Source of the DNA: a virus
Virus record (IMG/VR): IMGVR_UViG_3300021964_000026
Location: 1-64,000 of that record
Length of the DNA: 64,000 nt
Direction: 5' to 3' (one strand)
The notes under the pieces were generated by a model, which was not told the DNA's origin, ran no database searches, and was given only the letters and a program-made list of their open reading frames with translations. This document shows positions 1 through 64,000 of this stretch, one piece after another. The position numbers were made by a program, and so were the translations under genes. Each line of letters begins with the position of its first letter. Position 1 is the stretch's first letter.

Positions 1-555
1 GATGCCGCTGTTGCTGTGCTGACCAAGGCACAGTCCAACGGGTCGGGTGTCTACATGGACATCAACGGAGGAAAGACCTTCATTGAGCCATCCCAACTCG
101 CCTCCCGTCTCGGCTGGGGCGAGGACTATTGGCTCATGTCTGCCGCCTTTGAGATGCTCCGCATTGCTCCGAAGCGTTCCGTCAACCGAGCCGACCACTT
201 CAACCCGAAGACCGGAAAGCGATACAAGACCCGTCAAGCCTTCTCGGAATTGGTTGCCACCAAGGACCCCACCAAAACCGCTCGCCGTCGCAACTTCTTG
301 AAGCGCATCGCCGCTTTCATCATCACCGAGTCGGGGGCCAACTTCTACAACCACCGCTTCGCTTACTACATCACCGATGAAGCCGCCGAGGACATCCACG
401 CCGCCATTCACCTCAACACCGAGGTGGCCTCATCCAAGGTCATTGGTGGCAAAGCCGCTTCATGGCTGTGGCCCTACGAAGAAGCCAATTGGAAGAGCAA
501 CGGCTCCAAGGCCGAAGCCGCCCCCACCGGTGGCTTCTCCCTCAACGACCTTTGA
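1..555 (+). CDS. Hypothetical protein, 5' end cut by the window edge
   Basis: The reading frame is open back to base 1, so the N terminus lies outside the window; the GTG at 16 is only the first internal start-like codon. About 185 residues are visible. The middle is basic (several RR, KR and KK pairs around residues 55-105) and the last residues are GGFSLNDL after a Lys/Ala-rich linker. A short acidic/hydrophobic tip of this kind occurs in single-stranded DNA binding proteins, but nothing else supports that role. I do not recognise the family. It is the last gene of its transcript, followed by a clear terminator. Confidence 0.75.
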   Translation, partial: DAAVAVLTKAQSNGSGVYMDINGGKTFIEPSQLASRLGWGEDYWLMSAAFEMLRIAPKRSVNRADHFNPKTGKRYKTRQAFSELVATKDPTKTARRRNFLKRIAAFIITESGANFYNHRFAYYITDEAAEDIHAAIHLNTEVASSKVIGGKAASWLWPYEEANWKSNGSKAEAAPTGGFSLNDL

Positions 556-632
556 GGCGACACAGTAGCCCAACCAACGGACACACCCAACCATTCACGC
601 TGGCCCAGCGACACAGGGCCACCCACCGGAGG

Positions 633-673
633 CCGTCCCCGCTTCGGCGGGGTCGGCTTCCACCTTTTTTTTT
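633..673 (+). terminator. Hairpin plus T-run terminator
   Basis: A six-pair GC stem (CCCCGC at 637-642 with GCGGGG at 647-652) closes a TTCG tetraloop, an exceptionally stable RNA hairpin, and can be extended by flanking pairs. Nine T residues follow at 665-673. It lies 80 bases after the stop of the truncated first gene. Archaeal termination mainly needs the U-tract; the hairpin may add pausing or 3'-end protection. Confidence 0.75.
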
Positions 674-989
674 ATGTCTCACAACGGCTGTGCTACCGCT
701 TCGCCGTTGCTCTCTCTTGACATAAAAAACAAGGTTCACGCCGACCGTATGGTTGGAGACTCGCGTCTATCCTATGTTCTCCATCAGCGAGAATATCTCA
801 TGCTCTCGTCAAGCACGCACGATTCTTCATGCCCTTGACATATCACCTGTCGCTGTTCAAGCGACGCTTCACATTCACCTCGTAGCATTTCCCTCTCCCG
901 CTACGCTCATGTAGCCTCGTGCTACCTCAACATTTGACACCGCGTCTATTCACAATCACAACACGACTCTTCTCGCGAATCTTACGCAC
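674..989. other. Non-coding region with a cluster of hairpins
   Basis: With the terminator and promoter beside it, this forms the longest gene-free stretch in the window. I find no convincing ORF or tRNA. Four short inverted repeats follow one another: CGAGA/TCTCG (788-792/804-808), GTCGC/GCGAC (849-853/861-865), CGTAGC/GCTACG (881-886/900-905) and GTAGC/GCTAC (911-915/921-925). TTGACATA occurs at 717 and 835. The region could be a structured leader, a small RNA or a replication origin; the sequence alone does not decide. Confidence 0.45.
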
Positions 990-1041
990 TTCTAATAAGA
1001 ATAATATAATCTATTTCTATAATAAGAATCCAATAATAACA
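990..1041 (+). promoter_or_regulatory. AT-rich promoter of the first rightward operon
   Basis: An almost GC-free stretch in a roughly 50% GC genome ends just before the first gene of the operon and contains several TATA-like words (AATATAAT, TATAATAA). A closely similar stretch occurs once more, upstream of the replisome operon at 20151-20209. Two copies at the heads of the two rightward operons suggest a virus-specific promoter read by the archaeal TBP/TFB machinery. The transcription start is not determined. Confidence 0.6.
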
Positions 1042-1058
1042 AGAAAGGAATGAAAGAC

Positions 1059-2663
1059 ATGACATTGAACATCGGAAACATAACCATTGACAGCACCCAC
1101 ACCAGCGACGACATCCCGTTGCTTGACATCGGGACCATCAACACCTCAACCTTTGAGGATGTGATGAGCATTGAGGTTCAAGCGAAAATGCGAGCAAGCC
1201 TCCCATCCAACCGAACAGGTGAGCAGTTGCTTGAAGGTGCGAGGGAGTGGCAAGCGCGAGCCTACAACATGTGGCTTGGCCTATCCAAGAAGCGCATGTG
1301 TGTCAAGGCGGCAACAGGTGCAGGTAAGACTCGTCTCGCCACCACCATCATTCACAATTGGTTGACCGACCAAGCGCATGCTGTTCCCAACAAGCGACAG
1401 ACCGTTGTGTTTGTCGTTCCCTCCAAGTCCCTGCTGATACAGACCAAGCAAACCCTTCTCGCTTGGGACTTGAGCATCGGCCTCATCGGTGGCGGCTACA
1501 AGCAGACCTCTCCCAACAAGGATGTCTACATCACCACCTACAACTCCCTTCACAAAGTGTCCTCGCTCAAGCACATCAAGGAAGCGAATGTCCTTCTCGT
1601 TCTTGACGAATGTCATCGGGCAGGTGGAGAGAAAGCACTCGCGAAACTCAAGAAGTTTCAAGGCAATGCTTGTCTTCTCCTTAGCGCAACACCAAACCGT
1701 AGCGATGGCGTTTGTGTCATGCACGAGATGAACACCCACCCCGAAGGCGCACCTTGTAGTGGTGGCGACAGTTGCAAAGCGGGTATTCACTTTGAGTTGT
1801 CCCTCATTGAAGGCATCAAACAATCACGCAACGGTGATGACGCGTTGGACTTTACCTTCCACATCGTGCATTGCACCATGACTCCTGCCGAACAGATTGA
1901 ATACGACGATTTGAGTGAGCGCATCAGCAAAAAATATCACAAGTGCTACAAGATGGTCAGCGAATCCTACGGTGGCAACCCACACAACCTGTTTGACCGA
2001 TGCAATTGGTCGCTTCCACCCAATGTCAAGCGCGAGTTGGCAATCTATCAAGCCCTGTGCAATCAGCGTAAGCGACTGATGAACGACATGGACTCTCGCT
2101 ATGACTACGCACAACAAATCCTCAACCTTTCCATTGGGCGCAAGTCTGCGCTCTTCCATGAAACCATCTTCGGTATTGAACGCCTTCACGGTATGTGCAT
2201 GGAGTTGGGTATCCATCCCCATGTCTACCACAGCGGAGTCAGCGAGTTGCCTCCCGATGTGTTCATCACTTACCCCGAACTCAACAACCCATCATTCATC
2301 CGACGCTTCTCCCAATGGGGCGACGAGTCCGACAAAGAGTTGCGACGATGGATGCGCTCTCCATCCGACGCGCTTCTCACATGCAAGTCGTTGAAGGAGG
2401 GTTTCAATGCACCCGATTTATCAGTCCTCGTAATGATGAGCGGAACAAATCAAGTGCGCTCTCGTGTTCAAACCATTGGTCGTGCTTTCCGAGGCACAGG
2501 CCACAAAGACATCGTGATGTTTGTCTATCCCAGCGGAGACAGCGAGCGACCAAGCGGTGATGAACGCTCACTCTCGCAACTCATTCACGATACAGGCACA
2601 CCCGCCGAGAACATCGCATGGCACACCAACGGGCTGAACCCAGCCCATTTCATAGTCCAATGA
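1059..2663 (+). CDS. SF2 DNA/RNA helicase (DECH box) with N-terminal LDIG-type motif
   Basis: A 534-residue superfamily 2 ATP-dependent translocase. Visible motifs: Walker A ATGAGKT (about residues 84-91), DECH at 183-186, SATPNR as motif III, and QTIGRAFRG near residue 471 as motif VI. A Cys-bearing insert follows motif III. The first ~35 residues carry two copies of a hydrophobic/acidic motif (NIGNITID, LDIGTIN) also present in two other proteins of this operon. I prefer the ATG at 1059 over 1050 because AAGGA at 1045-1049 is correctly spaced only from the later one. It probably remodels DNA or RNA during infection; the exact substrate is unknown. Confidence 0.88.
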   Translation: MTLNIGNITIDSTHTSDDIPLLDIGTINTSTFEDVMSIEVQAKMRASLPSNRTGEQLLEGAREWQARAYNMWLGLSKKRMCVKAATGAGKTRLATTIIHNWLTDQAHAVPNKRQTVVFVVPSKSLLIQTKQTLLAWDLSIGLIGGGYKQTSPNKDVYITTYNSLHKVSSLKHIKEANVLLVLDECHRAGGEKALAKLKKFQGNACLLLSATPNRSDGVCVMHEMNTHPEGAPCSGGDSCKAGIHFELSLIEGIKQSRNGDDALDFTFHIVHCTMTPAEQIEYDDLSERISKKYHKCYKMVSESYGGNPHNLFDRCNWSLPPNVKRELAIYQALCNQRKRLMNDMDSRYDYAQQILNLSIGRKSALFHETIFGIERLHGMCMELGIHPHVYHSGVSELPPDVFITYPELNNPSFIRRFSQWGDESDKELRRWMRSPSDALLTCKSLKEGFNAPDLSVLVMMSGTNQVRSRVQTIGRAFRGTGHKDIVMFVYPSGDSERPSGDERSLSQLIHDTGTPAENIAWHTNGLNPAHFIVQ

Positions 2664-2691
2664 GACAAACAAAAAAAACAAGGTGAAAAAT

Positions 2692-3099
2692 ATGAACCAA
2701 GAAAAACAATACCAACCAGCAGGTTGCATGACAGAACGCGAAGCAGTTGAGCGACTTGCTCAACGCCGATACAAGACACGCCAAGAGCGAGGTTTCGCTC
2801 ACCCCCAAGCGCGACCAAGCATTACTTTTGAGAATGCTGAAGGCCACAAGATGAAAGCATGGCGAAGCAAGCACGCTGTCCATGTGCGACGAGTCGGAAC
2901 GAGCGTTTGCGCTACGGTGACTTACAACCTTCCTCGCACACACACCACCGATGTGCCGAAGTCTTCGCCCTTCGCTGGCTGGACTGTCATTGAACTCCGA
3001 AGAGAGTGCCGTTTCCTCGGCCTCAAAGTGAGTGGAAACAAGAGCCAACTCTTCCGCCGCCTCAACAACAACCTCCACCTCCGAGGTGAAGAAGAATGA
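2692..3099 (+). CDS. Small basic protein with C-terminal SAP domain
   Basis: 135 residues from the ATG at 2692, preceded by AAGGTGA; the GTG at 2683 lies inside that binding site. Residues ~98-130 form a SAP motif (WTVIELRRECRFLGLKVSG followed by NKSQLFRRL), a helix-extended-loop-helix that binds DNA in many viral and eukaryotic proteins. The rest is basic and unrecognised. It ends RGEEE through an embedded ribosome binding site and overlaps the next gene by four bases. A second SAP protein lies in the virion block at 61677-62078. Confidence 0.75.
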   Translation: MNQEKQYQPAGCMTEREAVERLAQRRYKTRQERGFAHPQARPSITFENAEGHKMKAWRSKHAVHVRRVGTSVCATVTYNLPRTHTTDVPKSSPFAGWTVIELRRECRFLGLKVSGNKSQLFRRLNNNLHLRGEEE

Positions 3100-3593
3100 G
3101 CGATGACATTCGTTCCTTCACCGTTCACCCCATCATCCTCACCCACAGCGGTGCGCGTGTTGAAGAACCACGACGCATGACTCATCGTGAAGTTGTCAAC
3201 TTCATGAACGCAACCAACGAATCAACAGGTGTCGGCGTTCGCTTCGCGCTTACCGGCGAGAGAGCGAAAGTCATTGCTCGTCAACACGACATTGACAATG
3301 GCCTCCAAGTGATGCGCTTCTTCAAAGTCTGCTTCCGACATGAAGGTGCAGACTACACCACCACCATCACCGTTCCCACCAGCGAAAGACTCTACCTCGC
3401 TGGGGGTTGTGCATTCTACATCCCTGCGGGTGCTGACTACCGCGAGATGGAACATGTTCTCAACCTCCGACGGAAAGCCTCGCTCAAACTCGCCATGCAA
3501 TCCATGTTCGCTGAAGAAACGCGCTACGCTGATTGGCTCGTTGAGGAATCAAACCTCATTGTCATTGATGAAGTTGAGGGTGATGACCAATGA
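3096..3593 (+). CDS. Hypothetical protein, 165 aa
   Basis: No family recognised. It is a mixed alpha/beta sequence without membrane segments or Cys clusters; the middle (residues ~65-115) alternates hydrophobic residues as in beta strands and the C terminus is acidic (EVEGDDQ). It overlaps both neighbours by the ATGA arrangement, so it is translationally coupled in the helicase-to-DUF932 operon. Confidence 0.8.
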   Translation: MSDDIRSFTVHPIILTHSGARVEEPRRMTHREVVNFMNATNESTGVGVRFALTGERAKVIARQHDIDNGLQVMRFFKVCFRHEGADYTTTITVPTSERLYLAGGCAFYIPAGADYREMEHVLNLRRKASLKLAMQSMFAEETRYADWLVEESNLIVIDEVEGDDQ

Positions 3594-3778
3594 GCGACAA
3601 GCCAAACATCACCGTCATCACCGATGAGTGCATCTACGAAGAGTTTGGAGATGTCTCAACCCAAGCCGTTCTTCCACGCGACTTTCACAAAGCGTGGAGA
3701 CAGGCACAAAAAGCGCGCAAGATGATGCGCATTCACAGTCCACAGGACACCAAGAAAAACAAGGAGGAAAAACAATGA
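3590..3778 (+). CDS. Small hypothetical protein, 62 aa
   Basis: Short acidic N-terminal half and basic, Lys-rich C-terminal half (AWRQAQKARKMMRIHS, then a KK/EE tail). Starts at an ATGA overlap with the preceding gene and ends in an AAGGAGG ribosome binding site for the next. Function unknown; coupling on both sides and good codon use support it as real. Confidence 0.7.
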   Translation: MSDKPNITVITDECIYEEFGDVSTQAVLPRDFHKAWRQAQKARKMMRIHSPQDTKKNKEEKQ

Positions 3779-4194
3779 CCCCGAAACCCAAGACCAAGAA
3801 GCCCCACAACCCGAAGCACCGCCGCGTCTCGTTCCGCAAGGCACGACTGATGCGCGAAGCAGAAGCCAAGATGCCGCGCCTTGATTGCGGTTGCATTGAC
3901 TACAACGACGACGCGTTTGTCGGTTGTGAATCGTGCGGCTACAAGTCATGCCTTGACCACCACCACATTGACAGCACCCCTGCGAATGTGGATGATTGGA
4001 AATGCAAAGAAGGCTACGGATGCAAGTCGCACTACAACTGCACGCGCTGTGGACACATGGGTGAGAACAACCTCGTTCACGAAGTCGGCATGGTCTGTGA
4101 TGGTTGCATGACCAAAGAAGATTGGCGTGTTTGGGACTTGGAGAACCGCAAGTCCAACCCCGACTCATACGACTCACGAGGTGAAGAAGAATGA
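3775..4194 (+). CDS. Zinc-binding protein with multiple Cys/His pairs
   Basis: 139 residues from the ATG at 3775, which follows AAGGAGG at ideal spacing. A very basic N terminus (Pro/Lys/Arg, residues 1-35) is followed by about ten cysteines and several histidines: DCGCIDY, GCESCGYKSC, an HHH cluster, CTRCGH and CDGC. This implies two or three zinc sites of ribbon or treble-clef type. It ends SRGEEE. A nucleic-acid or protein adaptor role is plausible but not shown. Confidence 0.75.
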   Translation: MTPKPKTKKPHNPKHRRVSFRKARLMREAEAKMPRLDCGCIDYNDDAFVGCESCGYKSCLDHHHIDSTPANVDDWKCKEGYGCKSHYNCTRCGHMGENNLVHEVGMVCDGCMTKEDWRVWDLENRKSNPDSYDSRGEEE

Positions 4195-4544
4195 TTGCAG
4201 ACCGACGCGAACCTCATGAAATGGAAGCGCGCATCTTTGTCGTCATGCACGACAAGTTTCTCAGCGGTTTCGGACATGCCCCTTCTCGCTCATTCCTTGT
4301 TGTCGCATGCCCCACCACCAGCCTCGCTGAACAAGTGGCTTATCATGCGGAGAACCGACGCACCGAGATGAGGCGCGTCAGCATTCGCTACGGCACACTC
4401 AAGAGCGCACTCTCATCACGCCGACTACGCGGTGGCGACCATGCCTCCGTCATCGGTGTTGATTCTCATTGGCTCGGCTGGCCTTTCAACGAGGCCAACG
4501 AGTCGTCAATCAAAACCCAATGGAACAAGGAGGAATCCGAATGA
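4191..4544 (+). CDS. Hypothetical protein, 117 aa
   Basis: No recognised family. A beta-rich start (EARIFVVMHDKFLSGFGH) and a central helix (TTSLAEQVAYHAENRRTEM) suggest a compact alpha/beta domain. It overlaps the upstream zinc protein and the downstream gene by ATGA junctions. No Cys cluster or membrane segment. Confidence 0.75.
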   Translation: MIADRREPHEMEARIFVVMHDKFLSGFGHAPSRSFLVVACPTTSLAEQVAYHAENRRTEMRRVSIRYGTLKSALSSRRLRGGDHASVIGVDSHWLGWPFNEANESSIKTQWNKEESE

Positions 4545-5383
4545 AGAAACCATACCAAAAGAAATACCGACCCAACCAGCCCGAAGACCTGCACAGCAAC
4601 GGAAAAGTCAACCGACTCGCTTTCGTTTCGCGCATCGTCAACACCGAGAACAAACACCTGTCCGTCAAGGAAGCGTGGTCATTGACCAACAAGCGCGACG
4701 CCAAAGACATCGGACTCACCCAAACACGATTCGGTGCGGCACTCTCCGCCGCCGTTCGTAGTGGCCGACTTGACAAGACGCGAATCCAAGAGACTCCCAC
4801 GAAGACTGTTGTTGTGTTCCACCCAATCAACATGAAGCCGATGGGTCTTGACATTCCTGTTCCTCTCTACACGCGGGACACCACCAACGACAACGATGTG
4901 TTCACCTTTGACGACGACGACGACCTCTCTACCTTTGATGACTACGAACAGGCAGAAGCGGCAGTCAACAGCAAGCCCGATGCTGTCAAGGTTGCCGAGC
5001 AGGTCATCGCTGGACTCCCTGCCGATGGCCCAACTGTCTCCGACACTCCCCCCACTTTGGATGCGTTCTCCTTCAACGAAGACGAACCGAAGGAAGACTT
5101 TGTGGACTACATGGAAAGGCGGAAGAAAGAAAACGATGAGGCAGAAGAGGCGCGTCTCGCTGGACTCTCTTCTACCATCCAACACCACTTCACAGCGGAA
5201 CAGTTGCTTGACACACTCAACGCATTGAACCCCAACCTCCATGATGATGTTCTTGTCGCAGTCTACGAAGCACTCGGCAAGCCTGTCTATGATGGACTCG
5301 GCTCGCTTCTTGAACCACTACCGCGCAAGACTGAACACATGTCTTGGGCTTTCATCAACGGAAACTTGGTGGTGAAGCAATGA
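4541..5383 (+). CDS. Hypothetical acidic protein with possible N-terminal winged helix
   Basis: 280 residues from the ATG at 4541 after AAGGAGGA. Residues ~25-75 look like a small helical DNA-binding domain with a turn and a basic recognition helix (TRFGAALSAAVRSGRLDKTR). The middle is strongly acidic, including a run of five Asp encoded by a GAC repeat, and probably disordered. The C-terminal ~60 residues are helical again. This may be a regulator or a scaffold that bridges DNA and protein partners. The family is not recognised. Confidence 0.7.
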   Translation: MKKPYQKKYRPNQPEDLHSNGKVNRLAFVSRIVNTENKHLSVKEAWSLTNKRDAKDIGLTQTRFGAALSAAVRSGRLDKTRIQETPTKTVVVFHPINMKPMGLDIPVPLYTRDTTNDNDVFTFDDDDDLSTFDDYEQAEAAVNSKPDAVKVAEQVIAGLPADGPTVSDTPPTLDAFSFNEDEPKEDFVDYMERRKKENDEAEEARLAGLSSTIQHHFTAEQLLDTLNALNPNLHDDVLVAVYEALGKPVYDGLGSLLEPLPRKTEHMSWAFINGNLVVKQ

Positions 5384-5643
5384 AGCCAACACCAATCCCC
5401 GAAGACGGCTGGACTGACGCTGACATCGGACGCGAAGTGGTTCTCAAGATGCCTCACGGCACGCTTGTTCAAGACCGCATCGTGTTCATCAACACTCACG
5501 ACGGTGGACAATACATCGGTCCCGCGACAGAACTCGGTGCGCTTGCCGCACGCATGAGTTATGTCATTCCCATTCTCCTTGAGCATGATGCTTTCATCAT
5601 GAGCATGGACGACGACACAGAAAAACAAGGTGATGAACAATGA
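5380..5643 (+). CDS. Small hypothetical protein, 87 aa
   Basis: Starts at the ATG overlapping the previous stop, with GGTGA just upstream. A beta-rich core (REVVLKMPHGTLVQDRIVF) and an acidic C-terminal tail are visible. Ends with the GDEQ/ATGA junction typical of this operon. Function unknown. Confidence 0.7.
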   Translation: MKPTPIPEDGWTDADIGREVVLKMPHGTLVQDRIVFINTHDGGQYIGPATELGALAARMSYVIPILLEHDAFIMSMDDDTEKQGDEQ

Positions 5644-6044
5644 CCCCCGAAGAAGAACAATGGAGAAACAATACCCTGCAACGCATTGCTGTTGATATGC
5701 TGACGCGCATTGACAGCGGCGCACGAATGACCAGCGACGGCATCGCTCGCTACATGATGGACTTGGTTGCCAACTACGGCTACACCTCTTACGAAGAAGT
5801 GGCGAAGCGCGTGCTTGCAATCTTTCATTCAAACCCCGACAACTTCTGTGGTGATACCCCACTACGGTATCACAACCTCACGCTTGTGTGGCGAGAGCAA
5901 TTCCCCGAATCCTACGAAGCACATCAACAACGACTACGCGCACAGCAGGGCTTGGACAAGGTGAACAAGACCGTTGTTGACATGATGATGGATGACATGA
6001 GTCGCGGCTTCGTCGGCTTTGAACCAACGGAGGGAAGCGAATGA
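5640..6044 (+). CDS. Hypothetical helical protein, 134 aa
   Basis: Mostly helical, beginning MTPEEEQWRNNTLQRIAVDM and ending with a Met-rich helix (KTVVDMMMDDMSRGF). No motif allows a function call. It is coupled by ATGA overlaps to both neighbours. Confidence 0.72.
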   Translation: MTPEEEQWRNNTLQRIAVDMLTRIDSGARMTSDGIARYMMDLVANYGYTSYEEVAKRVLAIFHSNPDNFCGDTPLRYHNLTLVWREQFPESYEAHQQRLRAQQGLDKVNKTVVDMMMDDMSRGFVGFEPTEGSE

Positions 6045-6595
6045 CCTTCAACCAAGACAACTTCAACCTGCTCATCAGCGACAAGCGCACCGTCATCTCG
6101 TTCACCAACAACGACGCTGGAAACGGTAAGCGCAACATCATCATGGATGCAATCATCCGACCACACTCGTTCCTTCTCAACGAGAAGAAGACGGGCATCA
6201 TCAATCCGCACCGAAGCATGTCCAACATTCCTGTTGAATATGTCCGCGCTTGTCCACGATGTCATGATGATTGGTTCCCTGTTCAGCAAACCTACACGAG
6301 TGGAAAAGCAGACTACACGACTTACACCTGCGCCAACAAGTGCGGTGTTTCAATCTGCGATGACACCTTCAATCGTTTCAGTCCGCGCGGTATCAAAGTT
6401 GATAAACCCTCAACGACAGGAGAAACTATGGCGCGCGCCACAGAAACATTCACACTTGACATCGGCGACATCACAATTGATGTTGGCGACATCACAATTG
6501 ACTTGGGCGGAGTTGACTCCGCGCAAGACGAACCCACCATCGTGAACACCGATGTTCTTGACATCGGAGACATCACCATCGGAGGTGAGGAATGA
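6041..6595 (+). CDS. Zinc-ribbon protein with C-terminal LDIGDITID repeats
   Basis: 184 residues. The middle has a CPRC...CANKCGVSIC zinc ribbon (residues ~71-107). The last ~45 residues hold the repeated motif LDIGDITID / VGDITIDLGG and a final LDIGDITIGG. An in-frame ATG at 6428 follows AGGAGA at good spacing, so a 55-residue form made almost only of the repeats could also be produced. Related repeats occur in the SF2 helicase at the start of the operon and in the DUF932 protein that follows, suggesting a shared interaction element. Confidence 0.75.
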   Translation: MTFNQDNFNLLISDKRTVISFTNNDAGNGKRNIIMDAIIRPHSFLLNEKKTGIINPHRSMSNIPVEYVRACPRCHDDWFPVQQTYTSGKADYTTYTCANKCGVSICDDTFNRFSPRGIKVDKPSTTGETMARATETFTLDIGDITIDVGDITIDLGGVDSAQDEPTIVNTDVLDIGDITIGGEE

Positions 6596-6780
6596 TGCGT
6601 CGCTTTGAAACAGCAACCAATTCAAAAGACGACGCGTTCTTTTACATTCACATCGTTCACGACGAAGAAAAAGAACAACAACAACAACTCAATGACTTCA
6701 AGAAAGTCATTGAGATATATTGCGAGAACTTGAAGTCTCGCACATCACAGTCCAACGGACACAAAACAAAGGAGGCCTAA
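6592..6780 (+). CDS. Small hypothetical protein, 62 aa, Gln/Glu-rich helix
   Basis: Begins in the ATGATG junction after GGAGGTGAGG. A Glu/Lys/Gln-rich stretch (DEEKEQQQQLNDFKKV) should form a charged helix, possibly a coiled coil. Ends in AAAGGAGG, the ribosome binding site of the DUF932 gene. No function assigned. Confidence 0.65.
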   Translation: MMRRFETATNSKDDAFFYIHIVHDEEKEQQQQLNDFKKVIEIYCENLKSRTSQSNGHKTKEA

Positions 6781-6782
6781 AA

Positions 6783-8825
6783 ATGGAAAATGAAACCCCC
6801 AACGGAGCCAGCACACGGACTGCCATCATCGGTAGTTTGGTAGAAAACAAAACGACGGAGTCGGTGGTGTGGGTGCAAGCAACGCACCAAGAAGCACCAC
6901 TCGCCATCCCTGCACCATGCGTCGCCGCGAAGGTAGACTGCGGAGAGATGACCGTGTTCTGTTTACAGAACGCGGAATCACACGGCACACTTGTTGAAGT
7001 TGCCACCTTCCCGCAATACACCAACTACGACACGCAAGGCAACCGCGCCCTTCAAGACGCGGTTGACATGTGGGTTGAGTTCGGCGAGACGCTACCAACT
7101 GCACCACCATCCCTTGACATCGGTGAGGTCAGCCTTGACCTTGACCTTGACATCGGGACCATTGACATCGGTGGAGACGACAGCACACCCAACTTTGGAG
7201 ACGCGCTGAACATTGAACTCGCCGACCATGTGTTGGCCGAGAACGAGACGACGGAAGAGGCCGCTGTAAAGAAGGCCAAGAAGAAGTTGTCCGCGATGGA
7301 GAAGGCGAAGAAGGCTCGCGAAGAACGGTTCGCCGAGTCCGCCAAAATCAAGGACAACCTCAACTCCGACATCAGCAAGGCGATGGCTGACGGAAAGCGA
7401 CACGAAGACTTCGGTCCTTGGAACTTCCGCACCAAGACCTACGACATGGTTGCGCGCTCAACCGACCCCATCACAGGTGAGACTTCCTACCACGAAGTCT
7501 CATCCGAGAAGGGCGACACTCGCGTTCGTGCCATCTTCAACCCAACGCTGGCGACACAGGACAACCCACTTGGTCATTGTTTGAACCGAGCCATCGGTCC
7601 CAACTTCGTCCCTGTTGAACACCCCGATGTCTTCGTCCCCATCATTCAAACGGTGCGCGGAATCAACGAATCCAACGGCTGTGTCTACGAACTCAAGGAG
7701 GGCGACAAGGTTGCTTCGCTTGTGTCGGGTCAAGAACTCATCACTTGGGACGCGTTCTCTTTCAACAAGGGTGCGCGTGCCATGATTAACCTTGACTTGA
7801 CGGGCTACTCAACCAAGACTCGCAAGGAATCGGCAAAGGGACTGTCTGCCTTCGGGTATGTCAACCTGTCCGCGAACCGAATCAGCGACGCGCTTGTTGA
7901 GGAACAGGGTGGACACCGTGTTGGTGTCTCCATCATCAACTCCCACGACGGTAAGTCCGCGCTTCAAGCCTTCATGTCTGTGCTTCGCACCTACTGTGGC
8001 AACCTCGCCGCACGCGGTGGTGTTCAAGCCCTGCTCATGGCTGGCGACCGCACGAAGATTCGCCACATGGAAGGTGTTGTCTCGGAGTTTGACCCCGAAC
8101 AGTTCGCGAGCCAACTCGGTGCGGCCATGCTTGAGTCGCACAAGAACATGGTTGCGATGCACATTCTGCGCCACCTCCCCATTGAAGCCAATGTGTTTGA
8201 CAAGGTGATGACTTCCTTTGCTTCCCACCGCTTGGTTGCACAACCATCCCTCACCATTGAGGCTGGCGATGTTGACCAAATCCCACGAGACGAGAAGGGC
8301 AACCTCATCGTCAACGCGGCGATGATGACGAAGGATGCTGTCAAGGTCGGACACGGCCACGCTTACAACGCCATGATGCAGGGTTGGATGAACCCCGACC
8401 TTGACTATGTGGCGATGGGTGAGAACGGCTCCGAACTTGACCGCGAGTCAGTCGGCACGATGTTCCACGCCGCGCAAGCATTGACGGGAACCATCACGCA
8501 CAACCCAATCTTCTCCGATGGCAAGCGCGTTCTTCACGGACAGAAGCAGGGCATTGAGTTGCTGATGAAGAAGTCCGACACCGCCGTGAACCTCCTTGAA
8601 GAGATTGCCTTCGGTGCTGTTGATGCCTACGCCGCACACACAGGCCAGCCTGTGGATGACCTCTCGGCGATGGGCCAATGGGTCGCTGACAACCCCGACC
8701 AATTCAAGGTTCCTTACTCCAAGACGAAGAACGGAAAGAAAGTGATGACCCCCATCACCGAAATCCCCGCGTTCATGGACACTTGGAACTACAAGGTCAA
8801 GACCGTCACGGTCAACAAGGCTTGA
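6783..8825 (+). CDS. DUF932 family protein with N-terminal LDIG motif
   Basis: 680 residues from the ATG at 6783. The central region matches the DUF932 family of phage and plasmid proteins: a SLVSGQELIT strand, then INSHDGKSALQAFMSVLRTY followed by CGN (about residues 385-410), equivalent to the family's SHDG...R.vC.N block. The family is common in mobile elements but its biochemistry is unknown. The first ~100 residues form a separate beta-rich domain; residues ~109-130 carry the LDIGEVSLDLDLDIGTIDIG motif; a Lys/Ala/Glu-rich coiled coil follows (about 155-195). It is the last gene of the first operon, before a structured intergenic region. Confidence 0.75.
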   Translation: MENETPNGASTRTAIIGSLVENKTTESVVWVQATHQEAPLAIPAPCVAAKVDCGEMTVFCLQNAESHGTLVEVATFPQYTNYDTQGNRALQDAVDMWVEFGETLPTAPPSLDIGEVSLDLDLDIGTIDIGGDDSTPNFGDALNIELADHVLAENETTEEAAVKKAKKKLSAMEKAKKAREERFAESAKIKDNLNSDISKAMADGKRHEDFGPWNFRTKTYDMVARSTDPITGETSYHEVSSEKGDTRVRAIFNPTLATQDNPLGHCLNRAIGPNFVPVEHPDVFVPIIQTVRGINESNGCVYELKEGDKVASLVSGQELITWDAFSFNKGARAMINLDLTGYSTKTRKESAKGLSAFGYVNLSANRISDALVEEQGGHRVGVSIINSHDGKSALQAFMSVLRTYCGNLAARGGVQALLMAGDRTKIRHMEGVVSEFDPEQFASQLGAAMLESHKNMVAMHILRHLPIEANVFDKVMTSFASHRLVAQPSLTIEAGDVDQIPRDEKGNLIVNAAMMTKDAVKVGHGHAYNAMMQGWMNPDLDYVAMGENGSELDRESVGTMFHAAQALTGTITHNPIFSDGKRVLHGQKQGIELLMKKSDTAVNLLEEIAFGAVDAYAAHTGQPVDDLSAMGQWVADNPDQFKVPYSKTKNGKKVMTPITEIPAFMDTWNYKVKTVTVNKA

Positions 8826-9046
8826 GCCAAGCGTGCTGATTGAATAACACGGCCACCCCAACTATCTACCCTGTTCGCGGTCAGGGAAAACAAAACCGCG
8901 TCTTTCTCAAGGGGGGAGCGCATGCATTGCATCCCACCCCGCACAGTCTTCCTTGTTCATTTTGACTGATGCGCTCCCCCCACCCTCCCCTTGACAGATG
9001 GTTGCCTCATGGAATGATGACGCGCTATCCAAGAACGGTGAAAACA
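8826..9046 (+). other. Intergenic region with two nested stem-loops
   Basis: No ORF is supported here. CGCGGT (8876-8881) pairs with ACCGCG (8895-8900), then a perfect 13-base inverted repeat follows (8911-8923 with 8969-8981). GGTGA at 9037-9041 is the binding site for the next gene. The structures lie where the DUF932 operon would end, so they may stabilise or terminate that RNA, but no T-run follows the second stem. Confidence 0.5.
8911..8981. repeat. Perfect 13-bp inverted repeat with 45-bp spacer
   Basis: Left arm GGGGGGAGCGCAT (8911-8923) is the exact reverse complement of the right arm (8969-8981). G/C-rich arms of this length around a 45-base loop are unlikely by chance in a 200-base gap. 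It may be an RNA structure, a protein-binding site or an origin element. Confidence 0.7.
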
Positions 9047-9364
9047 ATGACCGACCAAAACGAAAACAGAAAAGAAGAAACCCCCTTTGACAGCCCCAAC
9101 GATACCGTTGAGATTGTCTGCCCGAACTGCAATGAAACAGGATTCATGGTGCAACACCAACAGGTGTGGCAACGCTATCCTATTGCCTACACCGCTGACG
9201 GTGGAGACATTGACCACAACGGCGGAGAGTTCACGAAAGAGTGGGCTGGCGACGGAACCCATGACTGCTACATGTGTCTTCAATGCGAGACGGACTTTAC
9301 CTACGGCGCGCTACTTGAGACTGACCAAGCAATCGCACTCCAAGAAGAAGGAGATGATGAATGA
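9047..9364 (+). CDS. Zinc-ribbon protein, 105 aa
   Basis: Start at the ATG 9047 after GGTGA. A split zinc ribbon is visible (CPNC near residue 24 and CYMCLQC near residue 80) with an acidic C terminus. Its first ten codons are nearly identical in DNA to those of the gene at 27238 (MTDQNENRK versus MTDKNENEK). First gene after the structured gap; overlaps the next gene by ATGA. Confidence 0.72.
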   Translation: MTDQNENRKEETPFDSPNDTVEIVCPNCNETGFMVQHQQVWQRYPIAYTADGGDIDHNGGEFTKEWAGDGTHDCYMCLQCETDFTYGALLETDQAIALQEEGDDE

Positions 9365-9942
9365 TGACTGACAAAACAATTGGAACCAAAGGTGTTGAGT
9401 GGATGCTCAACGCACAGAACAAAGAAACCACATCCGATGGCGAAGAACTGACACGCGCAGTTCAGCAAGTCATTGATGTTGACAACACAGACCGCGATGC
9501 TGTTCTCGCTGAACACATGGGTGCTGATGCGCTGACTGCATTGGCTACGCTCTACGGCGAAGAACCAATCCAGCGTGTGCAAGGCATTGCATTCGTTGAC
9601 GGACGACCCATCATGCTTGGCGACTGCCCCTGCAAAGGAGAGAAGTGCCGCGCCGCATGGGGTGTTTCGTGGGTTGCACGCGACCTTGACATGGTGGGAC
9701 ACCGAGGTAGTCTCAAGTCCCAACCCTGCGAGTCCATGCCAGCCACCGAGTTTGACCCAGCGACGGGGAAGTTCCTCCGACCTGTCCCTCTCGGCATGAA
9801 CCCCGACGAATGGTATCGCTACGAGCGTGCGCATTGGGGAGACGCGAACAAAGCAGACTTGGCTAACTTCATGAACGCAAATGTGGCGAGCGCGGAAAAC
9901 AACAAAGGGTATCACGCTGGTGATTGGGTGGTGGACGAATGA
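9361..9942 (+). CDS. Hypothetical protein with FDPATG motif, 193 aa
   Basis: No recognised family. A DCPCKGEKC cluster near residue 85 might bind a metal. EFDPATGKFLRPV (~residues 129-141) is one of several FDPxTG elements in this genome. The C-terminal ~50 residues are helical. Coupled to neighbours by stop-start overlaps on both sides. Confidence 0.72.
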   Translation: MMTDKTIGTKGVEWMLNAQNKETTSDGEELTRAVQQVIDVDNTDRDAVLAEHMGADALTALATLYGEEPIQRVQGIAFVDGRPIMLGDCPCKGEKCRAAWGVSWVARDLDMVGHRGSLKSQPCESMPATEFDPATGKFLRPVPLGMNPDEWYRYERAHWGDANKADLANFMNANVASAENNKGYHAGDWVVDE

Positions 9943-10253
9943 GCAACGACACAATTGAAATGTTTTACATCAGCAACTACGAAGACCCCGAAACAGGAGA
10001 ACGCGAACAAGACAAGCAGGGCGTGAGCATTGTTTCGCGCGAAGCCTACATTGATTTCTCGTATGGTTCATGCTTGGCGTGTGATGTGCAAGGATGCCTG
10101 TCATGTTTCCTTGACAAAATAAACGGATGGGCTGATGGCTACGGCGACACATGCACCGAACTGTGGTGGGGCATTGACCCTGCTACGGGCAAACAATGGA
10201 ACCCAAGAGCCATTCTTGCGGAGCGCAAAGCAAAATGGGGTGATGAAGAATGA
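9939..10253 (+). CDS. Hypothetical Cys-containing protein, 104 aa
   Basis: Start chosen at the ATGA overlap (9939). Three cysteines in SCLACDVQGCLSC (plus C at the end) suggest a metal site. IDPATGKQWNP is another copy of the DPxTG element. Ends KWGDEE from the embedded ribosome binding site. Function unknown. Confidence 0.7.
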   Translation: MSNDTIEMFYISNYEDPETGEREQDKQGVSIVSREAYIDFSYGSCLACDVQGCLSCFLDKINGWADGYGDTCTELWWGIDPATGKQWNPRAILAERKAKWGDEE

Positions 10254-10567
10254 GCATCACACTCGCTGACATCCGCATGGCTCTTCCCAACTTCACCAAG
10301 GAAGAGTTGCGTCAACTCAACAGCGAACTGTGCGACATCATCAAGCACAAGCGCGCTTCCGCTTCTCACGAGGCGATTCAAAACTTCAGCGTTGGCGACA
10401 AGGTTTCCTACGAGGACAGGGGACACCGCACAGGTGTCATCACCAAAATCAACAGGACGCGTATCGTCATTCAGCCCGACCACGCTCATCGCAAAATCAG
10501 CGGCCCCGCTTACATGTTCACCAAGTGTGCGCCAGCGTTTGACCCAACGACAGGAGCGTGGGAATGA
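10250..10567 (+). CDS. Small protein with SH3-like/KOW-type strand pattern and FDPTTGAWE tail
   Basis: 105 residues. A helical N-terminal half is followed by NFSVGDKVSYEDRGHRTGVI and TKINRTRIVI, the alternation seen in small SH3-like barrels (KOW or hypervariable chromo-type). The protein ends exactly in FDPTTGAWE; a near-identical ending closes the 163-aa protein at 11502-11993 and a related one closes the protein at 27238-27579. It may bind nucleic acid through the barrel. Confidence 0.65.
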   Translation: MSITLADIRMALPNFTKEELRQLNSELCDIIKHKRASASHEAIQNFSVGDKVSYEDRGHRTGVITKINRTRIVIQPDHAHRKISGPAYMFTKCAPAFDPTTGAWE

Positions 10568-11502
10568 TGGGATACACACACTACGCTTACCTTGAGTCTC
10601 GCACCATCTCCGATGACGAATGGAATGACCTCCGTATTGAAATCACGGCTCTCAACTTAGCGCGACTTGAACACATCACCATCAACGACGAGTTGATTCA
10701 AGTGCGCGGTGATTGTGAATCGTTTCACATCCCTCGTTCTGTTCCCGGCGGCACACAACACTTCACCTTCACCAAGACCAACCGACGCGACTACGACCAC
10801 ATCATCGTTGCATGCTACATGGCATTGTATCGTTGTGTGCGCGGAGTCAAGTTGTCAAGCGATGGTGAGTGGGCTGAACTTCAAGCAGGTCGCGACTACT
10901 ACAAAGACACGCTGGGATGCACACTCGGAGAGTTGCGCAAAGCATTCGCCAAGACCATCCACGACCCACGACAGAAGTGGTTCATCGGCAATCCAATCTA
11001 CGCGTGTGATGAACACGACAAGAAGGAATGGTTTGACTTCTTGTCTCATGCTGACCCTCTACTCTCCAACGACGACGGCACAGGAATCACTTTCATGTGG
11101 AAGTGGAACCAGCGCGTTTGGGTTCACGACACCGAGAACATGGGGAACACCCCCGTTGTGATTCGCCACGACGGTGAAGAACATCGCATTGAACTTGGCA
11201 ACCGCTTCGCCATTCTCCCTGCTCCGCTTTTCTGTGAGGAATCCATCAAGGACTTTGACACTTCGGCTGGACGCTACGCCATTGTTTGGGCGCGCAACCG
11301 ACCTGTTTTTGAGTTTGACAAGAACACCTTCCCCCGAATGACCTACACCATTGACATGATGACAGGTGTTGACACCAGCGGACACTCCGCTTGTGAAGCC
11401 TGTGGTGAATGGGTTGAGGACAGAAACATTTGGCACGACGCGGAAGCAAATCACATTTGCGCTGACTGTCATGGGGATGAAGACGAAGGAGAGGAATACT
11501 GA
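10564..11502 (+). CDS. Hypothetical protein with MGYTHY start and C-terminal zinc ribbon
   Basis: 312 residues from the ATG that overlaps the previous stop (the GTG at 10558 is inside the binding site). The N terminus, MMGYTHYAYLESRTI, resembles a widespread but uncharacterised phage family that begins MGYTHYW. Residues ~265-300 carry CEACGEW...CADCHGDED, a four-Cys zinc ribbon with an acidic tail. The middle is an unassigned alpha/beta domain. Role unknown. Confidence 0.72.
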   Translation: MMGYTHYAYLESRTISDDEWNDLRIEITALNLARLEHITINDELIQVRGDCESFHIPRSVPGGTQHFTFTKTNRRDYDHIIVACYMALYRCVRGVKLSSDGEWAELQAGRDYYKDTLGCTLGELRKAFAKTIHDPRQKWFIGNPIYACDEHDKKEWFDFLSHADPLLSNDDGTGITFMWKWNQRVWVHDTENMGNTPVVIRHDGEEHRIELGNRFAILPAPLFCEESIKDFDTSAGRYAIVWARNRPVFEFDKNTFPRMTYTIDMMTGVDTSGHSACEACGEWVEDRNIWHDAEANHICADCHGDEDEGEEY

Positions 11503-11993
11503 TGCGACAGACGACAGAAGATTGGCTGGAAGGAAAGAGAAACCCATTCAAGTTTACAGGACGCAACCACAAGTTTTCGGGCATTATCAACGATACCGCG
11601 TCCATGATGATTGTTCCCCTCTCCAAAGAAGCGCGCATTGACATGATGACCAAGCATGGTCAGCCTCACAACGCGGAGAAGAATGAGGAACTGATGAACC
11701 AAGTCGTTGCGAACCCTGCGACTATGTATGTTGAGAACCTTCGCGATACTCTCAAGGCCTTGGACGACGAGTTGTTCCGATACTACGACGCGTTCTTTGA
11801 GCCGAAGTTGCTCAAGACATTCATCAAACCTTACATGCGCAAGACGGACAAACTCACCATTTGGTTCAACAAGACCATCATGCACATCATCTGTCCCGAC
11901 GGTGATTGGGGTTGCTTCATCGCACCGCACATCGTTGAGGAAGACGAAACCAAACCCAAGACATTCAACCCAGCAACAGGAGCGTGGGAATGA
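11502..11993 (+). CDS. Hypothetical protein ending in FNPATGAWE, 163 aa
   Basis: Alpha/beta protein with no recognised family. The C terminus FNPATGAWE matches that of the protein at 10250-10567, and the codons for this tail contain the ACAGGAG ribosome binding site of the next gene. ATGATG junctions on both sides. Confidence 0.72.
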   Translation: MRQTTEDWLEGKRNPFKFTGRNHKFSGIINDTASMMIVPLSKEARIDMMTKHGQPHNAEKNEELMNQVVANPATMYVENLRDTLKALDDELFRYYDAFFEPKLLKTFIKPYMRKTDKLTIWFNKTIMHIICPDGDWGCFIAPHIVEEDETKPKTFNPATGAWE

Positions 11994-12262
11994 TGAAACA
12001 ACGAACCATCAACAGACTTCAAGGAGAAAGCAAGAAGCAACGAAGACGGCGCAACATGATGGCGATTGTTCACGAGGTCGTTGATGTCGGTGAACAAGTT
12101 AGGGCGTTTCAAATCTATCAGCGTCTTTGTGATGCTCACCCGAACGGTCATCACTCTCTTCCCTTGAGCGTGAACCAACTTGGACAAATCATGCGCGGAG
12201 AAAAGAGCATGAGAAAAATTGAAATCAACATTAACCAATACGAATGGAGGCGAATTGAATGA
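11990..12262 (+). CDS. Small helical/winged-helix-like protein, paralogue of the next gene
   Basis: 90 residues. A very basic N terminus is followed by a helix-turn-helix-like region (VHEVVDVGEQVRAFQIYQRL ... LSVNQLGQIMRG) and the ending YEWRRIE. The next gene has the same layout and the same WRRIE ending, so the two arose by duplication. A DNA-binding or regulatory role is inferred from basic charge and the predicted fold. Confidence 0.68.
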   Translation: MMKQRTINRLQGESKKQRRRRNMMAIVHEVVDVGEQVRAFQIYQRLCDAHPNGHHSLPLSVNQLGQIMRGEKSMRKIEININQYEWRRIE

Positions 12263-12513
12263 CAAAGAAGAAGAACACACAAGAACGATACCACGGATAC
12301 ATCCTCGCGATTGTTGAAGTGGGTGAAATCACAACCGCAAATGAACTGCAACAAAGACTGTTTGAGTTTGACCCGAACGAATACGCAGGGAGACAAGCGC
12401 GAGCCTTTCATCACAAGGAGATGCCGACGACGACAGTCATTGGATGGATTCTTAGTCGCTCCGCGCACTTTGAAAAGGCAGAACAGAAAGCACATTGGAG
12501 GCGAATAGAATGA
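12259..12513 (+). CDS. Small helical/winged-helix-like protein, paralogue of the previous gene
   Basis: 84 residues aligning end to end with the protein at 11990: VEVGEITTANELQQRLFEF corresponds to VDVGEQVRAFQIYQRL, and HWRRIE to EWRRIE. The second half, TTTVIGWILSRSAHFEK, looks like a recognition helix region. Tandem, ATGA-coupled pair. Function inferred only by fold. Confidence 0.68.
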   Translation: MTKKKNTQERYHGYILAIVEVGEITTANELQQRLFEFDPNEYAGRQARAFHHKEMPTTTVIGWILSRSAHFEKAEQKAHWRRIE

Positions 12514-13043
12514 ACATTTTCGTATTGGACGAATGCCCTATCACATCCGCGTTGATGATGTGCGACAAACACATCCCGAAGATGGCGGTAGAGACTGCAC
12601 AAATGATGGCGAGCGCGTTGCGACGACATGGTGCTACCGATGATGTCATGCCGCTTACGAAGGCTGGCCGCCCCTACAAAGGGGGCTATCACAATCACCC
12701 CTGCACCGTTTGGGCTGGCGACACTCGCAACAACTTCCTTTGGCTCCTTCATCATGGACTCGCGCTCTCGGCTGAATACATGAAGCGTTTCAACCGACAG
12801 CACGCGTGTCAAGCACCCATCTACGATATGGGTGAACTTTTCAACATGATTCCAGCAGGTGGCATGACACCATTTGCGCGCGCTTTCAACAAAGAAACAT
12901 ACCCGTTCCTCTACGATGAGGACACTTACTCCGCGGTAGAAGCATACCGCGCTTACTATTCTCTTGACAAGGCATACTTCGCCGAGTGGAACAAAGGCAC
13001 ACCCGCGCCTTCATGGTGGGTAAACAATGAGGTGAAACAATGA
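12510..13043 (+). CDS. Phage-type protein with LD..P...A...CDKH signature
   Basis: 177 residues from the ATG at 12510. It begins MNIFVLDECPITSALMMCDK and continues HIPKM, then has HPC..W and EYMKRFNRQH. This matches a conserved family common in marine phages (N terminus like F.LD.dP..aA...cDKH..KM), whose function is not established. The paired His/Asp/Cys positions could be catalytic or metal-binding. A divergent copy lacking the CDKH core is encoded at 13948-14469. Confidence 0.72.
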   Translation: MNIFVLDECPITSALMMCDKHIPKMAVETAQMMASALRRHGATDDVMPLTKAGRPYKGGYHNHPCTVWAGDTRNNFLWLLHHGLALSAEYMKRFNRQHACQAPIYDMGELFNMIPAGGMTPFARAFNKETYPFLYDEDTYSAVEAYRAYYSLDKAYFAEWNKGTPAPSWWVNNEVKQ

Positions 13044-13219
13044 ACCGACAAACAAACATGAACGAGGCCCGACTGAAAGAAGAAAACGAGAGGTTGAAAA
13101 GCAAGTGGGAAACCCTACGCGCTTGGCTCAACGAGGTCGCTGATGGACACATCAGCGGCGGCGATGTGCTAAGAGTGATGGACAGCATTCTTCTCATACC
13201 ACGAGGTGAAGAAGAATGA
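13040..13219 (+). CDS. Small coiled-coil protein, 59 aa
   Basis: Reads from the ATG at 13040 (overlapping the previous stop, GAGGTGA upstream) to TGA 13219. An N-terminal charged helix (EARLKEENERLKSKWETLRA) leads into WLNEVADG, VLRVMDSI and a RGEEE end. The next gene repeats the LRAWL...VLRVMD pattern, so the two are tandem paralogues. Function unknown. Confidence 0.65.
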   Translation: MNRQTNMNEARLKEENERLKSKWETLRAWLNEVADGHISGGDVLRVMDSILLIPRGEEE

Positions 13220-13407
13220 GTCTTAGCAATCAACAAAAATTGGAAGACCGTCTTGAGCAATTTGAAACCCATTGGGTTTTCCTACGCGCTTGGTTGAAAG
13301 AAATGGTGAGTGTTGACAATACCGTTTCCACCAAGCACACCATCCCCGTTTACGCGAAGGTGTTGCGTGTGATGGACGAACTGCGACAACGAGGTGATGA
13401 ACAATGA
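13216..13407 (+). CDS. Small coiled-coil protein, 63 aa, paralogue of the previous gene
   Basis: Shares LRAWLKEM and AKVLRVMDEL with the 59-aa protein just upstream, with a short extra loop between the two blocks. Starts in an ATGA overlap and ends RGDEQ before the next ATGA. Perhaps the pair forms a heterodimer; that is inference. Confidence 0.65.
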   Translation: MSLSNQQKLEDRLEQFETHWVFLRAWLKEMVSVDNTVSTKHTIPVYAKVLRVMDELRQRGDEQ

Positions 13408-13628
13408 ACATAGAAAACGAACTGAAATCAATTGAAGCAAGCATCGCGAAGAAGAAAGAGAAGGGTGAGTTGCGAACTTACATCGGCAACCCCAACTACA
13501 CGGTGCTTAAACACATAGAGCATCGCTTTGTTGTGAACGGCACATACACCATGATGAGAGACTATCAGCCCTACTATCCCAATCATGGCGGTATGGGCTG
13601 GTGGCTTTGTTGGGGGGTTGAACAATGA
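13404..13628 (+). CDS. Small hypothetical protein, 74 aa
   Basis: Charged N-terminal helix, then an aromatic-rich C-terminal half (RDYQPYYPNHGGMGWWLCWG). No family recognised. ATGA overlaps on both sides. Confidence 0.65.
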   Translation: MNIENELKSIEASIAKKKEKGELRTYIGNPNYTVLKHIEHRFVVNGTYTMMRDYQPYYPNHGGMGWWLCWGVEQ

Positions 13629-13951
13629 GTCCCGAAGAAGCATTGGAACAAATGGCGCAAAAAGAAAAGGAGATGGCGGAAGAAGCCGCCAAAATGATTG
13701 AGCGCGTTCGTAGACTGCAAGAGATTGCCTACTGCACAAAGAACGACCATGAATGGAGTGCTGACCACATTACTGCTCTTGTTCCTTGGCGACCCGACTA
13801 TGCGAGAATGTCGTGCAATCATTGCGGCGCGTTCTTCACAGTCGCGCGAACCAACGGGACGAACGCTGAAATCAGTCCGCTCTTCATTGAACACGAAGGG
13901 AAGAATGTCAGCGTTGAAGCCTTCCTTGACAACAAGGAGGAAGAAGAATGA
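13625..13951 (+). CDS. Hypothetical protein with coiled coil and zinc-ribbon-like CNHC
   Basis: 108 residues: an N-terminal coiled coil (EALEQMAQKEKEMAEEAAKM), then a C...CNHCGAFF beta-rich segment (residues ~36-70) like half of a zinc ribbon, then an acidic tail ending KEEEE from the embedded binding site. Function unknown. Confidence 0.68.
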   Translation: MSPEEALEQMAQKEKEMAEEAAKMIERVRRLQEIAYCTKNDHEWSADHITALVPWRPDYARMSCNHCGAFFTVARTNGTNAEISPLFIEHEGKNVSVEAFLDNKEEEE

Positions 13952-14469
13952 CATTCATCGTGCTTGACGCAAACCCTGTCCGCTCCGCCAACCGACTGTG
14001 CTGGCTTGACTGTGAGAGTGCCGCCTTTGAGGGTGCGCGCATCATTGTCTCGGCCTTCCAGCATCACGGTGGTGAAGTGAGTGAAGACTTTCTCCCTCAA
14101 TCCAAAGACCACCCGCTCGTTCGCTGGGCGATTGTGTCCGCTGAAAACGCGCGTTGGTTGTTCCGCTACACACAAGCGGCAACCATCAAGTGGGGTGCTG
14201 AACACAAAATGAAGGACTACAAAGCGATGATGGAACAACTCAACAAAATCGCTTCGCGAATTGACACCACGCTCCCTGTTGGTCAGCCATTGACGCTGTT
14301 CGGGAACTTCTACATTGATGGAAAGAACGACGGGCAGATGACTCACCAATCCATTGAATCAAACCGCGCGTTCTACGAACGCACACGACAACATCTATCT
14401 TGGGGTGATGACAAACCATCAGTCTACGGTGGATACGGAGAACGCTTTGAAGGAGGCGAAGAAGAATGA
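13948..14469 (+). CDS. Divergent paralogue of the CDKH-type phage protein
   Basis: 173 residues beginning MTFIVLDANPVRSANRLCWL, alignable with MNIFVLDECPITSALMMCDK at 12510-13043, and then HPLVRWAIVSAENARWLFRY versus HPCTVWAGDTRNNFLWLLHH. The CDKH residues are replaced by CWLD, so if those residues are catalytic this copy has changed or lost activity. Two copies only ~900 bases apart suggest duplication and specialisation. Confidence 0.68.
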   Translation: MTFIVLDANPVRSANRLCWLDCESAAFEGARIIVSAFQHHGGEVSEDFLPQSKDHPLVRWAIVSAENARWLFRYTQAATIKWGAEHKMKDYKAMMEQLNKIASRIDTTLPVGQPLTLFGNFYIDGKNDGQMTHQSIESNRAFYERTRQHLSWGDDKPSVYGGYGERFEGGEEE

Positions 14470-14591
14470 AGTGCGAGCATTGTGATAAGCCAACTGAAAG
14501 CAACCATTCAACCTGCATCCATCATCGCGTTTGTAGCGTTTGTATGGAAACATTCGGGCAATGCATTGAATGTCGGAAGGTGATACAATGA
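14466..14591 (+). CDS. 41-aa zinc-finger miniprotein upstream of the SNF2 helicase
   Basis: Reads MKCEHCDK ... CIHHRVCSVCMETFGQCIEC ... VIQ. Seven Cys plus His in 41 residues, in CxxC pairs, indicate two zinc sites of RING or treble-clef type. It overlaps the previous gene's stop and the helicase start by ATGA, so it is made in step with the helicase. Too short for most gene callers, but the Cys spacing and coupling make it convincing. Confidence 0.68.
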   Translation: MKCEHCDKPTESNHSTCIHHRVCSVCMETFGQCIECRKVIQ

Positions 14592-16546
14592 ATATAACAT
14601 ACGAACGATACACAGACGACTACGGTGCGCGCATCGCACTCAACAAAATCCCCTTTGACTTGAAGGACGACATGAAAGCCCACATGGGCTGGCCTCAATT
14701 CTCATGGAACGGCGCGAAGGGTCTTTGGACAATTCAAGACCGCGCGGATGTCATTGAGAAGGCCGTCGCTTTCCTCGCTGACCACGACATCACGGTGGAA
14801 GGGTTGGAATACGATGAGTCCGCTATTGACATCTCGTCAAGCGCAACTGCGACTTACACGGCCCCCGACCAACTCGTTCTCAAGTGGGACTTTCAGCCCA
14901 ATTGGAAGGACATCAACGCCGCCATGAAAGACGCGGCGGCTGGCAACGCCAAGTGGCAAGGGAACACGAAGACATGGATGATTCCTGTCGCTACGGCAAT
15001 GGCTGTCGCCAACGCTGTTCGCCCTCACTTTGAGCCGTTGGCTGATGCCATTGAGAACAACGAGCAGGTTCAACTCGCTCACGCCGCTACCCTGCAACGG
15101 GTGGAACTGTCAAGCGCGGTTGAAACCAAACTTGAACTTCCCGACATGCCTATCTATAATATGATGCGACCCTATCAATGCGTAGCACCTATCATGTATC
15201 GCACAGGTGGTCGCAACCGTATTCTCATCGCTGATGAAATGGGTCTTGGCAAATCATTACAGGCTCTTGCTTGTTCTCACTTTGCTGAACATCAACGCGT
15301 CTTGATTGTATGCCCTGCTATTGTTAAACACAATTGGGCTAACGAGATAACCAAATGGTTGCAGACATCATCTTTCATCATCAATGGTTGGCAAGGAGAT
15401 ATTGAAGAGACGCGCTTTAACATTATCAACTATGATATTTTGGAGAAGCGTCTTGACCACTTGATGGCGATTGACTATGACTGCATTATTTTTGATGAGG
15501 TTCACAGAATCAAGAACCCAAAGAGTAAGACAACCAAAGCCGCGCTGAAATTGGCTCAAGGCAGACAGGGCATCATCGCATTGTCGGGAACACCCATCAC
15601 CAACAGGCCGATTGAGTTTTTCACATCGCTGAACATGATGATGCCAGCAACCTTCGCCAACTACTTCACCTTCGCCAAGAAATACTGCAACGCACGCAAG
15701 ACTGACTTCGGCTGGGATATGAGTGGTGCATCCAACATTGACACGAGCCGAGACGGTATTACCACACCACTCAATCACATTCTGCGCGACTTCATGTTGC
15801 GTCGTTCAATGGACGACCCGCGCATTGCTGGTGAGATGCCCGACTTGGTTGAAACCATCATCAAACTTGACCTTCCCGACGAAGCACTCAAGCAATACAA
15901 ACTTGAATACAACTCATGGATGGAAGAATGGCAGAAGCAACAGGCCAACTTTGGTTCAACAGACGCGGGCTTTACACTCAACATGATGACACAACTCCGA
16001 CACATCGCTGGTCGTCTCAAAGTAGACGCGGCAGTTAAGTGGGCGAATACTTACTTCCAAAACAACGGAAAGCCCCTCGTCGTTTTTGCGCACCATAGAG
16101 ATGTTCTTGAATCACTTTACTTGAAACTCCATGTTGAAAATGAAATCAAACTAATCAACGGTGAAACAAGTGAAGCAGACCGTCAATCATTCATTGAACA
16201 ATTCCAAAATGGAGGGTTGCGCTATCTCATCTGTTCCACCAACGCCATGCGAGAAGGGGTCAACCTTGACCACGCCAACACCACGCTCTTCGTTGAGCGT
16301 GAGTGGGTTCCAGCATGGGAGCAACAAGCCGCCGCGCGTGTTCGTCGTATGACACAGGAGGCATCCACTTGCCACAAGGTGGTGCTTTCAGCCAACGACA
16401 CCATTGACGCACTCTTTGACCAAGTGGTTGCGGAGAAAGCCGACCTCGTTCAGCGCACGCTGGATGGTCAGTCGGGAACGACGCGTGATGCAATCGGCAA
16501 AGCACTTCTCAAGAAATTGAAAACAGGAAAAGGAAGCATGATATGA
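14588..16546 (+). CDS. SNF2-family DNA translocase (SMARCAL1/HARP-like layout)
   Basis: 652 residues. SNF2 motifs are clear: ADEMGLGKS (215-223), DEVH (303-306, usually DEAH), SGTPITNRP, and AAARVRRM in motif VI (about residue 585). The N-terminal ~170 residues contain two Trp-rich repeats (FSWNGAKGLWTI and AKWQGNTKTWMI) like the HARP domains of annealing helicases that bind forked DNA. It probably remodels replication forks or recombination intermediates. Start at 14588 overlaps the zinc miniprotein. The middle of the gene (about 15,120-15,540) is AT-richer than its surroundings. Confidence 0.88.
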   Translation: MNITYERYTDDYGARIALNKIPFDLKDDMKAHMGWPQFSWNGAKGLWTIQDRADVIEKAVAFLADHDITVEGLEYDESAIDISSSATATYTAPDQLVLKWDFQPNWKDINAAMKDAAAGNAKWQGNTKTWMIPVATAMAVANAVRPHFEPLADAIENNEQVQLAHAATLQRVELSSAVETKLELPDMPIYNMMRPYQCVAPIMYRTGGRNRILIADEMGLGKSLQALACSHFAEHQRVLIVCPAIVKHNWANEITKWLQTSSFIINGWQGDIEETRFNIINYDILEKRLDHLMAIDYDCIIFDEVHRIKNPKSKTTKAALKLAQGRQGIIALSGTPITNRPIEFFTSLNMMMPATFANYFTFAKKYCNARKTDFGWDMSGASNIDTSRDGITTPLNHILRDFMLRRSMDDPRIAGEMPDLVETIIKLDLPDEALKQYKLEYNSWMEEWQKQQANFGSTDAGFTLNMMTQLRHIAGRLKVDAAVKWANTYFQNNGKPLVVFAHHRDVLESLYLKLHVENEIKLINGETSEADRQSFIEQFQNGGLRYLICSTNAMREGVNLDHANTTLFVEREWVPAWEQQAAARVRRMTQEASTCHKVVLSANDTIDALFDQVVAEKADLVQRTLDGQSGTTRDAIGKALLKKLKTGKGSMI

Positions 16547-16881
16547 TGACCGAAGAAGAAACAAACCAACCACCAAGCGCACCGTTCAGTTTGACTGACA
16601 GAACGGGAAGGAGAATCTACATTACCGACGCGTCGGACAAGATGTTGAAGAACAAGATGATGAGCAACATGCGCAAACTGCGGAGGATGATTTTTGACAT
16701 CGCCGCCATCAAGAGTGAGATGGAAGCGCGCGGATACGCCAACGCTCTTGAAAACTTCACGCTCTCAAAGGACTTCAACATTTTTCAAATGTTGACGCAT
16801 CAATCGCTCATCGCCGTTCACCGATTCAACGAGTCCTACCCCGAACGAGCGTTCAACACCGCCAAGGAGGAAGAGGAATGA
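16543..16881 (+). CDS. Hypothetical protein, 112 aa
   Basis: Helical, Met/Lys-rich in the middle (DKMLKNKMMSNMRKLRRMIF). Ends AKEEEE by the embedded AAGGAGGAAGAGG site. ATGA overlaps on both sides. No function assigned. Confidence 0.7.
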   Translation: MMTEEETNQPPSAPFSLTDRTGRRIYITDASDKMLKNKMMSNMRKLRRMIFDIAAIKSEMEARGYANALENFTLSKDFNIFQMLTHQSLIAVHRFNESYPERAFNTAKEEEE

Positions 16882-17302
16882 CCCGATACTACCACGCCAC
16901 ACCGAAGAACAACCTCTACCCAATCATGGAGCAGGGCATCGTCAGTCGCTTTGATGGTGTCTACTGTTCAACCAGCGAAGAAACAGCAGTCCGTTGGATT
17001 TGCTTCACTCGGCGAGAGGCGGAGGAAATTGTCGTGTTGCCGTTTGACCGACCCGAAGGAGATGAGCGCATGTCCATCGGTGTTGACCACTCACCGATGA
17101 TGACAAACATTCTCGGTGTCAGCGACGAGGGCGCGTCTTTTGTTTCATCGGAGAACATACCGATGACGGACATTGATTGGGAAGCCGTGATGGTTTACAA
17201 GAACCCGTTCTACTCACACCCGAACTCACTCAAGCGATGGAAGACCTCAAGAAGAAACAGGAAGAATACCGCGCGCGTTTCAAGGAAGGTGAAGAAGAAT
17301 GA
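16878..17302 (+). CDS. Possible ADP-ribosyltransferase-fold protein, apparent frameshift near 17205
   Basis: The N-terminal ~105 residues begin MTRYYHATPKNNLYPIMEQG and continue with FDGVYCSTSEETA, a pattern seen in the ART/KptA-like fold (H.T....I...GI...GVY.s); assignment is tentative. In the uninterrupted frame the protein would run to 17324 with an odd Arg/Lys-rich tail and a 26-base overlap. Reading one frame over after AACCC at 17202-17206 gives a normal ending, LLTPELTQAMEDLKKKQEEY and then RFKEGEEE, stopping at 17302 in the usual ATGATG junction. One lost C would explain it. Confidence 0.55.
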
Positions 17303-17493
17303 TGCCAGCCCAAGAACCGCTTGATGTCATCATCATTCCCTACGCGCCCTGTCCATGCCGCAAACACGCGCAACCCTCGGAACTCTTCATCTACCGCACC
17401 GTCCCTTACGGTGTCTTCGCCAAAGCCGAAGTGCATTGTGTTGAAGGCAACGGAGTATGGGACGCGTCGTTCCTTTTCATGCCGCAAGAATAA
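17299..17493 (+). CDS. Small hypothetical protein, 64 aa
   Basis: Starts in the ATGATG after AAGGTGAAGAAGA. Contains APCPCRKH and a further Cys, possibly a metal site, within a beta-rich sequence. Its start is the natural partner of the frame-shifted ending of the preceding gene. Function unknown. Confidence 0.65.
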   Translation: MMPAQEPLDVIIIPYAPCPCRKHAQPSELFIYRTVPYGVFAKAEVHCVEGNGVWDASFLFMPQE

Positions 17494-17816
17494 ATAGGTT
17501 GCGCCTCTTCGGGGTGAATGTGCCGATTTCATTTGACATTAGCGTGGCTGATTTTACCGATGATGGAAGGTTGTTGAAACCAAACGGTCAAGACGCGGTT
17601 ATCAAAGGCATCCGTATTGATACGGGTGATGGTGAGTCTCAATTCCTTGAAGGCTTTGATTATGTCAGCCACCTTCTCGGTGATGTTGTGATGTGCGCCT
17701 GTGGTGAACAGATTGACCCGCACCACATCGCACTCTTCACAAAGAAGCGTGATTACATTCTCGTCCCAGCGCGCTGTTGCAACAAGTTTCGCTGGTTTCG
17801 GGGTGATGCGGAATGA
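17457..17816 (+). CDS. Hypothetical protein with C-terminal Cys cluster; start uncertain
   Basis: The frame from the ATG at 17457 overlaps the previous gene by 37 bases and has GGAG only one base upstream. GTG codons at 17514 and 17520 lie beside GGGGTGA. The true start is therefore unresolved, and the protein is 98-119 residues. The C-terminal half has CACGEQIDPHHI and ARCCNKF, a likely zinc site. The end is coupled to the next gene by ATGA. Confidence 0.6.
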   Translation: MGRVVPFHAARINRLRLFGVNVPISFDISVADFTDDGRLLKPNGQDAVIKGIRIDTGDGESQFLEGFDYVSHLLGDVVMCACGEQIDPHHIALFTKKRDYILVPARCCNKFRWFRGDAE

Positions 17817-18457
17817 TTGAAGACGAATGGGAACCAACCGAAGACGACATTGAATGGACGCGTGGACAACTTGAACGAATGCAGGTGGGCGACACATGGG
17901 GTGTCGCTGATTCTGTGTTGCGCAAAGACATTGACAATGTTCTCACCGTGGTCCAAGCCAGCCCTGCATCCATCATGCCTCTCCAACGAATCGGAAAGGT
18001 GTGTGCGCAGATTGGATACAAACTCATCACCGAGGGGGCCGAAATCATTCACGACCCTCAAGCCGCCGCGCAACAAGCCGCCCAAGAATGGGAACACGAA
18101 GGTATCCCTGTCGTCAACTACGATTTGGAGAACGCGGAGTGGATGTGCATTGACCCCGATGCGGAATCGTGGCGGGTGATTGTGCGACACGAATCGGACG
18201 ACCCCGACAAACCTCACGAAGTCGCCTTGAGTCCAATGGACTACAACCTCGTTGCGGGTGATGAACTCTTCTTCACATGGGATGGGATGCGCGTCCTTGA
18301 GCGAGAGGAAATCATTGAGATGGCTGACAACGACACGCTGATGGCGAATCTCGGTGCGGGTTTCCTCATCATCATGCCGACAACTTGGAATAAGCGTCTC
18401 GTCCCTCCACATTTGCGCGGCCTCATTTTCTACAAACACCGAGATGAGGAAGAATGA
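17813..18457 (+). CDS. Hypothetical acidic protein, 214 aa
   Basis: No family recognised. Acidic, with helical segments at residues ~5-60 and a beta-rich second half (SWRVIVRHESDD, AGDELFFTWDGMRVL). Ends HRDEEE. Coupled to the ligase-like gene that follows, which may hint at joint action. Confidence 0.72.
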   Translation: MIEDEWEPTEDDIEWTRGQLERMQVGDTWGVADSVLRKDIDNVLTVVQASPASIMPLQRIGKVCAQIGYKLITEGAEIIHDPQAAAQQAAQEWEHEGIPVVNYDLENAEWMCIDPDAESWRVIVRHESDDPDKPHEVALSPMDYNLVAGDELFFTWDGMRVLEREEIIEMADNDTLMANLGAGFLIIMPTTWNKRLVPPHLRGLIFYKHRDEEE

Positions 18458-19758
18458 AGTTTGAGGATTTAGCGAGCGTGGTTGCGACCGCGCAGACTGA
18501 ACCCAAGAACGCCAGCCACCTCACCGTCCTCTTCAAGAGACACGCAGATAGCGCACACGACATCATCACGATTTGCTGTGCGAATCCGCGCTCATCCGTC
18601 AAACCTCACCATGTCATCAAAATGTTAGCGCAGTCTTACGGTCTGTTCCCCGAAGAATATGACGAATTGATGGAAGAACACGAAATGCCCCTGCTTCTTG
18701 CGAGCGAATCTCCCCAAGAAGTAGACGAATCTATCACGCTTCGCCAAGCAATTGAGTTCAAAGAAATGATACTGCGCGGCGAACTGAACGCTGACATTCT
18801 ATTCAACTCCTTGTCGCAATTGAGTGCGATGCTGTTTTGGGGATATGCCTTCGGACGAAACGCTCTCGGATTTAGACGAATCATGCAAGCGGTTGCGTCT
18901 ATCACAAAGTATGACACGAATCACCTCCAACGCATGCGCTCCATCATGCCAGCAGGTGATGTCATTGAGCGTGCGCTAAACGAAACACTCCCCGATGAGT
19001 TCACCATCCAACCTTCCTACCCGTTCAAAGCACCGCACTATTCCCGTTGGAACAAGTGGTCGCTCCCCTTCAAAGAGACGCACTACGATGTGGTGCGTGG
19101 AAGACGCTACTACGCGCACAGACGGGGAGGCTCCGTTTTTTGTTTTGACACGACGGGCGCGCGCGTGCGTCTGTCCCCCACACTTCCGTATCACGACGAC
19201 TGTGTGTGCGAAGTTGACGAAGACGGGAACATCATTGAGTGGTTGCACCGTGAAGACGAACCGAATCTATGGAGAGAAAAGCGCAATGTGCGCGCACTCA
19301 AACCACAGGTGGTGAAAGACCGAGCGCACTTTCGTGCTATCGTTCAATCGCTGGATGAAGGTGAAGTGTTGCGTCTCATGGATGGCGAGCGTGCGTATTT
19401 CCATAGTGGAGCAGTTGGAGGATTTATCGTGCCGCGCAGAACATTTGACATACCGTTGCTGATACTTGGTGGCTTCCGTGATGGGGAAGGTATACGAATC
19501 AAAATAGCCGCGCTTGATGGCTTTGACCCATTCCCTGTCGGGTATGCGTTTGTCAAAACAGATGACATCCCCGACCGACTCGCACGACTCTATGATGCGC
19601 AGGGGATGATGGACATAGACGAAGGGCTGGTGGGTATTTTCCACACGCTCGGATACGAACACGAAACGAAAACGCTACGCGCACCTTACTTGACACGAAT
19701 TGACACGACTCTCGGACAAAGCGACGCTATGCAGATTGGAGATTTGATGGAGAGGTGA
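18454..19758 (+). CDS. Divergent ATP-dependent DNA-ligase-like protein lacking the catalytic lysine
   Basis: 434 residues with the overall order of archaeal ATP-dependent ligases: a helical N-terminal DNA-binding region (1-190), a nucleotidyltransferase-like core (~200-330) and an OB-fold-like end with LRAPYLTRI, the counterpart of the usual LRFPrfvriR. Motif I should read ExKxDGxR; the aligned residues are ETHYDVVR (208-215), with His210 at the nucleotidyl lysine and Val at the Gly. Motifs IV and V are not recognisable. It may be an inactive, DNA-binding ligase relative or a structural nick sensor. The alignment is by eye. Confidence 0.5.
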   Translation: MKFEDLASVVATAQTEPKNASHLTVLFKRHADSAHDIITICCANPRSSVKPHHVIKMLAQSYGLFPEEYDELMEEHEMPLLLASESPQEVDESITLRQAIEFKEMILRGELNADILFNSLSQLSAMLFWGYAFGRNALGFRRIMQAVASITKYDTNHLQRMRSIMPAGDVIERALNETLPDEFTIQPSYPFKAPHYSRWNKWSLPFKETHYDVVRGRRYYAHRRGGSVFCFDTTGARVRLSPTLPYHDDCVCEVDEDGNIIEWLHREDEPNLWREKRNVRALKPQVVKDRAHFRAIVQSLDEGEVLRLMDGERAYFHSGAVGGFIVPRRTFDIPLLILGGFRDGEGIRIKIAALDGFDPFPVGYAFVKTDDIPDRLARLYDAQGMMDIDEGLVGIFHTLGYEHETKTLRAPYLTRIDTTLGQSDAMQIGDLMER

Positions 19759-19760
19759 GC

Positions 19761-20117
19761 ATGGACGAAGACGCATTCTTCCTCGGATGGCTGGCACGAG
19801 ACTGCCGCTTTCAGTTGAGCGTTCACTTCGCACCAAACACACGAATTGGATACCGTGTGGCACGCCGCGTCTTGGTTTCACGAAAGGATGAACCCGCCCT
19901 CAACATGTGGCTATCCACGAAAGGCATCAACGCACGCATCCTCAAAGACCCCGACCTCATCCGACAACTCATCCGCTTACTCACCCCTGTCAAAGAGCAT
20001 GTGGCGGATATTGATAACATGCTCAAAATGATACGCTTGATGGACTACAAGGGGCGTGCGCCCACACACGAACAGATAGAGGACATCATTCGGATGATAG
20101 ACGGAACCGCGGATTGA
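19761..20117 (+). CDS. Possible degenerate LAGLIDADG-type endonuclease domain
   Basis: 118 residues from the ATG at 19761 (GGAGAGGTGA upstream). FLGWLARDCRF (residues 7-17) followed by beta strands with GYRVARRVLVSRKDEPALNM resembles a single LAGLIDADG half-domain, and the Asp of ARDC aligns with the catalytic acid. The C-terminal helices also fit archaeal members. The glycine after the Asp is Cys, so activity is uncertain. Last gene before the second terminator/promoter region. An unrelated DNA-binding protein is the alternative. Confidence 0.42.
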   Translation: MDEDAFFLGWLARDCRFQLSVHFAPNTRIGYRVARRVLVSRKDEPALNMWLSTKGINARILKDPDLIRQLIRLLTPVKEHVADIDNMLKMIRLMDYKGRAPTHEQIEDIIRMIDGTAD

Positions 20118-20150
20118 GGCGTGGCTGTTCTTATTCTCAATAATTTTACA

Positions 20151-20209
20151 TTCTTATTAGAATAATAATATACTATTTTTATTATAACAATAATACAATA
20201 ATATCAACA
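20151..20209 (+). promoter_or_regulatory. AT-rich promoter of the replisome operon, copy of the one at 990-1041
   Basis: This stretch aligns with 998-1041 with only short gaps, sharing AGAATAAT, CTATTT and CAATAATA blocks in the same order. It begins about 40 bases after the stop of the LAGLIDADG-like gene and precedes the RFC gene by about 80 bases. The gap 20118-20291 also holds a T-run and a palindrome, listed separately. Confidence 0.6.
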
Positions 20210-20229
20210 AAACCCTGCGGTTTGCCCCG

Positions 20230-20237
20230 TTTTTTTT
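20230..20237 (+). terminator. T8 tract, possible leader terminator
   Basis: Eight T residues follow a short GC-rich stretch (GCGGTTTGCCCCG) with at most a weak stem. U-tracts alone can terminate archaeal RNA polymerase. It lies downstream of the AT-rich promoter, so it would end or attenuate a short leader RNA rather than simply close the upstream operon. Confidence 0.4.
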
Positions 20238-20241
20238 CAAC

Positions 20242-20253
20242 CCCTTATAAGGG
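20242..20253. promoter_or_regulatory. Perfect 12-bp palindrome CCCTTATAAGGG before the RFC gene
   Basis: A twelve-base perfect palindrome with TTATAA at its centre sits about 40 bases before the RFC start codon, a plausible distance for a TATA box of a leadered transcript. It could be both core promoter and operator. A second short inverted repeat (CCCT/AGGG, 20263-20276) follows. Confidence 0.45.
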
Positions 20254-20291
20254 AGTCGCCAACCCTTTCTTGAGGGGCGAGGACGAAACAC

Positions 20292-21176
20292 ATGCCCGAA
20301 CACAAACCCCGAAACCTTTCCGAATACATCGGAGCCAACGACCCAGCCAACCCTCTCTTCTACCTTGACGAGTGGGAAAGTGATAGCCCCCAATGCCTTC
20401 TGTTCTACGGACAGCCCGGACTTGGAAAAACAACCGCCGCGTATCTCATAGCCCAGCAGTTGAACCTTGACCTCGTTGAACTGAACGCCAGCGACGAGCG
20501 AGGCATTGATGCGGTGCGAACCAAAATCAAAGAGATGGCTTTCAGCAGTTCGCTTTGGACAGCGCGCCTCATCCTCTTGGATGAGTGTGAAGGAATGACC
20601 AAGCCAGCACAGGAAGCACTCAAGCGCATGATGGAGAAGAGCAATTGCTGGTGGATTCTCACCTGCAACGACCCATCAGCCGTCATCCCTGCACTCAAGT
20701 CCCGTTGCGTGCAATTCCAATTCAAACCCTACACCGCAGAACAAGTGCGCGCGTATACGCAACTCTTGATTTCCACGCATGGTGTGATTTCAACCGATAG
20801 CCCCGACGCACTCCATTCATACTTCGGTGGCGACCTTCGCGCGATTGGAAATCACATCATGAGTGGGGCGAAACTTGACAATTCTCAAACAGACTTTGAC
20901 TCCCTCACCCTTGACATCGCCGCTGGCGATTGGGAGTCAACACACCGAGCCATGCTTGAAATGGTTCGCAACGGCGCGTCTCTTCACATGGTGATGCGCA
21001 AAATCCAAGACCATGTGAAAACCATCGGTTTAGAAACCGAACAATTATATGCCTTCTTCGCTGTGTGGGGTAATTTCGTGTTACGAATGCACGCATGGCC
21101 GCTGTCATCGGAGTCCTTTGTGGACTACTTTGTAGCGACCCTGCACCGCGAAGACACAAACCAAAAGGAGGAATAA
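20292..21176 (+). CDS. rfcS: Replication factor C small subunit (clamp loader ATPase)
   Basis: 294 residues, AAA+ clamp loader. Walker A GQPGLGKTT (40-48), the RFC-specific LNASDERGIDAVRTKIK, Walker B variant DECE (97-100, usually DEAD), and the arginine-finger SRC box at 137-139. The C-terminal ~100 residues form the helical collar but are shorter than in cellular RFC (about 320 residues). It would load the clamp encoded at 24007. Starts the replisome operon; ends in AAGGAGG for the next gene. Confidence 0.92.
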   Translation: MPEHKPRNLSEYIGANDPANPLFYLDEWESDSPQCLLFYGQPGLGKTTAAYLIAQQLNLDLVELNASDERGIDAVRTKIKEMAFSSSLWTARLILLDECEGMTKPAQEALKRMMEKSNCWWILTCNDPSAVIPALKSRCVQFQFKPYTAEQVRAYTQLLISTHGVISTDSPDALHSYFGGDLRAIGNHIMSGAKLDNSQTDFDSLTLDIAAGDWESTHRAMLEMVRNGASLHMVMRKIQDHVKTIGLETEQLYAFFAVWGNFVLRMHAWPLSSESFVDYFVATLHREDTNQKEE

Positions 21177-21178
21177 AA

Positions 21179-22501
21179 ATGCCAAACCTAACCGGAAACG
21201 AAGCCAAAAACAACGAACAGAACAACGGGTTGCACCCCGATGTGGAGGAACGCCTAAAGTGGTGGGCCGAGAAACACAACAAGTCGCTTGATGATGCGAC
21301 CGGTGATTTCTACACCTACCTCAAGACGGAACTCGGAGTGGACAACCCCGATGCCGAAGAAGCCGACTTCATGATTGATGCCGCAGAAACCTTCGTGGTT
21401 GAGCGACGCGTCATGTCGGGAACATCCCAAGCAAACGCAACCGAACTCGTCGGATACTTTGTCGGCGTTGACCCGAAGATGCGAGACGGTGTGGAACGCA
21501 AGCGCGCTCCCGCTGTTTCAGCCGCCATCAACGACCTTGACGACGCCATCCAACAGGGGCTTGTTGCACGAGCCTTCACCCAAGACGGCGTGTGGATGCT
21601 TGAGAAGAAAGACGGTGTGGTTGCTACCGAAGAATCAGCAGACGCGAAACCGTGGTTCCTCTTTGAAGAGAACAACCTCTCCATCGCCATTTTGCAGAAC
21701 AACCCCGATTGGTCCCGCTACGGTGAACCCATCACGCCCTACCGATGGCAACGCACCTACCACTTCCTCGGCAACGAGAAGGACCACTTCTTGGATGACC
21801 AACGATTGCTCCGCATCACCGTGACGCTTGGCTCCGGTGGTTGGTTTGTCCCACAACTGTTCGCTGAATGCACCTTGAAGGTGCGAGCGCAATCGGCCAA
21901 TGTCAAGCCGGAGTGGGCTGACACCTACAACGCGTTTGCCCTCCCCGGCGCAGTTGCTTATGGTAACGACTTCGTGGAAGAGCATTTGCGCTCCGCCATT
22001 GCACCCGAACGCCTCATCCCTGCTCTTGAGAAGTCCTACATCAAGGACTTGTCAACACTCGCAGAAGTCTTTGAGACGCGTCAAGAAGTCATCCCCGGAT
22101 ACAACCCTGTTGGTCCTCTCGTCTTCATCCGAGCGAAGGTGAGCGACATGCGAAAGGAAGCACGCGAAACCGAGTGGGACCCGACGGGTCATGACTACTC
22201 CATGAGCGTTTCATCCTTTGACCTCATGCGCACCTTCAACGGCGGAATGCGTCAAAACCTGCCTTGTTACATCCACGGATTGCTCGGCGATGACGGCCAT
22301 CCGTTTGACTACGCCACCGCCGAAGGTTGGAAGCCCTACGCTGTCAAGTCCACCGTCATTGTGTTTGGACGATTGAGCGTGCGCGCAACCGATGATGGAC
22401 CACTACCTGCCATCAAGACCCTCGGCGTCTTCGCAGTCCCACGCCTCGCCATCCCTGCTGGTGAAGGCGGCGACACATCAACAACGCAATATGGAGAGTG
22501 A
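21179..22501 (+). CDS. Hypothetical replication-associated protein, 440 aa
   Basis: ATG at 21179 follows AAAGGAGGAATAAA. The N-terminal ~130 residues are helical and acidic; the rest is beta-rich with repeated strand patterns (PLVFIRAKVSDMRKE, KSTVIVFGRLSVRATD), compatible with OB folds. Its place between clamp loader and a RecA-like ATPase suggests a single-stranded DNA-binding (RPA-like) role, but no diagnostic motif is visible. It begins MPNL, as does the next gene. Confidence 0.6.
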   Translation: MPNLTGNEAKNNEQNNGLHPDVEERLKWWAEKHNKSLDDATGDFYTYLKTELGVDNPDAEEADFMIDAAETFVVERRVMSGTSQANATELVGYFVGVDPKMRDGVERKRAPAVSAAINDLDDAIQQGLVARAFTQDGVWMLEKKDGVVATEESADAKPWFLFEENNLSIAILQNNPDWSRYGEPITPYRWQRTYHFLGNEKDHFLDDQRLLRITVTLGSGGWFVPQLFAECTLKVRAQSANVKPEWADTYNAFALPGAVAYGNDFVEEHLRSAIAPERLIPALEKSYIKDLSTLAEVFETRQEVIPGYNPVGPLVFIRAKVSDMRKEARETEWDPTGHDYSMSVSSFDLMRTFNGGMRQNLPCYIHGLLGDDGHPFDYATAEGWKPYAVKSTVIVFGRLSVRATDDGPLPAIKTLGVFAVPRLAIPAGEGGDTSTTQYGE

Positions 22502-22506
22502 AAAAC

Positions 22507-23505
22507 ATGCCAAACCTCAACGATTTGAAAACAGAAGCCACGAAAACCTTTGACCCAACCACCGGTGAAACCGTTTCGGTTCCGCTGGTTGAAGAACAGC
22601 CCGCGCAAAGCAGACCCATCGCCGCATCCGTGTGGGATGAGATTGTCAGCGCAGGTGAAACCGTCCCCAACAGCATGATTTTGTGTGGACTTGTCGGACC
22701 GGAAGGTGTTGGCAAGACGGGCATTGTCTTGGACAGCATGACCGACGAAGAAAAGAAGCGCGGAGATGTCATCTTTGTGCTTGACTTTGACGGTGGCGGA
22801 CAGACGACACGCGTGACCCATCACCGTGAGTTCGCCAACAACATCCGGTGTCTCAACCCGAATGTCATGTTCCAAACCTTTGACGAAGACGGGGAGACTC
22901 GTGAAGCGAAGGACTACCCAGCGACCCATCGTCGGGTTATGAAAATTGGACAGACGCTTGTTGATTGGGCCGCAAACCCCGGTGACAAACCACGCCTCCA
23001 CTCCGTTCTCTTCTCCGCAGTTGACCTGTGGGATGAAGTCGCAAAGAACTGCATGTTCATTGAAGACTTGGGAACAGCACCCGATGGCATTGGAGCCAAA
23101 GTCAAGCCTCATGAGCAGGTTGGCATGCGGTTCAATTGGCAGATTCGCTCAACGCGGTTCCACCAACTCACCACCATCGCTCGCACCTTGATGTCGCTTG
23201 GAGTCCGCGTCTACCTTGAGACTCACTTCACCGACCTCATGGACAAGGCTGGCGTCATCACCGGGAAGAAGCCTTCTTGGGAAAAGCACACCGCCAACTA
23301 CCTCAACCAAATCATTCACTTCCACAAGAAAAAGGTGCGCGGTGAAGACGGCTCACCTACGGGAGAAACGCGATACGAAGTTGAGTTCGTCAAGTGTAAG
23401 ACGAACCCCGAACTTCTTGACCAGCGACGAACCATCATGGTCACGAAGCAGAACGCGTCCCCCGAATGGTTCGGTCTTCCGGAACTTCGGGAGGGCGGCA
23501 TTTGA
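22507..23505 (+). CDS. RecA-superfamily P-loop ATPase (Sak4/AAA_24-like)
   Basis: 332 residues from the ATG at 22507, spaced correctly from GGAG; the GTG at 22498 is inside the site. Walker A is GPEGVGKT (64-71), with a hydrophobic Walker B strand near VLFSAVDLWDE. The size and C-terminal layout fit the single-domain RecA-like ATPases of phages (Sak4 group) that assist annealing or recombination. FDPTTGE near residue 15 is another copy of the genome's FDPxTG element. Confidence 0.7.
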   Translation: MPNLNDLKTEATKTFDPTTGETVSVPLVEEQPAQSRPIAASVWDEIVSAGETVPNSMILCGLVGPEGVGKTGIVLDSMTDEEKKRGDVIFVLDFDGGGQTTRVTHHREFANNIRCLNPNVMFQTFDEDGETREAKDYPATHRRVMKIGQTLVDWAANPGDKPRLHSVLFSAVDLWDEVAKNCMFIEDLGTAPDGIGAKVKPHEQVGMRFNWQIRSTRFHQLTTIARTLMSLGVRVYLETHFTDLMDKAGVITGKKPSWEKHTANYLNQIIHFHKKKVRGEDGSPTGETRYEVEFVKCKTNPELLDQRRTIMVTKQNASPEWFGLPELREGGI

Positions 23506-23855
23506 TGGAATGGAAACGCACCGGGACTCCCGCACACAACAACGCCACCGCGCGTAGCGAAGAAGACCAACCATACCTGCCAAACCCGACCTGCCCTGTT
23601 TGTGCTGGGTCGGGTGAGGTGGTGACGGAACGACCTCTCCGCAACCACGAAGGTGAATGCGTTGATGTTGAGTTTTACAATCACCCATGCGATTGCGTCT
23701 TTCAAAAGTGGGTTGCGAAACCCGAACCGAAGTGCAATCAATGCAACGGCACAGGCGCAGTTCAAGAACGACTCCTTCATCCTACAACGAAGGAGGAATA
23801 CATCATGTTCCACGACTGCATCTGTCTACGATTTGTCAAGGAGATGACCGAATGA
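23505..23855 (+). CDS. DnaJ-type zinc-finger protein, 116 aa
   Basis: Two CxxCxGxG repeats (CPVCAGSGEV and CNQCNGTGAV) plus CDC and CIC pairs reproduce the DnaJ central zinc domain with no J domain. Such free-standing domains bind unfolded protein or act as adaptors. Start at the TGATG overlap at 23505; coupled to the next small zinc gene. Confidence 0.75.
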   Translation: MEWKRTGTPAHNNATARSEEDQPYLPNPTCPVCAGSGEVVTERPLRNHEGECVDVEFYNHPCDCVFQKWVAKPEPKCNQCNGTGAVQERLLHPTTKEEYIMFHDCICLRFVKEMTE

Positions 23856-24010
23856 ACGAAAATGAAGTAAGACACATCAAAGGAAAAAAGAGCGCGCGAC
23901 TTTGCGGTTCCAAAGGAAACTACGAACCCGTTGGCACGAACACGGAGTTGCCGGTTTGCCACGCTTGTCAAACCATCCACTTCACATTGACGGGGGAGAT
24001 GATTCAATGA
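23852..24010 (+). CDS. 52-aa zinc-ribbon miniprotein upstream of the clamp
   Basis: From the ATGA overlap at 23852. Basic N terminus (HIKGKKSARLCGSKGN) and a CHAC pair give three cysteines, consistent with a small metal site completed by His. Immediately precedes and overlaps the clamp gene. Confidence 0.6.
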   Translation: MNENEVRHIKGKKSARLCGSKGNYEPVGTNTELPVCHACQTIHFTLTGEMIQ

Positions 24011-24768
24011 GCCTTGCTCAAGCAACTTTCAACAATGATTCACTTTGGGCTTTCATGACAGGATTCGGAGAGGGCGTCAACGACCTTCGTTGCACCCTCG
24101 CTGACCTGCGACTCAAAGCATCCGTGGATACGGCGACGCATTTCTTCACCAAGACCATCGGCATTCACGGAGTGGAAGACGACTACCGAGCAGGTGTTAT
24201 CTACATCCCCGATGTCCACAAGGTCGGCGCGTTTCTCAAAGCGTGCGATGAAGACTACACCACCATCCGACATGTTGGCAACACGCTGACATTGAAGAAC
24301 GGCAACAACGAGTTCAGCACACCGACCTCCGACTACATCATGTCGCACACCACCGTGGACCGAGCCGAGACTGCCATCAGTTATGCCGCACAGAACAAGT
24401 GGGCTAAACTTGGCCGCGCGGATTTGGAATGTCATGGGACGCTGACCGTTGGTGCGACTCGCGGAATGACCGCACTCACCAAAGTCATCGGAAAGGATGC
24501 ACCCGTCAAGGTTCGTGTGGCTGATGGCGAGATGACCATTGCCGCTGGAACAAACCGTGGCGCGCGTATGACACGACAATGCGATGTTGACACCGAATAC
24601 AACGGGACATGTGAAACAGTCTTCGGACCTCACTTCCCGAAGTTGTTGAACCTCATGCCATCCGGACCCGCCATCTTTCACATGGGAAACAAAAGCGCGC
24701 TTGTTATTGTTCACGCTGAACTTGCATGCACGCTTGTTCTCAAACACCAAGAGGGGGTAGACCAATGA
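24007..24768 (+). CDS. Probable PCNA-like sliding clamp
   Basis: 253 residues, the usual PCNA length. It begins FNNDSLWAFMTGFGEGVNDL like the first clamp helix-strand unit, has two similar halves, and ends with strands (IFHMGNKSALVIVHAELACT) in the position of the PCNA C-terminal sheet. No short signature proves the family; the call rests on length, strand pattern, and position between the clamp loader gene and PolB. It would tether the polymerase to DNA. Confidence 0.58.
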   Translation: MSLAQATFNNDSLWAFMTGFGEGVNDLRCTLADLRLKASVDTATHFFTKTIGIHGVEDDYRAGVIYIPDVHKVGAFLKACDEDYTTIRHVGNTLTLKNGNNEFSTPTSDYIMSHTTVDRAETAISYAAQNKWAKLGRADLECHGTLTVGATRGMTALTKVIGKDAPVKVRVADGEMTIAAGTNRGARMTRQCDVDTEYNGTCETVFGPHFPKLLNLMPSGPAIFHMGNKSALVIVHAELACTLVLKHQEGVDQ

Positions 24769-24884
24769 GCGAAGAAGAATGTTTGATGTGCAACGGTGAA
24801 GACTGCGATTCAAGAGACGACTATCACCTGTTGTGCAAAGAGTGCTACGAAATGGTGACATGGCCGAAGGAGTTGGACCAATGA
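24765..24884 (+). CDS. 39-aa zinc miniprotein upstream of PolB
   Basis: MSEEECLMCNGEDCDSRDDY then HLLCKECYEMV and an acidic end: five Cys plus His in CxxC pairs, one clear zinc site. Both ends are ATGA overlaps, with clamp upstream and polymerase downstream, so its synthesis is tied to theirs. Confidence 0.65.
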   Translation: MSEEECLMCNGEDCDSRDDYHLLCKECYEMVTWPKELDQ

Positions 24885-27232
24885 TTGCTGACGCTATCTA
24901 CCACGATGACCGACCACCAACACTCTACACCCGATACCGTGATGATAAGGGCGCGCTGATTGAAAACCGCGTTGACGACTACAAACCTCACATGTTCATC
25001 CCTACATCAACACCGGAGTTTCGCATCAACCAAATGCTTCGCTCATTCCCTACCGCTGAATTGTTGAAGGACAAGACCTACGAGGGGCTTGACGGTGCTA
25101 CGCTTTGGCGTGTTGAAACGGACAACCCCTACGACATCGCCGCCATGCGAAACATGTTCAGCCGTTCCTACGAAGGAGACATGCGCTTCGTTGACCAATA
25201 CTTGGTTGAGAACATCACCGAGATGCCGAAATGGAAGCCGCGCAAATGGTGGTATGACATTGAGTGCAACACCGGCGACGACAATTTCACGACCGTCATC
25301 GCCGTCATTGATTCCGACATGGACCTTCCCGTTGTTTTCGCATGGGCTGATGAGCGAACCAATTGTGCTTACGAGACTCCACCCGAAAGCGTCACTTGGC
25401 GACGCAAGGTTCGTGATGAAGAATACAGGTTGCGTCTTTTTGATTCGGAGAAAGCAATATATGATGAGTTCATTCATTTTCTTCACCATCGCAACCCCGA
25501 CATGATGATTGCTCACGCGGGAACTTTCTTTGACATACCTCACATGATTGAACGCCTTGACCACATCTACGGTCATGGTGGTTCACACAGGTTGAGTCCA
25601 CTCGGCATCATTCGCTACCCCAAGAAGGGTGAGCGATACCGCTTTGACGACCAACCCATCGCTGGCCGTTGGCAATTTGATACCGCGGCCCCTGCGCAAT
25701 CCGGCACAGGATTTGAGCGCGTATGGAAAGACAGCGGTGGTGGACAACTACCCAACCGTAAGTTGAATACTATCGCTGAAACGCTGGGCCTCGGCTCCAA
25801 ACTCACCGAAGAGATTGAGGGCATGGATGTCCACAATGGGTGGTATGAGTATTGGTCGGAGTTCGTTGACTACTGTTTGCTTGACACCGTTCTCCTTCGT
25901 GGGATTGATGAAGCGCGAAATGTCACGGACTTCTTTGTTGAAATGGTGCGTCTTTGTGGCGTCTCCATTCAATCATCAACCAATGTGTCAAACTTCATGC
26001 GCGGTTTGCTTGGACGCAAGACCCACTTGATTGCACCTTCTCGCATCAATGTGCAGAAGCCCGACATTCAAGGAGCGGAGTTCATCATCAAAGACAACGG
26101 CCTCTACGAAGGTGTTGCTGTTGTTGACTACAAGGGACTGTATCCCTCACTCATGACCGGCTTCAACTTGTGCTGGACAACGAAGCGAGATGGCCCCGGC
26201 CCCGGCATTCTTGAGATGGAGAACGGAACCTTTTGGGACCAAGAATCCAAAGGCATCCTCCCCCAAGTTGTTGACGACCTGTTTGAATACCGAGCATTGT
26301 GCAAACAACGCATGCGCGAAGCAGAAACCAAAGAGATTCGTGCCGCTTGGAACACCACACAGGCCGCAGTCAAGCGCGTCATGGCGAGTCTCTACGGGGC
26401 AACCGCGAGCGTCGGGTTCGGCTGGGCCGACCTTGACATCGCCGAAACCATCCTCTCCGAAGGACGACGATGCATTGCTTTGCTTGACACGGTGGCGACC
26501 AACATGGGCTACAATGTTCTCTACGGTTTCACCGACTCCGCTTTCATCCAAGTGCCGCTTGAGGAAGCCGAAGCATTGGCCGCGCGTATCACAGATGTCG
26601 TGCAGTCTACGACGGGCAACGAGAAGTTGATTGCTGAACTTGAGGCTTACATGCCGTATTGGTTGCTGGCTGGCAAGAACCGCTACGCGGGAAAGGTCAC
26701 TTATCCCACCGAGGATGCTGGCAAAATGAAGACGGCGAACTTCATGAAAGGTAGCAGTCTTGCACCCATCAGCAAACAAGCCGAAGGGACGGTGCTTGAC
26801 CTCGTGTGCGACGGTGCGTCCGAAGCCGATGTGCGAGCCGCCGTTCTTGACATGGCTCTCCCTGTGCGACGAGGTGAAATGGACTTGAAGACCGTGACGC
26901 AATCAACAAGAATCAGCGCGAATCCGGAAGACTACAAAACACTCTCCGGTGCTTCAAAAGCCGCGCACTACTACAACCAACACATGGCGGATGGCGACCC
27001 GTTTGTATCGGGCGACTCCGTTCAATGGACCTATGTTTCAGCCGTTCCGAATGGTTTGCCAGCAACCAAAGTAGTTGCATACCGTGAACCTGCTGAACTT
27101 GAGGACTTTGAATTGGATGCCAAAACCATTTTGAACAAATCAATTGAGAAGAAAATCTCCGGCATTTTTGAGGTCTTGGGTTGGGACCTTGAAGCCGCAA
27201 TCGGAACCCCCCGACCCGCAACATATTGGTGA
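24881..27232 (+). CDS. polB: Family B DNA polymerase with altered motif C
   Basis: 783 residues. Exonuclease motifs: Exo I YDIE (Asp126/Glu128), a degenerate Exo II HAGTFFD (212-218, the usual Asn missing) and Exo III YCLLD (331-335). Polymerase motifs: A DYKGLYPS from Asp416, B KRVMASLYG (498-506, Ala instead of Asn), and C YGFTDS (548-553) where family B normally has YGDTDS. The second, metal-binding Asp of motif C (552) is kept. It is the probable replicative polymerase. The start overlaps the zinc miniprotein at 24765. Confidence 0.93.
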   Translation: MIADAIYHDDRPPTLYTRYRDDKGALIENRVDDYKPHMFIPTSTPEFRINQMLRSFPTAELLKDKTYEGLDGATLWRVETDNPYDIAAMRNMFSRSYEGDMRFVDQYLVENITEMPKWKPRKWWYDIECNTGDDNFTTVIAVIDSDMDLPVVFAWADERTNCAYETPPESVTWRRKVRDEEYRLRLFDSEKAIYDEFIHFLHHRNPDMMIAHAGTFFDIPHMIERLDHIYGHGGSHRLSPLGIIRYPKKGERYRFDDQPIAGRWQFDTAAPAQSGTGFERVWKDSGGGQLPNRKLNTIAETLGLGSKLTEEIEGMDVHNGWYEYWSEFVDYCLLDTVLLRGIDEARNVTDFFVEMVRLCGVSIQSSTNVSNFMRGLLGRKTHLIAPSRINVQKPDIQGAEFIIKDNGLYEGVAVVDYKGLYPSLMTGFNLCWTTKRDGPGPGILEMENGTFWDQESKGILPQVVDDLFEYRALCKQRMREAETKEIRAAWNTTQAAVKRVMASLYGATASVGFGWADLDIAETILSEGRRCIALLDTVATNMGYNVLYGFTDSAFIQVPLEEAEALAARITDVVQSTTGNEKLIAELEAYMPYWLLAGKNRYAGKVTYPTEDAGKMKTANFMKGSSLAPISKQAEGTVLDLVCDGASEADVRAAVLDMALPVRRGEMDLKTVTQSTRISANPEDYKTLSGASKAAHYYNQHMADGDPFVSGDSVQWTYVSAVPNGLPATKVVAYREPAELEDFELDAKTILNKSIEKKISGIFEVLGWDLEAAIGTPRPATYW

Positions 27233-27237
27233 GAAAA

Positions 27238-27579
27238 ATGACCGACAAAAACGAAAACGAAAAACTGAAAGACGAACTAAGACTGCTGAAAGAGGACCTT
27301 GCTGACAAGGAGAACATCATTAACGGGTTGGCTGACGACCTTGATGTGGTGCTGAGTAAGGTGTATATGATTGATGAAATCATCGCCGCGTGGAACGACC
27401 GCTTCCCCGATGACCGCATACATGTTAAACGACCAAAGCGACCCGAAAGCGATTACCTCTTGACCGACAAAGAATGGAAGGAGCGCACGCATATCCCCCA
27501 TCCTCGTGACGCTCTCCTTCGTTCTCTTTCTTCACGCAATGTAAAGCAATTCAACATTGAGACGGGGGAGTGGGAATGA
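27238..27579 (+). CDS. Coiled-coil protein ending in FNIETGEWE, 113 aa
   Basis: ATG 27238 after TGGTGAG. Residues 1-45 form a charged coiled coil (NEKLKDELRLLKEDLADKE). The last nine residues, FNIETGEWE, match the tag-like ends at 10567 and 11993. The first ten codons closely resemble those of the gene at 9047. Function unknown. Confidence 0.7.
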   Translation: MTDKNENEKLKDELRLLKEDLADKENIINGLADDLDVVLSKVYMIDEIIAAWNDRFPDDRIHVKRPKRPESDYLLTDKEWKERTHIPHPRDALLRSLSSRNVKQFNIETGEWE

Positions 27580-27866
27580 TTGCCAAAATCGTCTACTTTG
27601 AAACCGGCACAAAAAAAGTGCGCGAAGCAGAAGGTGAATTGCTGTTCGGTGATGCGCTTTTGTCCGAATACATCGGAGTGAAGCGACCCGGCAACGACTA
27701 CATTCTTGTCCCATCAGCCACCATCATTGAGATTCAAACCTGCGAGTTGGATGAGGACCTCTACACCATTGACATTGATTCAATGAAGCGTTCAAAGGCT
27801 CATGCTTTGAAGAGGATGCACATTGACATGGACCGAGACAACACACCCGGAGGCGCATTTCAATGA
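27576..27866 (+). CDS. Hypothetical protein, 96 aa
   Basis: Beta-rich N-terminal part (AKIVYFETGTKKVREAEGEL) and a helical, basic C-terminal part. No family recognised. TGATG and ATGA junctions link it to the coiled-coil gene and the Cas4-like nuclease. Confidence 0.68.
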   Translation: MIAKIVYFETGTKKVREAEGELLFGDALLSEYIGVKRPGNDYILVPSATIIEIQTCELDEDLYTIDIDSMKRSKAHALKRMHIDMDRDNTPGGAFQ

Positions 27867-28765
27867 GTCGCATTTACGATGACGGCTCTTCGTATGCGTG
27901 GACGCCCGAAATGGGCGAGGACGGCATCGTTATCCGCATCAGCAAATCAACTGCTGGTTCAATTGGTTGGTGTGTTCAGCAGATGTGGCTTGAGCAAAAC
28001 TATCCGCGCCCACAGGAATTGGTCAAGCACCTCGTTGTTGGTGATGATGTTCACAACGGTCTTGATTTGTTTTATCAATCCATTCAAAGCGATGGTTTGA
28101 TTCAACAGATGATTGACAAGGGGGCTAACATGACATCCTACCTCAAGAAGCACATCCCCTCCGAGAAGACTATCGTTGAAAATCGCCGCGCGGAAAACAA
28201 AGACTTCCCGTTCTATCACGACGATTACTACTACAACATGAATTGGTTGATGGAATATGAAAACGCGCGAATGCGGCTTTCTAAAACCCCATTACCTTTG
28301 GCGAATGAGGTTCGTCTTGAAGTTCGTAGAGACATGGATATTGAAGGCTACGGCACAATCCCTGTCCAATTCGTCGGTATCATTGACCGAGTGTTTGAGG
28401 CAACCGACGGTGGCCTTCTGCTCTTTGAGTTGAAGACCGGTAAATGGAAAGACGCAAAGACCACGGAGATGAGAAAAGAAATGGCTTACTACAAGTTTTT
28501 GATTGACAATGCAGACGCCGACTATTTGAAAGAGCGCGGAATCAATCGCCCTGTCACCCATTGGGGGTGGCGATACTCCGCCGCTGACTATTGGCACAGC
28601 GAGAAAGTCAAGTCCATCAGCGAACGCTCCATGATGAAGCGCGTTAAGGACCTCATCAAAATGTATCTTGACAATCACTTCCCTCCAACGAAGGATGACT
28701 TCAAGTGTTCCTACTGCTCAATGATTGAGTTGTGTCCAAAATATGCAATACAGGTGAGCGAATGA
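27863..28765 (+). CDS. Cas4/RecB-like PD-(D/E)XK nuclease with Fe-S cysteines
   Basis: 300 residues. Core nuclease residues are visible as GIIDR (Asp175) and FELKTGK (Glu189, Lys191). A Cys near residue 37 and three at the C terminus (Cys282, Cys285, Cys291 in KCSYCSMIELC) fit the four-Cys iron-sulfur cluster of Cas4 and AddB-type exonucleases. Expected activity is end-resecting DNA exonuclease for recombination or replication. No CRISPR array or other cas gene is present, so a CRISPR role is unlikely. Confidence 0.82.
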   Translation: MSRIYDDGSSYAWTPEMGEDGIVIRISKSTAGSIGWCVQQMWLEQNYPRPQELVKHLVVGDDVHNGLDLFYQSIQSDGLIQQMIDKGANMTSYLKKHIPSEKTIVENRRAENKDFPFYHDDYYYNMNWLMEYENARMRLSKTPLPLANEVRLEVRRDMDIEGYGTIPVQFVGIIDRVFEATDGGLLLFELKTGKWKDAKTTEMRKEMAYYKFLIDNADADYLKERGINRPVTHWGWRYSAADYWHSEKVKSISERSMMKRVKDLIKMYLDNHFPPTKDDFKCSYCSMIELCPKYAIQVSE

Positions 28766-28944
28766 GTGAATATGAATTGATGATGAGTTTGATGCACACC
28801 ATCAAACGGTTAGACGACATGAGAATACTCGGCATCCCGTTCAAACAATGGGATAGCGATTTGCAAGAACAGGTTATGTCAGCGTATGTTGATACGAGAG
28901 ACTACGAATACGATTTGGAGGTTGAAAAAAATGAAGGCGTGTGA
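28762..28944 (+). CDS. Small hypothetical protein, 60 aa
   Basis: From the ATGA overlap at 28762. Helical, Met-rich start (SEYELMMSLMHTIKRLDDM) and acidic end. Its last 14 bases overlap the next small zinc gene. Function unknown. Confidence 0.62.
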   Translation: MSEYELMMSLMHTIKRLDDMRILGIPFKQWDSDLQEQVMSAYVDTRDYEYDLEVEKNEGV

Positions 28945-29074
28945 GTTGTGTGGAAAGAAAAGCGGCGGTCTTCGTCATACGAGATATACCGCATGCTCAT
29001 CGTGCATTGACAAAGTGCTTGAGTTTGCCATTACTGCTGAAATGAGGTTTGAAAATGAATCCACTTCACTTTGA
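28931..29074 (+). CDS. 47-aa zinc miniprotein upstream of the primase
   Basis: MKACELCGKKSGGLRHTRYT then ACSSCIDKVLEF: a compact CxxC...CxxC zinc ribbon with a short C-terminal helix. Starts inside the previous gene and overlaps the primase start by 20 bases, in another frame. Confidence 0.65.
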   Translation: MKACELCGKKSGGLRHTRYTACSSCIDKVLEFAITAEMRFENESTSL

Positions 29075-30638
29075 TTTTCCGAAAGAAGTTGGCCTGTTCC
29101 GAAAAATCATTCACGATAACGCGGAGTTTGAACGGTATTGGTCATCGCTACAAAACTCACAATGCGCCTACATGTCAGTCTACGGTTTCCGAGCCGTAAA
29201 GCCAAATGGTCGCCGCGCGGAATACAACACCGCTATCATGAAGCACTTCGTGCTGGACTTTGACAAGAAGTATCGCAAAGGAAGCAACATGGTTGAGGTT
29301 GAGGGCGACGAGGTTGTTGAACAGGTCCGCCGCCTCCAACGGTATCTCCTTGACGAGAACATCAACCACGGCGTTTGGTTCAGCGGCAATGGATTTCACA
29401 TTTGGATTTCACTTGAGAAGACGCACCTCCCATCCAGCGGAACGCAGGTGTCGCACATCAAGGCGGCTGGAAAGAAGGTCATCAATCAATGGAAGAAGGA
29501 CATGGAACTCTACTGCATGGACCCGACTGTGCCATTTGATACTGCGCGTATGATTCGTGTCCCTAACTCCTACAACGCCAAGCAACATGTGCTTCGTTGG
29601 AGCATCCCACTTGAAAGTAATGAGTTGCTTACTTTGTCATGGGATGAGATTTGTGAGTTGGCTCAAAAGCCACGCAACACCGCTTACTTCTACGGTGAGA
29701 AAGGAGTCTACCTTCCTGTCAAGCAAGTGCGAGAAAGCCAATTCAAGGTGTCGGGTGAACCCGTCAACTTTGATACTGTCAAAATGGGTAGCATCAAAAT
29801 CCTCCCATGCCTCATTGAAGCGGCATGTCAAGTGGGAAGCAATCCGCCGCATATCAGCCGCGCGAGTTTGGCTATCTACCTTGCATCGCGCTTGCGAAAC
29901 TTCCTACCCGTTCAACGAACGACTGTCCAAATGCGCGAAGCGCATATCCTCACACTCCACGATTTCATCAAGACCCTTCAATGGGCTGACTACGACCCCA
30001 GCACAACCGAGTATCAACTGCGCTCCATCGTTGATGGTGGCTACACGGAACGATGCGAAAGCCTCATCGGGAAGGGGCTTTGCATCGGGCGTTGTCAACT
30101 GTGGGATAAAACCGGAGAACACCAAGACACTACGGAAACAATTCAACTCACACCTCAAGAAGTCAATGAAACCTATGCTTTAGCGAAACGAGAAGTTGAA
30201 AAACATAGTGAGCGCGTAGGAGAATACTCTCATAACAATGTGTCTTCAACATTTATTGGGTTAAAAGCAGAAGCCGCCGTTAGTTTTTATCTATCGCGAT
30301 TCTTTGATGTGCAAAAAGGCAAAGGCGATTTACAAATCAACGGATTGCCGATTGAGGTCAAAACCGTGACTGAAGAGCAATGGGACAAGTTAGGAAGAAT
30401 GATACCCCCTCGTCAACTCAACAAATATGTAGCCAACAAAGCAATTGTTGTTTGGGCTACTGTTGATTCTTACGACCACACGGATTGCAATGTCAATCTC
30501 AAAGGATGGAATAACGCTTACGAAATCAAAGCAAAAGGCGCGCCTATCAAAACAAGTTGCGACAACATTTGGTTGAAGAACGAAAGAGACATGAAGGAAA
30601 TTGCAACAATTTATTCTGCTTTGAAGGTGATGCAATGA
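29055..30638 (+). CDS. AEP primase fused to a PD-(D/E)XK nuclease domain
   Basis: 527 residues. Primase motifs: LDFD (Asp68/Asp70), SGNGFH (110-115) and RMIRVPNS (165-172), typical of archaeo-eukaryotic primases. A Cys-containing segment (about 335-355, CESLIGKGLCIGRC) may be a primase C-terminal metal site. From ~393 a separate domain reads GLKAEAAVSFYLSRFF, then Asp425 and IEVK (Glu434, Lys436), then QLNKYV, the pattern of a restriction-like nuclease. The last ~470 bases of the gene are AT-richer than the primase part, suggesting later fusion. It probably primes replication; the nuclease may process ends or flaps. Confidence 0.8.
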   Translation: MNPLHFDFPKEVGLFRKIIHDNAEFERYWSSLQNSQCAYMSVYGFRAVKPNGRRAEYNTAIMKHFVLDFDKKYRKGSNMVEVEGDEVVEQVRRLQRYLLDENINHGVWFSGNGFHIWISLEKTHLPSSGTQVSHIKAAGKKVINQWKKDMELYCMDPTVPFDTARMIRVPNSYNAKQHVLRWSIPLESNELLTLSWDEICELAQKPRNTAYFYGEKGVYLPVKQVRESQFKVSGEPVNFDTVKMGSIKILPCLIEAACQVGSNPPHISRASLAIYLASRLRNFLPVQRTTVQMREAHILTLHDFIKTLQWADYDPSTTEYQLRSIVDGGYTERCESLIGKGLCIGRCQLWDKTGEHQDTTETIQLTPQEVNETYALAKREVEKHSERVGEYSHNNVSSTFIGLKAEAAVSFYLSRFFDVQKGKGDLQINGLPIEVKTVTEEQWDKLGRMIPPRQLNKYVANKAIVVWATVDSYDHTDCNVNLKGWNNAYEIKAKGAPIKTSCDNIWLKNERDMKEIATIYSALKVMQ

Positions 30639-30874
30639 AAATCAGCGACCAATACATGAAGGTTGGTAGGAAAATAAACAGAAGCCGCAAATCAATTTAT
30701 CACATTCTTCAACGGAACACCGAAGAACGCGACACCTGTTTGTGTGGCGCAATTATTTTTGACACCAACGGTTGGAACATTATTCTTGATGATGATGATG
30801 ATGAACGAAGAGTGTCGCTCAATTGTGAGAAAGCATACAAAAGTGTAGTTCGCGCTAAGAGGTGGAAGCAATGA
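30635..30874 (+). CDS. Small protein with CLC...C motif, 79 aa
   Basis: Starts at ATGA 30635. Basic N terminus (KVGRKINRSRKSIYHILQRN), a CLC pair and a later Cys, and an Asp run encoded by a short GAT repeat (~30788-30802). Overlaps the XPF-like gene start. Possibly another small adaptor; no family recognised. Confidence 0.62.
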   Translation: MKISDQYMKVGRKINRSRKSIYHILQRNTEERDTCLCGAIIFDTNGWNIILDDDDDERRVSLNCEKAYKSVVRAKRWKQ

Positions 30875-31560
30875 AGCCACCTCTCATCATTGACACCAAT
30901 GAACGCGGTTCACTCGTGTCAGCACTTGAGCGACGCGCAAAATCACGCTCTCCCCGAATTGATGTCTTGCGGCAGAACCTTGTCAACGGCGACTACAAGT
31001 GTGGAGATTGGTTGATTGAAGCCAAGAGCATTGACGACCTCTTCACATCCATGAGAAGCGGACACCTTATGCGACAACTTGACAACATGGATGCAAACGA
31101 TGGCAACTACGGGTTGGTGATTTGGGGTGAGATTGGTGGCTACATTCACCGAGCGCGTGAGCGTGGTTCCACCATCACCGCCAGCCAAGCCCTCAAACAA
31201 ATGACAGGATTCCTCGGTAGAGTTGTAGCCGACTTTGGTTGCCTCATCTACCGCGCACCTAACGCAAGTGAAGCGGCGGCGTTCATGGTCGCCCTGCACG
31301 AGAAAACCTACAAGAAAGCGAGCCGTCATGGTGCGCAAGCCGTTCGGCGCGTATCCACAAACGATGTTCGCAAAGACATGCTCCTTACGATTCCCGGTAT
31401 CGGTCCGGAAATGGTGGAGGCAATCATTGACGCGTGCGGCTCAATTGAAGAAGCCGCATGTGGTGATTGCTTGCGTGATGTTCCCCGCATGGGGAAGGTG
31501 TTGCGCAATCGTGTTGTTGAAGTATTGACCAGCGAAGAAGAAGTTCGCTTTGAAAGGTGA
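30871..31560 (+). CDS. XPF/ERCC4-type structure-specific nuclease with HhH domain
   Basis: 229 residues. The nuclease core reads DTNERG (8-13), NGDYKCG (Asp41) and IEAKS (49-53), equivalent to the D..E...GD...ERK signature of XPF/Mus81/Hef nucleases, with Ala in place of the Arg of ERK. Residues ~170-215 form a helix-hairpin-helix unit (LLTIPGIGPEMVEAIIDACG). This compact nuclease-HhH layout matches archaeal XPF. Expected role is cutting branched DNA at forks or recombination intermediates. Confidence 0.85.
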   Translation: MKPPLIIDTNERGSLVSALERRAKSRSPRIDVLRQNLVNGDYKCGDWLIEAKSIDDLFTSMRSGHLMRQLDNMDANDGNYGLVIWGEIGGYIHRARERGSTITASQALKQMTGFLGRVVADFGCLIYRAPNASEAAAFMVALHEKTYKKASRHGAQAVRRVSTNDVRKDMLLTIPGIGPEMVEAIIDACGSIEEAACGDCLRDVPRMGKVLRNRVVEVLTSEEEVRFER

Positions 31561-31566
31561 GCGCGC

Positions 31567-31695
31567 ATGTTTGATATTTTATACACAGTCGCAAATTATC
31601 TTTATAAGAAGATAGCGAGAAACAAGAAAACGAGAAATGGTTATAGGCTGACCACCATACCCCAAGAGTCATCCGCCCCCCAATGGAGAGAGTAA
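31567..31695 (+). CDS. Tiny hypothetical protein, 42 aa
   Basis: Reads MFDILYTVANYLYKKIARNK then a basic middle and ends QWRE; GGTGAG lies just upstream of its ATG. The hydrophobic start and basic tail could sit at a membrane surface. The DNA is AT-rich. Its end contains the GGAGAG ribosome binding site of the next gene. Supported by coupling only. Confidence 0.45.
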   Translation: MFDILYTVANYLYKKIARNKKTRNGYRLTTIPQESSAPQWRE

Positions 31696-31697
31696 GA

Positions 31698-33128
31698 ATG
31701 CCCCAAAGACAATGGAACCAATACACAGCCGTGAAAGAATACCCGATGATGAAGGAATACCTTGAGCGTTTCCGGACGACTTCGTTTTTCAACGAAATCC
31801 CCGGACTCATTTCCTTCTTCTACCTGCAAGGTCAAGCCCTTGTAGACTATGTGCGAATACCCGTTTGGGCTTCGGCCCTTGACCCGCGAATCCATGTATT
31901 TTGGATTCAAGCAACGCGGTCCGGAAAGTCAATCGCATGGGAGTTTACAGGCGAAGTCGCAGACTTGGCAGGGTTGAACATTGACATGTTCACCAGCGGA
32001 ACAGACAGCGCGCTTATCGGGTCAATTGACTCGGTGAGTGATGGCGAAGGTGGATACGAAATCGTGCAGAATGAAGGACTGCTCGGAGGAAAGAAATGTT
32101 TGAACTTTGATGAAGGGTCAATCCTTCTTCAATCCAACCCCAAGCAATTCTTCTCCGAAGTTATCCTTTACCTGCAACAAGCGATGAATCCTGTCGGAAG
32201 CCACAGCAACACCTTGACCAAGCACATGAAGAACGGTAAAGTGGAAACAGAATCCCGCGTATCGTTTTGGATTACCTCGTTTCCGCCCAGCGGTGTCAAG
32301 GAATATGTGCTGACCAAAGGATTGTTTCAGCGTGTCTTGTTGCTCTACCGACCGTGGAGCGATGACATGCGTCAACTCGTTTCGGAGCGACGCATGGAAG
32401 GTGTGTTCAAGAACAAGTTGACCGAAGTGCAATCCCTTGAAGACATCGCCCAACATTTCATCCGCATTCGTGAGAAGACCGAGGCTCGTTTGTTGAGCAT
32501 CGCCAACATGACCCATCAAGAATGGGAAGCCCTCGCACCATCCAGCAAAGAAGAAGTTGCGCGTGGTTGCATGCATGAGATGTTCACCATTGAACCCTCG
32601 GTTCATCCACAACTGATGGCTTCGGTTGAGGAATACTACACGCTTGTCCGAGGGATGGACAAACACCTGTCCGATGTCGTTTGTTCGTTCATTCCGAATG
32701 TCCTCAACTACACGGTGATTTTCGCTACCCACCTCGCTTTGATGCGCGTTGAGCGTGATGGTCTTTCACAAGACGCGGAATGGATTGTAAGTGGTGATGA
32801 TGTTGAGATGGCGACTGAAATCCTCTACGATATATACGAGCAACTTGTCCTTTGGCTTGAGTCCGAGGTTGAAGTCGGAGCAAAGGCCGCTGAAAAAGTT
32901 GCGCGTAAAGAGGAATGGTTGGATGCAATGAAGAGTCTCAAGTCCGTGGAGATTGAAAACAAAGGCGAAGGCTGGGTTCTCAAGAACGACATGTTCCAAC
33001 GCTATGCAAACAAAATGGGCTTGAGCATGCCAAGCGTTTATCGGCGATTCAAGGATGTGGAAAAGATGTTCCGCACCCAGCGTGTCGGTAGCGCAGTCTA
33101 CATTCAAATGAAGGAGGAATCCCAATGA
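31698..33128 (+). CDS. P-loop ATPase, DUF3987/primase-helicase-like, with C-terminal winged helix
   Basis: 476 residues from the ATG at 31698 (GGAGAG at correct spacing; 31683 lacks one). Walker A is ATRSGKS (Lys77), Walker B NFDEGS (Asp138-Glu139), followed by SFWITSFPPSG as a sensor strand. The last ~50 residues (LKNDMFQRYANKMGLSMPSV and onward) look like a winged helix. The layout resembles the ATPase part of DUF3987 and phage primase-helicases, so it may be the replicative helicase partner of the primase encoded upstream. Confidence 0.68.
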   Translation: MPQRQWNQYTAVKEYPMMKEYLERFRTTSFFNEIPGLISFFYLQGQALVDYVRIPVWASALDPRIHVFWIQATRSGKSIAWEFTGEVADLAGLNIDMFTSGTDSALIGSIDSVSDGEGGYEIVQNEGLLGGKKCLNFDEGSILLQSNPKQFFSEVILYLQQAMNPVGSHSNTLTKHMKNGKVETESRVSFWITSFPPSGVKEYVLTKGLFQRVLLLYRPWSDDMRQLVSERRMEGVFKNKLTEVQSLEDIAQHFIRIREKTEARLLSIANMTHQEWEALAPSSKEEVARGCMHEMFTIEPSVHPQLMASVEEYYTLVRGMDKHLSDVVCSFIPNVLNYTVIFATHLALMRVERDGLSQDAEWIVSGDDVEMATEILYDIYEQLVLWLESEVEVGAKAAEKVARKEEWLDAMKSLKSVEIENKGEGWVLKNDMFQRYANKMGLSMPSVYRRFKDVEKMFRTQRVGSAVYIQMKEESQ

Positions 33129-33727
33129 GCAAAGTGATGGCTATTGACATTGAGACGGCCAACTACTCTCACGAGGTCGGAGGATGGGGCAATACCCACA
33201 TGTTTGAGCCGACCGTCGTTGCCACATGGGACGGCGAAGAAGCACATGTGTTCACCAAAGCCGACGATGCAATTGTAGCAGACGCGCACATGCATCCTCT
33301 TCACCCACGCGACCTTGGTGAACACCTCAAGAAGCATGTTGACTCCGGCGGTATCATCGTTGGACACAACATCCGAGGGTTTGACCTCCCCGTTCTCCGA
33401 GATGCGCTGGACATGCACTATGCTGGCGTGTTGCTCAACAAGAAAGAGAACATCCTTGACACCTCGTGGTCCCTGCGTGAAGCATGTGGAAAGAGCCACC
33501 ACCTTGACTCGCTGTGTAAGCACACGCTGGGTAAAGGAAAAGAAATCATGGATTCAGCAGACGCGCCTGTGGCTTGGAAAGAAGGCCGACACGCGGAAGT
33601 CATCAAATACTGCATCGCAGATTGCAAACTCAACTATGACCTGTTTCTACACGGTAGAAACGAAGGTTTCGTCAAAGGGCGGAACGAGGAAACAGGCATC
33701 GTTGAGGAATACCACATAGGATGGTGA
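33125..33727 (+). CDS. DEDDy 3'-5' exonuclease (DnaQ-like fold)
   Basis: 200 residues with AIDIETAN (Asp8, Glu10), GHNIRGFDLPVL as Exo II and YCIADCKL as Exo III, all intact. This is a free-standing 3'-5' exonuclease of RNase H fold. Since the Exo II motif of the viral PolB is altered, this enzyme could supply proofreading in trans. Overlaps the ATPase gene by ATGA. Confidence 0.85.
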   Translation: MSKVMAIDIETANYSHEVGGWGNTHMFEPTVVATWDGEEAHVFTKADDAIVADAHMHPLHPRDLGEHLKKHVDSGGIIVGHNIRGFDLPVLRDALDMHYAGVLLNKKENILDTSWSLREACGKSHHLDSLCKHTLGKGKEIMDSADAPVAWKEGRHAEVIKYCIADCKLNYDLFLHGRNEGFVKGRNEETGIVEEYHIGW

Positions 33728-33733
33728 ACCCCC

Positions 33734-35230
33734 ATGACAGAAGAAAGGAAAACAGGAAGAGAAGCCCAAATGAGCAACATTCGTGCCGCTGTGCAAGTGG
33801 CCGAAACCGTGAGGTCAACGCTTGGCCCTGCGGGTATGGACAAAATGCTCGTAGACGAACGCGGAGAAAGCATCGTGACCAACGACGGTATCACGATTCT
33901 CCGAGAACTTGACACCGCACATCCCGGTGCGCAGATGATGGTTCAAGCGAGTCAAACGCAAGAAGAAGTGTGCAAAGACGGAACGACCAGCGTGGTTGTG
34001 CTGGCTGGACAAATGCTGGCCTTGAGCGAGGGATTGCTCATGCGAGGCATTCACCCGCAAACAATTGTGCGCGCATACAACAAAGCATCCAAAATCGCCC
34101 TTGAAAACATGCCGCTTCCCGAAACAAACATCGCTGTTGATGTGGTGGCCGCAACTGCTTTGCGCGGCAAAGCGTCCGAGTCTGCTCTTGGATTCGCCGC
34201 TCAACTCGTTGAAAACGCCGCGTTGACTGTTAATGGCAACCTTGACCGTGTTCGCACACTCACTCAAGCGGGTGGCGACATGAGTGATTCTTACATCCAC
34301 AGCGGTCTTGTTCTCAACAAGACCTTCGTGAATCCCGACTTTACCGGGAAAGAAAATCCGCGCATTCTTCTCCTTGATGGAGGAATTGACGGCTTCAATT
34401 ACGAGGATGTCCAAATGCAAATCAGCGACCCAGCCCAACTTGATGCAATCCGAAAACAAGAGATGCAGATTTTGAGTAGCGTGTCCCACGCTCTTTCCGA
34501 GATGGCTGACATTGTGATTGTCCGAGATGGTGTTCACGAGGCCGTTGCCAAATACCTTGACGCACAGAACATCGGTGTTGTCAGTCGTGTCCAGCAAAGC
34601 GACATGGACAGCATCGCTCGCATCACAGGTATCCCCGTCCACCACCGAATCACCGAAGTTGCTGATGACTACGAAGCGCGTATTGAAGGTTCAATCAAAT
34701 CCATTCGCATTGGCGACCTTGACTATGTGTCGGTTGAAGCGAAGGAAAGCGACACCATCACCATGATTGTTCGGGGCGCAACCCGACAAACGCTGGATGA
34801 ATACGAGCGTGCGTTTGACGACGCTCTTGGTGTGGCTTGTCTCTACTTGAATGACAAGCGACTCTACCCCGGTGGTGGTGCTGTTCTTTCTAACTTGGCG
34901 ATGACTGTGCGTAGTCATGCTACACATGAACGACAGTCTTCTGCTCGTGAGCGTATGTGCATGGAAGCCTTTGCAGATTCCCTTGAAATCATCCCTGCCG
35001 CTATTGCCAGCAACGCTGGTATGGACGCGCTTGATGTGGTGATGGAGTTGCGTTCGGTGACGAACAACTACGGGCTTTACATTGACTTTGCAGGGGAAGG
35101 CTCAATCGGTGATATGGTCAAGCATAATGTGTGGGAACCTGCCGCGCTTGTTGAACAAATCATCAAGTCGGCTACCGAGGTTGCTTGCTCCATCCTTCGT
35201 ATTGATGACATTATCGCGAGGCGTGGTTAA
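33734..35230 (+). CDS. thsA: Group II chaperonin (thermosome) subunit
   Basis: 498 residues with thermosome hallmarks: STLGPAGMDKML near residue 35, the ATPase motif KDGTTS (81-86, catalytic Asp82 kept; cellular versions have GDGTTS), a PGGGA motif and a full apical domain. It is about 45 residues shorter than cellular subunits and ends IIARRG, without the Gly-Met-rich tail that lines the chamber. It may assemble alone or mix with host subunits to fold the large virion proteins. Chaperonin genes of this type are known in magroviruses. Confidence 0.93.
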   Translation: MTEERKTGREAQMSNIRAAVQVAETVRSTLGPAGMDKMLVDERGESIVTNDGITILRELDTAHPGAQMMVQASQTQEEVCKDGTTSVVVLAGQMLALSEGLLMRGIHPQTIVRAYNKASKIALENMPLPETNIAVDVVAATALRGKASESALGFAAQLVENAALTVNGNLDRVRTLTQAGGDMSDSYIHSGLVLNKTFVNPDFTGKENPRILLLDGGIDGFNYEDVQMQISDPAQLDAIRKQEMQILSSVSHALSEMADIVIVRDGVHEAVAKYLDAQNIGVVSRVQQSDMDSIARITGIPVHHRITEVADDYEARIEGSIKSIRIGDLDYVSVEAKESDTITMIVRGATRQTLDEYERAFDDALGVACLYLNDKRLYPGGGAVLSNLAMTVRSHATHERQSSARERMCMEAFADSLEIIPAAIASNAGMDALDVVMELRSVTNNYGLYIDFAGEGSIGDMVKHNVWEPAALVEQIIKSATEVACSILRIDDIIARRG

Positions 35231-35355
35231 TGATTGAAGTCTTACTGATTGCCTTCTTGGTGCTGATAGGCATTGAACTTGGCTTCGTCATGCTTGACAT
35301 GATTTACCGCGCGGCAAGCAACATCCCTATCCCGAACTCAAAGGAAGAGGAATGA
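35230..35355 (+). CDS. 41-aa single-pass membrane peptide
   Basis: Starts at the A of the thermosome's TAA stop and ends KEEE. Residues 3-25 (EVLLIAFLVLIGIELGFVML) form one hydrophobic helix; the C terminus is charged. Last gene of the rightward block, one base from the opposing stop codon. Could be a small holin-like or membrane-adaptor peptide; no direct evidence. Confidence 0.55.
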   Translation: MIEVLLIAFLVLIGIELGFVMLDMIYRAASNIPIPNSKEEE

Positions 35356-35356
35356 A

Positions 35357-36394
35357 TCAAACCACATAAGCGCGTCCGCAGTTGTAAGGACATTTAAGCC
35401 CTCTACGCTGTGGGTTGTTGACAAAGTTGGCTGGCTGACCTTCTTGGATGTATTGACCGCACTCTATGCAGTTGCCCCCGTATTTTGCGGGAAATGGGGC
35501 CTTGATGACTCCTTCTTGTTTCATTTTCTCCCAAAACGCATCCTGTCCCGCCCCACCTTCTGTGTTGATTTCACGAAGGTTGGGGTGGACTTCTCGCAAT
35601 TCTTCGGTGAGATTTCTCAAAGCGCGAGTCCCCCTTCCTTCACCACGCTTATCACGGTGCGTTACGAACCCTAAGATGTTGGCTTTGTTGTCTTTGACAT
35701 TCACCACCCCGCGTGTTGACCTGTCGGGGGATTCGTATTGGTATTGGGTGGGTGCTTTTATGTGGTCTGTGAGAAACTTAAAGTCATGCTCAAAAGGGTC
35801 GGGCAAGAATCGGTTGCGATTTGGGTTGCGTGCTTGAAAATCAGTCATGGGTTGAGGTGCGCCAGCGACTTGCTCACCTGTGTTTACATCATGTAGCGGT
35901 GCTTTCAACAAGCGCGCAACAACATCCATCGGCTCGCTGTGGAACATCATATCGTTCTCTTGATTGAATTGCTCTTGTGCTTGAATGAGACAAGCGGAGC
36001 ATACTGACGCGCCCATTTGCTGATTTGATACAGCCGCCTCCTGTCCACTCATCGGTGCGTTGCACATTTCGCATTCAGCGGACTGACCGTAGAGGTTCAT
36101 TTGTGGAGCCTTGACGATGACCATTTTCAGCGTGGAGCCTACGGACGGATGAGAGCGCGCCCTGTTCGTGTGCGTTTCCTCCGGCACAATTTTTCCTTCT
36201 TTCGTGTGGCTCATGTCTTTGCCGCCCTTTCCAGCGACCCCGCGCTTGCGACGCTCCCTCTCCAACTCCCGTCGGTATTTCTTACGCGCGGGCGTAGATT
36301 CGTATTGCGTTTCGTATTTGCGCTTGTGCGCAATGGCGGCGGGAGACTTGGCCTCCTTCTTCATTTTCGTGATGCGCCACCAAAGGTCCGACAT
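35357..36394 (-). CDS. Multidomain protein: basic N terminus, zinc sites and GNAT acetyltransferase-like domain
   Basis: 345 residues, start after GAGGTG. The N terminus (KRKYETQYESTPARKKYRRE ... GKGGKDMSHT) matches a recurrent element of marine phage packaging/structural-region proteins. CEMCNAP...CSACL (about 108-135) is a zinc site. Residues ~225-300 resemble a GNAT domain: HRDKRGEGRGTRALRNL is the acetyl-CoA loop, DAFWEKMKQEGV the last strand region. A second zinc site follows (CIECGQ...CPYNCG). Last gene of the leftward transcript. It may modify virion or host proteins; substrates unknown. Confidence 0.62.
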   Translation of the reverse strand: MSDLWWRITKMKKEAKSPAAIAHKRKYETQYESTPARKKYRRELERERRKRGVAGKGGKDMSHTKEGKIVPEETHTNRARSHPSVGSTLKMVIVKAPQMNLYGQSAECEMCNAPMSGQEAAVSNQQMGASVCSACLIQAQEQFNQENDMMFHSEPMDVVARLLKAPLHDVNTGEQVAGAPQPMTDFQARNPNRNRFLPDPFEHDFKFLTDHIKAPTQYQYESPDRSTRGVVNVKDNKANILGFVTHRDKRGEGRGTRALRNLTEELREVHPNLREINTEGGAGQDAFWEKMKQEGVIKAPFPAKYGGNCIECGQYIQEGQPANFVNNPQRRGLKCPYNCGRAYVV

Positions 36395-36403
36395 GCGCGC
36401 ACC

Positions 36404-37921
36404 TCACACATAGTCCATGATGTTGCCTTCTTTCATTCGCACATCCGTGTCTGCTTCGCGTTGTCTTTGCATGCCGTAGTTGGGCGACGGCGAGTCGTCT
36501 TCATTGCCGAAGTCCATTGTGTTGCGCGTCTGCTCCCTTGCTTCCTCTCGGTATTGTCTCAATCGGTTTTGCTCGGCTTGGTCGTTGCGCATAGCCATTT
36601 TCGCGTCAAGGAAAGAGGCAGGTTTTCCTTCCTTTATTCTTCTCATCACCTTTCTTTGATGTGTGGGGTTTCGCATTTCCTCCATCCTGTCAGCCGCGCT
36701 CTCGTCGTCTTCATTTCCAAGACGCTCATCAAATGGGTTCTGCTCGTTCAAGTGGATTTGCGCGGCAAGGTCATCGTAAACCATAGCCGCAGGGTGATTG
36801 ATAGCGCGCCCTTCTGCGTCACGCATGCTTCGGTTGCCCTTCAACAAAGCCCACGCCGCGTCCATGACATTCAATGGATTGTCAAACGAAGTCTGCATTT
36901 GGAACGGACGAACTATCATCCCTTCACCTTGACCTTCGCGCGGACTCATAAGCGGTCCGAGGTCGCGCGGGTTGGCAGTCTGCGATTTTGGCGTTTCAGC
37001 ACCAATGCTTGCCGCAGAAAAACCCACATTCGGGTCTTCGTCGTCGTCTTGGTTTCGCATACTAACATTGAACTCATGGTCCGATGGGCTAAAGTGATAA
37101 CTGTCAGTCAAATAACGCGCCGCCATTTGTTCAGCAACTTCGGGAGAAAAGCGCGCAGATAACAAGCGCGCAATTCTTTCCAAATCCATATCGTCGGGTT
37201 CGCGCTTAGGCGCACGCATCCCTCTATTTCTTTCTTTGAACGCTTCGTCTTCCTCATACAACCGGTCGTGTTCCAATTGCTCTTCAATTTGGCGTTCCCC
37301 CAAACCCATAGCGCGCAGTTGTGCGCGCCTGTCTCCACCACCACCGCCACCGCGTGAAGACGGTCGTTCTTCTCGTGTGGGTGTAAAACCGCGACCTTCA
37401 CCTCTCCTTCTGTTGCGTTGCTCTTCAACACGGTCGTTATCGGTGAGGCTGTCAATGCGGTCCGACCACTCCATGAAAGGGTCTTCATCAAGCGATTGAC
37501 GGAGTTGACTGAAAGAAACCCCTCGGTTCCGCAACAAGCGTTGCAACCCTGCGTTTTGCGGGTCATGTCCTTCGTTTGCGGCTTTCATTTTGCGCGCCCT
37601 TTTCATGCTTTCAATGATGTTAATGCTTTCGTCACCAATGGCTTCATCAAGCGATTTGCCATGATGGTGTTCAAAGTATTTGTTCATGAAGTCTTCATTC
37701 ACATTGAAGCGTTCAAATTGTCGTTGGAGATAGTCCGGGTCTTCATCCATGCGCTCTTTCATTTGCACTTTGCGAGAACGATTGCTGGCCGCACCGCCAC
37801 CGCGTCGCCGCGGTCCACTCTTTTTGAGGTCGCCTTTCTTGGGTTTTGTTGGTTTCCCTACACCAATGACGATGACCATACCGCCTTTCTTGGGTTTCTC
37901 AAGGTTCTCACCTTTCGCCAT
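36404..37921 (-). CDS. Charged, largely disordered protein of the virion block, 505 aa
   Basis: Start at the second ATG (37921) because GGAG is spaced for it. Pro/Gly/Arg/Asp-rich, with low-complexity stretches (RRRGGGAA, RGGGGGG) and many charged helices; no enzymatic motif. NPLNVMDAAWALLKGN (about residue 350) matches the N-terminal motif of two other virion-block proteins. A scaffold, genome-binding or tegument-like internal protein is plausible. Its stop overlaps the GAGGTG site of the zinc-GNAT gene. Confidence 0.68.
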   Translation of the reverse strand: MAKGENLEKPKKGGMVIVIGVGKPTKPKKGDLKKSGPRRRGGGAASNRSRKVQMKERMDEDPDYLQRQFERFNVNEDFMNKYFEHHHGKSLDEAIGDESINIIESMKRARKMKAANEGHDPQNAGLQRLLRNRGVSFSQLRQSLDEDPFMEWSDRIDSLTDNDRVEEQRNRRRGEGRGFTPTREERPSSRGGGGGGDRRAQLRAMGLGERQIEEQLEHDRLYEEDEAFKERNRGMRAPKREPDDMDLERIARLLSARFSPEVAEQMAARYLTDSYHFSPSDHEFNVSMRNQDDDEDPNVGFSAASIGAETPKSQTANPRDLGPLMSPREGQGEGMIVRPFQMQTSFDNPLNVMDAAWALLKGNRSMRDAEGRAINHPAAMVYDDLAAQIHLNEQNPFDERLGNEDDESAADRMEEMRNPTHQRKVMRRIKEGKPASFLDAKMAMRNDQAEQNRLRQYREEAREQTRNTMDFGNEDDSPSPNYGMQRQREADTDVRMKEGNIMDYV

Positions 37922-37922
37922 T

Positions 37923-38129
37923 TTATTCAACTCCATGCTGTTTGAACTTGGGTTTTGTCAATCTTGACTCGCGCCAAAGTCGCGAGCAAAGTGGACACTC
38001 CCAAATGAGGACACGCGTATCACGGTCATTAACATATCGCCCTTCAAGGCGTTGCGCGAGAATCGTCTCGTGACAACCGGGACACGATTGACTTAAGCGC
38101 GCCTTTAGTTTTCCCAAAACTTCCACCAC
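37923..38129 (-). CDS. Zinc-ribbon protein, 68 aa, start uncertain
   Basis: CPGC near residue 17 and CPLC near residue 46 make a four-Cys ribbon flanked by basic residues. The GTG codons at 38129/38126 would be the start, overlapping the upstream tiny gene by ~25 bases; a TTG slightly downstream is possible. The end overlaps the start of the 505-aa gene. Confidence 0.6.
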   Translation of the reverse strand: MVEVLGKLKARLSQSCPGCHETILAQRLEGRYVNDRDTRVLIWECPLCSRLWRESRLTKPKFKQHGVE

Positions 38130-38203
38130 CGTTTGAAAATGCTGTTCGTCACAACTTGTTGCTCCATTACATCGCGCACATATTCGTCAAGCCATTTATC
38201 CAT
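38105..38203 (-). CDS. Tiny Trp-rich protein, 32 aa
   Basis: Reads MDKWLDEYVRDVMEQQVV ... FKRWWKFWEN, starting three bases after a GTGAT that overlaps the tail-fibre stop. Amphipathic, with five Trp, ending in a basic/aromatic helix as in membrane-active peptides. A translated leader is the alternative. Supported by position and composition only. Confidence 0.4.
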   Translation of the reverse strand: MDKWLDEYVRDVMEQQVVTNSIFKRWWKFWEN

Positions 38204-38212
38204 CGTATCACA

Positions 38213-40879
38213 TCAAGGTCTTGTGGTGAGAGGCGGGGTCAAAGTTGGACCGTAAGTTATCACATAAGAATCAATCCAAGCGGCTAACCTGTCCAGCGCG
38301 TCAGCCGTTGTTGCTGGAACAGGACCGCTCCAATGACCACCAACGGCAGGGGAATAAGCATCTGCCGCCGCGTCTGTCGTATCTGTTGTTGAGTATGCTT
38401 GGTCGCTAAGGTTGCTCGCGGCAACGAGGTCGCCGTTTGCGTTAGCGACGAGGACTGCCGAAGTGACATCCGTTTGTCGGATGCCACCTGCGACATGAAG
38501 TTCTTGAGCGGGAGCGGTAGTGCCAATACCGACATTACCATCGCTTCCTCGGACAAACAACGCCGAGGTTTTGTTGTCCGACTCAACGCGGAAGTCCATG
38601 TCAATTGAGTTTTCATTGACACACACTTCGGCTTGCCCTGTCCCTGCGATTCCACCATACCCACGAAGACCGAGGAAGGAACGGTTGTTTCCTGCGACCA
38701 ATCCTTGAAAGAACATGTTGAAGTCTTCCGCTCCGCTTGTTGGGTCGCCAAGTTGAGCCTTGATGTTCCCGTATTCCAACAGGTTTGCGCCGCTACGACC
38801 CTTAAACACAAGACGGCCCAAAAAATCTCCGCTTGCGGGGGTTGACGAATCCCGAATCATGCTGATGTCGGGGCCACTATTTGTTCCAGCATCGGTGCAT
38901 TCAAGCACGAAAATGTTCCCCGTAGCCGCAGACTCAACATGGAGGTCTGCATCGGGGGCATTCGTGCCGATACCAAGACGGTTGTTGGTGTCGTCCCAAT
39001 GTAAGTTTGCATCGTCGCTGGCGAACGCCGCCCCGTCGCTGAACTGAACTGCACCAGCAACACCCGATGGTGTCCCACCGCCGCCAGCAGAAGCAAGCGC
39101 GGTGTCAATTCCAGCAAGGTGAGCCTCAACATCAGCGGTAGCGGCGGTGTAGTTGCTCGGCGTAGCGGCCACAGGAACTTCGTCAGCGTCTTGGTCAGCG
39201 GTCGCCGCAGTTTCAATACCCCCCAACTTTGTCCGTTCAGCCGATGTGATGATGGCTCCACTACCCGCATTGGTCACATCATTGAGTTCAGTCACGCTGT
39301 GAGTTGAAAGGTCAGTAATGTCGCTCGGCTTGTTGAGGATTTGCGCGTCACCACTTACCGCATTCCAATCAGCGTTGACATTGACTTCAGCACCCGTAGC
39401 AATACCGTTCAACTTGGTGTGGTCAGCATCGGTGAACACATTGGAATCGGTAGCCGCTTCAACCGCCGCGCGGATTTCAGCATCGGTTTGGTCAGCCGTC
39501 GCACCCGCCTCAACACCAAGAAGGGTGAGCATTTCTCCTTGCGTGATACCTGTCGCAAAGGCTGGCGCACCGCCGCTGATTTCAATTGCAGGGGCATTAG
39601 CGATGATGGCTGACTGATAATCACACCGAACCCACACCGTTCCTTCGTAGATGAATGTAGCGCGGTGTCCCGATGAGAGTGTAGCATTCAGTCCGCTCGG
39701 TGTAGTTTGGTTGTCAAACACAATGTCCCCCACACCATCGTTGCACACCTCAATGATGTGGCCTTCGGGGAACTTGTAGTTCGCGCTTCCGTCTCGTTCG
39801 GGGTTGAGCGTGATGGTCACGCCGCTGTTTGGCGAGAGCATGAGGAACGAATCACCTTCCGCCGTCAACACCCAAGTGCCGTTTGTGGTTAGCGCGGTGC
39901 TGGTTGCATCAACGCCTCGCCCCTGCAACCGCACCGAGTAGTGTCCCGTCTGTTCGTTGTTGCGCCCTGCGAAGTAAAACGAGTCAGCCGCGTGGCTACC
40001 GCCACGGTCTGCGCCGCGTGATGGACCTTGCCCGTAGCCAGCGTCGCTGGCCGATGGTGGAGTTTGAGCAAATGCACCGTAGCGCGGATGGCTTACCCAA
40101 TGCACATTCACGGTATCGGTGATAGCGAGTTCGCCGTTATCGTTGTGGATAGCGTTGAGGTGTGCGATGTTGTTGATACCTTCCGCACCACCGTCTGCAA
40201 TCTCGCCGCCGCTGGTGATTGTTCCGACAGAAAGAGGCACACGGTAATCGGCTGTGCTTTCCAAGAACACGCGCTTGTCGTTGATTTCAACAATGTTGAG
40301 GTTGTTTGTTCCACCACCGCTGGCGGCGTATTCCACACGGACATGCGCAAGCACGATGACTTTGGAGTTATCACCCGATGAAAGCGTCTTGTAGTTGATG
40401 AGGTATTGATTGGACGCGGATGGGTAAAGTCCCGTTGTTGTATCCGCAGGGCTTCCTCCTTCGTAGTGGACTTTGTTGTTGCCGCCGCTCGGCGCAATGT
40501 AGATGGTGTAAATGGCTTCTTCGTTGGCCGACAATGAAAGTGCGCCTGTTCCGTGTGAACCGCTGTTGAGGTCAAGCGTGATGGTGTTGCCAACGCCGCT
40601 TCCAAACTCGTAGAGCGCGCCATCAAGCACAGCAAAACCACCGCTCACGGTGAGTGTGCTTTTGGTTGCACGCACCATTGAACCGGGCTGGTTGCCGCTG
40701 TTCGTTTCGTTGCGCGTAGAGCCGAAGGCTCCGTCTTGATACCGAAGAATGCCGTTGCCATGCACACCCTGCATCATGTTTGTCAGCGTCGTGGGCGACA
40801 ACGAATCGCCGTCTCGCAGTCCGTCTTCGCCAAGTGTGTTCTGCGCGGCTGTATGCCCTGCTATGTTATCTGTTGCCAT
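38213..40879 (-). CDS. Tail fibre / receptor-binding protein
   Basis: 888 residues from the ATG at 40879 (GGAGGT upstream). Repeats typical of phage fibres are clear: DADHTKLNGIATGAEVNVNA and GDAQILNKPSDI (collar-type repeats), NRLGIGTNAPDADLHVES and GNVGIGTTAPAQELHV (fibre repeats preceding C-terminal domains). The N terminus (DNIAGHTAAQNTLGEDGL) probably attaches to the tail. Expected to be trimeric and to contact the host surface. The Gly/Ser/Thr/Asn-rich composition is usual for fibres. Confidence 0.82.
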   Translation of the reverse strand: MATDNIAGHTAAQNTLGEDGLRDGDSLSPTTLTNMMQGVHGNGILRYQDGAFGSTRNETNSGNQPGSMVRATKSTLTVSGGFAVLDGALYEFGSGVGNTITLDLNSGSHGTGALSLSANEEAIYTIYIAPSGGNNKVHYEGGSPADTTTGLYPSASNQYLINYKTLSSGDNSKVIVLAHVRVEYAASGGGTNNLNIVEINDKRVFLESTADYRVPLSVGTITSGGEIADGGAEGINNIAHLNAIHNDNGELAITDTVNVHWVSHPRYGAFAQTPPSASDAGYGQGPSRGADRGGSHAADSFYFAGRNNEQTGHYSVRLQGRGVDATSTALTTNGTWVLTAEGDSFLMLSPNSGVTITLNPERDGSANYKFPEGHIIEVCNDGVGDIVFDNQTTPSGLNATLSSGHRATFIYEGTVWVRCDYQSAIIANAPAIEISGGAPAFATGITQGEMLTLLGVEAGATADQTDAEIRAAVEAATDSNVFTDADHTKLNGIATGAEVNVNADWNAVSGDAQILNKPSDITDLSTHSVTELNDVTNAGSGAIITSAERTKLGGIETAATADQDADEVPVAATPSNYTAATADVEAHLAGIDTALASAGGGGTPSGVAGAVQFSDGAAFASDDANLHWDDTNNRLGIGTNAPDADLHVESAATGNIFVLECTDAGTNSGPDISMIRDSSTPASGDFLGRLVFKGRSGANLLEYGNIKAQLGDPTSGAEDFNMFFQGLVAGNNRSFLGLRGYGGIAGTGQAEVCVNENSIDMDFRVESDNKTSALFVRGSDGNVGIGTTAPAQELHVAGGIRQTDVTSAVLVANANGDLVAASNLSDQAYSTTDTTDAAADAYSPAVGGHWSGPVPATTADALDRLAAWIDSYVITYGPTLTPPLTTRP

Positions 40880-41226
40880 CACGATACCTCCAATATGAAT
40901 GAGAAGCGCACTTCGTTCTCCGCGCTCTTTGTGAGCGAATGAATGTCAGCGCGATACACAGGAACGAACTCTCCCGTAGACGCGTCTTTGTATTGCAGGT
41001 AAACCTCTTGGATAGGTTTGGCAAACACATGCGACGCGTTTAGCACACCTTCTACGAGAATGCTGGTGTCGTCAATGATTTGCACACGAGGCACGATGCG
41101 TGCCAGCGTGCGCGCACCGCCGTCTTCGGATGTGGCGATGGTTCCGTCGCTACCGACATGCAACTCGTTGACAAGCGTCGCAAGGTGTTCCACCAAGCGT
41201 CTCTTGACAGCGTTGAGCATTGGCAT
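40879..41226 (-). CDS. Small tail-region protein, 115 aa
   Basis: TGATG overlaps at both ends. N-terminal helix (LNAVKRRLVEHLATLVNELH), then beta strands and the end RFSFILEVS. Its position between the 556-aa protein and the fibre suggests a baseplate or fibre-connector role; no family recognised. Confidence 0.68.
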   Translation of the reverse strand: MPMLNAVKRRLVEHLATLVNELHVGSDGTIATSEDGGARTLARIVPRVQIIDDTSILVEGVLNASHVFAKPIQEVYLQYKDASTGEFVPVYRADIHSLTKSAENEVRFSFILEVS

Positions 41227-42896
41227 CAAATCTTCCTCCGTATTCGTCGTCCCTTCGTGGTTCGCATTTCGTGTGCGCGCGGTCGGAGCATACGCACCTC
41301 CGCCGCTGAACCGGGTATTGCGGCTCCGCTTACCAAACTTACGCCTGTGAAAGTGGTGGCTGTTTTGCCGCTATACGATACGAGCGATTGGTCAGCGATG
41401 ATGAGGTGGCCGCTTGAGTCAAAACCGTCGGTGCTGGCGACTGTGATAGCCCCCGCCGAGTGTGTGCCGCTGATGCGCTTCGTGATACCGAAGCCAAGTG
41501 CTGACCGACCCGAACCATATCCGCTGTTGCGGTGAGCCAAAAGCATGCCAGCGTGGATGTCCGAGCCTGTGTTTGTTGCGCTTGTTTTGGTTCTCGCCAA
41601 CTTCCCGATAACAGGACGGATTCGCAGTATGCCGCGCACCTTCAACTCCGCGCTACCTACGCCGCTTTTGTTGACGCTAACAACCTGTTGAGTTCGGTCA
41701 GCCTCACCTGCTTCATCGTCTACATCTGCGTCGTTGCCGAAAGCGTTGACCACAGCCTCAAGTCCCGCTTCGTAAGAAATCATTTGAAAGTTTGAAGTGC
41801 CATCCGAACTGTGTTCCAACTCAATGATGGCTTGACGCGATTCGCTGAATGAGGATTTGTAGTCAACGACATCACCGGGTTCCATGTCCCAAGACTGCGC
41901 GTGAAGGTTTGACTGCAACGCACCTTGCGCTTTTTTGTTGAGGCGAAGCATTTGGTTTGCGCTACTTCGTGCTTTTGTTTCGTTGTTCACAGTAGGGTCT
42001 TTGACCTTCATTTGTTTGATTGAGCCTTGTCGCTTCTGTGCTTCCGCGTCATCTACTTCAACGCTGATGGCGTCGTTGAGAGCGATGCCTGTGCCGCGCA
42101 TAAGAATGCGATTAGCGACATCGGTGATGGGGTCAACTTTGGTTTTGCCGATGCCGCGCTGGATACCCAACTCACGGTCTTTGATGTTGAAGATTTTAGG
42201 CGCGTATGTGAAGTTCCCAAAGCGGTCGTAATACATGATGAAGTGGTCGTGCCGACCAACAAAGCGCACCGCTGTTGGCAGAACAGTTGAGTTGAAGTTT
42301 TGCGCAACGAAGAGCGTGCTGATACCTTTCGCTTGCACGCTGTTCAATCCATGCAACGCCTTCGTGAACAACTTCTCAACTAAATCGGTGCTTCGCAAAC
42401 CAACGCTCACCGTTTGTCCAGCGCGAACATGACTTGTCTCAATCATTTGATAGTCAGCCAAACTCTTTCCTCTCATGTTGATAAGTTGAACTTGCGCGCC
42501 TTTGGTTGCTGACGCAACACCCTGTGTTCGCAGACGAAGTGTTGGGTCGTTCGCATCAATCAACAACATGGGGCGAGATGATGACGCGCTTAGTTGTTCA
42601 CCGTTGAAGAAAGGTGCGTCTTCGTGTGTTGTGTGCGCGAGTCTTACTGATGATTGTTCTTCGCTGATGCGATAACGACGAGGGTGAGTCGGTTGGAAAT
42701 CCTCTTGGTTGGGTTTGCTCACTTGCGTTGTCTTGCTGGTGTCTTGAATTGTTTCGTAAACAACATGATGAACGGCGTTATCCACAAAGGTTGGGCTTTC
42801 AGCGATAGCCCCCACTTCGTCGTGAACTTCTTTTGCACGCCCAAGACGCTGACCCGCGTATGAAGTATTGGTTGGTGATGGAACGCTGAATGTCAT
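41226..42896 (-). CDS. Tail/baseplate protein, 556 aa, unrecognised family
   Basis: Beta-rich protein with a basic C terminus (TTKGRRIRRKI). A central segment (SKPNQEDFQPTHPRRYRISE to GNFTYAPKIFNIKDREL) resembles tail-hub-like sheets in general character, but there is no firm motif. Start overlaps the stop of the giant gene by ATGA. Probably part of the tail tip complex by position. Confidence 0.62.
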   Translation of the reverse strand: MTFSVPSPTNTSYAGQRLGRAKEVHDEVGAIAESPTFVDNAVHHVVYETIQDTSKTTQVSKPNQEDFQPTHPRRYRISEEQSSVRLAHTTHEDAPFFNGEQLSASSSRPMLLIDANDPTLRLRTQGVASATKGAQVQLINMRGKSLADYQMIETSHVRAGQTVSVGLRSTDLVEKLFTKALHGLNSVQAKGISTLFVAQNFNSTVLPTAVRFVGRHDHFIMYYDRFGNFTYAPKIFNIKDRELGIQRGIGKTKVDPITDVANRILMRGTGIALNDAISVEVDDAEAQKRQGSIKQMKVKDPTVNNETKARSSANQMLRLNKKAQGALQSNLHAQSWDMEPGDVVDYKSSFSESRQAIIELEHSSDGTSNFQMISYEAGLEAVVNAFGNDADVDDEAGEADRTQQVVSVNKSGVGSAELKVRGILRIRPVIGKLARTKTSATNTGSDIHAGMLLAHRNSGYGSGRSALGFGITKRISGTHSAGAITVASTDGFDSSGHLIIADQSLVSYSGKTATTFTGVSLVSGAAIPGSAAEVRMLRPRAHEMRTTKGRRIRRKI

Positions 42897-45800
42897 GCAC
42901 CCACCCCGTTGTCTGTTCTGTCTCCTTCGCTACTGTGGTTGCTCGTGTTGAGTTTGTCGCCAGCGTAGAGCGATTGCGTGTAGCGTGGTTGCACCGTGTA
43001 GTCAAGACGAACAAATGTATCCTGTCCTTCGTTCACCGATTGCCGACGAGCCGCGTCGCCACGGAAGTGTTGTAGCGTGTTGTTGGTCACAATCATGCGC
43101 GCGACAGGTTGAGTAGCCAGCGTTGTGAAATCGCTGGCTTCACTACCGGGGATTTGAGGTCCGTTGCTGGTAGGGTCGCTTGTTGATGTCGTAAGGTCAA
43201 ACAAGTAAACAGGCGCGTATGGTGGGTTGGACGGAGCAGGGTTGCTGTTTCGCATGTAGGAAGAAGCGGCATCAGCGGCGCGTGCGTTGGGCGTGTCGTA
43301 GACAAACACACCGTAGCGACCGGCGGCAGTTGCGGACAGCACATGCGTCGTATCATCACGGAACAATTCAATGTGTTGGTTATCAAGAACGCGCACAGGG
43401 CGAACGAGGAACTTGATGGTCGTGTCCTTTGTGTTGGTTCTGTATGAGGTTGAGTCATGATTGCTGGTTTGATACGGATTGGTCGTGACACCGGAAGACG
43501 CGCCCCAATTAAGGTCGCTGATTGCCTCTCCATCCGATGAAACTTCCATGATGTAAGTGCCACCCAGCGGAGGAATGCCATGCGTGGTTCCAAACTTCAA
43601 AACCTGCTTGGCTGATGAAAGGTTGAGCGTGTGGAGATTGAGGTTGTCAACCGCGCGGTTTGCTGTGCTAACACCACCCGCGAGAATAAAGCGTTGTCCA
43701 ACCTGTCGGTCGGTGTGAACGCTGTTTGCTTCGGTGCTGGCGACAACATATCGTGGCGACATCTGTCCATCATTTTCAACAACACTCATGCCGTCAATTC
43801 CAATACGCGGTTTTGATTTTGCAATCGGTTCTTGCATGAAAGTGAAGTTTGATTTTTCAACATTGGTTCCAACATTTGCTTCGCGCTTAAGCAATCCATC
43901 ATCACCTGCGAGTTCCAACTTTGCGCTAATTCCACGAGCCACTTCGTGAGATTCCAATTGAACATTTGAAGGGCGCAAAAAGCCACTCATGAACGGCGGC
44001 TCGCTGGTGTGATGAGAAAGCACCAAACCAAACGGACGCATGTCTTCGGACACATCTTGGAGAATGTCTTCGTTGAAGTAAGTAGGATAGCGCACACCGC
44101 GTCCGTCTCCACGGTCGCCTACGCGCTTGGCTGTCGCAGGGTCAAAGAAATGAATGTGTGTTTCTGCGCTTCGTAGGTTGCTATCGGTAAACATCGTCTC
44201 GGCTACCTTTGTTCGGTCTGTTGCCCGGTATGCATCCTCCGGGTCCCAAGACGGGCGGATGCCAAAGCCGCGCACAGGGAAACGACGAACCTCTTCACCG
44301 GTCGTGTTGCCCCACCAATCAATCATGTAGTGCGCTTGAGCCAATGCGAGATTTACGCGTTGGTCATCCGCGTCTGTCCCTGCTCTATGACCCGTTGGTG
44401 AATCAGCGTGGAACTTGCGAAGAGCGGTTGTCGGGTTGCGTATGTTGCGCACCGCACAACCAAACCCTTTCGTCATTCGGCGACCATCGCTGTATCGCAC
44501 CTGTTGAAACTTAAGGTCGCTACCGATAAGCGCGGATGCGTTTGTCTGCCGCTCAATGATGCCGACATAATTTTGCTTGGTGGTTTCTGTTGTTGAACTG
44601 TTAGCACTTCCGTTTTGCACATTGGTGCGCGTCGTTGCATTTTGACTGCTGATAAACGGACCTTCGGCTTGGAAGTGATAGTAGATGTGTGGGTCGCGCA
44701 ATCCTTGATTTGCTTTGATAGACCAGCGCGGTCGGTTGTAAGGTTGACGAACGGATATACGGTATCCCCACCCTGCTTGTTTGTGTGTTGCTTTAGTTTG
44801 AATAGTATCCGTTGTCGTTTCTACATCAGCATTTGCGACAGTCAAACCCTTTGCATCCGATACCTGCTTGATGTTGTTGTCATCCCACTTGTCGCGCCAA
44901 CCGGGTGCGGCTGTGCCGTAAAGCGAAAGCGAACTCATTTGCGCACCAAAACGATGACCACCCGGCCAAAATGCACCGAGGTTGTATTTGCGCGACTTTC
45001 CGTCTATCCCTGCTTGATTGGTGAGCGCGGCCACAGAATAAGTGTCAGCGATTGAACCATCCACATTGCTCGGTGATTTCATTCGGAACTTGAACGGACC
45101 GTCGCTCATGGCGTAGGTAAACTCGTGGTAGTGAATCATCTCGTAGTGTTCGGGCGCGTGGTTGTAGGCTTTCTTGTCAACCGCCGCATCACCTTTGTTG
45201 GTTCGGCTGTCCGAAAACCATGTCATCGGACGACCGAGGTTGTAGTGCCATAGGCAAAGGTATGCATCGGGCAAATGTAGGCTGTTGGTGTCGCGCGTTC
45301 CGGACAGCAGTTGTGGCAAGTTGCGCGTAGCAACACTTGCTTGTGATTTGTTGTAGACTTCACCAGCACCGAGGTTGTTAAACTTGGACTTGATGCGGAC
45401 GGTTGCGCCTTGAACAGCCGCGCTCCAAAATCCGCTCGTGATGGCTGTCACGCTGTTGAACACAACAGGACCACTTGCGCTAAGACCGCTGATGTAGCCA
45501 CGGTCTTCGTATGATGCGGTTTGCTCTACACCACTATCATCAATGATAACAAGGTGTTGCGCATAGTAGTCAGCACCAGCAACAGGGAAAAGGTTGTTGT
45601 TGCGCACATACAGTTTGCTGTTTGATTGGTCGCCGTGTTCAACAGTCGCGGTAGGCGTAAGAGAAGTGAGGTAGTCCGTGTAAACATCAAGGTAGTGGGA
45701 CGGGTATCCAAGCATTGTCGTTTGTGTTCCAACTGCACCAAGCGTTGAACGACAGAAGAGGTAGTAGTCATCGGGGTGATAGTGTTGCGAACCTTTCCAC

Positions 45801-48800
45801 GGCGCAGTTGCCGAAAAAATCGTAGAAGAAGCAAGCGCGGCACTCCACCACGGAACGGTCACGGTGTGGCCCGGTGTTGAGCGGTGGAACATGTTTGGAT
45901 GATACGGTAGACTGCGACGCGTAAATGCACCCGAAGAAGTAGCATTGACACCGAATGGGTTGCTCAATCCGAGTGTGGGAATGTTGGTGAATTGTTCGCG
46001 CGTTGATGGGTCAATGTCCAAAATAACTTCGTTGAGGTAGATTTCACAACCGCGCACATCAGCCATTGTTGCTTCGGAAAGAATGAGGTCGCGGTCTTGC
46101 ATAGCGACGACCGTAGCAAACAGTTGGTCGGTGAGTGTGCGCACCGTTGTGTTTGTCCCACCGGGGTCTTCGGGAGCATCGGTTGAAGCAAAGGTCGTGT
46201 TCTCGTTGTTCCCCATGAATTGTTTGCTGAACAGGTTGGGTTGGATAACAATTTGATATGCGCCTACTTCTGCTGGGTCGGGGAAATGGAAGGCGGTGTT
46301 GTAGTTGGTTCCGCTTTCAAGTTGAATGCGATGACCACCAGCGGCGTTGCATGATGCGCTGTCATCTGCGACGCCGTATCCATCAAAGCGCAACTTGGTT
46401 TCAGTCAACAGCGTAAATCCATCACCGTGAATATCGCTTGGTGGGTTAGACGCGGTTGTTCCCGAAAACCACACAAGCGGGTTGGCAATGGTCTTGGTTG
46501 TGTCGTAGTCGGTTGCACCAAAGCATGCGCGATTTGCTTGGTAGATTTGTTGATAGAGTGGGTGTGCGAGGTGGCCGGGAAGCATCGCCATCGTCGGCAT
46601 GACATAGTGGTGTCCCATGCGCGGTAATGGCATGGGCGTCAATTTGTTTGCCGCGCGCACCAAAGTTGCTGGGCTTGTTCCAGCCGCGAGCGAAGTCCAA
46701 TCGGTGTGTGCTTTGTCGGGGCTGTTCCCACTCACTTCGGCGTGGTCACGCAATCTGCGCGCCGCAAACTGTCGTGTAGACCCAGCAGGGATGTAGTAAG
46801 ACGGTTTGATGGCGTCGTCTTCTTTGGCTGTAAAATCGGGCGCGAAGACAACACCTGTAAATCTGTGATAGGTCACACCCTCAATCACCACGGTTGTGTT
46901 GTTAGTAAAAGACGCGATTGTGCCATTGACTGACAGGAAGTAGCGTCCGTCCGGTGTCGGGTCTTGCTTCCAAATGTCAGCCGTGATGCTTTCATTGACG
47001 GTGATGTAGTCGTTGCCTTTGTCTTTGAATGTCAATCTGTTGAGCGTCATAGCATTGCTGACGATGCGCAACGGTTCGCGTTCCGTATAGGTGTAGCCCA
47101 TCTTGGTGATGTGAAAATACAACGCGCGGTCGTGAGGCTCGTATGCGGTTTCAAGAATGTTGGTTGATTGCAACGCGTTGTTGCTGTCGGGGAAGTTGTT
47201 TGGGTTTTGATTGATGTGTTCGTAGCCATCCTGTTCCCAAAACGGTTCTGTTCGCGGTCGGTCGCTGTCCGATTCAAACGCTTGAGACACACCGCTTACC
47301 GGTTGACTTGGGTGTTGCAACCCGCCACCACCCAGCGTTTCATGCTGGTAGGCTTGTAGGCGGTCAAAACCAGCGCGCACAAGAATGTTGCCGGGGATGT
47401 CATCGTGATTCGGCAACTGAATGCGCATGTTAGGAGAAACGCCCGAACCTGCGAGTGCGGGTGCAAGACCTTCGTTTTCTCGGTCATGCACCATTTCGTA
47501 GTCGCGAACAACAACACCCAGCGGTGAACCACCGGTCAGTCGGTGTTGTTGACCCGTATCATCAACAACTATGATTTCGGTGAATTGGATTTCTTCGTTC
47601 GGTATGTTAAGCGCGTTTCGGACTTCGTAGGGGTATTGTTCAGCGAGTGCTGGATGAGCCAACTCTTGTGCTTGGATAATTGGATACATTGCCGCGTTTG
47701 TTGTTTCAAACGAAAAGCGCACATTGCCGTAGATGGTTTCACCAAAGCGAATGTATTCCGACCCAACCTTGTGAACCTGCCACGGCATTGAACCAAGCCC
47801 TCGCGCGTTTTGAGCAGGGAGTGTAAGGTTGCCTCCACCCATCCGTTTCCAAACAACATGCTCGGCGAAGAAATTGCGTGCGGCTAATCGTCCTTTGTAG
47901 TGCGCGTAAATGCCATCGCGGTGTGTTGAATAAGTATCGTAGCCTGTGTTTTCGGTCTTGGCTGTTTCCGAATCAAACAGATTATCGTTTGGGTAGTGCG
48001 CGTTGTTGGGGTTTTCGGTCTTGTCAAAGAACAAATCACCGGTAGGATAGAGGCAGGTTTCAGCCTGTGCAAGTTGTGAAGCAGTAGCCGCCGATGTTGT
48101 CCACAACGGGTTTGCGTCTGTTGGTTCAGTCATGGTGGTGTCGTGCATTGCTTCTACATGCGGACCAGCGTTTGATTCAGCGTTGTAGCGGTCGTTGTTG
48201 AAACGGTCGTTGTGATACGCTGTGATGGTCCCGCCTTGCGTTCCTCCCCACTTGAGTTGAAGCATGTCTCCGCAGGTTTGTTGTCCGTTGCGCGCGGCTT
48301 TAGCAATGATAGGCAGGTCGCCTTCATAAGAAATAACAACAAAGTGTCGTTGATGCATTCCGACTGCATTGTGCGTGCTGGTTTTTGGCTCCCAAATATA
48401 ATCGCCGTTTTCCAACTCTCCACCTTCTGCTATGCGCAAAACCCACTCCATTGATTGAGGGTTATGACATGCGGTAGCCGCACCGTAAGGCGTAAAGCCC
48501 AACATTGGATGCCATGCGCCAAGACCAGCCGCAACTTTGTTGCTGATGTTGAGACTGTTGAGGTAGGAATAACGCTCACCATGCCAGCCGACAGCACCAA
48601 CCGCGCGTGTTCGGTCTATGGCATCAACAACGCCGTTAAAGTGGACTTGTGTTGACGCATAATGGTCAAACGGGCTGTTTGACATTTGCCCCGACGAAGT
48701 TGCTCCTGTGGCTCGCGAGCCGTCAACTGCGTTTTGAAAGCCGTTATCCCAGCGCAAATTGCCAGCCTTTGACCAAACAAACACTTTGTGACCTTCTCCC

Positions 48801-51800
48801 GTTACGCTGGTTACATCGCCCGTTCCGCTAAGGCTTGGTTGCTCCAATCGGTTTTGTCCGTTTCGGAAGTTCGCTCCAAGAATAAATGTTCCTTGCGCGA
48901 CATCGTAGTTTGAATAATACCCGTAGTAAGAATTGACTCCGTTGCTCACGCGTATCCAACCGTTTTCGGGTAGCGTCATCGGCAACGCTGTTCCTACGGA
49001 GACATGTCCGCCGCTTCCAGCGTCGGTGTAAGTGCCGAGGTCGCCAACATCAATCCAACCATAGCGGTCTTGCCGTTGCGCGTCTTGGAATGAAGGAAGG
49101 AAAGAACCACCAAGAGCCTTGAGATTTGACCGACCGGGCCATGTATTGATTGCCGCGGCAACAACTGCACCCAACTCTTCGCTGTTTTGACAGCGCGTTG
49201 CATCAATCAAGAACACATCGTCGGGAACATCAGCATCCAAGTCATGGTCGTAGTCTGTTAGCACTTGAGAACCAACCCGGAACATTGTAGCGTTGAGTCC
49301 AAGTCGGTCAATGTATTGCACCGACGCGTTTGCTGAATTGACCAGCGTGGCCGTGACAGGATGCGGTGGGTTTTTGCGCACGCTATTATCAAACCATGAC
49401 CCTCCAACCGTATAACCTCCGTCAAGGTGGAAAATCAGTTTGTCTTCACGGAAGTTGCTATGCGATGTTGGAAATCGCGCAACTGCGGTATAATGAGAAA
49501 ATGGATGACCGTATTCGTTCGCCGCGCTTTGCACCACCGAGTTTGCACCGAAAAAATGACTGCTAACATAACGCGCTTCAGTAGAAACAGTTTGATTAAA
49601 CGCGCTGTTTGGAGAACCATAAGACGGCTCCCAATGTCGGAATGTTTCGTATGGGAACACATTGTTTGCACCGTATGCATTGGTTGGTGGCAAAAATTGA
49701 TTTGCCGCGCCGTTAAGTGTTCCATTGCTCAACTCGTTAGGGAAGAAATAACCCGACTCATTGCCTTGATTGAAGGTTGTTGCCATTGCACCATCAAGTG
49801 AGCAGTATTTTTTGAACGCGGCAGTCCATTTTGCCGACGGCTCAACTGATGTCGTTATGCTCGCGCTTTCTCCACTCCAATGTTTCGGGACTGCTTGACC
49901 CGGACCGAACACCATGTAGGCTACGCTGTTGGTTGAATCCGTGTAGCGTGCGTATGGATGAGCAAACCGAAGCACGACGGGTGTTGGTTGCGCGATGTTG
50001 ACATTGGTGTAGGTGGTGTCGGGAATGGTGTGCGTGTTGTTATTGCCGTCAATGTCGGTGTTGAGAATGGCGTCTTGGTTGGCGAACGGTGGAGTCGCTT
50101 CTCCGCGATGTTGATTTGTAAGAACAGTAGCAGGGAACATAGCAAACAACGCGGTTGTGTCAAGAAGCGCGTAGGCTCCCATTTTTTCTCCGATGTCTTG
50201 TAGACCAGCACTCCCCGTTGGACCGCTTGAGTAGGGGTGTTTGTTGTGTGTGCTATAATCTACACGCGACCCATCGTTGATGTCCATAACAACACCGCTG
50301 AATCCGCCTCCAAAGTAAAGCGGCACATGGTGGTCAATGCTGTCTTGTGCGCCTCGGAAGTAAAGCAACGGGTTGCCTTTTCTGTTTGCGCGTAGACGCA
50401 ACCCTTGAATGTCATTGACGAACTTGAATCGTTGAAGGATGAGATTGGTGTCAAGTGAGTCTTTGAAATCACCTTTGCTGTCGTCGTGATGCCACGCGAG
50501 TAGATGTCGCGCTACATCAGTTGGTGCATCAATTGAACTCAACGCGGCGCAATGAATGTAAGTGTCTTCGTCAATGTCCATGCGTTTGAACGGCGACCAT
50601 GAGCCGTCAATGGTTGTGCTACCTCCGAACTCGGTTGATGAGTCTTGATTGAGATTGCTACCACCGCTGATGTGTTGCAATTGCCACGCGTATTGACGAC
50701 CAAGAACAGCAAAATGATGTGGGTCGCGCATTTCAATTTGATAGGTGTCATACGCTGTTCCACTTGGGTAGGCTAAACTTCCGCTTTGCGGGTCAAGTTC
50801 GTAAGTTGCCGCTTCAAGCGAGGGCGTGATGTGGTCGCCTTCATATCGCGTATATTTGTCGCCACGCAAATGCTTCTGCCAATCGTCAGTAGGCACAGCG
50901 TTGTTTGTTTGGTCAATGAGAATCGGTGTTGCTGTGTTTGCGTTGCTTCCTTTGTAGCGCGTAGCAATGTTGAGAAGCGTGTAAGGGATGTATCCAACTT
51001 CCTCCATTCCTTCGCCTACATCATTTCCAAGACCACCGAATTGTCCTCCCGAACTAAAAGAAGCGGAGATAGTATCGTGTTCTTGACTGCTGGCTTGCAA
51101 ACCCCAATCGCGCGATAAAGAAGCGGAAAACAATTTGTTCAACGGGATGATTTCTTTGTCGCTATTGAACTTGGTGATTTTGATAGCAGTCTGTGCGGCT
51201 TCACCCATGACTTCACCGTAAGTGCGACCGTCGGGTGCGCGCAAGTGTGAACAGTCAAAGTATTGGTCGTCTTCGTTTGGGTCTGCTGTGAAAGCGAAAG
51301 CGGTTGCCGCGGCAATCAATTCGTCAGTTACGATGGTTGTTTGGTTGAGGTGAGGACTGATAATAACAGGAGCGCGTGTGTTAGACACGCTGGTAGGTCC
51401 ACACTTGTCTTGACTGTTAAACCAAGTTGCAACCATTGAATCTGCTTCTACACCTTCAACTCCACCGAAGATGTGAGGACCGCCGCGACCGTTGTGTGTG
51501 CGCGAAGTGTATGAAAAAACGACACCAACTTTGTCGTATTGACTTCTTGATGATGGGATAGCCAGCCAAACCAACCCACTATCGGGGAAGCCCATCCAAC
51601 CCAACACATCGTCAACATCCGGCAAATGATGCCAAATACCGCCGTTGTGATAGCCGTAGCCGCTCGCGTCATGAATAGCCAACTGATTGTTTGCCATTGC
51701 TGTGTCCATTGTGACAGCGTATCCAGCGTTAGGTGTGTAGACGCCGCGCCATTTGTTGCCGCGCCAATTATAGTCTGTCGTTCCTGTGTAAAAGAACGGC

Positions 51801-54800
51801 GTTCCATCACCACCCTTGCCCCACATGTTTGCACCGATGGTGAAACCACCTTGTGCTATATCGCGGTCGTCAAAATGAATGAGCGTTTCTTCATCAATTG
51901 TGTTTGGCATAACCGAGTTGCGATGTGAAAATGATTCACCCGCGCGTCGGTAGATGTAGCGAAGAATGTGAGACTTACCACGATGGTCAACCATTTTCAA
52001 TCCGTAGAGTGGTTGAGTTCCAACTGATGCGTCGTTGACTTCTGTTGTCGGAACATACGAGTTGTATGTTTCAAAATAGGTGTCGCCTGTGGCGAGATAG
52101 TTGCCGTAAACCGAAGAAACAAAGCGTCCAGCACCCTTTCCGTCTTCACCAAAACCCCAATCGCCAGCATCGGGCGCAAAGCCGGGAACACCTGCGGCAA
52201 CGATACCGCCGAAGTTTACTCTTGCGCGTGCATAACTGCCGGTCTGTAATCCTTCACGGATGGTGAACTTTTGACCGCCGTTTTCAAACGATTCCATTGC
52301 ACCTGTGTTTGAAGCGCGTCCTGTGGTTGTTCCTGTGTTGGGTGTTTCAAACCCTTCTGCGCTGTTGAAGTTGGTGGCGTATCCGAGGTGGAGGTTGGTG
52401 AAAAACTCGTCCGAGTCTTCATCCAATGCCACATATTCGCGTAGAGTTGTGATGGGCGCAAACGGTTTGCCGTTTTTGTCAATCGGCATGGGTGCAGGGT
52501 GCATGTTTTCACCTGCAATTTCGGGTGGCGCGCAGTAGAAGTTGCGGAAACGACCACCATGCCCGATGAGGAATTGCGGTTTGTATTCTGCCTGTGCTTT
52601 GCTGTTGTCAAGCCACGCGCAAAAATTGCGGCTGGTTGCACCGGGAACGGTGCTGTGAACAACGATGCTGTATCCCTCATTGCCGTTTGCATCCTCAACA
52701 ACGCGACCTAAATGAGCGCGTAGGTATCCCATGTGAGAACCACGGTCAAATGATGTGAAGGCTGTGCGCGTGTTCCAAAACGGCGCGGGGTCATGCGTAG
52801 AGCCGGTCACGGCAAAGTCCGCGTGTTGGTGTGCGGATGTTGCGTCTGTTGGCTCTTGAGTGTCAATACCGCCTACGGAAATAGCGCGACGGTTGATGTC
52901 AAATCGTTCACCTTCACCTGCGTATTGGTCGGATGGTCGTCGTTGACTGCTACGACCGTTGAGCGCACCGCCTTGATTGATGAGACGAACAACTTCGCGA
53001 GCCGCCGCTTCAATGTCCGTGACACCTTCGCGCAACCCAATTTCACCCATGTCAATTGTGAGGCGGCGAACGAAGTCCATATCGGTCCAATGAGGTAGTT
53101 GGTTCAACCGAGCATCAACGATGGTGTTGTTTGTAGCACGCTTACCCTTCAAACAAAGGAAGGCCGAAATAACGCGTGTGCCTTCCGGTGTGTCAAAGAA
53201 AGTAGCCGAAAACTGATAGTGTCCACCGCTGTCGTCAATGATGGCCTCGGATGTGTCATGGTCAATTGTTTCGGCGTGGCGTAGAGCGGCTTTGTCAACA
53301 TCAACAGTTGACTGCGCAACGCGTCCTTGACCAAACTGCGTTGTTTCATCACCAAATGCTACGGTGTGTTCAGTTTGCCGCTTTGGTTTATTGTGTTTGG
53401 TTGCCGCAACATTGGATGTTGACATGAAGGATTCATCCATGAGCCACCACGATTTGTGTGCGTAGGCTCCTTCAACAAATTGCGACTTACCTTCGTCTTT
53501 AATGAGGTTGTAAACAACGGTGTTGATGGTTTCCGCATGCGTGCTTGATGTCGTGGCTTTGTTTTTGTCTTGCGTCTTGAATCCAGCCGCTACATCAAGA
53601 CCTTCAATCGTTGGTGTTGTTGCACTCGTTTGAACTTGCATGTGCAAGTCGTGGAACGCGATGAACTCACGGTCATGCTCTACATCGTAAAGCAACACTC
53701 GCGCGTGTGTTTCTGTGCTAAGGTAGGGGTCAAGGAACGCAACAACGGGTGCAGATGTGCTGTGTCCAAGTTCAGTCCAATTGAGTTCAATGGTTTTGTT
53801 CACATGTTGAACAAAGTTGCGAGCAGTTTCAAGACAAGTATCGCCAATAAGGAAGTTTTCAACAGGGAGAGTGTCGCGTGCTTCAACTCCAAGCGCACCC
53901 TTTCCACCATTGAAGCCCGACCATACTTCATATTCGTTGTAAACACCGCGCGATTTACAAAACATTCCCTCAATTGCGTGAGGATTGGTGTAGTGCATGT
54001 TCATCCAAACCGTATCACCGTAGCGCAATCCGCCGGGGCAGTAGGGGTTGTTCCATGTTGCGTTCGCGATACCGTCGGGTTGCTTGAGAGGTAGTTGAGT
54101 TGCGCTTGTTGCATAAATGCCAATGACGGTGAGTGTGTCCCCTGCCGCAAGACTTGGTGCGGTGCTGTCAAGAACCGGGTGAGCCACGACCTGCATTTCT
54201 CTTACCGTGGTTGTTGAGTTGTAAGTAATTTGATACTTACGACCTGTGGCTTCGTTAATAGCGGCAAACGCGTAGTTGGTTGGCAGATGTCCTTTGGGTA
54301 AATCACCTTCAAAAATAAAGGTCTGTGATGGTGAAAGCGGGTTAAGAAGAATAAGTTTGAGACGCGCACCTTTTGATTGAATGCGAGACAGATGAGGATT
54401 GGCTGTTGGTCCAGCCTTAAACTCAACCGCGCTGACATATTGGCGTAGGCCGTAGTCAAGGTTGCCTCCCTGTGTCATCACGCTTCCTCGGTCGTAGTAG
54501 AACGGTCGTCGGTATTCTTGAGCAGAAGAGTTGTAGTTGTCGTCGCCTGTAAGCGGGTATCCGTCTCCGTTTGGCAAAACACCAATGGTGATTTGAGAAC
54601 CAACATCAAGCAAAGTGAAGAAGTCGGGACTTGAATGGCTTGCGAGTCCACTCAAAGAAAAATAACTGCCGCCCGCGTATTCGTAGTAAGCCCACTCACC
54701 GTTTCCAAGCACAACTTTACGCGCGCGTCGTGTGCTAACACCTTTGACCGTCCCAGCCGCGTTGAAGTTTGAATTGGGAATGCGCCCACTTCCTTCTGCG

Positions 54801-57800
54801 ATGTAGACTCTCCTGTTGCTTCCTTGTCGGTCGTATCGCAACACCGTGGCGCGGATAGGCAGATTGTTGCTAAAACGATACTGATACTGTCCAAAGGCTT
54901 CGTAGTCGTTAGCGGCGTAGTTGGGCGCACGACGACCCACAGGTGATGGGTTCCAAGCCTGTGCTGTCATTGTTGCATCCAAATGCAACTTCATGCTGTT
55001 GTCGGGGCCGGGGAACACACCTGCGTCTCGGTCTTCAAAGAATTGTTGAGGGAAAAGGGGGATTTCAACAAGCGCGCGAGTGCTGGCGTATTGTGTTCCC
55101 AACTGATAGTCGTGTTGAACAGAACCAATGGACTGAAACAGCCGGTCGTTGACGGTTGTTCCATCCGCGCATATTGAAGAAGTTGCAAACAACGGGTCAA
55201 GCAAAACCAATTGACCTTCCTCAATTCTGCTTTTTGTGACCCAATCGGCAAACGATGCCGCTTCTTGTCCGTTAGCGAGTTTAAATGTCCCTGTTCCATG
55301 AACGAGTGTTCCGCTTGTAAAAGTGAAAGCGGTTCCGGTTTTGCTTGTGTATTCAGCACTTGCACCGTTCTGCAAATAAATACGACCGGTAGCAGGGAAG
55401 CAATAAGTCCCCCATGTTGCCAGCGATGTTCCCGCATTGTTCAATGCTTGAACCGACACGGTTCTCGCGGTGCTGTCCACTTCATTGATTTGCGCGGCAC
55501 AATCATGACGCGTATTCCATCCGATGCGCGATAATGTCGCGGGGTCCCATGTTGGTTTTGTGTTGACAGCACCTTGACCAGCACCACCGAGCGTGACCGA
55601 GACGACAGGCGCGCCCGGTTGAATCTCTTTGACGATGTGCGAATCGGGACTTCCATCACCGCTATACGCCACAGTTTGGTCGGCGACATCGGACATCATA
55701 CCCTGCCCCTCCATGATGAGGTAGCGTCCAGCACCGCTATCGTTGACTTGCATTGATGTGATACGCGCGGTAGATTGAATGTATTCAATGGTAAAGTAGG
55801 TGTTATCCGTAAAGTCCACAGTCGCGGGTGTTGCTCGCGATAACTGCATGGTGCGCTCGCGCTTTGTTGGTTGAACGATAAAGAGGTAGGAGTCGCCCTC
55901 TTTGTCGTTGTCAATGATGTCAAACATTTCAAACGCGCCGCCTTTTTGTGATGCGAACTGTTTGCTTTCTTGATAGTGAGTGGGTGATTCACCTACGGGT
56001 GGGTCGCTTGCGCCTCGTTGCATCGGTTGAAGGTGCAATTTGTGATAGGCTGACGGGTGGACTGTTGTTCCCACACCTTGTGGTGGCTTTCTTGGTTCAT
56101 CATCGGATGTGCGCGGTGTGTAGTTGCTTGGGAGGTGCGACTCATCCAATTCATCGTTGTAAGCAATACCGCCTGTGTTGTCTCCGATAAGGTGGTGCGG
56201 CTTCATAACAACCTGTGCGTTGCCTACATCGCTTGAAGAAGCAACAATCACACCACCGGGTGCGTGGATGGTCGCGTTAGCACCAACAGCGTCAGCAATG
56301 TGTTCGGCTACGCGTTTTCCGTCAATCAAAGAACCTCCATCGGGGACAGTCTTGGTGATGAGAAGGGCTGGGTTGCTCAATCCCATTTTGCCGCCGGTGA
56401 GGTCAACAGCGTTGTAGTGGATTTCAACATAACCAGCGGTGATACCCGACACTTCAAGAAGCGCGACACGAGATTCGGTTTCGGGTGTGAGGTGTGTTTT
56501 GTAGGCCGCATCGCTGGTTGAATCAACACCAATGCCGCCACCCTTCAACAAAAACGGTTGAATGTCATCAACTGAAATCGCAATGACACCCGACCGCTTT
56601 CCATCAAGCGATGACAAACCGTTATCCACCACACCGTTTGTTGTTGCTGATGTTCTAACATCCATGATTCGCGCGTTAAACGCTGTGTGTGTCAACGACA
56701 CTTTGCTGTTAATCGGCATCACCTCTTTCAGTCCGAGGTATGAGCCAGCGAAGGTCACAAGAACATCATCGGCTATACCGTCAATGGTTCGCGTGATTTC
56801 CTGTTCATGGATGGGTGGAAGCATCCGCAAAAATGGGTGTCCTTCCCTGTGAGTCAATGTGTGTCGTCCTGTGTGGCCTGTCTTGAAGCGTTCAGCGATG
56901 GTCCACGATGTCGGCGCAAAACTGTTGGTGTTGACGGCAAGAGCGCGCGAATACATGAAGCCGTGAAACTCATTCGGGCTTTCATCAATCACCATCGCAC
57001 CCGTTCGGTCAATTGCTTGACTCCCTGTGCCGAGCCGTTGAAACGGCTTTCCACTCTCGCTGTCAATCAACAAATCGGAGCGGATGAGAACCATTGCTGA
57101 ATCGTTAGCGCGATGATAAGTTGCATCGTATGCTGTGCGTGAATGAAGCACACCGCGCGAACCTGTGTCGGCTGAAACACCAAAGTCAAGGTGGATGCTG
57201 TCAACGGTGATGGTTCCGTTGGTGTTGATTTGCTTGAGACGAACGCGTTCGGGTGGGCTGTTGTTTTGCACACCTGTGAGAACATCTGTTGCTGTTGGAT
57301 TGATGAGCAGGTTGAATGGCGTGTGAGCCACGCTAATAACCTGCGCTCCCCCGCTATGCGCGGCGTTAGCAACGCGGTAGTTGCCGAGGCTTTCCAGCGT
57401 GTAGTTGCTCGCGAGCGTGTCGGACTTACCGCTTACCGTTTCGTAAAGCGTTTGACAAGCGGTGGCCCCAATGGTGATGGTGGTGTCGCCAGCAGACACA
57501 TTTGAAGTCGCGTAAAACACAGTTTCGTCAACGCTCACCGGCTCTTCAAAACGCCAAAGGCCCAGCGTGCTTGTAGAAAGCATGCATGGTTTAGCGCGCG
57601 ATTCAATTGTTGAAACATCAGCCTTCCAATGAACGGATTCAATGTAGCCGCGATACTGACCACCTTCACCACCAATGAACAGGTCTTGGTCGTTGACATT
57701 GCATGTGTAGGATTTGTTGAGTTTGTGCGACGCCATCAGTTCGCCGTTGACATACAGTTTAACCTGCTGTCCGTTGAACTCACCGGAGATGTGATACAAT

Positions 57801-58222
57801 TCTCGCTGTCCAGCGTTGTAGCCCACATCATTGCTGATGAAGGAACCCGCCGCCGTTGGATAATTGTTCGCGCTTGCGGCGATAGCGGAGGTTTTGTTGG
57901 TGAGTTGCACTTTAAACGAAGCGACACCGGGTGCATCAACGGTCCCCATTCTCAACTCAAACAGCCCTGCTTTGCTGGCAATAACACCACCGCAGTCGGG
58001 CGAAACCCAAGCCTCAACCGTGAACTGCTTGAGTGTTTGATTGTTGGCGTTGGCGAAACGATGGTTGTCGCCGTCTTGAAGAACAGGAGCAGATGAGCGC
58101 GCAACGCTACCGTTGAGTTCGCGCTTATGGCCTGTTTTGACAAAGTTGCCCTGTGGACAAACAACGCTGTCGCTTACGCCGTTGAAAAACAACGCGTGGC
58201 TTGACAGACCAATAACCGCCAC
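42893..58222 (-). CDS. Giant virion protein, 5,109 aa, with N-terminal LamG/ConA-like domain
   Basis: One uninterrupted 15.3-kb frame, about a quarter of the window, probable GTG start just after the upstream stop. Residues ~8-215 resemble a LamG/concanavalin-type lectin fold: HALFFNGVSDSVV, LKQFTVEAWVSP, and KLYVNGELMASHKL. The rest is Gly/Thr/Asn/Tyr-rich, beta-type and lacks obvious tandem repeats, transmembrane segments or enzymatic motifs. Position between tape measure/tail proteins and fibre genes points to an adsorption apparatus, perhaps a long appendage or baseplate shell. Family unknown. Confidence 0.8.
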   Translation of the reverse strand: MAVIGLSSHALFFNGVSDSVVCPQGNFVKTGHKRELNGSVARSSAPVLQDGDNHRFANANNQTLKQFTVEAWVSPDCGGVIASKAGLFELRMGTVDAPGVASFKVQLTNKTSAIAASANNYPTAAGSFISNDVGYNAGQRELYHISGEFNGQQVKLYVNGELMASHKLNKSYTCNVNDQDLFIGGEGGQYRGYIESVHWKADVSTIESRAKPCMLSTSTLGLWRFEEPVSVDETVFYATSNVSAGDTTITIGATACQTLYETVSGKSDTLASNYTLESLGNYRVANAAHSGGAQVISVAHTPFNLLINPTATDVLTGVQNNSPPERVRLKQINTNGTITVDSIHLDFGVSADTGSRGVLHSRTAYDATYHRANDSAMVLIRSDLLIDSESGKPFQRLGTGSQAIDRTGAMVIDESPNEFHGFMYSRALAVNTNSFAPTSWTIAERFKTGHTGRHTLTHREGHPFLRMLPPIHEQEITRTIDGIADDVLVTFAGSYLGLKEVMPINSKVSLTHTAFNARIMDVRTSATTNGVVDNGLSSLDGKRSGVIAISVDDIQPFLLKGGGIGVDSTSDAAYKTHLTPETESRVALLEVSGITAGYVEIHYNAVDLTGGKMGLSNPALLITKTVPDGGSLIDGKRVAEHIADAVGANATIHAPGGVIVASSSDVGNAQVVMKPHHLIGDNTGGIAYNDELDESHLPSNYTPRTSDDEPRKPPQGVGTTVHPSAYHKLHLQPMQRGASDPPVGESPTHYQESKQFASQKGGAFEMFDIIDNDKEGDSYLFIVQPTKRERTMQLSRATPATVDFTDNTYFTIEYIQSTARITSMQVNDSGAGRYLIMEGQGMMSDVADQTVAYSGDGSPDSHIVKEIQPGAPVVSVTLGGAGQGAVNTKPTWDPATLSRIGWNTRHDCAAQINEVDSTARTVSVQALNNAGTSLATWGTYCFPATGRIYLQNGASAEYTSKTGTAFTFTSGTLVHGTGTFKLANGQEAASFADWVTKSRIEEGQLVLLDPLFATSSICADGTTVNDRLFQSIGSVQHDYQLGTQYASTRALVEIPLFPQQFFEDRDAGVFPGPDNSMKLHLDATMTAQAWNPSPVGRRAPNYAANDYEAFGQYQYRFSNNLPIRATVLRYDRQGSNRRVYIAEGSGRIPNSNFNAAGTVKGVSTRRARKVVLGNGEWAYYEYAGGSYFSLSGLASHSSPDFFTLLDVGSQITIGVLPNGDGYPLTGDDNYNSSAQEYRRPFYYDRGSVMTQGGNLDYGLRQYVSAVEFKAGPTANPHLSRIQSKGARLKLILLNPLSPSQTFIFEGDLPKGHLPTNYAFAAINEATGRKYQITYNSTTTVREMQVVAHPVLDSTAPSLAAGDTLTVIGIYATSATQLPLKQPDGIANATWNNPYCPGGLRYGDTVWMNMHYTNPHAIEGMFCKSRGVYNEYEVWSGFNGGKGALGVEARDTLPVENFLIGDTCLETARNFVQHVNKTIELNWTELGHSTSAPVVAFLDPYLSTETHARVLLYDVEHDREFIAFHDLHMQVQTSATTPTIEGLDVAAGFKTQDKNKATTSSTHAETINTVVYNLIKDEGKSQFVEGAYAHKSWWLMDESFMSTSNVAATKHNKPKRQTEHTVAFGDETTQFGQGRVAQSTVDVDKAALRHAETIDHDTSEAIIDDSGGHYQFSATFFDTPEGTRVISAFLCLKGKRATNNTIVDARLNQLPHWTDMDFVRRLTIDMGEIGLREGVTDIEAAAREVVRLINQGGALNGRSSQRRPSDQYAGEGERFDINRRAISVGGIDTQEPTDATSAHQHADFAVTGSTHDPAPFWNTRTAFTSFDRGSHMGYLRAHLGRVVEDANGNEGYSIVVHSTVPGATSRNFCAWLDNSKAQAEYKPQFLIGHGGRFRNFYCAPPEIAGENMHPAPMPIDKNGKPFAPITTLREYVALDEDSDEFFTNLHLGYATNFNSAEGFETPNTGTTTGRASNTGAMESFENGGQKFTIREGLQTGSYARARVNFGGIVAAGVPGFAPDAGDWGFGEDGKGAGRFVSSVYGNYLATGDTYFETYNSYVPTTEVNDASVGTQPLYGLKMVDHRGKSHILRYIYRRAGESFSHRNSVMPNTIDEETLIHFDDRDIAQGGFTIGANMWGKGGDGTPFFYTGTTDYNWRGNKWRGVYTPNAGYAVTMDTAMANNQLAIHDASGYGYHNGGIWHHLPDVDDVLGWMGFPDSGLVWLAIPSSRSQYDKVGVVFSYTSRTHNGRGGPHIFGGVEGVEADSMVATWFNSQDKCGPTSVSNTRAPVIISPHLNQTTIVTDELIAAATAFAFTADPNEDDQYFDCSHLRAPDGRTYGEVMGEAAQTAIKITKFNSDKEIIPLNKLFSASLSRDWGLQASSQEHDTISASFSSGGQFGGLGNDVGEGMEEVGYIPYTLLNIATRYKGSNANTATPILIDQTNNAVPTDDWQKHLRGDKYTRYEGDHITPSLEAATYELDPQSGSLAYPSGTAYDTYQIEMRDPHHFAVLGRQYAWQLQHISGGSNLNQDSSTEFGGSTTIDGSWSPFKRMDIDEDTYIHCAALSSIDAPTDVARHLLAWHHDDSKGDFKDSLDTNLILQRFKFVNDIQGLRLRANRKGNPLLYFRGAQDSIDHHVPLYFGGGFSGVVMDINDGSRVDYSTHNKHPYSSGPTGSAGLQDIGEKMGAYALLDTTALFAMFPATVLTNQHRGEATPPFANQDAILNTDIDGNNNTHTIPDTTYTNVNIAQPTPVVLRFAHPYARYTDSTNSVAYMVFGPGQAVPKHWSGESASITTSVEPSAKWTAAFKKYCSLDGAMATTFNQGNESGYFFPNELSNGTLNGAANQFLPPTNAYGANNVFPYETFRHWEPSYGSPNSAFNQTVSTEARYVSSHFFGANSVVQSAANEYGHPFSHYTAVARFPTSHSNFREDKLIFHLDGGYTVGGSWFDNSVRKNPPHPVTATLVNSANASVQYIDRLGLNATMFRVGSQVLTDYDHDLDADVPDDVFLIDATRCQNSEELGAVVAAAINTWPGRSNLKALGGSFLPSFQDAQRQDRYGWIDVGDLGTYTDAGSGGHVSVGTALPMTLPENGWIRVSNGVNSYYGYYSNYDVAQGTFILGANFRNGQNRLEQPSLSGTGDVTSVTGEGHKVFVWSKAGNLRWDNGFQNAVDGSRATGATSSGQMSNSPFDHYASTQVHFNGVVDAIDRTRAVGAVGWHGERYSYLNSLNISNKVAAGLGAWHPMLGFTPYGAATACHNPQSMEWVLRIAEGGELENGDYIWEPKTSTHNAVGMHQRHFVVISYEGDLPIIAKAARNGQQTCGDMLQLKWGGTQGGTITAYHNDRFNNDRYNAESNAGPHVEAMHDTTMTEPTDANPLWTTSAATASQLAQAETCLYPTGDLFFDKTENPNNAHYPNDNLFDSETAKTENTGYDTYSTHRDGIYAHYKGRLAARNFFAEHVVWKRMGGGNLTLPAQNARGLGSMPWQVHKVGSEYIRFGETIYGNVRFSFETTNAAMYPIIQAQELAHPALAEQYPYEVRNALNIPNEEIQFTEIIVVDDTGQQHRLTGGSPLGVVVRDYEMVHDRENEGLAPALAGSGVSPNMRIQLPNHDDIPGNILVRAGFDRLQAYQHETLGGGGLQHPSQPVSGVSQAFESDSDRPRTEPFWEQDGYEHINQNPNNFPDSNNALQSTNILETAYEPHDRALYFHITKMGYTYTEREPLRIVSNAMTLNRLTFKDKGNDYITVNESITADIWKQDPTPDGRYFLSVNGTIASFTNNTTVVIEGVTYHRFTGVVFAPDFTAKEDDAIKPSYYIPAGSTRQFAARRLRDHAEVSGNSPDKAHTDWTSLAAGTSPATLVRAANKLTPMPLPRMGHHYVMPTMAMLPGHLAHPLYQQIYQANRACFGATDYDTTKTIANPLVWFSGTTASNPPSDIHGDGFTLLTETKLRFDGYGVADDSASCNAAGGHRIQLESGTNYNTAFHFPDPAEVGAYQIVIQPNLFSKQFMGNNENTTFASTDAPEDPGGTNTTVRTLTDQLFATVVAMQDRDLILSEATMADVRGCEIYLNEVILDIDPSTREQFTNIPTLGLSNPFGVNATSSGAFTRRSLPYHPNMFHRSTPGHTVTVPWWSAALASSTIFSATAPWKGSQHYHPDDYYLFCRSTLGAVGTQTTMLGYPSHYLDVYTDYLTSLTPTATVEHGDQSNSKLYVRNNNLFPVAGADYYAQHLVIIDDSGVEQTASYEDRGYISGLSASGPVVFNSVTAITSGFWSAAVQGATVRIKSKFNNLGAGEVYNKSQASVATRNLPQLLSGTRDTNSLHLPDAYLCLWHYNLGRPMTWFSDSRTNKGDAAVDKKAYNHAPEHYEMIHYHEFTYAMSDGPFKFRMKSPSNVDGSIADTYSVAALTNQAGIDGKSRKYNLGAFWPGGHRFGAQMSSLSLYGTAAPGWRDKWDDNNIKQVSDAKGLTVANADVETTTDTIQTKATHKQAGWGYRISVRQPYNRPRWSIKANQGLRDPHIYYHFQAEGPFISSQNATTRTNVQNGSANSSTTETTKQNYVGIIERQTNASALIGSDLKFQQVRYSDGRRMTKGFGCAVRNIRNPTTALRKFHADSPTGHRAGTDADDQRVNLALAQAHYMIDWWGNTTGEEVRRFPVRGFGIRPSWDPEDAYRATDRTKVAETMFTDSNLRSAETHIHFFDPATAKRVGDRGDGRGVRYPTYFNEDILQDVSEDMRPFGLVLSHHTSEPPFMSGFLRPSNVQLESHEVARGISAKLELAGDDGLLKREANVGTNVEKSNFTFMQEPIAKSKPRIGIDGMSVVENDGQMSPRYVVASTEANSVHTDRQVGQRFILAGGVSTANRAVDNLNLHTLNLSSAKQVLKFGTTHGIPPLGGTYIMEVSSDGEAISDLNWGASSGVTTNPYQTSNHDSTSYRTNTKDTTIKFLVRPVRVLDNQHIELFRDDTTHVLSATAAGRYGVFVYDTPNARAADAASSYMRNSNPAPSNPPYAPVYLFDLTTSTSDPTSNGPQIPGSEASDFTTLATQPVARMIVTNNTLQHFRGDAARRQSVNEGQDTFVRLDYTVQPRYTQSLYAGDKLNTSNHSSEGDRTDNGVGA

Positions 58223-58223
58223 T

Positions 58224-59387
58224 TCACGACCCCACTATGAAATCAATTGGCATGAAGGTCAATGAGCCTTCGTAAACATTCTCGCCAGCCATGTAGTTGA
58301 ACGACATCGCGACAACTGTTCCGGAGATGCCTGTGAACTTACTTGTCGGGTTGAACTCAACACCGACGGGTTGATTGTTTGCCAACGCGTCTTGTTCGTC
58401 AGCATCCGCGCGCCCTGTGACCATGATGAGATTGCGTTCGGTGTAGTCATCGGAGGCGGCTGTGCTGGTGATGAGTGAGTTGTAAGGGATTTGGATACCC
58501 ACGATGTAGTCAGCCGTTTGTTTGTTTAAGAGACTCGCGTCTGCTTCAAAAATAGGGTCGTCGTCGGGTGTGTTGGCGATGGCTCCCGATGCACCAAGAA
58601 GGCTGGCGTTGCCGACATACGCGATGAGGTCTTGCAACTTATCACCCGCGCTACGGCACGACTTTGCTTGACCGCCAGCGCACACCTCAAACAACGGTGC
58701 TTTTGTAGCCAACCCCTTGCTGAAAAACGGTGTTTCGTTGTTGCCGCCAGCCCCTTTGTCCACTTGAGTGAAAGTGAGTTTTGCGTTGTTGGTCAATTCG
58801 CCGTTGCTGGTGGTGATAGTGAACGCGCTACTGAAAGTTGTGCCTGTGGTGCTGACTTGTCGCGGGCTAAAGTCGGCGGCTTCACATGCGGTCTTGACAG
58901 CCGCCGCCAAGCCATCGTCGGTGGTGATGCCTTGAATGCCAACGGTCACGGTGGGTGGAACATTGATGTCGCTATGGGACGCTGTGCTACTGTCAAATTG
59001 GATTTTGATTGGGTCGCGCGTTGTGTTCTCACCGGTGTAGGTTGATTCAATTGAAAAGGATTGACCGTTGAGGTCGCTCAATGAAACCGATGGACTGCTC
59101 CCACTCAAGTAGGATTGACGCGTTCCTCCGTCGCTGTTTGCTAACGCGCTAAAATCAATTGACGCTTTTGCCGCAACCGACTCAAACTCACTCGCCGCGC
59201 AATCGTCGTCAGCGAGAATGACATTGATTTTGAAGTCAGCCGTGACCATGTTGAGGTCAATACCGTAGCGTTCGCCAAGCACAGGCATTGGCATAACAGG
59301 AACGCTACGCGTGATGTTCATGCTGTAATCGGTCGCATCAACGGTCATGATGGTCCCGTCGTTGCGAATCAACCGTATTTTCGTCAA
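58224..59387 (-). CDS. Tail protein downstream of the tape measure, 387 aa
   Basis: Uses a TTG start (59387) within TTGA overlap, supported by a strong GGAGGT seven bases upstream. It begins MTKIRLIRNDGTIMTVDATD and is beta-rich, ending GSLTFMPIDFIVGS. Position directly after the tape measure is that of distal tail proteins in siphoviruses; the sequence itself is not recognised. Confidence 0.65.
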   Translation of the reverse strand: MTKIRLIRNDGTIMTVDATDYSMNITRSVPVMPMPVLGERYGIDLNMVTADFKINVILADDDCAASEFESVAAKASIDFSALANSDGGTRQSYLSGSSPSVSLSDLNGQSFSIESTYTGENTTRDPIKIQFDSSTASHSDINVPPTVTVGIQGITTDDGLAAAVKTACEAADFSPRQVSTTGTTFSSAFTITTSNGELTNNAKLTFTQVDKGAGGNNETPFFSKGLATKAPLFEVCAGGQAKSCRSAGDKLQDLIAYVGNASLLGASGAIANTPDDDPIFEADASLLNKQTADYIVGIQIPYNSLITSTAASDDYTERNLIMVTGRADADEQDALANNQPVGVEFNPTSKFTGISGTVVAMSFNYMAGENVYEGSLTFMPIDFIVGS

Positions 59388-61087
59388 ACGCCCGACCTCC
59401 TGTTGCCGTGTGAGCGACCGCCGCGAGACATTTCAGCGCGAATAAGGTCGCCAATTTCGCGCGCAAGTTGCTTCTTATCGGTGCGGTCGGTCACGCCACC
59501 GACATTGATGTTGACCGTCATGCCACCACCACCACCCAAACCGATGCCTGTGGGGTTGTTCTTACGGTTGAGAGGCACGACAGCCTCCGGGCCATCCTCA
59601 CCAACCACCGCAAGCGTAGGGCTGGTCACGATGCCGCCTTCCGCGAGCAATGGGATTTTCGGTAAGCCCATTGTGCCGCCACCAAGAATCTCCGGCAGTT
59701 CAAACGAAAACTCTTCCGCGAAGTCGTTGTAAACGCCGATGATGCCGTTGAAAATGTCAAAGAATCCATCCTTTGCGTTGGTCCACATGCGCCCCGGCAA
59801 TTTCATGAAGTAGTCCAAAAGGCTCTCGCCACCATCTATCACATTTTCTTTTAAGGAAGTCAATGGTGTGAGCAACGCGGCAACAAGCCCCCCTACTAAA
59901 CCAACAACGACTCCGAAACCTGCTGTGAGAAGTCCGAACGCTAAGCCGAAAATCGCTTTGATAGTTGACGCGATAAAGGTCACAATTTCCGAACCGAGGA
60001 ACTTGATGAACTCCAACATCCCTGTAAGGAAGAGTGTGAATGTTTCCCAATTGCGAATAATGAAAGCAATGACGAAAAGAACCGCCGCGGTGATGGCCGC
60101 AGGGATAGCCAGCCCTGTTATCAAGAACAAGCCAACAAAGACAGCAAACGCGCCAAGAACACCAATAAGAACGCCTTTGATACCTTCACCAGCACCCATC
60201 GCGTAAGCAACAAGCGCGGCGATGCCACCAACAACAAGTCCAACACCAGCGACAATAGCACCAATGGTTCCTTGAATGGCTACTGCGGTTCCAGCCTTAA
60301 CCGCGGCAACAACTGTTTGAAGCATTAAGAAAGAACCAATGAGCGTCGCCAACACACCAACTGCGCCTACAACCGCGAGAACCACATTGTCAAACTCCGC
60401 GTTGAAAAGACGGTAAGCACCGACGGTGATAACAGCCGCACCAGCCAGCAAACCCATAGTTGCTCCAAGTGCGGCTGACGCAATACCCGCAGTCAACAAA
60501 GCCGCCGCGAGAACATCAAGCGCGGTTGCCAACCCACCCTCATCACCTTCACCTGTGATGACATAGACCAACCCCTGCATCGCATCGTGCAACGGCCCCA
60601 AGTCTTCGGTGTATGTAAGAAGCGGACTATTCGCGCCTTCAAACGCCAGCGATAAAGCGGCAAGCGCGAATCCAACAATGAGGAAAATGCTCACCAGCGA
60701 GAATGCCGACACCATGATGCGACGAAAGAGCGTGTTCTTCTTGTCCAACACCTTGTTGCCGAACTTGACTGCTACACCATGTGCAATGGTTGCCGCGGCC
60801 AATTTTTCCATCACGGTCATGTTGGCTTTCAAATCATCTCGCTGTTTGTCATTGAGGTTGGCAAACAACACGCCGCGTTTGACAACATTCACCATTGATT
60901 CAGCAAACCCTTGCAATTGAAGACGGATGGCGTTGAGTGGTGAGCGTTTTAGCGCGGTCGTGACCTTCTTCTGTTGCTTTTCAAACACGCCCATTTTCTT
61001 TGTCGCGTTCATGTTGAAAACGCCAAACTGTTCAAGCGCGACGGTGAGTTCATCCACTTGGTCTTTCAACTGCTGAATATCACTCAT
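59384..61087 (-). CDS. Tail tape measure protein
   Basis: 567 residues. An N-terminal coiled coil (1-110), a long hydrophobic Gly/Ala/Val region (~125-430, many membrane-like helices), then the tape-measure signature LAEGGIVTSPTLAVVGEDGP followed by EAVVPL. It is short; at the usual ~0.15 nm per residue it would set a tail of roughly 85 nm (estimate). The frameshifting chaperone genes lie immediately upstream, as in classical siphoviruses and myoviruses. Confidence 0.9.
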   Translation of the reverse strand: MSDIQQLKDQVDELTVALEQFGVFNMNATKKMGVFEKQQKKVTTALKRSPLNAIRLQLQGFAESMVNVVKRGVLFANLNDKQRDDLKANMTVMEKLAAATIAHGVAVKFGNKVLDKKNTLFRRIMVSAFSLVSIFLIVGFALAALSLAFEGANSPLLTYTEDLGPLHDAMQGLVYVITGEGDEGGLATALDVLAAALLTAGIASAALGATMGLLAGAAVITVGAYRLFNAEFDNVVLAVVGAVGVLATLIGSFLMLQTVVAAVKAGTAVAIQGTIGAIVAGVGLVVGGIAALVAYAMGAGEGIKGVLIGVLGAFAVFVGLFLITGLAIPAAITAAVLFVIAFIIRNWETFTLFLTGMLEFIKFLGSEIVTFIASTIKAIFGLAFGLLTAGFGVVVGLVGGLVAALLTPLTSLKENVIDGGESLLDYFMKLPGRMWTNAKDGFFDIFNGIIGVYNDFAEEFSFELPEILGGGTMGLPKIPLLAEGGIVTSPTLAVVGEDGPEAVVPLNRKNNPTGIGLGGGGGMTVNINVGGVTDRTDKKQLAREIGDLIRAEMSRGGRSHGNRRSGV

Positions 61088-61088
61088 T

Positions 61089-61723
61089 TCACCACCCCTC
61101 GCTGAACGGCATCGGGCCGTGTGTTGAGCCTACGCGTGTTTTGCTTTTTGCTCCATCGGTCGCCTTCTGCATTTCCTCGGCCTTCACGCGTTCCGAAGCA
61201 CTCGCCCAAACAAACGATGTTTCAAACGCGCTGATGCTCATGTCCCACACCTGTTGAATGCTGATTCCATAATGCTTGGCTACGAAATACGCCGCCGCAT
61301 CAAAGTTATGCGACAAGTCGGGCGATGGCTTTCGTAGAAACTGATAGGCTTCTTCTACTCGTCCGCCCCACCCGCTAAAGGGTTCGCCAGCAGGTCTTGA
61401 GGTTGGGGCAACAACGCGGTGATTTGGTTCGCGATGAATGGCCGTAGCGACAGCATTTGCGGAATGGTGAGGCGCGGTTCTGTTTTCTCCACAGCCTCGG
61501 CAAACATGTATTTCCAATAGTTGGCGAGGTCAATATCAACCGAGCCAGCCGCGCTTAGGTTCACGAAAGTCTTGATTGCGTCTTGCAACTGCATGAAGGA
61601 GAGTTCCTTCACCCATACTTTCATGACCACTTCGGGGTCATTTTCGTCTGCTTGTATTTCATGCTCAACCGCTTGGCTACTCACCAAGAGGCTCATTGGG
61701 TCTGCTATTTTCGGCATTGTCAT
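61089..61723 (-). CDS. Tail assembly chaperone GT-type fusion made by -1 frameshift
   Basis: Reading starts at 61723, follows the short chaperone frame to the slippery site at 61382-61376, then continues in the -1 frame to the stop at 61089. The added part reads FSGWGGRVEEAYQFLRK, NFDAAAYFVAKHYGIS, QVWDMSISAF and ends PMPFSEGW. This mirrors lambda gpG/gpGT, in which both products bind the tape measure. The -1 frame is open well upstream of the site (to 61517), as expected. Confidence 0.78.
61355..61723 (-). CDS. Tail assembly chaperone (G-type, unshifted product)
   Basis: 122 residues from the ATG at 61723 (GGGAG at good spacing) to TAG 61355. Helical with MKVWVKELSFMQLQDAIKTF, similar in size and layout to other gpG-type proteins. 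The stop lies seven codons after the slippery heptamer. Its first ~47 bases overlap the end of the SAP-domain gene. Confidence 0.75.
   Translation of the reverse strand: MTMPKIADPMSLLVSSQAVEHEIQADENDPEVVMKVWVKELSFMQLQDAIKTFVNLSAAGSVDIDLANYWKYMFAEAVEKTEPRLTIPQMLSLRPFIANQITALLPQPQDLLANPLAGGADE
61376..61382 (-). promoter_or_regulatory. -1 programmed frameshift site CCCTTTA
   Basis: On the leftward strand the codons CCT TTA are preceded by C, giving the exact X XXY YYZ heptamer CCCTTTA in the zero frame. A one-base backward slip lets the tRNAs re-pair on CCC TTT and enter the long -1 frame. It is located where tail chaperone frameshifts occur in tailed phages. Confidence 0.78.
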
Positions 61724-62078
61724 CACTTACTCCCTCATCACTTGTCGCGGCCTCTTTGGAGGGAACGACGGCCTCGGCTTCAACTGCCTCTTTGGAGGGG
61801 GTATCGGCTTCGGTAAGGCGGGTAATGAGTTCCGCCTTTGTGCCTGTGACCGGTAGACCTCGCGCCCGTAGCAGGGCTTTGAGTTCGTCAACAGTCATGG
61901 ACTCGTAATTGGGTTCGTCAACTTCAACGGGTTGTTCTTCCGTCTGTTGCTCTTTGGGGAATGGATTGCCGTCGCTCTTGGCGGCTTCGGGGTTGAACAC
62001 TTCTTCAACGGGTTCAGCAATGAATGCACCTTCTGCAACCGCGCGAATACGCAATGGGCGGTTGCTACCAATGTGCAT
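61677..62078 (-). CDS. Acidic protein with SAP domain, 133 aa
   Basis: Start taken at the ATG 62078, with no strong binding site; a GTG at 62099 is the alternative. Residues ~62-95 form a SAP motif (MTVDELKALLRARGLPVTG followed by TKAELITRL). The rest is acidic and probably disordered, with a duplicated PSKEAVEAEA/PSKEAATSDE element. Position between tube protein and chaperones is common for small tail accessory proteins. It might contact genome ends. Confidence 0.68.
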   Translation of the reverse strand: MHIGSNRPLRIRAVAEGAFIAEPVEEVFNPEAAKSDGNPFPKEQQTEEQPVEVDEPNYESMTVDELKALLRARGLPVTGTKAELITRLTEADTPSKEAVEAEAVVPSKEAATSDEGVSDDNAENSRPNEPLGE

Positions 62079-62086
62079 GTCGCGAT

Positions 62087-62236
62087 TCAAGCACCACACC
62101 CGCCTTTATCCATGCAGTCGGAACACTTGTTCTTCCCGCAGTTGTCGCAACACTTGCTCGCGCGGCAACCACTTTTGCCGCACTCGTCGCATCCATCACC
62201 TTTCATAATCGTCCAAGCATCGTTCATTGGGTTCAT
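62087..62236 (-). CDS. 49-aa Cys-rich miniprotein of the virion block
   Basis: Starts MNPMNDAWTIMKGDG and then has nine cysteines in 32 residues (CDEC, CRASKCCDNC, CSDC, C), enough for two zinc sites. TTAGGTGA lies just upstream. The first eight residues match the start of the neighbouring 159-aa protein. Too short for many gene callers. May be a structural zinc module attached to virion assembly by its N-terminal motif. Confidence 0.65.
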   Translation of the reverse strand: MNPMNDAWTIMKGDGCDECGKSGCRASKCCDNCGKNKCSDCMDKGGCGA

Positions 62237-62237
62237 T

Positions 62238-62717
62238 TCATTCACCTAACCGTTGGACTCGTCGCATTGTTGACGCAGACGGCTCAAACACGCTTTGAGG
62301 GTTTTTGTCCATTGGGAATGCTTGACGATAGTCTGCACCTGCTCCCGTTTGTTCTGCTCTTTGAGCCAAACGCTGTTGTTTTGCATCGCGTCTTCGGTCC
62401 ATGAAACGCTGTTTTGGTGGTCGCGAAATCGCTGACTCTTCTTGTCCTGTGTGACCTAACGATTGAAACGAGCGTTCGTCACCGACAGATGGGTGTTGCT
62501 GACGCTCCGGCCTTCCTGCCCTGTATCCGTATTGTCCATAAGTCCGCATGTCTCTTGAAGAAGGATGTGTGTCGCCAGCATTGTAGGTTGCTCCGGGTTG
62601 TTGCACAAACTGTTGAGGTATCGTGCCTCCCGTTCCTAACCGATTCGTTCCTTGCATGTCTGCTTGTTGCTCCGGGTTTGCTTTCAACAATTTCCACGCT
62701 TCATTCATCGGATTCAT
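62238..62717 (-). CDS. Gln/Arg-rich disordered protein, 159 aa
   Basis: Begins MNPMNEAWKLLKANPEQQAD after GAGGTGA. The rest is rich in Gln, Arg, Gly and Pro, probably disordered. The first ~16 residues are shared with the adjacent Cys-rich protein, and a related segment lies inside the 505-aa protein at 36404-37921. Likely a minor virion or assembly protein. Confidence 0.65.
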   Translation of the reverse strand: MNPMNEAWKLLKANPEQQADMQGTNRLGTGGTIPQQFVQQPGATYNAGDTHPSSRDMRTYGQYGYRAGRPERQQHPSVGDERSFQSLGHTGQEESAISRPPKQRFMDRRRDAKQQRLAQRAEQTGAGADYRQAFPMDKNPQSVFEPSASTMRRVQRLGE

Positions 62718-62727
62718 TCTGTTCACC

Positions 62728-64000
62728 TCACATATGCAAGAAAGCATCGCGCGAAATCACGCGCACATGCTTCGGCATGATTTTCAATTCACTCTTGATA
62801 ACACCCTTGTCTTCGGGGATGGGGAGGGGAGCCTCCGTGATAATGTAGTCGTCAACAACAATAATGACCTCTTCGCGGTTTGCACCAGCACCAGCCTTCG
62901 TCAGCGTGAGTGTGATAGGTTCGGTGAAGTCATGTGTTCGGTTGGTTCGGAACTCGTGCCAAATCAACGGGTCGCTGGCGATGACGGTCATGGACAATTC
63001 GTATTCCATCGTCTTTTCAATCATGAGGTTGGCGTTGCGCGAACCACCGAAGGGGATTTGCTCAAGCGAATCGCCAGCCGTGTTGCGGTCTTCGGCTTGG
63101 CTGTTGCCGCGAATGGTGTAGATGGCTTCGGTGTTGTTGTTGCCGCTCAAAGCAAAGTTTGTGACTTGCGCGATGTTGACACCAAATGAACTGATTTGTC
63201 CGTTGTAGAAGAAGAAGGGCTTCTCGGTGTTTGGCGCGATGCCAGCCTTCTTTCGGTTGATTGTGCTATTTCCGACATTCTCAAACATGCGGTGCGCGGT
63301 GTAGCGGTCGCCTTTGTTGGAGTTCTCAAGACGACCGGTGTCGGTGTAGCAGTAGAGCGCGTCAAAGTTGATGCTCAATTTTACTTCTGCATCTGCGTCA
63401 GCCGCGAGTGAGAAGTCCTTTACTTTGCATCCTTTCCAAACGCGCGTAAGTTGTTTGCTGTCCGATGCGGAACCGGGTGCGGCTTCGTTCGCTAATGCAT
63501 CCGATGTGTTAGCGTTGTAAGAACCGGTGTTGCGAGTGCGAATGCTTGATTCAAGAGCAAAAGTGGGGAGTGTAGCACCGGAGAAAAGCAGTCGCGATTG
63601 ACGGTTGGTGATGGTTCCGTAGGTGGCCGCGTCGGTGTCAAAGTGCGGCGAACCGTTGGATGAAGCGGCATCATACTTCAAACGCTTGATGGTGTAGTTG
63701 CCGAGCGCGTGACTGAAATAGAATGGTTCGTCAACATGGATTCTGCGCTCGGAGAGCGTCTCGTCAACATACAACACTTGGCGGATTTCGTTTCGCTCGG
63801 CATTCTCCATTGTGATTCCTGTGCCGTCCGCACCCCATGTTGCGCCGGAGGCGGCGGCGGGAGTGTCCTTTGGGAAGGCAACCGTTGTGCCGTCCGCGAT
63901 GATGATGTAATCACCGGGGTCCGGCTTTCCGGTCATGGTTCCTGTGAAAGCGACATAGGTATCGCCAGCGGCGATGTCCTTCTTGGTATGACCGCTGGGG
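62728..64000 (-). CDS. Probable major tail (tube) protein, 5' end cut by the window edge
   Basis: The frame is open past the ATG at 63936 to the window edge (KKDIAAGDTYVAFTGT precedes it), so at least 424 residues are visible and the start is missing. Beta-rich with a DFTEPITLTLTKAGAG C-terminal part and a YELSMTVIASDPLIWHEF strand pair. Position two to five genes upstream of the chaperones and tape measure is where tail-tube genes lie. Family not proven. Confidence 0.62.
   Translation of the reverse strand, partial: PSGHTKKDIAAGDTYVAFTGTMTGKPDPGDYIIIADGTTVAFPKDTPAAASGATWGADGTGITMENAERNEIRQVLYVDETLSERRIHVDEPFYFSHALGNYTIKRLKYDAASSNGSPHFDTDAATYGTITNRQSRLLFSGATLPTFALESSIRTRNTGSYNANTSDALANEAAPGSASDSKQLTRVWKGCKVKDFSLAADADAEVKLSINFDALYCYTDTGRLENSNKGDRYTAHRMFENVGNSTINRKKAGIAPNTEKPFFFYNGQISSFGVNIAQVTNFALSGNNNTEAIYTIRGNSQAEDRNTAGDSLEQIPFGGSRNANLMIEKTMEYELSMTVIASDPLIWHEFRTNRTHDFTEPITLTLTKAGAGANREEVIIVVDDYIITEAPLPIPEDKGVIKSELKIMPKHVRVISRDAFLHM

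Follow-up and report, generated by a model that had tools for sequence, protein, structure and literature searches.

Genes and tagged proteins at the locus

The window analysed here comprises bases 1–64000 of a 102,931-base virus record, in which open reading frames (ORFs) were called mechanically. The record encodes a family B DNA polymerase, a clamp-loader ATPase, an ERCC4-type nuclease and a TCP-1/cpn60 chaperonin, and outside the window it carries genes for a portal, a prohead protease, a major capsid protein and a terminase. The nearest match of the major capsid protein is to the Haloarcula viruses HVTV-1 and HCTV-1/5 (33%). On the basis of these archaeal-type replication and capsid genes, the record is an archaeal-type tailed virus. 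In the relative G001, one 390-aa protein corresponds to both the final ORF of the record and the opening ORF of the window. The record is thus probably a circle or has ends that connect.

In this virus, a short peptide of the form LD[IV]GDI, referred to as the tag, is present in six proteins, namely the helicase, the zinc-ribbon-like protein (zinc protein), the DUF932 protein, the 390-aa-type protein, a 517-aa protein and a 2,310-aa protein. The tagged genes cluster in about 25 kb, flanking the point where two operons diverge. Most of the tagged proteins carry at least two copies, which locate in flexible linkers or tails.

1..555, + strand: 390-aa-type protein, C-terminal portion (34% identical to its 390-aa counterpart in G001)
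1050..2663, + strand: SF2 helicase (ResIII/DEAD) with a tagged N-terminal leader (Pfam ResIII 1.4e-22, residues 65–217)
1065..1091, + strand: tag copy LNIGNITID of the helicase (the corresponding leader of relatives has IDWG or NTMP)
1122..1142, + strand: tag copy LDIGTIN of the helicase (rank 3 of 33,134 scored windows, by a profile trained without the helicase)
6041..6595, + strand: zinc protein with a tagged C-terminal tail (CPRC..C...C pattern, found by eye)
6455..6511, + strand: tag copies LDIGDITIDVGDITIDLGG in the zinc tail (sequence reading and degenerate DNA pattern)
6557..6586, + strand: tag copy LDIGDITIGG at the C terminus of the zinc protein (sequence reading and degenerate DNA pattern)
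6783..8825, + strand: DUF932 protein with a tagged linker that joins its N-terminal part to the DUF932 core (PF06067, 7.4e-06)
7113..7175, + strand: tag copies LDIGEVSLDLDLDIGTIDIGG in the DUF932 linker (sequence reading)
Record 86119–87672, outside the window: 517-aa protein beside the terminase, with two copies (LDVGNITM, LDVGDISV)
Record 94996–101928, outside the window: 2,310-aa protein with three tandem copies (LDVGDI/LDVGSI)
Record 102360–102931, outside the window: 390-aa-type protein, N-terminal portion, bearing LEVGSV as a weak tag (48% match to the 390-aa protein of G001)

The helicase also matches Helicase_C (Pfam, 4.6e-05), and DECH and SAT motifs can be read in its sequence. With the ResIII and helicase C-terminal domains and these motifs present, it fits the ResIII type of SF2. 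Family search of the zinc protein gave no match, nor did a fold search with its structure model. In this model, the tail (residues 116–184) has a pLDDT of about 33 and is predicted to be disordered. The DUF932 protein passes the gathering cut-off of PF06067 (26.3 bits against 23). Its start, picked from the alignment with relatives, is most likely the ATG at 6783 and not the TTG at 6720. The core of the protein matches the family, from which it differs by a large N-terminal extension containing the tagged linker. This linker is the most variable stretch in the DUF932 alignment, and the AlphaFold model of the protein has a mean pLDDT of 36.5.

The original prediction located a repeated peptide in the helicase, zinc and DUF932 proteins, and we find it at the predicted places in all three. 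The statement that no copy occurs elsewhere in the window also holds, and three more tagged proteins of the same virus lie outside it. As predicted, the copies fall outside recognised domains: those of the helicase precede ResIII, those of the zinc protein are in the tail, and those of the DUF932 protein are in the linker. Burial of the copies in unrelated folds had been considered as an argument against the prediction. The zinc tail is modelled as disordered and unburied, a result that covers this tail alone.

The tag stands out from the proteome background

A profile built from the zinc and DUF932 copies only was scanned over the 94 ORFs of the virus, and the top 11 of the 33,134 scored windows all fell in tagged proteins. 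Held-out profiles of the zinc and DUF932 copies in three viruses gave the same picture, with the top 11 of 33,134, 7 of 11,336 and 17 of 24,959 windows all in tagged proteins; on other viruses, these profiles score mostly low. Thus, scattering of the motif over unrelated proteins is not seen in the proteome scans. At the DNA level, a degenerate pattern for D[IV]GDI has six matches in 103 kb when both strands are searched, all of them sense, in frame and within tagged genes, whereas the reversed control has none in 103 kb. A simple count of shared words could not tell the window virus apart from shuffled proteins; only the profile test could.

Relatives carry other tags at the same places

We compared four contigs whose DUF932 proteins are 63–86% identical to that of the window virus, one more with 71% identity in the core, a helicase contig and a set of late-gene relatives. 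All of these viruses are known as contigs only, some of them fragments, and all six proteins could be read in three viruses. The LDIG tag is absent from these proteins in the first four DUF932 relatives. Instead, each relative has another peptide at the same places, common to that virus's own proteins.

The DUF932 proteins of the window virus and G001 are 91% identical overall, yet LDIG in the former becomes IDWG in the latter. IDWG occurs in the helicase, zinc and DUF932 proteins of G001 alike, and IDFG or VDFG is present in its 390-, 590- and 2,225-aa proteins, giving six tagged proteins in total. The original prediction cast the DUF932 protein as the partner that the tags recognise. This role is not supported: the protein carries the tag like the others and hardly changes between two viruses with different tags, and it is best read as a tagged client, not the specific partner.

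The contigs G002 and G011, which share an identical 127-nt stretch where their ends overlap, together carry 17 copies of NTMP[DE][LI] or close forms in six proteins, and TMP occurs in none of their other ORFs (88 ORFs). The tag of G003 is FDMTGATP, with the form FDM[TS]GA in four proteins; that of G004 is DDMxIDFG and that of G010 is S[VI]SF. In the 517-aa family, almost every virus read has one private tag at both tag sites, examples being LNFG, KFTF, SPFNF, PQFTFAD, TP[ST]FDG and GLVLDD[LM]PPP. The tag is missing from the 2,310-aa homologue in at least four viruses, a point against the docking-tag reading given below. HVTV-1 and HCTV-1 are cultured viruses of haloarchaea whose capsid proteins are related; the same scan found no such tags in either.

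Tags are matched within each virus

Permutation of the pairing between DUF932 linkers and zinc tails in five viruses showed that the true pairing (365) is the best of 120, the next scoring 284. In a set of 16 viruses, the two tag sites within the 517-aa protein scored 685 in their true pairing against 460 ± 27, and none of 20,000 permutations reached 685; kinship among the viruses lowers the effective sample in these tests, and limiting the set to one virus per tag leaves the result unchanged. Control regions in the 517-aa test gave no signal.

Two contigs with late genes only, one from the G003 metagenome and one from that of G010, were expected to bear the tags of those viruses, and both did, the contigs of each pair being matched via the metagenome and not by overlap. 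The contig from the G003 metagenome has EFDMTGATP and NFDMTGANP in its 517-aa protein, and FDMSGAKP and FDMSGAEP in its 2,310-aa homologue. In the contig from the G010 metagenome, the 517-aa protein has S[VI][ST]F, with the copies SVTFTSKP and PISFESKP.

A proposed virus-private docking tag

The positions of the tags, their sharing within a virus, their co-variation between viruses and their matching at the protein level are direct observations. We propose, with a probability of roughly 0.68, that the peptide is a virus-private docking tag gathering the six proteins in one viral assembly, perhaps the new virion. The tags would bind a common partner or hub, and early DNA-handling proteins would gather in one assembly with the late 517- and 2,310-aa proteins. 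The specificity of the tag would keep the proteins of one virus apart from those of co-infecting relatives. The idea of a docking tag that joins proteins, put forward in the original prediction, gains from the rewriting of the tag in step across relatives, but its scope of three proteins was too narrow. Likewise, the tag is indeed common to the proposed helicase–zinc–DUF932 system, which however grows to six members, among them two late proteins encoded near the terminase.

Several proteins can dock on one hub through a short flexible peptide, as in hub-binding motifs such as PCNA-interacting peptides. Motifs of the PCNA type stay the same from species to species, since the pocket of the hub does so too, whereas the tag described here changes even between close relatives. 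Docking motifs are usually spotted through their conservation across species. This tag is conserved only inside a single genome and gives way, in all proteins together, to another peptide in the next, so ordinary searches that rely on conservation would overlook it. A literature search of open-access papers found no description of such tags, and a private docking code of this kind looks like one not described before.

If the tags are a docking code, they show a virus holding a many-protein assembly together while changing its address, yield a set of natural orthogonal peptide tags, and tie genes of unknown function (those of the DUF932, zinc and 2,310-aa proteins) to one machine. The code may further be a rapidly changing one for self-recognition, in which six proteins assemble only with their own kind through a private peptide rewritten in concert; we give this a little less than an even chance. 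If it is true, co-infecting near-identical viruses or satellites would be barred from each other's proteins. The discrimination between own and kin proteins by co-infecting viruses becomes directly testable via tag swaps.

As for the use of the assembly, we tentatively suggest that the helicase, zinc, DUF932 and 390-aa-type proteins are loaded into the new virion for the next infection. We favour this use because early DNA-handling proteins and late terminase-side proteins have a common tag, as T4 internal proteins do. The chief alternative is a compartment in which replication or assembly takes place.

In phage T4, the capsid targeting sequence (CTS) is a short peptide common to the internal proteins IPI, IPII and IPIII and to Alt, and related phages have other proteins with CTS-like sequences (PMC9026906, PMC7411985). 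The likeness lies in a short peptide on otherwise different proteins of one virus, and in three viruses we find six proteins, the predicted cargo, with a common peptide. On the other hand, the T4 CTS is a single N-terminal propeptide of about 10–20 aa that sends cargo into the prohead and is removed by the prohead protease, whereas the tags here are multi-copy and sit in leaders, linkers or C-terminal tails. The helicase copy alone is N-terminal, the others being in linkers or C-terminal tails. Above all, the tags are rewritten as a set between close relatives, each virus having its own.

Search for a receptor

Comparison of G000/G005 with G001/G007 revealed that the 2,310-, 517-, 598- and 420-aa proteins switch with the tag, whereas the genes between them do not. 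Conservation among differently tagged viruses is seen for the capsid protein, the portal, the terminase and the protease. The capsid proteins of differently tagged viruses are 92–99% identical, which is evidence against a simple capsid pocket; in G000 and G006 they are 99% identical, with the tags LDVGDI and LNFG, respectively.

Encapsulin-like binding to the major capsid protein was rejected on the same grounds. The targeting (cargo-loading) peptide of family 1 encapsulins has the consensus SDGSLGIGSLKRS (PMC8346489). LDVGSI and LDIGDI of this virus resemble L-x-[IV]-G-[SD]-[LIV], and the virus has the HK97 fold, to which the natural receptor belongs. However, relatives with near-identical capsid proteins use KFTF or LNFG, which lack this form. 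The peptide is not kept with the shell, its resemblance being confined to this virus and its nearest kin, and the likeness is therefore probably due to chance.

Two further candidates were considered. The 598-aa protein switched with the tag in the first viruses, but in a larger set it is 91–98% identical across different tags and was rejected as the specificity partner. The 2,310-aa protein switches with the tag in distant pairs (90% versus 34–47%), and its case as a receptor is weakened by G014 and G015, in which a 1,307-aa overlap is 95% identical while the tags differ. Neither protein has a useful match in Pfam, PHROG or PDB. Pfam and PHROG gave no match for the 2,015- and 517-aa proteins, nor PHROG for the 390-aa protein, and the phage collection holds no relatives of the DUF932, 598-aa and 2,310-aa proteins. 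Weak Rheb-like PDB matches of the DUF932 profile (E 0.05) were judged to be chance.

Thus, no viral receptor changing in step with the tag was found among the viral genes compared. In G014 and G015, the late genes compared are mostly 95–100% identical, including the capsid protein and terminase, and the tags of the 517-aa protein differ, so a receptor would switch by a few residues, lie elsewhere or be cellular. The options that remain are a few-residue change, an early-region gene, a cellular protein, or self-association without a receptor.

Self-association and recognition by a protease or host protein

Self-association is the main rival to the docking tag, although we consider it unlikely. 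Here, copies of one tag would bind each other, letting the six proteins co-assemble or condense without a separate receptor. Since only the tags need to match, they could drift as a set, which agrees with the near-identity of the late genes in the nearest differently tagged pair. The several copies per protein and the hydrophobic-x-hydrophobic cores in flexible segments also suit this reading. LDIGDITI may form a short, proline-free beta-prone core like those of amyloid-like or RHIM-like signalling motifs; several relatives carry a proline inside the tag. The proline-rich NTMPDL, TPTFDG and FPDAVPDEEE are poor candidates for beta-zippers; the polymerising beta element considered in the original prediction is conceivable for this virus but likewise fits these tags poorly. 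The modelled disorder of the zinc tail also argues against self-association, and a few-residue switch of a receptor may serve in its place.

It is improbable that the tags are recognition sites marking the six proteins for cleavage by a protease or for binding by a host-dependent factor. A prohead protease is present, the tags lie in exposed linkers, and a cellular receptor would account for the absence of a viral gene switching in step. However, the protease is 86–93% identical across viruses with very different tags, so a shift of its specificity from LDVGDI to KFTF is unlikely. As for a host site, near-identical viruses, which probably have the same hosts, bear different tags.

Matching at the protein level and copying of segments

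Among matching residues of the tag copies, the fraction with the same codon is 0.35–0.65, compared with 0.34–0.48 expected from codon usage. Codons vary among the copies, so the matching is kept mainly at the protein level; these data point towards purifying selection on the tag residues with synonymous sites free to change. Homogenisation at the DNA level, in which recombination copies repeats between neighbouring genes with no common binding function, is very improbable as the source of the matching: gene-to-gene copying does happen, and in most viruses codons agree slightly more often than expected, but synonymous sites differ widely among copies, near the codon-usage expectation, every copy is sense and in frame in genes of both strands, and the copies are spread over about 25 kb and two operons with unrelated flanks.

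For a docking tag, copying would offer a mutational route by which tags spread, with selection then keeping the set matched. In G002, 48 nt of the DUF932 core are found, 100% identical, inside the zinc tail between tag copies. Meanwhile, a 135-base piece of the G003 zinc gene is identical at 128 positions to another gene of G002. Such shared pieces indicate that short segments are copied between neighbouring genes.

Pieces shared between genes

In the virus G002, a relative known from contigs, the zinc protein gene (L003:3157-3858, at the G002 locus L003) carries in its tail an unaltered 48-nt copy of a piece of the DUF932 core, FRTKTYDMVARSVDPL, which is flanked by copies of the tag. We also observed a segment encoding THTSARIGCTTNIGAIADSLKEKGVAPIL that is common to two unrelated genes of two different viruses, the zinc gene of G003 (L004:1179-1958) and another gene of G002 (L003:1130-1873), with 128 of the 135 nucleotides compared being identical.

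A second type of tag may be present in the 304-aa protein listed below, of which the G001 homologue has VFTFDEDD as its repeat unit.

Other proteins of the virus group

Window 4469-5383: 304-aa protein, acidic repeats VFTFDDDD / AFSFNEDEP
Window 33734-35230: virus-borne TCP-1/cpn60-type chaperonin gene, E 2.3e-116
Window 42893-58222, minus strand: 5,109-aa single ORF, tail region
L006:8114-14161: 2,015-aa protein, gene between protease and portal
L007:9581-10315: 244-aa protein, Ras/Arf-like motifs GPTQVGKTT, DIGGQQ and NKAD, recognized by eye

Among viruses that have 92-99% identity in the capsid protein, the 2,015-aa protein shows only 50-58% identity; the family search gave no match for it. 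The 5,109-aa ORF has 73-85% identity to its counterparts in related viruses. The 244-aa protein has no Pfam match and no convincing PDB match, and its conservation among relatives reaches 88-98%.

One contig from the present virus group, PAUP01000076.1 (L074), is assigned to a metagenome-derived Cytophagaceae genome assembly, a placement that is probably a binning error.
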